DNA from: an uncultured Saprospiraceae bacterium
Lineage (GTDB): Bacteria; Bacteroidota; Bacteroidia; Chitinophagales; Saprospiraceae
DNA: 34,375 nucleotides
NCBI GenBank assembly: GCA_937969415.1
Contig: CALBWK010000100.1
Span: 1 to 34,375 of the forward strand
Reading direction: 5' to 3'
A program made the position numbers and the translations under genes. Shown here one piece after another: positions 1 to 34,375 of the stretch. Each line of letters starts with the position of its first letter. The first letter of the stretch is position 1. Below the pieces are notes generated by a model. It was not told where the DNA came from. It did no database searches and was given only the letters and a program-made list of their open reading frames with translations.

Positions 1-1224
1 ACACATCTCTGTAGCGCAAATAATGAAGTATTCGCCATCAGTGCCACACTCATCAGTAGCACCATCACCATTAAAAGATTCTGCTATATATATTATTGGA
101 CTAGGTGCAGTGGCGCAATCTATTGAAACCCCAGCACTATCTCCTACTGTAATATCTAGTGCATCCGTACCATCACCTATAAAGGAAGGGTCAGTTATAG
201 TCACACAACCTCCAACAGGTGTTAAACTTGAAAAGGTAGTACCATCTACAGTCACATCAACTAAGGCCGGAGATGATATAGGATTACTATGATCAAAACA
301 TACTTCTAGTGTATAGGTGCCATCTGTATTACAAGTTGATGTTGTAGCTACGTTAGATATCGAGCAAACTGGATTACCTCCACCAGAACAAGTACTAGGC
401 ATCGTTGTGACCGTACTTACCACGCTTTGCAATCTGGCACTTGTCTCACAAACACATCGTGTAGAAACAGAGATAACACTTGCCTGGTCATACATTGGGA
501 GTGTAGCTGTTCCAATTGTTGCAAACCCATCTAGAGAATACATCAAAATAGATCCTGCAGGACAAACATTTATTGGCGCTGAAATCATTCCACCAGACGG
601 AGTAACTCCCCCAACTGCGCATGTACTTTCGAGTACCATAACTTCTAGGGATCCACTTACAATAGCGCTAAAATCAGGGCAAGCATTTAACATTAAAGGT
701 CCATTACAATTGAAAGCAGCTTGAGTTGCTGAATTTTGGCAACCATCAGTGTCTGACGGAAATTCTATACAGTTAGGGTCTGTACAATCTGAATCTCCAG
801 CTGCTACCTCGCAAAGTAAATTACCACCTTCAACTAATCTTAATATTTCGCCACCATTATTTATATAAGCTATAGCGTTAAGATCGATGACACCAGGTGG
901 TACAGGATTAGACACTTCATCCCAATTAGAGACAGCGAAGACACATTCCCCAGCTGCTAACATACCTGAAAGGGAAAAGGTAGTTCCTATAAAGTCAACA
1001 ATCTCTACGTTGGATAAATCCCGAGTAACATTAGAGACGTTGCAGATTTCAACGAATTCATCAGTAAAAGTTACCGTTCCATTTCCATCAGTATCAAAAT
1101 TATTGACACCATCTGGATCCAATAAAACAGATCGAATTTCGAGTTCATCACATTGTGCTAATGACTCATTAGTCAACATCAAAAATGCAGCAAGTATAAA
1201 TAAAGAAAATAAAATATTTTTCAT
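1..1224 (-). CDS. Secreted lamin-tail-domain protein, C-terminus cut by window edge
   Basis: This is an open frame of 408 codons reading from an ATG at 1224 to base 1 with no stop, so the gene continues off the left edge. It begins with a classic signal peptide (residues 1-24, MKNILFSLFILAAF then a cleavage region ending SLAQ). Residues about 25-140 look like a lamin-tail domain: an early EIRSVLLDPDG strand, a GNGTVTFTDEFVEICN segment and later WDEVSNPVPPGVIDLN. An acidic D-x-D-x-D-G stretch lies near residue 44. The remainder is cysteine-containing beta-rich sequence of the type used as stalks in Bacteroidota surface proteins. No sorting domain is visible because the C-terminus is missing. 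It lies 45 bases downstream of the 1708-aa protein on the same strand and is probably cotranscribed with it. Function is not known; an extracellular structural or binding role is inferred. Confidence 0.85.
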   Translation of the reverse strand, partial: MKNILFSLFILAAFLMLTNESLAQCDELEIRSVLLDPDGVNNFDTDGNGTVTFTDEFVEICNVSNVTRDLSNVEIVDFIGTTFSLSGMLAAGECVFAVSNWDEVSNPVPPGVIDLNAIAYINNGGEILRLVEGGNLLCEVAAGDSDCTDPNCIEFPSDTDGCQNSATQAAFNCNGPLMLNACPDFSAIVSGSLEVMVLESTCAVGGVTPSGGMISAPINVCPAGSILMYSLDGFATIGTATLPMYDQASVISVSTRCVCETSARLQSVVSTVTTMPSTCSGGGNPVCSISNVATTSTCNTDGTYTLEVCFDHSNPISSPALVDVTVDGTTFSSLTPVGGCVTITDPSFIGDGTDALDITVGDSAGVSIDCATAPSPIIYIAESFNGDGATDECGTDGEYFIICATEMC

Positions 1225-1269
1225 TGTTTTCTTTTTGAAAATCAATAAGATTTTTCCAGTTCCTAATTC

Positions 1270-4200
1270 TTAATTCTGACCGTTCCAAGGGAAGGTGCCA
1301 TTACAGCCTACTGTACATACTTGTAAAGCAGCAAAATCAAAATCGTCTTCATCCATCGCGTTATCAGTTCCTCCTGCCGTTTCGTCGTCGACATTATTAT
1401 CGTCTTCATCAGCAAGTCCACCATCGGTAGCCTCGAGATCATCATCTTGATCATTGATATTTTCTAAACCTTCTGGGTCTTGAGTTGCAGCAATTATTTC
1501 AGCGGCATTAAATAAAGTTCCATTTATAGCTTCCACTCCTACTCTTAAAAAGATGGACATTGTTAAAGACTCTCCTGCCGGCAAAGCAGTGGTCGTCACT
1601 GCCATACCTGTAACCGTATTACCACCAGGCGTATCTGGATTAGCAGCAAAAGCTGTAGACATATTATCAGCTGCGAAAAAATCCAAACCTAGTGGCAAAT
1701 AATCTGCTACCTGTATGTTGTAAACCGGTTGATTACTTTGATTAAATACTTCTATCTGAAATTCTACTAAATCGTCTAACCCAAAAGGTCCACTTGATTC
1801 TAATACTTTCATCAAAGCGACATCATAGATAGGGCAAGGATCCATCCTACTTACAGTCATAGTTGCCTCTTGAATACAATCTCCAAGGATAGTTGCTCTC
1901 ACAAAAAGATCTTCACCGTCAGGTAAAGACGTTGTCGTAAAAATTTCTGATAATCCTGACTGTAATATTTCTTCTACCCCATCGCTATCAACATCTGTGT
2001 AAAAAGTATAACTAACTAATCCGGTAGGCGAAGCAGAAAAACTAAGTTCTTCTCCAGTACAGCCATCTGTATCTTGAGTAAGTGTTATTTCTGGAGTCTC
2101 TACGACTGTAATCGTAAAATCATCAATATCATTACAGAAATTATCGCAAACAACGACAACTGTACCATTATAAACACCCGGCGCAAGTCCATCAGGCAAC
2201 ATATACATTGCACCAATAGCAGAGCCACTTGAGTTCATATCGACGAGACCAGCAGTATTGGCTGCATCATCATACTCCACTAGAAAGTGTTCCACAGTAC
2301 AATCGGCCATAAACTCGATAGGAATTTCAGTTGTTCCGGCACATACGACAGGGTCATTCACTGTAATTGTAGGTGCATCAGGTTCTCCGATTTCGATTTC
2401 TACAAATTCACTAGCACACATAAGTCCGGTCGGTCTATTTTCTAAACTCACCATATACGTACCAACTGTTAGGTCCGACAGAAGGAATTCTCCGTTAGCA
2501 TCAGGTGTAAAGACTGCACCAGAAGCAAGAGATCCTTGTGGCCCTGTATACACTAAAAACTTACCTCCTGCTGATAGATTGGTAAATCGGATAGAACCAT
2601 CAGTACCATCGCATATCGTAGCAGGTGATACAGTCACATCGAATGATGGTTCTTGAAAAAGTTGAACATTTACTGCAACAACAGAAAAGCAAGAAGCACC
2701 GAAAGACACTCTAGCAAAAATTCCTGCATTAGTGAGCCCCATTCCATTAGGAATCTGGTTTGTACCAGCCATAGCATCTGCTTCATCCATATAATAGGTC
2801 ACAGTTGCTGTAGAGGAACCATCCATACCATCTCCGTCTACATCACCATTGGCAATATCTTCGGCGTCTGTCAAGTCGTAATTTGACATAAAAGAACCGA
2901 GAGGATCTTCACAGCCGCGGATAAAAGCGCCTTCATTAACACCAGACACATCACAACAAAGTGAGTTATCTATGGTAATTTGAATAGTCGTCATCGACTC
3001 GCAGCCAGTCATAGGGTCTGTATAGACAACGTAGTAAGTTGTATTCATTGTCGGAACAACCATACTTGAAGTAAGCAATGGTGGTGTATTGGTCAGAACA
3101 GACGCAGGAAGCATCCCAGGGTCTACAGAATAAAAAACAAAATCTGAGGCCACAAAATCGATGTTATAATCAATCATTGTCAAATCAACAATACTTCCAT
3201 CTGTACCGCAAATAGGAGCAGGTTGAGTGTCAATAGTCAGAGGCTCTCCTGAAGGAAACTCCAAAGTTTGGGGATTTCCTAATATAGTCATATCACATCC
3301 AGCATCATCAGTAGCTGCTGTAATATCATATGACCCAGGACATAAACCAGTTAGCGTAAATGGTAAAACCACACCAGCCAAACTGAATGAAGTTCCGTTA
3401 ATCGTATAATCAATATCAAACTCACTTGAAGATGTTGTAGTTCCTGTCAAGTCAAAAGTCAACATTCCATCACATGGCATACAAGCAGTAGGCTGCACAT
3501 TACTATTAATAGTCAGTTCGACTGAAGGTCTTATATTAACGCAAACTTCAGCGTCACTTACACTTCCAGAACAATTAGCACCATTCTCATCAGTTATCGA
3601 ATTCAGAATTACTTTTACATCTCCTATTGTAGGTCCTGATATCATCAAGTTATCCCCAGAAGATATCCCAAAAGATGTATTTGAAATACCATCTACTGTA
3701 TAGTCAACAGTGAACGGCCCTTCACCTCCATTAATAGTAATTGGTAAGTTCGCAGAAGTCATATCTACAGCACATACATCTACACCTGTAGAGGCAATAC
3801 TTGCTGTAGGACAATTAACTGTCACTTCTAGCACTTCTGATATAGGGCTTGCAACATCAGGATCGGTATCTGGACAACTTGAAGCAAAAGGATCTATAAC
3901 CGCTCTAAATTCTAAATCCATCGACGGACAAGCAGCAGAAGGAATCGTGAACAAAGCACAAAATTCTTTTTCTGCAGGATCAGAATTATAGCCTGGATCA
4001 GCTGGAGTTACTATTGGCGGCGTGTCTGAGCCAGCGCTAGTATCATCTCCTGGGTTAGATGTCCAAACTACATCAGAAATAAGAGTTCCCATAGCATCAT
4101 ACAAATTGGCAAAGTCATTTGTATTGGCCAATCGACTAACAGAACCCACACAAACAAGATAGGTCCCGCCAGCTGGAATAATTGTACCTGCAGGTACCGT

Positions 4201-6396
4201 AAAAAAGGATGTTGCAGAATTATCCTCTAGAGTGTATCCAGATATATCTGCAGAATTACTAGGATCTGCATTGGTTAGGATAATCCATTCTGTACGAGAT
4301 CCACAAAGAGCAATAGATTCAGAGCCAGTAGTTGCCGGATCTGGATAGACTGCCGAGATATAGACAAAAACTTCTGGATCGTTAGAAGGAATTGGAATAC
4401 TTTCAAACCCTTCGAAACCTGTACCTTCATCTACTTCCCAAGTAAGACTACCTCCAGAAGGCAATTGATTACCATCAAAGCATAGTTCTATTTCTGTATC
4501 TGGACAAGCCATTACCGGACCTGTACCACCATCGACTGTTACAACAACACTCTCGGGACATATAGGCGCTATTTCACAATTATCGTCTATCGCTATACTA
4601 AGCACACTAAATCCGCAGGATGCCATTTCTATCACATCGATTCTATACCCTGCATTGGCAGCTACGTCATCTGGTATATTAAATATACCTGACGAATTAC
4701 TTACAGTAGCAATTGATCCAGAATTATCTATTAGTTGAAATTGAAGATTGCCACCACCTACGATATAATCCATAGCATTGATCACACCTGGTGTTGGAGG
4801 GCCTGGATCACAACTTAGACTGCAAGGCACTTGAGGATCATCTGCAATACCATCACCATCACAATCATACAGCGCAGGCTCCAACAGTGTCACGAAAAAG
4901 TTTTGTGTCTCATAGCACTCATTAGGATTAGATTGGCTATGAGGGTCACCAGAAGTTCCGCAGCAATTAGAATAATCATCTATAACCGCACCAAAAGAAT
5001 AAGCACCAGGTTCTGTAATATTTATTTTTTTGCAAAGCGTCGTCGTCTCACCTGAGACTTCATAGGTATCCCAAGTTTCGTTAAGGTCAGTTATTGGATT
5101 GAATACGTAGGAACCTGTCTGTCCATTATCTGTACCCGACCTAGTGTCCATATTGTCTGAGACGTGCTGGTAGTTATAGACCTCAGCACAAATCTCTATC
5201 TCTCCAGGCATACAGAGCACAGAATTGTTTATGTAAAAAGTAAAAGTAGGATCGTCGTTTCTTTGTCCAGGTGTTGGGTGGTCAGTATAAGCCCATTCTG
5301 AAGCGTTTGCTCCACAAGCTGATGGCGTAAAACTATCAGAGGTAAAAGACTCTTGAGTTTCATTACCTACGGATATAGGACAACCGTTATCGTCTAACTC
5401 TTGATCTATAAACTTCCCATCTGCATGAGAAGGAGCACCATTTTGACCGCCTTGACTAGTCCCAGGATTTAATCTTATATAAGAAGAATTACAGCCTTTA
5501 TTATTGGGGTTTAGAATCGTATAAACTGCATTAGTAATTCGAGGCAAAGTATAACAAACTTGATCAGCATTACAATCACCAGCTGGCATCAAAGGGACTG
5601 CAATAGCATTACTGCCGTCGCATCGACCCATTGGTATAGCGGCAGGGTTGTCATTGACTATCCCATTACCATCATTATCTCCTAAGGTATATGGACCAGA
5701 TTGAATTAGACAATTATCTGCATTACCGATTGCTCCTGGAGAGGTAGACCAGGCTAGTGCATCGTGTACTGTTCCGTCCGGTTGAAATAGAACAACCACA
5801 TCTCCATCAGTAGCAGAGGTATTATCTAAAGTAAATCCACTAGCAGCAGGGTCATAAAAATTTGCATTGGCCGGATCGCACACATCAAAATCAATCTCCG
5901 TAGTAAATCCAGCATTATAATCTCCATTTCCAGCCGCTATCTGCCCATTAGGGGCTGAGCCTATTCCTGTTCCACTACTTCTATTTATATCTGCACTACA
6001 AGTTATGAGGTACACTCCATCTGTAGGTATTACTGCACTTGAAGGAAGTACGACTGCCCATTCTCCATTGGAGACAACCATACAGCCAATCGCTGCACCT
6101 GCAGGGCCACAAAGTTCTACTATAGCATCATTAGAGCCATCTGATTGACCTGAATCACCAGATACTTCACAGATAACAATGTTGTTATAACTACCATTAC
6201 AATCTACACCTGGGCTTGCGCATTGGGAAAAACTATAATTATTAAAAGCTGAAAATACCATAAGGGCAACTACCCAACGTCGTATCCCTAACTGGAAGTC
6301 CTTGTGTATCTCTGTGAAAGCCTTTAATCTACAATTGCTTCTGCGATCTCTAGTTAGAGATAAAGCAGAGCGGCTAGGCTGCTTAGGCGTGGTCAT
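1270..6396 (-). CDS. Giant secreted protein with lamin-tail and DUF11 domains
   Basis: A 1708-residue exported protein starting at an ATG. The N-terminus has about 40 mostly basic residues before the hydrophobic core (WVVALMVFSAF, about 41-51) and a likely cleavage after YSFSQ (about 58). Two lamin-tail-like regions are visible: about 70-225 (NIVICEVSGDSG, AIVELCG, GVYLITC) and about 675-790 (VYISAVYPDP, TEWIILTN, GTYLVCVG). A calcium-type DCDGDGIADD motif sits at 511-520. Beta-rich cysteine modules fill the middle, and a DUF11 domain lies at about 1525-1645. The last 60 residues are very acidic (DEDDNNVDDE) and end in CTVGCNGTFPWNGQN. I see no T9SS sorting domain, which is unusual for this class. 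It is followed after 45 bases by another lamin-tail gene, and the upstream gene at 6555 is divergent. Function unknown; a surface or matrix role is inferred. Confidence 0.85.
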   Translation of the reverse strand: MTTPKQPSRSALSLTRDRRSNCRLKAFTEIHKDFQLGIRRWVVALMVFSAFNNYSFSQCASPGVDCNGSYNNIVICEVSGDSGQSDGSNDAIVELCGPAGAAIGCMVVSNGEWAVVLPSSAVIPTDGVYLITCSADINRSSGTGIGSAPNGQIAAGNGDYNAGFTTEIDFDVCDPANANFYDPAASGFTLDNTSATDGDVVVLFQPDGTVHDALAWSTSPGAIGNADNCLIQSGPYTLGDNDGNGIVNDNPAAIPMGRCDGSNAIAVPLMPAGDCNADQVCYTLPRITNAVYTILNPNNKGCNSSYIRLNPGTSQGGQNGAPSHADGKFIDQELDDNGCPISVGNETQESFTSDSFTPSACGANASEWAYTDHPTPGQRNDDPTFTFYINNSVLCMPGEIEICAEVYNYQHVSDNMDTRSGTDNGQTGSYVFNPITDLNETWDTYEVSGETTTLCKKINITEPGAYSFGAVIDDYSNCCGTSGDPHSQSNPNECYETQNFFVTLLEPALYDCDGDGIADDPQVPCSLSCDPGPPTPGVINAMDYIVGGGNLQFQLIDNSGSIATVSNSSGIFNIPDDVAANAGYRIDVIEMASCGFSVLSIAIDDNCEIAPICPESVVVTVDGGTGPVMACPDTEIELCFDGNQLPSGGSLTWEVDEGTGFEGFESIPIPSNDPEVFVYISAVYPDPATTGSESIALCGSRTEWIILTNADPSNSADISGYTLEDNSATSFFTVPAGTIIPAGGTYLVCVGSVSRLANTNDFANLYDAMGTLISDVVWTSNPGDDTSAGSDTPPIVTPADPGYNSDPAEKEFCALFTIPSAACPSMDLEFRAVIDPFASSCPDTDPDVASPISEVLEVTVNCPTASIASTGVDVCAVDMTSANLPITINGGEGPFTVDYTVDGISNTSFGISSGDNLMISGPTIGDVKVILNSITDENGANCSGSVSDAEVCVNIRPSVELTINSNVQPTACMPCDGMLTFDLTGTTTSSSEFDIDYTINGTSFSLAGVVLPFTLTGLCPGSYDITAATDDAGCDMTILGNPQTLEFPSGEPLTIDTQPAPICGTDGSIVDLTMIDYNIDFVASDFVFYSVDPGMLPASVLTNTPPLLTSSMVVPTMNTTYYVVYTDPMTGCESMTTIQITIDNSLCCDVSGVNEGAFIRGCEDPLGSFMSNYDLTDAEDIANGDVDGDGMDGSSTATVTYYMDEADAMAGTNQIPNGMGLTNAGIFARVSFGASCFSVVAVNVQLFQEPSFDVTVSPATICDGTDGSIRFTNLSAGGKFLVYTGPQGSLASGAVFTPDANGEFLLSDLTVGTYMVSLENRPTGLMCASEFVEIEIGEPDAPTITVNDPVVCAGTTEIPIEFMADCTVEHFLVEYDDAANTAGLVDMNSSGSAIGAMYMLPDGLAPGVYNGTVVVVCDNFCNDIDDFTITVVETPEITLTQDTDGCTGEELSFSASPTGLVSYTFYTDVDSDGVEEILQSGLSEIFTTTSLPDGEDLFVRATILGDCIQEATMTVSRMDPCPIYDVALMKVLESSGPFGLDDLVEFQIEVFNQSNQPVYNIQVADYLPLGLDFFAADNMSTAFAANPDTPGGNTVTGMAVTTTALPAGESLTMSIFLRVGVEAINGTLFNAAEIIAATQDPEGLENINDQDDDLEATDGGLADEDDNNVDDETAGGTDNAMDEDDFDFAALQVCTVGCNGTFPWNGQN

Positions 6397-6554
6397 TCCT
6401 TAATATGTTGATTTACAATGACCATCGTAGTTCAAATTCTATGCTAGAATTACGATTTTCTTTAATATGTTCTCTAAAGGAAAGGTATATACATATGTAA
6501 GTGTCTGCAATTCAAACAGTTACGTATATGCGATAAGCTGATTATATTTATCCT

Positions 6555-7475
6555 ATGGTAGACCTACATATACTTAATGGAGACGCTATTGCTCCCCTAT
6601 TTGAGCAAGCTGATATCCCCGGTGAGGTATTTGTATGGGCTGAGGTCTTGTGTGAAGGGCGCTCTGGAATAGACTTGATTAGTGAAGAACATTGGCAATA
6701 TAGACAGGCTTACCTGCAGGAGACATACTCATTTTTTGAGCAGGAGAAATTTGATAGTCTTAAGAATGGATTTCAAGCGTTAGACCTCTACAATTACAAG
6801 AACATCTTTCTATGGTTTGAGTATGATCTCTTTTGTCAAATAAATATGATAGCGCTATTGGCGTGGCTATCTACCCAAAACTACAAAGGTCAAATACGAC
6901 TCATTTGTGTGGGAGAGCATCCTGACTATGATAAATTGGTTAGTCTTGGTGAATTGACTCCGACGCAGTTTACTGCGCTTCTGGAGAATCCCCATCAACT
7001 AAAGGAAGCTGATCTTCAAACCGCTGCAACTCTCTGGACGCATTGGTGTTCAGGCCAGCACGATGATCTTCTAGAGACAAGTCTTGTACTCAACCAAGAG
7101 CGATTTCCTTACGTAAAACCAGCTCTGCAAGCCCACCTAAAGAGGTTTCCTTATGACACTACCTTGCTGACCGAAATTGAAAACTACCTTATACAATTGA
7201 TCAAAGAGAAGCCTCAATCCGCGAAGGCACTAGTCGGGCAGCTGCTGAGTCGAGATAATTATTATGGCTTTGGTGATGTCCAATACTTTAATATCATCGA
7301 AAATCTTAAGTTGATAATGAGAGAAGACCAAGGACTACTCTATTGGGATACTTCGGCAGATGAAGACACTAGCAATACAAATTCTAAAAAGAACATCAAT
7401 AGGGAATTCTACTTTGGAGGAGCAAGTCAGAAAGATTACTTCTATAGCGAAGAAGCAGGAAAACTTATCAAATAA
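6555..7475 (+). CDS. DUF1835 domain-containing protein
   Basis: A 306-residue protein with no signal peptide or membrane segment, so cytoplasmic. The start MVDLHILNGDAIAP, followed by a W-A-E-x-L-C-E-G-R motif near residues 28-36, a W-x-x-R-Q-x-Y segment and a predicted Rossmann-like strand (NIFLWFEYDLFCQINMIALL, about 83-102), fits the DUF1835 family. Members of that family are small nucleotide-fold-like proteins of unproven activity. The second half is helical and includes FPYVKPALQAHLKRFPY. It stands alone between two minus-strand units. The 158-base divergent region upstream has no clear promoter. The DUF1835 family assignment is from motif recall; the function is unknown. Confidence 0.75.
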   Translation: MVDLHILNGDAIAPLFEQADIPGEVFVWAEVLCEGRSGIDLISEEHWQYRQAYLQETYSFFEQEKFDSLKNGFQALDLYNYKNIFLWFEYDLFCQINMIALLAWLSTQNYKGQIRLICVGEHPDYDKLVSLGELTPTQFTALLENPHQLKEADLQTAATLWTHWCSGQHDDLLETSLVLNQERFPYVKPALQAHLKRFPYDTTLLTEIENYLIQLIKEKPQSAKALVGQLLSRDNYYGFGDVQYFNIIENLKLIMREDQGLLYWDTSADEDTSNTNSKKNINREFYFGGASQKDYFYSEEAGKLIK

Positions 7476-7533
7476 TAGAGGCAAAAACCCCACGAGCAAC
7501 TGATATAGAAAGGCCCTTTCAGATGACCAAAGA

Positions 7534-8886
7534 TTACCTCATGAGTGAAACCAACCCATTCCGCTTATCTTGGAATAATATCTTTCCATCAATATTATTT
7601 TCATTGTCTATTGAAAGATACATCCTCTCCATATCTCGAAGTATTTTATGCTGACTACCAGAATCAACCTTCTCTAAGTAGTTTCTGACATTAAAATCAA
7701 ATATCAGTTTAGAATTAGACGTAGAAGTTTTGACTTGTGTACTGTCCATATCAGCTGTATACAAATACAATCCACTCGAACTGTGCTGACTATAGGTGGT
7801 TACAAGAGGCATAATGGCTAGAATATTTCGACCCTCTTTCTCGACAATAGCATTTTGACGCCTCAGGTAACTCATTATTGAGGTATCCGCTCCTACAGAG
7901 AGCAAATAACTAGGTTCTTCAGTATGCTTGATATCGTTAACCTCTACTTTGTTAAAGTTATCATCATACTCATACGTAGTGATCGTATCAACTGAAGCCG
8001 TGAAGTCTGAAAAGACTGCATTAACGTCACCACTCATAAAACCTGACAATGTATCTAGATTGAGCTTGGTAAAATTTGAAAACTTGTCCTTCTGATCAGT
8101 GGACAACAAATCAAGAAACTTAGGAAAATCAAGCTTAGCTGAAAGTGTTCCAAGACCTTGAGATTTAACTTCAGCAGCAGAAGGCTGCAAAGCAGGCATA
8201 TTGTAATTACCATTTACATTGATGACACCCTGTCCAAAATTAACATCAAGAAAGTGTCCATTATCATCAACAAAGTGGATGTCACTTACTGATCCAAGCG
8301 TTGCATCAAAAAGCTGGTCACCTTCAGCCATAAAACCACTTTGCTCTTGAGTTGAGATTCCTTTACTAGATGTTGAAGTACCTTCATAGGCAAGCTGCAC
8401 TTTCTCTCCATCAATCAAGATCGTTAGATTTTTCCTTGTGTACTCTTCATTATCAGCTGGACCGCTAGATTCAAAATCATTTTGCTCCAAGAACTTCTTG
8501 AGCTTAGGGGTGTCCTTAATTTCTAATTCAGAGGAATACCAAACACCATTGGACAATTTATAAAAAAGCAATGACTTAGGTGTAGAGACACAATCCATCA
8601 AACTGGCCTTGGCATCAGGCTTTGTAGAAGGTTGATTTTCTTCTAGATCAGTTTGGTTATTCTGTTCTTCAGTATCACTCACAGACGAGAAATAGGAGGC
8701 AGGTCGACTGAGCATGTCTTGTAGAAAATATTTCTCCATAGACCTAACCTTAATCTGTACTACTGCAACAGCATCGAGTGGGATGGTCTTACACATACAA
8801 GCACTCGTTTCATACCTAAGTATGTATGCAACTACAATTGCTAATAATATGAAGAGTAGCAACACATAACCCAACTTTCGCTTCAT
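7534..8886 (-). CDS. Signal-anchored envelope protein, divergent DUF4836-like paralogue
   Basis: A 450-residue protein. An N-terminal hydrophobic segment (about 6-23) after MKRK suggests an uncleaved anchor or signal peptide. The following IPLDAVAVVQIKVRSM (about 35-50) resembles the IPKDA-x-V-x-I opening of DUF4836-type proteins. Residues about 286-332 (GDVNAVFSDF, then YEYDDNFNKVEV, then EEPSYLLSVG) match a segment of the gene just upstream (389-435 there), so the two appear to be divergent duplicates. A low-complexity acidic stretch lies at about 70-92. It is the last gene of a three-gene operon and begins 30 bases after the previous stop. No catalytic motif is visible. Function unknown; a periplasm- or surface-facing role is inferred. 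Confidence 0.75.
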   Translation of the reverse strand: MKRKLGYVLLLFILLAIVVAYILRYETSACMCKTIPLDAVAVVQIKVRSMEKYFLQDMLSRPASYFSSVSDTEEQNNQTDLEENQPSTKPDAKASLMDCVSTPKSLLFYKLSNGVWYSSELEIKDTPKLKKFLEQNDFESSGPADNEEYTRKNLTILIDGEKVQLAYEGTSTSSKGISTQEQSGFMAEGDQLFDATLGSVSDIHFVDDNGHFLDVNFGQGVINVNGNYNMPALQPSAAEVKSQGLGTLSAKLDFPKFLDLLSTDQKDKFSNFTKLNLDTLSGFMSGDVNAVFSDFTASVDTITTYEYDDNFNKVEVNDIKHTEEPSYLLSVGADTSIMSYLRRQNAIVEKEGRNILAIMPLVTTYSQHSSSGLYLYTADMDSTQVKTSTSNSKLIFDFNVRNYLEKVDSGSQHKILRDMERMYLSIDNENNIDGKILFQDKRNGLVSLMR

Positions 8887-8916
8887 AATACCTATCTAAA
8901 ACTGTGATCTATAAGC

Positions 8917-10698
8917 CTAGATACCTTTAAGACTAGAAGTCATAGAGTTTAACATAAGCTTTAATGCATTCCCTTTATCTCCAGAAGTCTTAACAACCAT
9001 ATCAAAAGCCATAGTATTGTTCTCAACTCTTCCAGAAGATATATGCATCTCCTTATAATCATCTCGTAGTCTGCTAACTGTTGCAGAGTCTAAAGGCAAC
9101 ATACCAGAAAGACTTTCAATTACTGAAGAACTATTTACAAACATATTGAATGAATTTTTTCTGAGGAACTTTCTATGTTTACCTAACTTTCTATCGCTCT
9201 TGCCAGAAGCGTAATTGTTGACCTTACTCTTAGAATTTGTCAAGTAGACTATGCCATTGTTATGCGAAAAGTACATGTCAAAAGGTGCCCCCATATCCTT
9301 GGCGGGTATTCTGTGGTGATTTCCTTCAACATTTGCAACGCCATATTTCTTAGCAAGTCTCATTAACTTTGAGACAATCTTTTTATTTTCTGATCCGAGC
9401 ATTACAGAAAATACAGGCATAGGTTCCATTCTAGTTTTTTCTACCTGAGTAGGATTAAAATCCTTGTCATACTCGGTATCCATATAAGTCACTTCTTGCT
9501 CTTCAACATTATGTAGCACCATCAAACCATCACCTGTTATCAATTTCCCTATCGCTTCTTCATCAAGAATAACTTCCATCAAATCCATACCTACACCTAG
9601 TTCTTCGCTAAAATCTGGCAAGAGCGAACCATACAATTTTTGAAAATTTGATGGATACTCTTTAAGCATCTTTTCTGTGTCAGACGAGAAACTCATATAT
9701 GACAATACGTCTTCTTGATTAAAGTGCTTGAGAAAAGATCTGTCCATCTTTGAATATACCTTGGCGAAAGACTCAGCAAGCTCAGGTTTAAGCCCCATAG
9801 TAGATTCCAATCTCATTTCGTCTTTATTAAAGATAAGATTAGAAGACATGTTGGTCATTCCTGTGGGCATCCCCTCACTAGCAAAGCCAGCCGCCGCACC
9901 AGGAATCTGAGAGAGCAACTCTGTTGGCATCGCGTCCTTCATTAAGTCATCCAAATTACCTAACCAAAAGTATGCAGATGAATTACTCTTTTTACCTTTC
10001 GTATAGCTTGTTACATTACGGATGGACTGCGCTGAAGAAGTGTTGATGATATTAGTGAACTGTTCTGTCATCATCAGTGTCATTTCTTCTGGAGAATGCA
10101 AAGGTGGTGCATTCATATTTTTGATCATAAGTTCGATAGCCAAATCTTGCTCTTCTTGAGCCTCTGCATCATAGAGGACTGAACCCTCTTCTCCTAGTGC
10201 AGTACCTTCTTGATTTGCCTGACGTTCTGCCTCTTTCTCCGCCTTCAACTCTTCCATTGTATATACTCTCTTTGGAAAATTAGTATAACTAAAAATAGCA
10301 GTGTTACTATTCCAAGCTGCAGTGGTTCCATCCTCCATTATAACTTTGAAGCCATTCATCATTTGTGGTTCAGCAGGCAACATAGAGGTCAAAAACTCTT
10401 CTGCCTTTTTCATATCGGTCAGACCGAAAACAAAATTTTGGTAAGTCCCAGACTCACGCATATCTAAGAAATAGTACGCCTTAGACTTTATATTGATACC
10501 TAATTCTTCTAAATCCATAGGACCATCTGGCCCTGGTGGCATCATCATTTCTATATCGGCAAAATCAATTAAACTAAAAATCTGACCTCCATCTATTTCC
10601 ACTACTGCCTTAGTATCCTTAGAAATATATTGTTCCAAATTTTGAGATTGTAAACTAGATACAATCAAAAGGCAAAAGAATGCTAATTTTGTTTTCAT
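8917..10698 (-). CDS. DUF4836 family exported protein
   Basis: A 593-residue protein with a cleavable signal peptide (about 1-19, ending SLQSQ). The mature start YISKDTKAVVEIDGGQIFSL matches the general form of the DUF4836 family, which is common in Bacteroidota envelopes and has no known activity. Residues about 148-190 form a highly charged insert (KAEKEAERQANQEG) likely to be helical. The segment 389-435 (GDGLMVLHNV, EYDKDFNPTQVE, EPMPVFSVMLG) is shared with the downstream gene. The middle gene of a lipoprotein/DUF4836/DUF4836-like operon, 43 bases after the lipoprotein. The family assignment is inference from pattern recall; the paralogy with the neighbour is seen directly. Confidence 0.75.
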   Translation of the reverse strand: MKTKLAFFCLLIVSSLQSQNLEQYISKDTKAVVEIDGGQIFSLIDFADIEMMMPPGPDGPMDLEELGINIKSKAYYFLDMRESGTYQNFVFGLTDMKKAEEFLTSMLPAEPQMMNGFKVIMEDGTTAAWNSNTAIFSYTNFPKRVYTMEELKAEKEAERQANQEGTALGEEGSVLYDAEAQEEQDLAIELMIKNMNAPPLHSPEEMTLMMTEQFTNIINTSSAQSIRNVTSYTKGKKSNSSAYFWLGNLDDLMKDAMPTELLSQIPGAAAGFASEGMPTGMTNMSSNLIFNKDEMRLESTMGLKPELAESFAKVYSKMDRSFLKHFNQEDVLSYMSFSSDTEKMLKEYPSNFQKLYGSLLPDFSEELGVGMDLMEVILDEEAIGKLITGDGLMVLHNVEEQEVTYMDTEYDKDFNPTQVEKTRMEPMPVFSVMLGSENKKIVSKLMRLAKKYGVANVEGNHHRIPAKDMGAPFDMYFSHNNGIVYLTNSKSKVNNYASGKSDRKLGKHRKFLRKNSFNMFVNSSSVIESLSGMLPLDSATVSRLRDDYKEMHISSGRVENNTMAFDMVVKTSGDKGNALKLMLNSMTSSLKGI

Positions 10699-10741
10699 AG
10701 TAAAATTATCTTAGTAAAGTTGGTTGTAGCACTAAAATGCA

Positions 10742-11407
10742 CTACTGAAGTTTTATAGAATTTTTAATACTTGTCTTATTTGCGATGATATCAGGAACAT
10801 CTACTTTAAGCATAACAGCTTTTTTGTTTCCAGCAACTCTAGAAGACTCATTAGCTACAGAAGCTATCTCGGATTCAAATCTATAAATGGTCGTTACTGA
10901 GGCTTCTTCCAAAACCTTCTTATCACTACGCTTGACTTTTTTAATTTCCTCAGCCAGATTATAATGGTAGTTTCTTGTAAACAATTTACTATCGGTGTTA
11001 TACATAAACTGCTTATTGTCTTCTAACACTTTCTTGTGGCTATCAGTACTAAAATGTGTTATCACAGAATTAAGTACATCTACGTTCTCGAAATCACAGG
11101 TTACCGAAAATATGAAATCATCAAAATTCATAGTGTGAGTGACATTGCCTACTCCATCTATACTCTTTATCTCAGAAATCATCTCAGACATATTCCTCTT
11201 TATATCCGTCTCTGATGGCACTTTGTAGTCATTAATACTATCCATAAGCATAATAGACTTGAGCTTGGTTTTGCTTCGACTTATGTTGACTGTCATAGTT
11301 ATTTGTCCCGATCCGTCGTCATTCAACATCACCTCTTCAATAACTTCAAAACAGCCTGAGTGTACAAACAAGATAAACAAAAAGAAAGATGCTCTAATAT
11401 ACTTCAT
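10742..11407 (-). CDS. Small lipoprotein, first gene of DUF4836-like operon
   Basis: A 221-residue protein with a lipoprotein signal: MKYIRASFFLFILFVHSGC, with the lipidated cysteine at 19. The mature protein begins FEVIEEVMLNDDGSGQ, with a strand-forming D-G-S-G motif followed by TMTVNISRSKTKLKSI, a pattern seen in several Bacteroidota lipoproteins of unknown role. No acidic tag directly follows the cysteine, so retention on the periplasmic face is as likely as surface export. It is followed closely by two DUF4836-like genes, so the three products probably act together in the envelope. I do not recognise the function. Confidence 0.75.
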   Translation of the reverse strand: MKYIRASFFLFILFVHSGCFEVIEEVMLNDDGSGQITMTVNISRSKTKLKSIMLMDSINDYKVPSETDIKRNMSEMISEIKSIDGVGNVTHTMNFDDFIFSVTCDFENVDVLNSVITHFSTDSHKKVLEDNKQFMYNTDSKLFTRNYHYNLAEEIKKVKRSDKKVLEEASVTTIYRFESEIASVANESSRVAGNKKAVMLKVDVPDIIANKTSIKNSIKLQ

Positions 11408-11612
11408 AAAGTGTCCTTATAAATGGTCTATAAAAGTACAATTTTTAGCAAGAATTGGTTTCAATAAGTCTGATTGTATTACTTTGGTTCCATAGTATCT
11501 TCACTAGGTTTTCAATCATTTGCAACTAATTATCACAACATATATACTTAGTGTCATTAAAATCTTACAACTCAGAAAAAATTGTCATTTGCTTCTAGAA
11601 GAAGGAATAGCC

Positions 11613-12134
11613 TTATTCTTCCAAATTCAAGACATACCACTCTATCGCTTCTGTGTCGAGATTCGCTCTCCTACCTGATGCCTCTGGAGCATAATGGTCA
11701 GCGAGATAATTCAAAATAATAGGTTCACTACTACCTAAATCTGGAAGGCCCTGTGTCTCTTGCATCCATACAATAAGATTCTTCCAGCCATCGCGAGTAG
11801 CTCGATTCTGAGTAATTAATTTGGCAGAGTGGCAAGAAGTACAAGCGCTGATGACGACTTTAAGATTATCATCTGCCTTGAGGCCGGTTTTGAGATGAAT
11901 GCCATTTTCGATAAGATCCCAGTCTTCATTTCTCGCACGTCTGAGTAGCTTTTCTCTTTCTCTGGTCATCTTAGATAATTGTTCCTGAGAATACTGAGGT
12001 CTATCTAAGAATCGACTAACTTCATCTCCTATCGTTATATAGGCTATTGCCAGTACGATGCCCATCACCATCATATTGATGAGTAGCAACAAGATCTTCC
12101 ATGTGTCTTCGGTATTGTAGTTGTGTAGTTGCAT
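11613..12134 (-). CDS. sorB: Membrane-tethered monohaem cytochrome c, sulfite oxidase electron acceptor (SorB-like)
   Basis: A 173-residue protein with one N-terminal membrane segment (about 13-35) that should hold it on the periplasmic side. A haem c motif C-T-S-C-H is at 98-102. Met124 in IVWMQETQGL is the best candidate for the sixth ligand. The block following the haem motif (ITQNRATRDGWKNLIVWM, then LPDLG and ILNYLADHYAP) is the pattern found in cytochromes paired with sulfite dehydrogenases. The start codon lies one base after the stop of the sulfite oxidase gene, so the two are almost surely translated together. Inferred role: it accepts two electrons, one at a time, from the molybdenum enzyme and passes them to the respiratory chain. 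It is the last gene of the four-gene sulfur operon. Confidence 0.85.
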   Translation of the reverse strand: MQLHNYNTEDTWKILLLLINMMVMGIVLAIAYITIGDEVSRFLDRPQYSQEQLSKMTREREKLLRRARNEDWDLIENGIHLKTGLKADDNLKVVISACTSCHSAKLITQNRATRDGWKNLIVWMQETQGLPDLGSSEPIILNYLADHYAPEASGRRANLDTEAIEWYVLNLEE

Positions 12135-12135
12135 C

Positions 12136-13362
12136 TTACTCTACCTTGACTGCTATCCTATGACAGGCATTATTGAGATAGCCTTTGGGGTTCCAACCAG
12201 GTAAGAGCATAGGCTGGGTGTCGCCATTGGAATCTGTTGCTCTAGCCCATACTTCATAATACCCCGGCTCTGGAAATTGTATTTCAGTACTAAATTGTTG
12301 CCACGCATAGCGATTGAGACTACTAGAAACATTTGCCATCCGCCAATGCATTCCAAAGTCAATAGAATACTCGACTTTAACTATCTCCAGACCAGAGGTC
12401 CAAGCTTGACCGGATAGAGGTAGCCGTTGTCCCTGCTGTATTGTAGCGCCGGTCTTGGGATATGTAATTAGGGATTTGACGGGCATACTCTCGATGATAC
12501 ACATATCTTCATCTTGCACCTTTGCTCCCGGTGCGACAGGCGCACAAGGGACTCTATACGCTGTCCCTTGCATTTTTTGTCCGTCGTGGACTCGATCACG
12601 TAATACAATTTTTTGCAACCACTTTCCAGAACAAGATGCAGGGTAGCCTCCAAAAACCAATCGCAAAGGATATCCATTTAGTAAAGGCAAATCTTTGTCA
12701 TTCATTGCCCACGCTATCATACTTTCGTCTTCCATAGCTTTCTCGATAGGGACACCTCTTGAGATAGGATCCTTATCTGCTGCACCAGAGAGATGTGTAT
12801 CTGCTCCATAATACCCTAGGTAAACAGCATTTGATTTGACACCAACATCAGCTAAGAGATCCTTGAGTCTGATCCCTGTCCACTTCACACAACCCACAGC
12901 GCCAGTACCCCATTGGTTGCCCTTTGCGGGTGGATTAAATTCTTTTCTTCCATTTCCGCCACACTCCAAGGTCAGGTTATAACTCACCTGCTCAAATTTA
13001 GATTTGAGATCACTTAGTGAATAGCTCTTTTTTTTGGAAACGGATTCTCCTGAGACAGAAAGCACCCATTTAGAGGGATCGATATTCTTGGGAGGCAATC
13101 CATTGTTCCTTACAAAAAACAAATCGTTTGGAGTCTGTACATCTTTAAGTAAATGTGCAGGGGTTTCCATATTTATAGGTCTATCATTGAGCACAGTAAG
13201 AAGATTACTCTTACCAGGAAATCCAAATTCTTCACCCTCTTTTAAGCCTATTAAATCCATTCCTAAAGGAATGTTTTTACCATAGACAATATTGGACCCC
13301 ATAGATACAGCTAATGAAGCGAGAAGTGATTCTTTGATAAACTGCCTACGTCTCTGACTCAT
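12136..13362 (-). CDS. sorA: Tat-exported sulfite oxidase / sulfite dehydrogenase molybdenum subunit (SorA-like)
   Basis: A molybdopterin enzyme expected to oxidise sulfite to sulfate in the periplasm. I chose the ATG at 13362 (MSQRRRQFIKESLLASL) because it gives a compact twin-arginine signal and lies one base after the stop of the preceding gene. The longer frame to 13392 begins with GTG and overlaps that gene. Counting from the longer start, the molybdenum-binding cysteine is Cys134 in TLECGGNGRKEF, followed by WGTGAVGCVKWTGIRL, both typical of the sulfite oxidase fold. The C-terminal about 110 residues (LPLSGQAW, IVKVEYSIDFGMHWR, YYEVWARATDSNGDTQP, GYLNNACHRIAVKV) are the dimerisation domain. 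There is no haem b5 domain, so electrons must leave through the adjacent cytochrome. Confidence 0.9.
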   Translation of the reverse strand: MSQRRRQFIKESLLASLAVSMGSNIVYGKNIPLGMDLIGLKEGEEFGFPGKSNLLTVLNDRPINMETPAHLLKDVQTPNDLFFVRNNGLPPKNIDPSKWVLSVSGESVSKKKSYSLSDLKSKFEQVSYNLTLECGGNGRKEFNPPAKGNQWGTGAVGCVKWTGIRLKDLLADVGVKSNAVYLGYYGADTHLSGAADKDPISRGVPIEKAMEDESMIAWAMNDKDLPLLNGYPLRLVFGGYPASCSGKWLQKIVLRDRVHDGQKMQGTAYRVPCAPVAPGAKVQDEDMCIIESMPVKSLITYPKTGATIQQGQRLPLSGQAWTSGLEIVKVEYSIDFGMHWRMANVSSSLNRYAWQQFSTEIQFPEPGYYEVWARATDSNGDTQPMLLPGWNPKGYLNNACHRIAVKVE

Positions 13363-13363
13363 T

Positions 13364-14422
13364 CTATTGAATTCGTTGATGCTCTGAAGCACTAAATTTT
13401 TTCTTCGAAAAACCTAACAATGATTGCTGATGAAATTTATCTGGAAAAGATTCTACTCCAGGGAAACCTAATTTGATGTCCTTTCCATTATGTGGGATAT
13501 AGGCTGTACCAAAAAGGTAATCCCATACAGCCAAGGTCAGTCCAAAATTAATTCCATATCTTCTTTCTTCAGGCAACTCAAAAGAATGGTGCCAGATATG
13601 CATCTCGGGACTATTAAATAAATACTTCATCACGGGACCCAGTACTAAAAAACCAACAACCGCAGCAATTGCAATAGTCAGCAGTGTTGTTGATAAGGAA
13701 GTAGCAGTAACCAAACTAAAATCTAAAAGATTCTGACTAACTACAAAGCCCAACAAAACGGCAATAATAACGCCTGTGTATCTGTGGTTAATCGAAATAT
13801 TGGAATGATTATAATGTCCCCAAGCTAGAGTAAAAATGTGAATTATAAAAAAATCGTGCAAGCCTATACCTAGAAGGGCTAACGGAATGTATTCTAAAGT
13901 CCTATACACTATGTTTTCCATCCAATGATATCTTAAATGGGCTGCAAATCCCATCTCTTCCACAGAATGATGTACTTGATGAAATTGCCAAAGCCATTCC
14001 GATTTATGCAGAAGTCTATGTATCCACCATTGTACAAAATCTCTAACCAAAAAACCCACTAAAAGAATAGACCACATAGGCCAGTTAGTCATAGGATTAG
14101 ATTGACGTAAATCAAATCCACTAGTGAGCGATTTTATACCATCATTAAATAAATTTACTATGACATCTGAGGCTGCATTATATATTATTAATGAAAAAAT
14201 AAAGAAGTTGAAAAACATATAAAAGCCATCCAACCAAAAGTCTTTTCTAAAAATGGCTTGTTTCTTTCTCCAAGGTATAATGACTTCCATCATAAAAAAG
14301 AAGAGAGATACTGCTATCAACCAATAAAAATAACTCTTGAAGGAAGGATGGGTAATTTCATACCACAAGTAACCTCCATACCCTTTGTAGCCTTCAATAA
14401 ATATGTCTAGATACTTATTCAT
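13364..14422 (-). CDS. Sterol desaturase / fatty acid hydroxylase family membrane protein
   Basis: A multi-spanning di-iron membrane protein. I chose the ATG at 14422 (MNKYLDIFIEGYKG), which overlaps the preceding stop by 8 bases; the longer frame to 14440 would begin with TTG. Counting from the longer start, the histidine boxes are HRLLH (141-145), HQVHH (154-158) and HIWHH (281-285), with extra histidines in WGHYNHSNIS (209, 212). These are the metal ligands of the family that hydroxylates or desaturates lipids using oxygen. Hydrophobic spans occur near 38-55, 73-88, 120-140, 180-205 and 222-270. Its position inside a rhodanese/sulfite oxidase operon is unexpected. The substrate cannot be told from sequence; a lipid is the family expectation. 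Confidence 0.88.
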   Translation of the reverse strand: MNKYLDIFIEGYKGYGGYLWYEITHPSFKSYFYWLIAVSLFFFMMEVIIPWRKKQAIFRKDFWLDGFYMFFNFFIFSLIIYNAASDVIVNLFNDGIKSLTSGFDLRQSNPMTNWPMWSILLVGFLVRDFVQWWIHRLLHKSEWLWQFHQVHHSVEEMGFAAHLRYHWMENIVYRTLEYIPLALLGIGLHDFFIIHIFTLAWGHYNHSNISINHRYTGVIIAVLLGFVVSQNLLDFSLVTATSLSTTLLTIAIAAVVGFLVLGPVMKYLFNSPEMHIWHHSFELPEERRYGINFGLTLAVWDYLFGTAYIPHNGKDIKLGFPGVESFPDKFHQQSLLGFSKKKFSASEHQRIQ

Positions 14423-15467
14423 TATAAATTTGATTTGCAATTAGAGAATCCTTGGCCGCAGCAAATACACTACCATCGCAATGAATTACCGGCAAAGTTG
14501 AATCCAAAGAATGTTTATAGCTCCACTCTACCCAAGATCCATCATAATTTTGTACGTTTTGATAGTCTAATATATGTTTTAACACGTAAAAAGTATGAGA
14601 TGTTCTTGACCCTGTCTGGCAATATAATATGATACGCTTATCCGGAGTAATCCTCAAACTGTCAAGATCATATCTCAAGTCTTTTTCAGTTTTTATCCTA
14701 TGGTCACCTTCGAGATCAGCCAACTTGGACCAATTAAGATGTATAGCAGTCGGTATCCGACCTCTACCATAGGCTCCTTTCTTATAAGGCAAGACCACTC
14801 CTTGTTGTATATAAGGCAGGCCTTCATACTCAAATGGCTCTCTTGTGTCTATTAATAAGGTCTGGGTATCCTGAATGGCTTCTACCACATCCTGAAACTC
14901 AGCAAGTATGGAAGCATCATAGGTATCACTAAGATGGTACTCTGATGGAGTAACAACTCTAGCAGCACCAGTCGTTGTCGGCAACCCCAACGAGGCCCAG
15001 TATCTGAGTCCACCATTGATTATTTTATAGTTTTCAAATCCATATAGGCTGAGTACCCAAGCGAGGCGCAAGGCATCTACATTGGCCTTAGCGTCGTAAA
15101 GCAGTAAAATTTTGTCCTTGCTATATCCTAGTGATTGCAGCAAAAACTGCAATTTCTCTCTGGATGGTAGCAACCCCGAGATTGGCTCAGATATGTCAGA
15201 AGTATAATCCGGTCTCCATATATTGAGGGCATTGGGAATGTGTGACTTATAGAAGGTCTTTTCCTTGGAAACCTGTACTACTATGTACTTCGTTGGTGAT
15301 TGTTGTAGCCAGTCATTAACAATCACTGGCGAGACTAAGTTAGCGGCCTTAATATTACTCTTATCTGAAGAATAAATTTCTTGACTGAAGGGAGTTGATT
15401 TCTCTTGTCCACATGCAGTTAACACAATCAGTAAGAACACAATATTTCTCCTTAATTCCATAGCCAT
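14415..15467 (-). CDS. Lipoprotein rhodanese (tandem-domain sulfurtransferase)
   Basis: A 350-residue two-domain sulfurtransferase of the thiosulfate/3-mercaptopyruvate type. The N-terminus (MAMELRRNIVFLLIVLTAC, Cys19) is a lipoprotein signal, which places the enzyme outside the cytoplasm. Domain 1 (about 45-170) has the usual inactive fold with YKSHIPNALNIW and NGGLRYWASLGLP and no loop cysteine. Domain 2 (about 185-325) has LLIDTREPFEYEG, GRIPTAIHLNW and the active loop C-Q-T-G-S-R with Cys283. The loop resembles thiosulfate sulfurtransferases more than CGSG-type mercaptopyruvate enzymes, but the substrate is not settled by this. First gene of the operon with the desaturase-like protein and sulfite oxidase, consistent with generating sulfite from sulfane sulfur. 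Confidence 0.87.
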   Translation of the reverse strand: MAMELRRNIVFLLIVLTACGQEKSTPFSQEIYSSDKSNIKAANLVSPVIVNDWLQQSPTKYIVVQVSKEKTFYKSHIPNALNIWRPDYTSDISEPISGLLPSREKLQFLLQSLGYSKDKILLLYDAKANVDALRLAWVLSLYGFENYKIINGGLRYWASLGLPTTTGAARVVTPSEYHLSDTYDASILAEFQDVVEAIQDTQTLLIDTREPFEYEGLPYIQQGVVLPYKKGAYGRGRIPTAIHLNWSKLADLEGDHRIKTEKDLRYDLDSLRITPDKRIILYCQTGSRTSHTFYVLKHILDYQNVQNYDGSWVEWSYKHSLDSTLPVIHCDGSVFAAAKDSLIANQIYNE

Positions 15468-15781
15468 TAGGTCCTGATGTCTTCTTCCCTAGTTGAAAAA
15501 AAGAAGAGCACTAAAGGTACATGACTCATAACGAAAATTAGAGTGAGTAGTCACAACGCAATTAGACTGCAATTTCAAACTCTATTTGATATTTTCGAAT
15601 CATACTTGCTGACTACGCTTTATTTTTAGCTGCTCATCAATAATTTTTTACTAGCTAATAGAACCGAGGTCAGTTCCATTTGCATTTATACTGAGTAGAT
15701 GAACTTGCACCAATGGTAGAAATTGACAAAAAAAAGGCAATCTCAGATGAGACCGCCCTTTACTATTGCTTTTAATTTAGA
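15468..15781. other. Intergenic region, 314 bases
   Basis: AT-rich region between the start of the rhodanese operon and the end of the 1032-aa protein. The left part should hold the operon's promoter, but I found no good match to the Bacteroidetes -7 box TAnnTTTG on the minus strand. The right part holds the terminator described separately. No open frame with a credible start or RNA gene is visible. Confidence 0.6.
15728..15761 (-). terminator. Intrinsic terminator of the 1032-aa protein gene
   Basis: Read on the minus strand, the arms AAAGGGCGGTCTC and GAGATTGCCTTT can pair as a 12-bp stem (two G-T pairs, one bulged G) around an ATCT loop. The stem runs directly into a run of eight T. It lies about 20 bases after the stop at 15782, the expected place and orientation for ending transcription of that gene. 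Confidence 0.85.
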
Positions 15782-18700
15782 TTAGTCAACCTTCATTATT
15801 CTCTTTAGGACTCCACCATCTGTATTAGCCAATTTGAGGTAATAGACTCCTTGTGGATAATCCATTAATGAGAAGGTCCCTATATAGCGGCCATCATAAT
15901 TCCCCAATTGCCTGCTGTAGACAAACTTTCCTTGATTATTCAATATCTCTACAGTGAGTAAAGGTTTATCATAATTGAGATTGACGATCTCTATATCGAA
16001 TACCCCTTTAGTCGGATTTGGAAACATATTGATAGCAAACTCATCACTCAAATCAACCAATGAAGTAGACGAAGGTACAGTCACCAGTAACGATTCTTGA
16101 CATACGCCATCACCTGCTATGACAACAACTTCATATTCTCCAGCAGCTAGATTGGTAAATAATGCATTATCTTGAAAAGTAAGTCCATTATCAATACTGT
16201 ACTGATATGGTCCTGCCGCCCCTTGGGCCTCAACTAATATCGAACCTGTATTCTCAGAATTTATATCATCTCCCACATCAACTGTCGAACTTATTTCGCA
16301 TTGCTCACAGAAGGTTCTTTCGAGTACAAATCCATAGTTTCCGTCATTGAGTAATAACACATCGCCATCAGAAGTTAAAATCTCAATGTTACCCTCTCCA
16401 AACAAACAGCAAAGCCCATCGCCAGCGGCATCTGTCACCACTAGGTTGTAACAAGAATCTGTCTGTATACAGATATCCTTCGTATAAAACCCTTCATCAG
16501 GTGTATCCTCAAGATCTCCCGACTGCAAAACAGTACCATCCAAAGTCTCTATAGTCCAACCCACTTCTGCAGGAAATTCATCAGCTGTTATATTAAGTGT
16601 AATGAACCGTCCTGCACCATTCTGGAAATATGGCAACTCTCCACTTGAATTACCTTCTGTTTCATCCCTCTCTCCGTTTGCCATACTCAAAACGAACTCT
16701 ATTGAATTATCCCCAACATCAGGAATCATTGCTTCATAAGTGAATGTCTCAGACTCTTGAAAAGCTAGATTCCCTTGATAGTCAATCTGATCTACCTCTG
16801 TACCATTAAGGAGGACAGCTATTGTAGCAGTCTGTAAAGATTGGAATCCATCATTAGTGATTGTAAGCTCAAAAGGAGACAATGCACTACATCCGTTGTC
16901 ATCCCCTCTAGCAGAAAGGCCTCCATCATTAGACAGCAACTGTCTCACTACAGCGGTAGTGGTATTATTTCTATCATTTACATCTGAAGGATTCGTTATA
17001 GTTGCTGATAATTCATAAGAACCAAGTTCTGACAGATTAACGGCTTGGCTAAATGTATGTGTATAGGTTTGCCTCGATTCCAATGTCATCGCAACATTAT
17101 CTGTAACCACCGCTACACCATCGAGCATTAAGGTTACATCAAAGTTTGTTAACGGACTAAGGCCTACATTAGTAAACTCTGCAACAACTATTTCAGCCGT
17201 TGTCAAAGCATCTGAATCAACTGGCTGAGTAATGGCTGTTGCTGCCAAATCAAAAGTATCTACTGCTAATTCAAAAGAAACTATGCGGGTACGCGTACCT
17301 CCAGGGCCTGCATACTCTCCTGTAAACCAGAATCTATTCCTATCTGGCATCACAGACATCTGTGTATAATCACCAAATCGTCCTCCTGAGTTTATAGCAC
17401 TTGAACCTTCTACTATATTGACTTCAGGAAGTGTCATCACACCAAGAGGATCTGTAGCAAATCTAGCTGTATAAGCCATACCAACAAATTGATCCTCACT
17501 CGTTACATTATAAGCCATCGCAATAGTACCTAATTCATCTATTGCTATTCCTCCCATAAATCTATCTAAACCATCATCCGGAGCAAATGTCCCTTCTTGA
17601 TACAAGCTCCAATCTTCTGTAGCAGTTCTTCGCAATTCTACCCATCGCATCCCTGCAAGATTCTCACCATCGGTAACATCTGTAACAAAATTAAAAACCA
17701 ATGACTCATGCGTTCCAAAATTTCTTTGGTGCGGCACATTAAGAATCAATTCCGGCAAAGCATCAAGACCTGCACCACCTCTCTGAGGCACACAATGGAA
17801 TCCAAAACTTATGGCAGAACATGGATAAGAATCAAATGGTGTTGTGATTATAGAGGTCCTGTCTACAGTAGTGTTATTGGGTACGTCAAAATCTAGATTG
17901 AATCTGTAAATCTCCACTTGATCTTGTGCTGGGCCTCCAGGCCATGAACTATCATTGATAGCCATTGTAATCGGTCTAGTATCAAAAGGCAACAATTGTC
18001 CATTCCAGTCAACTGGTGTTGTTACATAGAATCCGGCTTCTGTATTGCCGTTACCATCAATTTCTACACGTAATATAGAAACATCATCCGCTCCATCCAT
18101 CAGGGCTTGCTTGTCCAAAAAATACTGATGGAGATCAGCTCCGCCTCTTTCGTTAGTCGTAACGACTATAGCTTCTGGAGAAATTGAATACTTAGGGTAA
18201 TCAGGGAAGTTAGGCGTCGCAAATGAATACGCAAAATAACTACCTAAAGGGTCGTTTGTTTCACTTATCGCAACCAACAAATTAGCCGGACCAGTAAACT
18301 CCGTTAAAATCCATCTGTCTGAGATTTCATCATAAAGGATAATTGGATCACCCAACGACATAGCTCCAAACTCGGCCCAAAGGTCATTCATTTCAAATTC
18401 CAAAATCAGGTTGCCTTCAATGTCGAAGACACCTACGTCGGTAACATTAATTGATTGTATATAGTGTTGACTACTGACATCACCTGTAGGATCTGTCGGA
18501 GAACCAAAAGAATCAGTCAGACCATCTATATTGATAATAGGCTCACTAGACATCATTCTCGTAGGAGGACTGACTTCTTTCTGTCTGATAGGATCTGGTC
18601 CTTGATGCTCAAGGTCTTTGTGTACGGCATTTCCTTGACTCCTTCTGCCAAGAAAATTATTGGGTACGGTCTTTAACTTTTTAGCTGCATTTTTCTTAGA

Positions 18701-18880
18701 AATAGAAGTATTTCCAACACGAGAAACTAAGTCACGAACCGCCTCGGTCTTACCTAGTAATTGTGCTTTTGTTTTACTTACAGAAATATTCTCAACTTGC
18801 TCTGTATGTGCTTGTGACCACGAACTGTGGCTCCAACCGCCTACTATGATCAATGTCAATAGAATCTTAACTAACTTCAT
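15782..18880 (-). CDS. T9SS-secreted 1032-aa protein with CARDB and SprB-like modules
   Basis: Signal peptide 1-23 (ending SSWSQ). A basic propeptide-like region follows (about 30-105, KTKAQLLGKTEAVRDL and KKNAAKKLKTVPNNFLGRR). Residues about 115-535 form a probable beta-propeller: repeated segments such as GDPIILYDEISDRWILTEF, DYPKYSISPEAIVVTTNE, FMGGIAIDELGTIAMAYNV and GRFGDYTQMSVMPD. Two CARDB-like domains follow (about 540-648 and 655-755), then a beta module with DAAGDGLCCLFGEG (about 760-838), then an SprB-like repeat (about 862-936). The protein ends in a type A sorting domain (about 948-1032, MFPNPTKGVFDIEI through GVYYLKLAN and a basic end). It is therefore exported by T9SS and probably cell-attached. 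Cotranscription with the lipoprotein 45 bases upstream is likely. No catalytic residues recognised. Confidence 0.88.
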   Translation of the reverse strand: MKLVKILLTLIIVGGWSHSSWSQAHTEQVENISVSKTKAQLLGKTEAVRDLVSRVGNTSISKKNAAKKLKTVPNNFLGRRSQGNAVHKDLEHQGPDPIRQKEVSPPTRMMSSEPIINIDGLTDSFGSPTDPTGDVSSQHYIQSINVTDVGVFDIEGNLILEFEMNDLWAEFGAMSLGDPIILYDEISDRWILTEFTGPANLLVAISETNDPLGSYFAYSFATPNFPDYPKYSISPEAIVVTTNERGGADLHQYFLDKQALMDGADDVSILRVEIDGNGNTEAGFYVTTPVDWNGQLLPFDTRPITMAINDSSWPGGPAQDQVEIYRFNLDFDVPNNTTVDRTSIITTPFDSYPCSAISFGFHCVPQRGGAGLDALPELILNVPHQRNFGTHESLVFNFVTDVTDGENLAGMRWVELRRTATEDWSLYQEGTFAPDDGLDRFMGGIAIDELGTIAMAYNVTSEDQFVGMAYTARFATDPLGVMTLPEVNIVEGSSAINSGGRFGDYTQMSVMPDRNRFWFTGEYAGPGGTRTRIVSFELAVDTFDLAATAITQPVDSDALTTAEIVVAEFTNVGLSPLTNFDVTLMLDGVAVVTDNVAMTLESRQTYTHTFSQAVNLSELGSYELSATITNPSDVNDRNNTTTAVVRQLLSNDGGLSARGDDNGCSALSPFELTITNDGFQSLQTATIAVLLNGTEVDQIDYQGNLAFQESETFTYEAMIPDVGDNSIEFVLSMANGERDETEGNSSGELPYFQNGAGRFITLNITADEFPAEVGWTIETLDGTVLQSGDLEDTPDEGFYTKDICIQTDSCYNLVVTDAAGDGLCCLFGEGNIEILTSDGDVLLLNDGNYGFVLERTFCEQCEISSTVDVGDDINSENTGSILVEAQGAAGPYQYSIDNGLTFQDNALFTNLAAGEYEVVVIAGDGVCQESLLVTVPSSTSLVDLSDEFAINMFPNPTKGVFDIEIVNLNYDKPLLTVEILNNQGKFVYSRQLGNYDGRYIGTFSLMDYPQGVYYLKLANTDGGVLKRIMKVD

Positions 18881-18925
18881 AAATTTTTTAATAATGTTGA
18901 TTGATAACTTACTGGTTTATACTTA

Positions 18926-19318
18926 TCACCGAATCGGTGCAGTTTTTGATCGTTTGAGGCTTTTACTCTTTTCTACATCAGTACCCATATCTTCATCTGA
19001 CTCCACTTTGAGGATCACTTTGTCAGAACGCAACTGAGCCATAATCTGGGCCTTATTACCCGGTTCATTAAAAACAACTCGGTACCAGTTTTCTGATCTA
19101 CTGATTGCCTTGACTCCACTTGGTTTAGCACTTTTGTAGGTTTTCTCCATATGCCTCCCATTCTCTCCGTCTATTAATAGAACACGAACTACTAAAGGAG
19201 ACATTTCGGACTTATCAATACTCATAGCAGTATCCTTAGTCTTACACTGTGCTAAAATGCTTATCACTATAAAACTAAATACTAAGATTTTGATAAAGTT
19301 GCTTCTCATACCGAACAT
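18926..19318 (-). CDS. Small lipoprotein upstream of the T9SS protein
   Basis: About 130 residues. The longest frame starts with GTG at 19324; ATG codons at 19318 and 19309 are better, and the latter gives MRSNFIKILVFSFIVISILAQC, a standard lipoprotein signal with the cysteine in LAQC. The mature part is basic and contains VVRVLLIDGENGRHMEKTYK, then SENWYRVVFNEPGNKAQIM, and ends in a lysine/arginine-rich tail. No known domain recognised. It precedes the 1032-aa T9SS gene by 45 bases on the same strand, so the two may be coexpressed. One idea is a chaperone or partner of that protein, but nothing in the sequence proves it. Confidence 0.6.
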   Translation of the reverse strand: MFGMRSNFIKILVFSFIVISILAQCKTKDTAMSIDKSEMSPLVVRVLLIDGENGRHMEKTYKSAKPSGVKAISRSENWYRVVFNEPGNKAQIMAQLRSDKVILKVESDEDMGTDVEKSKSLKRSKTAPIR

Positions 19319-19467
19319 TTGCACTAAAATACACTGAAATAGCCTGAAGAAAGGGTGATTTTAGATATATCTGAATACAAGGTGTCGAGAAGACATATAT
19401 CCTATTTGATGAAGATAGTGGCCAGATTAATCTACTCAAACTGGGGGGATATACCCAGCTACAAAGA

Positions 19468-20925
19468 TCAGATTTTAATAAACTTAAGCTTGTATCGATC
19501 TCCTACTTCTATAATATACACACCTGATAGCAAGGTAGATATATCTAGGCTCAAGTGGCCTACTCGGTAGGTGGCTCCTACACGAACAGGCTGGCCAGTG
19601 CTGTTATAGACCGTCACCTTATCAAGGTCTACGCTAGTGGACTCAAGGGTCAATTTCGATGTAGCGGGATTAGGACTCAGCTTGATGGTCGGCTGAGACA
19701 ATTCAGAAAGAGAAGACTGCATATCCTTACAATCGAGCTCTCTAACTTTCCAGTCATATAGATAATAATAGAATCCCGTAGGATCAGAAGGAACAGTACT
19801 ACTATTAATCGTCAATAAATCCTCTACTAGATAAGGGTAATCAGTACCACCATCATTGCGATACATCCAAGCATCGCTCCATAGGCCTAAACGATAATTG
19901 TCGCCAGCAGGTATATGCATATCTAGCTGTATGCGATATTCGCCTACTGGAATCCGTATATCTCTCCTAGCGATCAGCATCTCGTTACTATCAGTTACTA
20001 CAAAAGTCCTCCAGTCATCTCTATCAGAGTACACTGTAGCAGATGCCAAGATAAAATCTTGGTGTGCATCAAAAAGTATTCCCTGGACACCTCTGTCAAA
20101 CATCCTTCCCGATCCCATAGTATCCAATTTTCCTGCAGAACGGTTACTAGCTGGATAGCCTTCACCTAGGGTTACTGTCATCTCACGAGTTATACTCTTT
20201 TCGCCATAGGCATTACTTACGGTTAATCGAACTTCATAATCACCTGGCTCACTGTACAAGTGCTGCGGCTCGCGAAGTGTAGACACTATACCATCTCCAA
20301 ATTCCCACAAGTAACTATCCCCTCTAGGCCAAGTTGCATCTTGAAAGGTTACTTCCAACTGACCACATCCATGCGCTAAGACCGTACTAAAATCAGGTGC
20401 AGGAGCTACCTCCACGGAGGCACATAAATCCATCTCTGCTGCCAAGTCTTCAGCAGGAATCTGCTGCACAAGCTTGGCTGTCCTATCTGGGCAAACGAGG
20501 TAGGTAAACGGCAACCCAAATACCTCATACATAGCAGGCACACCTCCCATACTCATAATAGGATAACTCGTACCGTCTATCCAATTACCTAAGGTGGCAG
20601 AACCAGTACCTTGAAGGTCTTCCAATCCTGTCTTGACATCGCCTTCTACAAAAAGAACTCTCGCTTCATCAGAGCCTTCTGGGCCATAGGTAGCATTAAA
20701 ATCCTCCAACTCTCCAGACTGATGATACAACCAACAAGGCTGACACCAAGTCGCTCCTATATCAAGAACTACGGCCTTCCCTTCTGCAAGTATATCATAG
20801 AGATTGATGGTATTCCCCTCTAGGTCCAATCCTGTAAAATCTGGGGCTAGCGCACCATCTTCCAATTGTGCACTCAATGAAAGAGAGCACACAACCAACA
20901 AACTAAAAGTAAACGTTCGCAACAT
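19468..20925 (-). CDS. T9SS-secreted thioredoxin-fold protein with PKD domain
   Basis: Signal peptide 1-20 (ending LSLSAQ). Residues about 23-170 are a TlpA/AhpC-like thioredoxin domain: APDFTGLDLEGNTINLYDI, then VVLDIGATWCQPCW with the redox pair Cys61-Cys64. A PKD domain follows (about 178-252) with YLWEFGDGIVS, PQHLYSEPGDYEVRLTVSN. Residues about 265-395 form another beta-sandwich (FILASATVYSDRDDWRTF, IPVGEYRIQLDMHIPAGDNYRL) seen in other T9SS cargo. The end is a type A sorting domain (about 412-485, LSPNPATSKLTLES and GVYIIEVGDRYKLKFIKI). The protein should be secreted or surface-bound, where it could reduce or isomerise disulfides or simply bind. Single gene with no obvious operon partner. 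Confidence 0.88.
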   Translation of the reverse strand: MLRTFTFSLLVVCSLSLSAQLEDGALAPDFTGLDLEGNTINLYDILAEGKAVVLDIGATWCQPCWLYHQSGELEDFNATYGPEGSDEARVLFVEGDVKTGLEDLQGTGSATLGNWIDGTSYPIMSMGGVPAMYEVFGLPFTYLVCPDRTAKLVQQIPAEDLAAEMDLCASVEVAPAPDFSTVLAHGCGQLEVTFQDATWPRGDSYLWEFGDGIVSTLREPQHLYSEPGDYEVRLTVSNAYGEKSITREMTVTLGEGYPASNRSAGKLDTMGSGRMFDRGVQGILFDAHQDFILASATVYSDRDDWRTFVVTDSNEMLIARRDIRIPVGEYRIQLDMHIPAGDNYRLGLWSDAWMYRNDGGTDYPYLVEDLLTINSSTVPSDPTGFYYYLYDWKVRELDCKDMQSSLSELSQPTIKLSPNPATSKLTLESTSVDLDKVTVYNSTGQPVRVGATYRVGHLSLDISTLLSGVYIIEVGDRYKLKFIKI

Positions 20926-21081
20926 AGATTCTCTTTGATCTAAATATGCACAATATTCTTGTGATCAACTATCTAAGTTGTCATAGAAAAAGGAGAGGTG
21001 TCCCACTTATAACTACAATAGGTTAATAAAGTATTTCTGTTCTTTGAATTCCTTATCTTTCAGAAAAAATCACTTGAGCCT

Positions 21082-22485
21082 ATGTCTAAATCTATTAAGT
21101 GGAGTTTCTTTTTTATTCTGACAATAGCATTCTTTGCCTGCTCTGAAGAGGAAGCTGGAGGCAATGGGGAGATGAGCGGTAATGGCTCATCGTCTGGAGA
21201 TGGAACTATGATGATGGATACCATAACAAATAGCGGTTCGTCGCAGTATCTAGACTTGGATTCAGATTATCTTTTTGACCAAGATCAACTCTATACTTAT
21301 GAGCTTCTTATTCCAGAAGACAATTTAGAATTTATAGATGCAGATCCTGCTGCGGAAGAGTATGTCGAAGGAAGTCTCGTTTTTCAAGGTGATACTCTCT
21401 CTCCTGTAGGTATAAGATACAAGGGCTCGATAGGTGCCTTTGTCGGTTGTGTAAGTGGCATAAATTGGGCTGATCCTTCTGGACGTAAAACCTGCACCAA
21501 ATTGTCTATGAAGATTAAGATTAACTGGGAAGGAAGAGAAGAGAAATTTTATGGGCTTAACAAACTGCAGTTCCACTCTATGAATCAAGACGATTCTCAG
21601 ATGCGAGAGCGCTTGGGGTACCATCTATTTAGGTCGATGGGAGTTCCTGCACCGCGCGCTGTGCACGCTAGACTTGTGATAAATGGAGAATATAATGGAC
21701 TCTTTGCCCTTGTAGAGCAGATAGATGGTCGATTTGCCAAACAGAACTGGGATGATGATGACGGCAATGTCTATAAGGAGGCGTGGCCGCTAACGATGGA
21801 TGGTCTACCCCATTCGGAATCTTATTATCGAGAATCCCTAAAGACCAATGAAGAAGAAGGCGATGTGAGTTTGATGCTAGCCTTTGGAAACGAATTGGCC
21901 GATGCAGAAAACACGACAGCTGTGCGGTCGGTTATAGAAAAATATATGGATGTCGATGAGATTCTTTCGTACTGTCTGGTTGATAGAATGATCCGCCACG
22001 ATGATGGGCCTTTCCATTGGTACTGTGGCAACGGTTGTGACAACCACAACTACTATTGGTACGAGGAACCGACTGCAGAAAAAATGCATCTTATCGCTTG
22101 GGATATGGATAATGCCTTTGAAAACATCATAAGAGATGCTAATCCCGTTACCCCAGTTGCCGACGACTTTGGCCAAACGAGCAATGACTGTGAGCCATTT
22201 AGCTATGGCTGGTTAGGCTTCCGTCAGTGGTCAGCTTCTTGTGATAAGCTAACAGGTGGGTGGGCTAGTTATGCGTCGGAATACGCTAGTCTAAAAGAAA
22301 CATTTAAAAATAATCAGTTCTCAGAAACTGAAATCAATGCACTCCTCACCAAATGGTCAGAGCAAATAAGAGCAGCCACCATAGAAGCTAATGACCTGCA
22401 CGGTGATGCTGTCCGACCTAATAGTTGGGAATCTGCTGTCCAGAAGATAGCGGAGCAAGTAGCGCATTCTAGAGTCAATGGCTAG
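21082..22485 (+). CDS. CotH kinase family lipoprotein
   Basis: A 467-residue protein with lipidated Cys20 (FILTIAFFAC) followed by SEEEA, an acidic tag like those that send Bacteroidota lipoproteins to the cell surface. A low-complexity Gly/Ser/Met linker covers about 25-55. The CotH-like kinase domain spans about 70-460: VGIRYKGS, then KLSMKIKINW, KLQFHSMNQDDSQMRERLGYHL, PAPRAVHARLVINGEYNGLF, and the metal-site motif AWDMDNAF (Asp341, Asp343). The CotH family includes atypical protein kinases of spores and surface proteins of other bacteria. Here there is no lamin-tail or sorting domain; anchoring is by lipid. Kinase activity is inferred from the family. Monocistronic and divergent from the thioredoxin/PKD gene. 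Confidence 0.87.
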   Translation: MSKSIKWSFFFILTIAFFACSEEEAGGNGEMSGNGSSSGDGTMMMDTITNSGSSQYLDLDSDYLFDQDQLYTYELLIPEDNLEFIDADPAAEEYVEGSLVFQGDTLSPVGIRYKGSIGAFVGCVSGINWADPSGRKTCTKLSMKIKINWEGREEKFYGLNKLQFHSMNQDDSQMRERLGYHLFRSMGVPAPRAVHARLVINGEYNGLFALVEQIDGRFAKQNWDDDDGNVYKEAWPLTMDGLPHSESYYRESLKTNEEEGDVSLMLAFGNELADAENTTAVRSVIEKYMDVDEILSYCLVDRMIRHDDGPFHWYCGNGCDNHNYYWYEEPTAEKMHLIAWDMDNAFENIIRDANPVTPVADDFGQTSNDCEPFSYGWLGFRQWSASCDKLTGGWASYASEYASLKETFKNNQFSETEINALLTKWSEQIRAATIEANDLHGDAVRPNSWESAVQKIAEQVAHSRVNG

Positions 22486-22597
22486 AGCAGAGGAAAAGAC
22501 AACTCTGTAGTAAAACTATATGCCATTATCAGACAGAAATGTTTCTATAGCATTCTAAAAGCATAGACAAAATCCAAAACCTACTTAGGAGATTGCC

Positions 22598-22605
22598 TAC
22601 TTTTG
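22598..22605 (+). promoter_or_regulatory. Candidate Bacteroidetes -7 promoter box for ABC-F gene
   Basis: The bases TACTTTTG fit the Bacteroidetes -7 consensus TAnnTTTG exactly and end 20 bases before the ABC-F start codon. No clear TTG-type -33 element is visible at the usual distance, so this is only a candidate. It suggests the ABC-F gene has its own promoter apart from the CotH gene. Confidence 0.35.
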
Positions 22606-22625
22606 CCCGCTCAGAATAGTGACTT

Positions 22626-24260
22626 ATGATATCAGCAGACAGCCTGGCCGTAGAGTTTAGTGGTAAGACCCTCTTTAAAGACATTTCCTTTGTCATCAAT
22701 GAAAATGATAAAATCGCTCTTATGGGAAAAAATGGAGCTGGCAAGTCGACACTTATGAAGATACTAGCAGGCGTCAATAAGCCCAACCGAGGCAAGGTCT
22801 CTCTCCCACCCAATGCTGTTATCGCCTACCTACCCCAGCACCTTTTGACTGAAGATAACTGTACTGTATTTGAAGAAACCTTCAAGGCCTTCAGCAAGTT
22901 TACGCAGATGCAAGTAGAAATAGATCGCCTCAATAAAGAGCTAGAGACGAGGACAGACTACGAGTCACAAGCCTATATGGACATCATCAACAAGGTCTCT
23001 GATCTTGGAGAGATCTTCTATTCCCTAGAAGAGACCAACTATGATGCACAGGTAGAAAAAACATTGATAGGACTAGGCTTTAAGCGAGCAGACTTCGAGC
23101 GGCCGACAAGTGAATTTAGCGGTGGATGGCGGATGCGTATAGAATTGGCCAAGATACTCTTGCAGAAACCAGACCTGATACTACTCGATGAGCCGACCAA
23201 TCACATAGATATAGAATCCGTGATATGGCTAGAGGATTTTCTAGTCAATAAAGCGAAGGCCGTTGTCGTCATCTCTCACGACAAAGCCTTTATCGATAAC
23301 ATTACCAATAGAACTGTGGAGCTCACAATGGGCCGCATCTATGATTACAAGGCCAATTACTCCCACTATCTCCAACTCAGAGAAGACAGGAGAGCCAGCC
23401 AAGTCAAAGCCTACAAAGAGCAGCAAAAATTTATAGCAGACAGTGAGAAATTTATAGAACGATTTAAGGGCACTTACTCCAAGGCCAACCAAGTCAATTC
23501 TAGAGAGAGAATGCTAGAGAAATTAGAGATTATAGAAATAGATGAGGTCGATAACTCTGCATTGAAATTGCGTTTCCCCCCTTGTACACGATCAGGAGAT
23601 TATCCAGTGACAGCAGTAGACCTTTCTAAGTCATATGAAGATCATATTGTTTTTAAAAATGCGAGCCTAGCCATAAAAAGAGGAGAGAAAGTTTCTTTTG
23701 TCGGTCGTAACGGAGAAGGTAAGTCCACGATGATTAAGGCCATTATGGGAGAAATAGATTTTGAAGGAGAATGCAAGCTCGGACACAAGGTAGAGGTCGG
23801 CTACTTTGCCCAGAATCAGGCTTCGTTACTAGATCAGGATCTAACTGTATTTGAGACTGTAGACAACATCGCCAAGGGTGACGTGAGAACTCAGATTAAA
23901 AATATTCTGGGCAGGTTTATGTTTAGTGGAGATGACATCGACAAGAAGGTATCTGTCTTATCTGGTGGGGAAAAGACGCGACTGGCGATGGTCAAGCTCT
24001 TACTAGAACCTGTCAATTTATTAATTCTAGATGAGCCGACCAATCACTTAGACATCAAATCCAAAGATGTCCTAAAGGAGGCTCTACTGGATTTTGATGG
24101 TACGATCATTCTTGTTTCTCACGATAGAGCCTTCTTGAGAGGGCTATCAGAAAAAGTGTTTGAATTTAAAGACAAACGTGTCATAGAGCACTTCGAGACA
24201 ATCGATGATTTTCTTGAGCGCAATAAAGTCGAGAGTATCAAGGCGATGAATCTTGGGTAG
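22626..24260 (+). CDS. ABC-F family ATP-binding protein (ribosome-associated translation factor)
   Basis: A 544-residue cytoplasmic protein with two fused ABC ATPase domains and no membrane segment, the ABC-F layout at the usual length. Domain 1: Walker A GKNGAGKST (residues 35-43), signature FSGGWRMRIELA, Walker B LILLDEPTNHID. The charged interdomain linker (about 240-315) contains EDRRASQVKAYKEQQKFI, which is the segment that reaches the ribosome in this family. Domain 2: Walker A GRNGEGKST, signature LSGGEKTRLAM, Walker B LLILDEPTNHLD. The catalytic glutamates after both Walker B motifs are present. Inferred role: resolving stalled or idle ribosomes (EttA/Uup/YbiT-type); the exact subtype is not decided from sequence alone. 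It has its own candidate promoter. Confidence 0.95.
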   Translation: MISADSLAVEFSGKTLFKDISFVINENDKIALMGKNGAGKSTLMKILAGVNKPNRGKVSLPPNAVIAYLPQHLLTEDNCTVFEETFKAFSKFTQMQVEIDRLNKELETRTDYESQAYMDIINKVSDLGEIFYSLEETNYDAQVEKTLIGLGFKRADFERPTSEFSGGWRMRIELAKILLQKPDLILLDEPTNHIDIESVIWLEDFLVNKAKAVVVISHDKAFIDNITNRTVELTMGRIYDYKANYSHYLQLREDRRASQVKAYKEQQKFIADSEKFIERFKGTYSKANQVNSRERMLEKLEIIEIDEVDNSALKLRFPPCTRSGDYPVTAVDLSKSYEDHIVFKNASLAIKRGEKVSFVGRNGEGKSTMIKAIMGEIDFEGECKLGHKVEVGYFAQNQASLLDQDLTVFETVDNIAKGDVRTQIKNILGRFMFSGDDIDKKVSVLSGGEKTRLAMVKLLLEPVNLLILDEPTNHLDIKSKDVLKEALLDFDGTIILVSHDRAFLRGLSEKVFEFKDKRVIEHFETIDDFLERNKVESIKAMNLG

Positions 24261-24303
24261 GATCAATACCCAGCATATAAGTAAGTCGATTTACGTACAA
24301 GAT

Positions 24304-27300
24304 CTATCGAACTAGCGTCACACTTCCTTTGCTAGACACGACTTTACAACTCTCTATCTCAGCTTCTAGATAATAAGCATAGACATCTTCTGGTAAGCGT
24401 TGGCCTTGATAATATCCATCCCAACCATCAGGATCAACTTTATCATATAGTAGTTGACCCCATCGATCAAATACTTTAAAAGCTGTTACAGTAACCACAT
24501 CTAGATATCTTTCAGGAATAACTATCCTAAATTTGTCATTCATCCCATCATCGTTGGGTGAAAAAACATTTGGGAATCCATAAAACTCATTTTCCATTGT
24601 TATCGGAATGGACTTGGTTGTTTCGGCTGTACAGCCTGTCTCACTATCGGTAACTAAAAGCTGCACATCTACCTCCCCATCACGGCCATAGCTATGTATG
24701 GGGTCAATTTCTGCCGTCGTAACGCCATGATCTAAGGTCCATAGATAGTCATCAGCGCCTATAGAATTATTCTCCAAGCGCACGAGCCCTCTGCAGTGGT
24801 CATACTCTGTATCTAGTTCGAAGTCTGCAGCTATCTCGTAGATATCTAAGTCGATAACTTTGGTAATCTCGCAACCTGAGTCTAGTGAATGCAAAGTAAC
24901 TGAAACCTGAGTGGGGTCACCAGGATGTTCTGCGTAGTGATTATACACAACATTAGAATCTGAAAAGACAATATTATTCATAAAGTCCCACTCAAAAGTT
25001 GACGTCTCAATAAGATTGAGTACCTCTACTCTCAATGTATCCCCTTGACACAACGCATATTCATCCGCAACAAGATCACCATCTGGACCGACAATAGATA
25101 TAGTATCCCTCTCATAATCAGCGCAACCCCACCGTGAAGTACCTGTCAGACTTATTTCATAATCTCCTCGTGAATAGAGCTCCGAAGCAGACACCCCAGT
25201 TACAGTATTACCATTACCTAAATCCCAAGAAAAAGACATACCAGCCCAATCGTCCCCAGTAGAATTCAATACTAAAGGGAATGGATGGCAAAGTTTATCA
25301 TGGCCATCGGCGGAGGTATCAAAAGAAACAGAAGGGATAGGATGAATACCCACATCAACACTCTTTATCGTTTCGCATCCAGTATCTTCAGACTTTAAGA
25401 CCAAATTGATGGTGGTCGCCTCATTATTAGGTACAAAGGCATAGGTATGCGAAACTATTCCATTTTCTTGGAGGACAGTACCATCTCCTAAATCCCAATC
25501 ATATGTACTGATATCTATAGGATTACGTAGCTCAACTGTTACTATTTCTCCTAAACAGAGATGGTCATCACTGATAAACAAATCACCATCAGGGCCTACG
25601 AAATTCAAATCTTTCGATAAGATATCCTCACAACCAAGACTCGATCTTGCCCTAAGAGAAACTGTAAAGGTGCCACGATCAAAGGTACTTGCGGGATCCA
25701 CTACAGTGGAGGTAGAACCATTATCAAAATTCCAAAAATAATTAATGCTGCCATCTACTGAAGACTCATTGGTGAAATCAACTGTATGTGGAAAACAGAC
25801 AAAATCCATTGTATCAATAGAAGTGCTGAACGCTGCAACTGGCGTCTCAAGAACAGGAAGATTTGTAGTGATAGTGTCATAACAAACTGTACCTTCTGGC
25901 CAATAAACCAACTGCACTGTATGGATCCCTGCTGAGTCAAACGTCACATAAGTACTTCTTTCATTGCTCGTGCCAAAGGGGCCAAAATCCCATTCATAAG
26001 CCAACTGCCCTCCTTCCATTGTAAAGTCATCTGTGGTCACTAAATGTGTATCACCTTGACAAAAACTCGGAAGAGAACTAAACGAAGTCTCTGGTACATA
26101 TACCCGTGTAAGTTTTCTTAGGGTGTCGACACAGCCTAGGGCATCTTGCATTGTTAGTTCTATCCATAATGAATCAGAATCTCCTTCAGTAGATGGGAGA
26201 TTAGATGTTGAGATGGTATGTTCTGGCGCTCTCTCTGTACTACCAAAACTCCAATCCCACGACACAACAGTCGTATCACTCATAGTGAAATTTTCAAACT
26301 GATTCTTGAAAGGCAGGCAAATAGAGCTATCTAATTCAAACTCTGGAGTGATTCCAAATACATCGATATCAATCGCTGCATACGCTTGACATCCATTGAC
26401 ATCTACGACCGTCAAGGCCACCTCTTGCTTACCGGCGTTGAAACTTTGACTAATTATAGGATTGATTGTGTTTCTTGGCCGCATTCCTTCGAAAGTCCAA
26501 CGATACGATGGATTACAATTATCACTGACACCTAGCGTAGCAGAAGCGTCGACTAAATAGTTTACTTCATCACATAGTTGCACACTATCCATACTTAATG
26601 CCGCAGTCAAATCGGACACATATACTTCAACAGTGTCCCGATGGCTAGGACAGGGACTATCTCCAGAAAGCGCCTCCAAAATAATCTGATGGCTTCCCAC
26701 TCCAGGCAACTGATAAGTGAAGGCAGAATCTTGACTAATGAGCTTGCCCTCATAATACCACTTCAGTCCATCAGCTCCAAGACTATTACTCCATAAGTCT
26801 ACATAGCTGTTATCTTCACAGGTTTTCTTATACCCTATTTCTGCTCGAGCACCGAGAACCGTGAGGGTGCCTACTATATCACGCCTTAACTCATATCCTC
26901 TTGTCTCTCTCAAAACAACTATGGGATATTCTCCAGGATACATAAAAGTATGCACACCACGATTTGTATTCCAACAATGATTGAATCGACCCTCATCGGT
27001 TTCTACGTGCACATCTAGACCTGCGTTAACAACATAGGGCATCGGCTGGCCTACACATATGATTGCATCTCCTGCCGGTCTTCCTCCAAATTCGCATTCG
27101 CCTCCGCCGCCGCCGTTTCCATTCCCACCTCCAGACAGACCTAATGCAGTAATTAATGTCTTCTTAGAAAAATCTCTGCAGCCACTAGCCGTAACAATTT
27201 CTAATTGCACAAACTGATCATAACCCTCTTGAAAAGTATGTTCCACATAGGAATCACCCTCTAAGACGGTTCCATCCTCGAAGTGCCATATCCAATTGAC

Positions 27301-28674
27301 AATAGGTTCTGTTGCATCACTATAATCTGTAAAACCAATAGTCAGCGGGGCTAGACCAATGACAGAATCTGGCACAAAAAATGCCTCTGGCAACTGCACT
27401 TCTAATGAGTCTTTATAAGTATCAGAACATCCATAACCAGTATCAACAGTCAGTGATAAATAAATAAACTCTTCCTTATTTATATAGTCAGAATCTCGTA
27501 CTGGAAAATCAAAAGCAATACTTTCGACCTCACCAGATGGCGTGGAATTACCGTTCCACGTATAGGAACTCAAGCCCTGATGCACAGCAGTTAGCGTAAT
27601 TGGAATTGTGGTGTTGCAGAGCGCACCGTGCTCAATGTGAAATTCAGCCAAGGTCTCCTCTATAGTAATAAAGAAAGAGGTATCCGATCGACAGGAGCCT
27701 CTCCTAGTACTGTAGGTGATGAATTTTACTCCAGGACTAGAATAACTGACCTTGGGTGACTTTTTACTTTCTTCATCATCTATATACTCTGCATCTTGAC
27801 CAAAAGTCCAAGTGTGGTCATTTGTGTTGGTATTATTGACAAATACTAGTGGAGTATCCAAGCAGTATTTTATAATTGTATCTAGCTCGATTTTCGGAGA
27901 ATCAACTCTGATTGTAGTTTCTTGAAAATGCTCGCATCCATCGGGACCTCGGACAGTCAATCTCAAACTAGAATTTCCACGCTTAGTTATCTGAATAGAT
28001 CCTAAGTCTCTGTTATTACTAATAACTTCTCCGTCTAAAGTCCAGATGTATTCATATCCAGAGACACTAGCCGTAATTTCTGAAGGTATTATCGTAGCAG
28101 GAGAATCGCAAAAAATCGTAGAATTAAGTCGAAACTCTGCTTCTAGAATCCTCACTTGATTTTCTCGTATAATAGTCTTGTTACAATCTGGAAAATTGGT
28201 TTCTACCTCTAAAGAAACATCATAAATTCCAGATTCTTTGTAGACATAATTAGGATTTTCATTTGTAGATCTGGCTCCATTTCCAAATGTCCAAAAATAG
28301 CTTTGAACAATTACTTCAGGGCTACTTGTAACCAAGCTTGTAAAATTGATAGGTACCTCTGCACAACCGGACCTAACATCAGATTGTAGATCTACAACAA
28401 GATCTGCGTAGACTTCAATGTCTATCGAACCAACCACAGGGCCACTCACATTCCCCTCGTACAACCAAATTTTATAGCTACCAGCTGTCGTAAAGATATG
28501 CTCAGGATTTTGCAAATCAGAACTTACGCCGTCACCGAAATCCCAATAATATCCTGATGCAATTGGCGCCTCAAATTGCACAGTCAAAGGCAGACAGCCT
28601 TTATCGACGCTTGCTGTCTGGGAGACAAGGACTATAGGGAGGCAATATAGAATTGCCATAATAAATTTCTTCAT
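24304..28674 (-). CDS. Giant PKD-repeat adhesin with gliding-type (CHU_C, type B) sorting domain
   Basis: A 1456-residue secreted protein with signal peptide 1-19. Many PKD/Ig-like modules carry the W-x-F/L-G-x-G signature, for example YYWDFGDGVSS (42-52), YFWTFGNGARS (126-136), WIWHFEDGTVL (461-471) and WNFDNGSTS (981-989). A glycine-rich hinge (514-525) separates the first five or so modules from the rest. Residues about 947-1114 and 1116-1282 are a tandem duplication (VGPDGDL at 1026 and 1195). The end (about 1362-1456), with FPNVFSPNDDGMNDKFRI, VFDRWGQLLYD, WDGYYQGQRLPEDVYAYYL, is the gliding-motility-associated type B sorting domain. It should be exported through T9SS with help of the PorP/SprF protein in the same operon. 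Likely an adhesin or matrix protein by analogy to SprB-type cargo. Confidence 0.92.
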   Translation of the reverse strand: MKKFIMAILYCLPIVLVSQTASVDKGCLPLTVQFEAPIASGYYWDFGDGVSSDLQNPEHIFTTAGSYKIWLYEGNVSGPVVGSIDIEVYADLVVDLQSDVRSGCAEVPINFTSLVTSSPEVIVQSYFWTFGNGARSTNENPNYVYKESGIYDVSLEVETNFPDCNKTIIRENQVRILEAEFRLNSTIFCDSPATIIPSEITASVSGYEYIWTLDGEVISNNRDLGSIQITKRGNSSLRLTVRGPDGCEHFQETTIRVDSPKIELDTIIKYCLDTPLVFVNNTNTNDHTWTFGQDAEYIDDEESKKSPKVSYSSPGVKFITYSTRRGSCRSDTSFFITIEETLAEFHIEHGALCNTTIPITLTAVHQGLSSYTWNGNSTPSGEVESIAFDFPVRDSDYINKEEFIYLSLTVDTGYGCSDTYKDSLEVQLPEAFFVPDSVIGLAPLTIGFTDYSDATEPIVNWIWHFEDGTVLEGDSYVEHTFQEGYDQFVQLEIVTASGCRDFSKKTLITALGLSGGGNGNGGGGGECEFGGRPAGDAIICVGQPMPYVVNAGLDVHVETDEGRFNHCWNTNRGVHTFMYPGEYPIVVLRETRGYELRRDIVGTLTVLGARAEIGYKKTCEDNSYVDLWSNSLGADGLKWYYEGKLISQDSAFTYQLPGVGSHQIILEALSGDSPCPSHRDTVEVYVSDLTAALSMDSVQLCDEVNYLVDASATLGVSDNCNPSYRWTFEGMRPRNTINPIISQSFNAGKQEVALTVVDVNGCQAYAAIDIDVFGITPEFELDSSICLPFKNQFENFTMSDTTVVSWDWSFGSTERAPEHTISTSNLPSTEGDSDSLWIELTMQDALGCVDTLRKLTRVYVPETSFSSLPSFCQGDTHLVTTDDFTMEGGQLAYEWDFGPFGTSNERSTYVTFDSAGIHTVQLVYWPEGTVCYDTITTNLPVLETPVAAFSTSIDTMDFVCFPHTVDFTNESSVDGSINYFWNFDNGSTSTVVDPASTFDRGTFTVSLRARSSLGCEDILSKDLNFVGPDGDLFISDDHLCLGEIVTVELRNPIDISTYDWDLGDGTVLQENGIVSHTYAFVPNNEATTINLVLKSEDTGCETIKSVDVGIHPIPSVSFDTSADGHDKLCHPFPLVLNSTGDDWAGMSFSWDLGNGNTVTGVSASELYSRGDYEISLTGTSRWGCADYERDTISIVGPDGDLVADEYALCQGDTLRVEVLNLIETSTFEWDFMNNIVFSDSNVVYNHYAEHPGDPTQVSVTLHSLDSGCEITKVIDLDIYEIAADFELDTEYDHCRGLVRLENNSIGADDYLWTLDHGVTTAEIDPIHSYGRDGEVDVQLLVTDSETGCTAETTKSIPITMENEFYGFPNVFSPNDDGMNDKFRIVIPERYLDVVTVTAFKVFDRWGQLLYDKVDPDGWDGYYQGQRLPEDVYAYYLEAEIESCKVVSSKGSVTLVR

Positions 28675-28703
28675 TTTCTAAGTTGTTTAGAGTTGATCTC
28701 TAT

Positions 28704-29543
28704 TTAGTACATCAATCGTCTTGTACTCTGAATGTTATCTGCCATCCGTATAAACTGCATCGGTGTAAATGAACACTTGCAGAGATATGGTGACATAATA
28801 TTATTGGTCTTGGGACTAAAGAAATCTCCATTATCATCTTTCAGTTCGGAGATAAACTCACAGCCTTCGTAATAATCTGTAGGCTCAAAATTATTCACTA
28901 GTTTCCATTCATTGGTTATCGAATCTCTCGTCATACGATAAGGATCAGCTGGTGTGTCGCAGATACAATCTCCAGCTGTTGCACAATTGGAGCCATCAAC
29001 TAACTCACTTGCATTATCTGCATTAGTATCCTTAAGACCCAGTAGCCTTCCCATATGATGTGCGATCTGTAACGCAGGAGGTTCAGAACACTTTAAAGCC
29101 ACAAAAATGTGCGCATTGTTATGTGAGAACAACCCACGATATTCACTATACCCACAATCATCACTGGTTACTTTGTTGACAAATAAAATAGTCACACGTC
29201 GTGGATAGCTGTAAACGATTTTCATCTCTTGACGCCGCTCTTCGGAGTCGATACTATTGTAAGTATAGTTGTCCTGTATAACATGAAAATCACAGTTGCT
29301 TAAACTAACACAGATCGGCTCGAAATAAGTGGAGGCCTCTCTAAGAATGGCTTGAACTTGCTCCTCAGTTCTCAGAGGTTCTCTCCCAGAAGAATCGACG
29401 GTCATCACCACTCTGACATTAAAGTTCTTATTAAGACAAGGAAGACTACAGCTCAAATTATCGACTGCCGAAGATTGTGCAGAAAGCTGACCTAGACAGA
29501 AGTAAGTCAGCGTAACAAGTAGACATAAAAGTGGCTTTTTCAT
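28704..29543 (-). CDS. Catalytically dead pappalysin-like metallopeptidase homologue
   Basis: A secreted protein of 279 residues from the ATG at 29543 (MKKPLLCLLVTLTYFCLG); the longer frame to 29552 would start with TTG. Numbering below uses the longer frame. The scaffold resembles M43-type (pappalysin-like) peptidases of Bacteroidota: N-FNVRVVMTV, a helix AILREASTYFEPICVSL, VTILFVNKV, then the cysteine loop SELVDGSNCATAGDCICDTPADP (181-203) and the Met-turn NIMSPYLCKCSFTPMQ. The expected zinc motif HExxHxxGxxH reads H165-H166-M-G-R169-L-L-G172-L-K-D175. The glutamate and the second and third histidines are gone, while the glycine and first histidine remain. It should therefore lack peptidase activity. 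It sits between SprF and the adhesin, 45 and 29 bases from each, so a binding or chaperone-like role is plausible. Confidence 0.8.
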   Translation of the reverse strand: MKKPLLCLLVTLTYFCLGQLSAQSSAVDNLSCSLPCLNKNFNVRVVMTVDSSGREPLRTEEQVQAILREASTYFEPICVSLSNCDFHVIQDNYTYNSIDSEERRQEMKIVYSYPRRVTILFVNKVTSDDCGYSEYRGLFSHNNAHIFVALKCSEPPALQIAHHMGRLLGLKDTNADNASELVDGSNCATAGDCICDTPADPYRMTRDSITNEWKLVNNFEPTDYYEGCEFISELKDDNGDFFSPKTNNIMSPYLCKCSFTPMQFIRMADNIQSTRRLMY

Positions 29544-29588
29544 AAAGTACAATTAATATGAATAGAGAAATTATTTTGTAAATAGGGC

Positions 29589-30605
29589 TTATAACCTAGG
29601 ACAGATAAAGAGCACTTTTTCTTTCACCTTAGGGTATATAATAAACACTCGAGATACGCCAACCTCTAGAGCACCGTTCATTCCATTATAGTTTTGCGCT
29701 GACGAAGTGGTTATATCATATTGAAGACTCGCCGACCATATAGCATTGGATAAACTTACACCTAGAATAGCGGCATCTTTTAATCTATATCCACAGGAGT
29801 AAGTTATTTGAAAATCGCTTTCATCATTGAGCTGATGTTGTACTCCTAATGCACCGACTGCATTGATAAGACCAATTGCTTGATGAACCACAAAACTTGG
29901 TTTCCAAGTTATTTTACTTTTTTTATCGAGTTTGACATCCCAGCTTCCAAAGACAGAATATTGATTAAGGAATCTACTTTGGGCATTAGAGGTACCCCAT
30001 TGTGTAAGATCCATCTGGACAGATATACCACCTTGAAACACAATGCGCTTATTGAATACTTTCTTTACAGCTACACCTGTTCTGTGCGCTAGCCTTTGAG
30101 AATTGAAATCGTCGATAAGACTTTGATCACGACTCTCTCCTGTCATCGCCAAAAGCTGATCTTCGAAGCGGGCTGCAGTTGGATTATTAATCTGCAAAGT
30201 AGAATGCTGTACCTGTGTCCCTAGGCTCAGGATTGTCTTGAATTTTTTATCCAGTGCTCGGTGATAAGCCAGAGACAATCCTGTTTGCATTCCTAACATA
30301 CTGAGATCTCCAGCATCACTTCTTGTCATCATCATACCGATGCCTATCCAGTGATGATCTGCCATCTTCATCCCTCTTGGAGCATCCACATAGACTTGAG
30401 AAGTTTTGAAGGGTTGTGCGATGAATCCGCGGTACTGTTCTCTAAACTTTAATCCAACTCTAAGAGAACCTTTATAAGCTCCTGTCAGAGCGGGCGAAAG
30501 CTGCATTTGCGCTTCTCCGTAATCAGAGAAGTGAATTCTCTGGGCATCCATACTTAAGGTAAGGACACAGCAGAGCCATATGCCAATCGTTGTTCTTTTG
30601 ATCAT
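29589..30605 (-). CDS. PorP/SprF family type IX secretion outer-membrane protein
   Basis: A 338-residue beta-barrel protein with a signal peptide (1-21, ending LSMDAQ). The opening IHFSDYGEAQMQLSPALTGAYKGSLRVGLKFREQYRGF is the PorP/SprF signature (here as QLSPALTGAYKG and FREQYRG). Amphipathic strands continue to the end with no soluble domain. Members of this family help move type B sorting-domain proteins such as SprB across or onto the outer membrane, and are often encoded next to their cargo. The 1456-aa adhesin two genes downstream has exactly that domain. First gene of a three-gene operon; divergent from the gene at 30729. Confidence 0.9.
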   Translation of the reverse strand: MIKRTTIGIWLCCVLTLSMDAQRIHFSDYGEAQMQLSPALTGAYKGSLRVGLKFREQYRGFIAQPFKTSQVYVDAPRGMKMADHHWIGIGMMMTRSDAGDLSMLGMQTGLSLAYHRALDKKFKTILSLGTQVQHSTLQINNPTAARFEDQLLAMTGESRDQSLIDDFNSQRLAHRTGVAVKKVFNKRIVFQGGISVQMDLTQWGTSNAQSRFLNQYSVFGSWDVKLDKKSKITWKPSFVVHQAIGLINAVGALGVQHQLNDESDFQITYSCGYRLKDAAILGVSLSNAIWSASLQYDITTSSAQNYNGMNGALEVGVSRVFIIYPKVKEKVLFICPRL

Positions 30606-30728
30606 AATTAAGGAAAATCTATCTACTACTGCCTTAATTTCCTATGTCAAGAAAAGGTTATTGAATTGCTAAGAAATAATTAAGGAAGCAATCTAAAAAT
30701 CACTATATTTAGGAGTAAATAATACATT

Positions 30729-33467
30729 ATGCGCCAACTTCATATACTCTTCTTTCTTGTTCTGTGCTCTATAACAGCTTCCTCGCAAATACGCCTCACG
30801 GACGTGCAATCAGACAGATACATCATCAATACCCATCATACTAAGATTGGAGATGACTTCTACACTATAGAAATAGATCAAAACGACTTTGTCTATGTTT
30901 ACACACAATCGACGCTAGACAATCGTAGATTTTTGCATAGAGCCCATATCCCTTATAGTTACAACAAAAGTTATGGAGTACGCATTTCTGAGACACATCT
31001 ATTTATAAGACAACGAGATGGCTTAACAAGCTATGACATCCTTAATAACGAAATCGCATCTTCGCAATTGCCTGTAGGTTGGGCTAGCAACAGCATATGG
31101 CTAGAGGATGGTGCCAGATGCATAGTAAACAGCATTAACATAGCTACACACGAAACCAGAAAATTACTGCACACACATGGCAAAGGTCTCTGTGACATCA
31201 ATAACTCAGTAAATCTTTTAGTAGGCCCAAATCACATCATTACAAGAGACTACAATTACGAACGAGAGGAATACACTTATGGTATTGAAAACCTGCTTAC
31301 CGGGCATACAGATGGTTTGGTAGATCCATCTAGTAGATTTGTTACTATGACATTTACAGAAAAGCACTTGTATTACGCAGATTCGATCGGCCTTTACAAG
31401 TATAATTTAGAAACAGAATCAAGCTCAAAACTTGCAGACCGCATCTACAACTATAAGTTTATCAAACTTACTATCAAAGGAAACAAGCTATTTGTAATCA
31501 ATGAAAACAACTTTAGAGATGCAATACGGGTTGAAATAATGGACCTTGAAACAGAAACGATAGCGCATAGTTATGAGGTACAACCTGAAAGAGGCTACGA
31601 ATACTATATACTGCATGACAACTATCTGATAATGGAAGAAAATACCATTCAGGAACCCAATCTTGTGTTAACTAACCACTGGACCCAATCAAAGACCAGA
31701 CATCCCATTAATCATCATAGTCTAGGCAATTATCTGGATGACAACACCTTGATATATCCAGTATATGAGTACTATGATAATGGCCATCACTACTCCCGCT
31801 ACTACAAGATAGAGCTTGGCATAGATCAGCACTCGGAACCCCAACCTTTAGATGGATTTACATTTCTTGAAATAGATGCAACGCATAAAATCACCACCTT
31901 GACTGACGGCACACTAATAGAACAAAAATTGTTTTACAGAGATGATGCTACCCGCTTACTTGCTGTAAAAAATAACGAAGTCAAGATTATACAACACGAT
32001 AGAGATCTTACAAATGGATTTACAGAATTTTCAAGACTAATTTCGTTTAAAGGAAAATTACATCTACTGGATGACCTCAACTTTTATAGGATAGAAGATG
32101 ACCAATTGATTCTGCTTAATGAAGGTCCGTTGATGTTGCTGCCGCGTTCTCCAGATAGGATAAGAATAGAAGATGGCGCTATATATTGGATAGAAGGTGA
32201 GTCAAGAACAATAATATCCTACGATGGCCAGACAAAAGAGTCTATAGTCAATTTTGATGGAGAAGAGCACCATAGATTGACTAGTTTATATGATTTCGCT
32301 GACTTAGATGAATGTCTCTACTTTCTAGGCCAAGAAGGTGGGCTTTACAGATTTGATAAAGTGACGAGAGAAATTACTGAGCTCGACAAGTTCATAGCTA
32401 GTAGTCTCCGCAACCATCTATTTGCTCACGATGGTGAGTGTTATTACTTCAGAAGTACGAGCGGAACAGTACATCTCAATAAGATAGATTGTGCTGGTAC
32501 AAAATCAGTAGTGAGCCAAGATCTGTATAGGTGGTTTGATGAGTATAGCATACTAGGGCTAGGGCTCTTTCAGTTTAAAAACGAAAATTATTTGTGGTCG
32601 GGAAACGGGCTACACAAAATCAGCCCGACAAATCCCTCTCAAGTCATTGAAGTGGACAACATCCTTCCAATTCGATACTACGTGATCAATGATGGCAATA
32701 GGTTACTCTACCAAGACGATAGTGGCAGCCATATCTATGATGGAATTAATTTAACTACAATCTCAGAAAACTACTTTAATATTATAAGAAGTAACGATGA
32801 TGGCACCTTTTTTATATTGGAGCCAGATAAAAATATACAGTATCACTTTAATCCCAACACAGACCAACTGACACAACTTCCTAACTTAGATAGTCCTAGG
32901 TATAATGCATTTAACTTTCAAGGACAATTATATCATCAAACTAGAACCGCATTATACGTTGTATCACCTGACCTTACTTCGCAAGTCTTGGTAAAAGATG
33001 TATTTGATCTATTTTCTAATTCGTCGTCAGCTAGTCAATATGGACTTACGATACTTGGAGGTAATTTTATATGCATCGACAAAGAGAGCAATATCCTGGA
33101 GCTCGATAATATATACAGTACCCTAACTACCTCTTTTTTTGACAAAGACTCTACAACCTACTTCCTAGCCAGCAATCCATCGCACGGCAACCAGTTGTAC
33201 AAAATGGATTTTGCTAACACAACCATTGATCATTCTATTCCACCTCTAATTATCTATCCGAATCCTACTTCGGATTATATTAGTCTAAAGGAAAATGTAG
33301 AAGGGCTTAACTTCGAATTTTATGACGTAAATGGTTCTGTGGTACAATCAGGCACAGCTACATCTAAACATATAAAAGTAGACGGGCTTAATCCTGGACT
33401 CTACATACTGAAGGTAGGAAAAGGAGAAAATATTAGAACCACGAAAGTGATTATCCAAAACCAATAA
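30729..33467 (+). CDS. T9SS-secreted 912-aa propeller-like protein
   Basis: Signal peptide 1-19 (ending TASSQ). Residues about 20-830 are made of repeating four-stranded segments that look like propeller blades, for example HLYYADSIGLYKYNLETESS, KGNKLFVINENNF, CLYFLGQEGGLYRFDKVTRE and LYQDDSGSHIYDGINL. The last 76 residues (from about 837, YPNPTSDYISLKENVEG to LNPGLYILKVGKGENIRTTK) are a type A sorting domain. No catalytic motif seen. The protein is probably attached to the cell surface. It is transcribed divergently from the SprF operon across a 123-base region, so the two may share regulation; this is inference. Confidence 0.87.
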   Translation: MRQLHILFFLVLCSITASSQIRLTDVQSDRYIINTHHTKIGDDFYTIEIDQNDFVYVYTQSTLDNRRFLHRAHIPYSYNKSYGVRISETHLFIRQRDGLTSYDILNNEIASSQLPVGWASNSIWLEDGARCIVNSINIATHETRKLLHTHGKGLCDINNSVNLLVGPNHIITRDYNYEREEYTYGIENLLTGHTDGLVDPSSRFVTMTFTEKHLYYADSIGLYKYNLETESSSKLADRIYNYKFIKLTIKGNKLFVINENNFRDAIRVEIMDLETETIAHSYEVQPERGYEYYILHDNYLIMEENTIQEPNLVLTNHWTQSKTRHPINHHSLGNYLDDNTLIYPVYEYYDNGHHYSRYYKIELGIDQHSEPQPLDGFTFLEIDATHKITTLTDGTLIEQKLFYRDDATRLLAVKNNEVKIIQHDRDLTNGFTEFSRLISFKGKLHLLDDLNFYRIEDDQLILLNEGPLMLLPRSPDRIRIEDGAIYWIEGESRTIISYDGQTKESIVNFDGEEHHRLTSLYDFADLDECLYFLGQEGGLYRFDKVTREITELDKFIASSLRNHLFAHDGECYYFRSTSGTVHLNKIDCAGTKSVVSQDLYRWFDEYSILGLGLFQFKNENYLWSGNGLHKISPTNPSQVIEVDNILPIRYYVINDGNRLLYQDDSGSHIYDGINLTTISENYFNIIRSNDDGTFFILEPDKNIQYHFNPNTDQLTQLPNLDSPRYNAFNFQGQLYHQTRTALYVVSPDLTSQVLVKDVFDLFSNSSSASQYGLTILGGNFICIDKESNILELDNIYSTLTTSFFDKDSTTYFLASNPSHGNQLYKMDFANTTIDHSIPPLIIYPNPTSDYISLKENVEGLNFEFYDVNGSVVQSGTATSKHIKVDGLNPGLYILKVGKGENIRTTKVIIQNQ

Positions 33468-33488
33468 TTAACCTAACAATTTAACATC

Positions 33489-33866
33489 CTACCCTTTAGC
33501 CTTAGGTTTCCGTTTCTTACTCGCCTTGGCCAGAGGGTTGTAGGCGAGGCACAAATCCAACCAGTACTCTAGGTCCTCATCCATATCATAGGCTTCAGGT
33601 GCTACAAAGACGTAGCCCTTCATCGGCCTTCCTGTAAAGCTCATAGGATAACAACCCGGCTTGTCCTTGACAACTTCGGAGGCGTCAGGCCCTATACGTG
33701 CCATCAGTAAGTCAGTTTCTTTTTTCTTATCGAAATGTATGCCACAAGCCATCTTATCATTGACCATAAAGATCAAGCCACCCATCATCTTCTTAGTGAA
33801 GTAATTGGCGTTGCGCTCTTTCATTACGTTATTAATCCTATCTGCTAGGAATTCGTCATAGGCCAT
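33489..33866 (-). CDS. TfoX N-terminal domain protein
   Basis: A 125-residue cytoplasmic protein. MAYDEFLADRINNVMKE, KKMMGGLIFMVNDKMACGI, DLLMARIGPD and GRPMKGYVFV are the conserved blocks of the TfoX/Sxy N-terminal domain. The C-terminal TfoX domain is absent and replaced by a short lysine-rich tail (AKASKKRKPKAKG), so this is a stand-alone small TfoX_N protein, common outside the competence regulators of Gammaproteobacteria. A role in competence should not be assumed. It lies 25 bases after the stop of the lamin-tail gene on the same strand. Confidence 0.88.
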   Translation of the reverse strand: MAYDEFLADRINNVMKERNANYFTKKMMGGLIFMVNDKMACGIHFDKKKETDLLMARIGPDASEVVKDKPGCYPMSFTGRPMKGYVFVAPEAYDMDEDLEYWLDLCLAYNPLAKASKKRKPKAKG

Positions 33867-33891
33867 ATCCCAATTGGACTTAGAGTGAAAA

Positions 33892-34375
33892 TTAAGGTGC
33901 TATCTTGACTATGCGTTCTTGAACTGTATTGCCATTGGCCAACTGTATCTGGATGATATACAAACCAGCTGCCCTAGCTGATAAATCTAACTCATAGCTA
34001 TTTACCATTAGGGTCTCTTGTTGCAAGGCTTTTCCAGATGCGTCTTGTACTAAAATCTGCTCCATACGGCCTGTCAGGCTCTCGATACTGACCAAGCCAG
34101 TTGTTGGATTTGGAAAGATATTGAGGTTATCAGATGCAAGTGGGTTCTCAGTTGATGAGACCCCACTTTCATTATTATCGTCAAATGTGGTCGTCCAAAA
34201 CTCAAAGTCGCCTGTACCATTCGGAATCCTAGCCCAGCCAATATTGGTTTGTTGTTCTGCATAATATACAGAATCAATTAGTGATCCATCACCATTGGAT
34301 AGATAGATACCTTCGCCCTCCTTTTTCAATTTAAATGCCGCGTGAAGGCCTTGTTGCATTAAGTCATTATCAGCC
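33892..34375 (-). CDS. C-terminal part of a T9SS lamin-tail-domain protein (right-edge partial)
   Basis: The frame is open to base 34374, so the start lies outside the window; an internal methionine at 34359 is not a real start. Residues before the sorting domain (HAAFKLKKEGEGIYLSNGDG, SLIDSVYYAEQQTNIGWARI, PNGTGDFEFWTTTF) are the end of a lamin-tail domain. The final about 80 residues are a type A sorting domain (IFPNPTTGLVSIES to GLYIIQIQLANGNTVQERIV). Lamin-tail plus sorting domain is a common C-terminus of CotH-kinase or nuclease proteins in Bacteroidota, so the missing part could be one of these. Confidence 0.87.
   Translation of the reverse strand, partial: ADNDLMQQGLHAAFKLKKEGEGIYLSNGDGSLIDSVYYAEQQTNIGWARIPNGTGDFEFWTTTFDDNNESGVSSTENPLASDNLNIFPNPTTGLVSIESLTGRMEQILVQDASGKALQQETLMVNSYELDLSARAAGLYIIQIQLANGNTVQERIVKIAP

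Follow-up and report, generated by a model that had tools for sequence, protein, structure and literature searches.

According to the parts of two reports on which we draw here, each type B substrate of the type IX secretion system (T9SS) has a dedicated PorP/SprF-like carrier (PMC12618676, PMC12635249), and for Flavobacterium johnsoniae pairs the carrier was shown to be required for secretion of the cognate adhesin (PMC12618676). In the same portion of the second report, the F. johnsoniae SprF tail contains a Cys-X-Cys that is disulfide-bonded to GldK (PMC12635249), and the available part of an account of Porphyromonas gingivalis has PorP holding PG1035 together with PorE (PMC9143113). A further dedicated partner, beyond the SprF-like carrier that type B adhesins need, would add a component to this pathway. 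Our literature search, limited to open-licence papers, turned up no account of SprF-adhesin modules with an M43-like component. In metzincins, the zinc motif HExxHxxGxxH/D allows Asp as third ligand, and Tyr286 of mirolysin is the catalytic Met-turn tyrosine (PMC6949598). Here we describe a locus in which the gene of a predicted pappalysin-like protein with a degenerate active site lies between those of a carrier and an adhesin.

Results

A carrier, M43-like protein and adhesin unit

An isolated unit of three minus-strand genes, in the order PorP/SprF, M43-like protein and PKD-rich type B CTD adhesin (Table 1), lies in the window, by which we mean the whole analyzed stretch of 34,375 nucleotides from an uncultured Saprospiraceae bacterium (contig CALBWK010000100.1). 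With a PorP/SprF carrier encoded together with a type B CTD protein, the unit has the composition of a T9SS type B carrier-adhesin module. It is flanked by a divergent gene that begins at 30729 and a convergent gene that stops at 24260. As the first-pass annotation had stated, the frame of the central gene is intact (ATG at 29543, stop at 28704, with TTG at 29552 as a possible alternative start) and the genes are tightly packed, with gaps of about 45 nt between SprF and the pseudopeptidase (36 nt with the TTG start) and 29 nt between the latter and the adhesin ATG. An Rfam search of the window gave no match, nor did a PHROGs search. Elsewhere in the window, positions 1270–6396 of the minus strand hold an ORF of 1708 aa.

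Table 1 Features of the three-gene unit, in order of transcription
Feature	Position	Strand	Evidence or remark
Outer-membrane carrier of the PorP/SprF family (first gene)	29589..30605	(-)	PF11751 70.4 bits; TIGR03519 89.0 bits, just under cut-off 90.55
SprF C-terminal tail CPRL, single Cys	29592..29603	(-)	CPxx ends every SprF tabulated from related operons
M43/pappalysin-fold pseudopeptidase (predicted), 279 aa	28704..29543	(-)	Signal peptide of Sec type, judged by eye
Degenerate zinc motif HHMGRLLGLKD, residues 162-172	29028..29060	(-)	Translation of the ORF
CDTP cysteine loop, residues 195-198, conserved	28950..28961	(-)	Comparison with homologues
Met-turn NIMSPY, residues 248-253; Pro at the catalytic Tyr position	28785..28802	(-)	Homologue comparison; mirolysin Tyr286 (PMC6949598)
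PKD-repeat adhesin, 1456 aa, constant genomic partner	24304..28674	(-)	PKD_4 177.6 bits; CHU_C 51.7 bits; collinear family
Adhesin type B sorting domain for T9SS, residues about 1367-1453	24316..24576	(-)	PF13585 and TIGR04131

The Cys-X-Cys tail that would mark a gliding-track-linked SprF was found in none of the carriers tabulated from these operons, all of which have the single Cys of CPxx. The genome encodes GldK (561 bits, over cut-off) and a GldJ-like protein (under cut-off), so that a link to the gliding track may exist.

Another contig of the same genome (C113) contains a second unit in the same order (L006, about 1–9900, minus strand), in which the motif of the pseudopeptidase, HHLGHFLGLTD, retains the second His, and Glu has again become His. 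Another adhesin of the same family follows this second unit in tandem. Elsewhere the genome encodes an M43 protein of comparable length whose motif, HEMGHFWGLYH, is intact (L004), with neither SprF nor adhesin in the fetched flanks.

A predicted pappalysin-like scaffold with a degenerate active site

The AF2 model of the window protein (pLDDT 92.8, pTM 0.86) gave its best Foldseek matches to PAPP-A (4e-10), ulilysin (TM 0.58/0.62) and mirolysin (0.59/0.60), which predicts a pappalysin-like fold. The Pfam M43 profile scored 15.3 bits on the window protein, below its cut-off of 23, and matched 63 of 71 homologues at E ≤ 0.01; a sequence search of the PDB with a profile built from the 71 homologues returned pappalysins and ulilysin. 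Ten Cys are conserved across homologues, in most members, both operon and standalone. Together with the CDTP loop, the ten Cys, the model and its Foldseek matches bear out the original proposal of a pappalysin-like scaffold with a cysteine loop and a Met-turn, with the qualification that the Met-turn tyrosine is gone. Pfam and NCBIfam searches found no sorting domain on the window pseudopeptidase, which thus has no T9SS cargo signature.

The degenerate reading of the zinc motif was confirmed: His stands in place of Glu163, Arg in place of the second zinc ligand His166 and Asp at position 172, that of the third ligand; only the first His is kept. The earlier count of three replaced positions out of four holds for the letters (Glu, second His and third ligand), but Asp172 is of a kind tolerated in metzincins, so that the damage that counts is the change of Glu to His and of His to Arg. 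A loss that the first-pass annotation did not list concerns the Met-turn tyrosine (Met+2), which is Pro252 in the window protein. The window protein thus lacks two sequence features of catalytic M43 proteins, HExxHxxGxxH/D and a Tyr two residues after the Met-turn Met.

Loss of catalytic residues across the family

Homologues were drawn from 199 genomes of the family, 14 genomes of the genus and a named genome collection, and the final set, with identical proteins removed, comprised 104 homologues of 230–360 aa. In a midpoint-rooted tree of these 104 rows (IQ-TREE, catalytic columns excluded), a 42-row clade (support 100/94) contains nearly all SprF > partner > adhesin loci. Nested in it is a 28-member clade (99/96), which includes the window protein and in which Glu, the third His and the Met-turn Tyr are missing in 28/28. 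The Glu position is mostly His, otherwise Gln, Val or Lys. Members outside the subclade of the window protein mostly keep the first and second His, with Asp or Asn as third ligand; in the window protein and those closest to it, the second His (R, S, N) or the third ligand is gone as well.

The catalytic motif persists elsewhere in the same operon position, with HExxHxxGxxH (Trp/Phe variation inside) and NIMSYY in 9/9 members of a nine-row clade (99/95); L097 and L084 likewise retain HExxHxxGxxH beside the same adhesin. The fork uniting the 28-row inactive and nine-row intact clades is weak (84/56), and the term 'sister' is provisional for them. Intact orthologues in this slot had been proposed as a sign of recent local loss; they exist, but the conclusion drawn from them fails, since they branch outside the 28-member inactive clade. 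On the tree, the loss in the lineage of the window protein is old and fixed, which rules out a recent local event.

Over the whole family, Glu is missing in 43/104 homologues, requiring at least eight changes, and the set of HExxH plus third-ligand His/Asp in 55/104, requiring at least 12. We take the changes to be losses on the ground that M43 is defined by the intact motif; the tree, for its part, is midpoint-rooted. Glu and the Met-turn Tyr occur together in 49 rows and are jointly missing from 39 (88/104 concordant); a sign test comparing the two losses in independent pairs was underpowered. As a control, we read by eye 40 other M43-like proteins of the family, which were weaker matches chosen by similarity, and accepted as intact those motifs in which Ser, Asn or Ala takes the place of Gly; the catalytic set was kept in 32 of the 37 resolved and lost in five. 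Loss of the set in 55/104 adhesin-linked homologues versus 5/37 controls corresponds to p = 3e-5, a value that ignores relatedness and refers to a similarity-chosen control. Motifs are also broken in five larger M43-like proteins of the family (L216, L219, L225, L247 and L253; RQAGHYFSLYP, RQMGHFFGLYP, HLIGQYLSLYP).

Close pairs of the inactive clade are under purifying selection, with NG86 dN/dS of 0.03 (L006/L111) to 0.18, versus about 0.04–0.10 in active pairs, many dS values in this comparison being near saturation. These figures come from related inactive pairs, to the exclusion of the window protein, whose closest relative is 57% identical. The feature is real, and the 28-member inactive clade, the purifying selection in close pairs and the conserved fold together lend good support, at clade level, to the initial suggestion that the protein has been kept for a non-catalytic purpose.

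Genomic linkage with the adhesin

Three gene orders occur among the homologue loci: SprF > partner > adhesin; partner > SprF > third ORF, the adhesin being divergent; and a partner that adjoins a divergent adhesin but not SprF. The second occurs in Flavobacteriales, Crocinitomicaceae and others (L142, L150, L161, L163, L165, L170, L181, L188, L189 and L192) and has an intact motif in the partner at most loci, a third ORF of about 690–720 aa that is PorE-like where tested, and a divergent adhesin of about 1470 aa where complete. At L165, a locus of Flavobacteriales type, the third ORF scored 321 bits as PorE-like, below the model cut-off of 600. At the partner > SprF loci, the last residues of the carrier are PCDRY, PCDRF, PCERY or PCERF.

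The adhesin adjoins the partner at 97 of the 104 homologue loci, truncated copies counted, either co-directionally downstream (43) or divergently (54). A cultured organism, Flavilitoribacter nigricans DSM 23189, has the active form of the partner, with the adhesin divergent (L178). The seven non-adjacent loci comprise three that end at a contig edge (L076, L108, L112), one with an adhesin-like ORF about 1.5 kb off (L142), two with an adhesin match elsewhere in the genome (L081, L104) and one with no adhesin in its flanks (L067). At about half of the loci, the adhesin is present but SprF is not a neighboring gene. Of the adhesin and the SprF barrel, both suggested by the first-pass annotation as binding partners, linkage favors the adhesin, which is the constant neighbor, and this adjacency is a stronger argument than the correlation of distances described below.

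Presence and absence of the two genes agree in 14/14 genomes of the genus, the same nine having both. Among the 199 family genomes, both were found in 54, the partner only in two (G110 and G142, both on short or truncated contigs), the adhesin only in three (G095, G026, G075) and neither in 140, a match in 194/199. This tally was made by hand with thresholds of E < 1e-30 (partner) and E < 1e-130 (adhesin), both set after the lists had been seen; most further matches of the adhesin search begin near 1e-98 and are mostly 1800–1900 aa long. Fisher's test of the family co-occurrence gave p of about 2e-42, relatedness being ignored. In 345 genomes across the phylum, we found, outside the window's own genome, no clear small standalone partner at the cut-offs used and no adhesin match under strict cut-offs; the few other matches were mostly larger proteins. 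This near-absence indicates that the family is rare.

Across 28 operons, pairwise distances of the pseudopeptidase correlated at 0.87 with those of the adhesin versus 0.74 with those of SprF. A first run, biased by the longer adhesin alignment, put the pseudopeptidase-SprF correlation given the adhesin at about 0, and noise-matched partial correlations (200 columns sampled per protein) were 0.54 for the adhesin versus 0.29 for SprF, a preference that is suggestive only.

The adhesins are collinear along their length across homologue loci. A stretch of about 170 residues in the window adhesin (about aa 1108–1275) is absent from aligned relatives; it opens with a second GPDGDL unit, 169 residues past the first, with 25% identity in a crude comparison, and may be an old internal duplication. 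A model of the central adhesin segment (pLDDT 90.6) is all-beta and Ig/PKD-like by secondary structure, with no obvious special domain.

Discussion

We consider it fairly probable, from sequence and modeling, that the window protein is a dedicated non-catalytic accessory partner, acting as escort or subunit, of the adjoining PKD/type B CTD adhesin. It would descend from an M43 (pappalysin) peptidase that was active and had this adhesin as its partner from before the loss; in the lineage of the window protein, the former peptidase would have become a pure binding scaffold. The pseudopeptidase would be exported by Sec to the periplasm and, carrying no T9SS sorting domain, would fold there as a disulfide-rich metzincin scaffold, whose old substrate cleft or rim may hold a segment of the adhesin. 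It might then escort the adhesin to the translocon and SprF, or stay as a subunit of an SprF-adhesin complex. Holding or escorting is the mechanism that linkage supports best, with the caveat that gene linkage can reflect shared regulation.

The partner could instead be the SprF barrel, which the protein would plug, assemble or stabilize in the outer membrane. In favor of such a role, SprF is the gene just upstream for most members of the 42-row operon clade, and in the second arrangement the mostly active homologue immediately precedes SprF and a PorE-like gene. The role is nonetheless unlikely, and SprF as sole partner was rejected, because about half of the homologues have the adhesin but no adjoining SprF; divergence also correlates more with the adhesin. 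We give little credence to persisting chemistry, in which HHxxHxxGxxD/N forms would retain a metal and serve as an atypical hydrolase or for metal storage: the ligands left in most inactive-clade members outside the window's subclade are compatible with it, but the general base Glu and the Met-turn Tyr are both missing across the 28-member clade, and the window protein with its nearest relatives lacks further ligands.

Pseudopeptidases that regulate active relatives or serve as decoys are known (review PMC11266112), and with L004 the genome has at least one intact M43 of similar size on which the protein might so act. This is very improbable given that genomic linkage points to the adhesin and away from any active M43, and that active homologues fill the same adhesin-linked slot in other species. 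Decay as a pseudogene in this genome, finally, would fit a copy that has lost more ligands than most of its clade, but is extremely doubtful in view of the intact frame, the ten retained Cys, the tight packing, the second operon with an inactive copy in the same genome and the purifying selection on inactive pairs elsewhere.

If the role of accessory partner is extended from the window protein to its relatives, one family of adhesins secreted by the type IX system would have the whole M43-like family as its obligate accessory subunit, with catalysis dispensable and lost many times. The M43-like family would then be a factor for secretion or assembly that arose from a protease and in some members still is one; we hold this reading tentatively, at somewhat less than an even chance. 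In many uncultured Bacteroidota, a secreted protease-like protein whose cutting residues have repeatedly been lost is encoded beside one giant surface adhesin, and its job is probably to hold or escort rather than to cut. Occupying one genomic slot, members of the family range from an intact protease to a scaffold devoid of zinc ligands, a natural series in which the separation of a binding role from a catalytic one is open to direct test. The family also gives annotators a reason against labeling such genes proteases.

Comparison with known systems

The unit resembles F. johnsoniae SprF/SprB in that a type B CTD adhesin is encoded with a PorP/SprF carrier that has Cys in its tail. It differs in that the window carrier has one Cys, not Cys-X-Cys, in the gene order of carrier, partner and adhesin, and in the extra M43-like partner, of which the parts of the F. 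johnsoniae reports used here make no mention. The likeness to PorE-PorP-PG1035 of P. gingivalis lies in a PorP barrel holding a type B CTD protein and in the PorE-like gene at L165, whereas PG1035 is a protein of about 50 kDa and an M43-like partner is unmentioned in the available part of that account. With pappalysin-family M43 peptidases (mirolysin, ulilysin, PAPP-A), the window protein shares the predicted fold, the Met-turn Met, the CDTP loop and the HxxGxxxGL motif helix; unlike them, it has no Glu, no second or third His ligand and no Met-turn Tyr. The metzincin domain of ADAM22 is reported to be catalytically dead, and ADAM22-LGI1 structures are among the Foldseek matches of the window protein, but ADAM22 is eukaryotic and membrane-bound and belongs to another metzincin subfamily.
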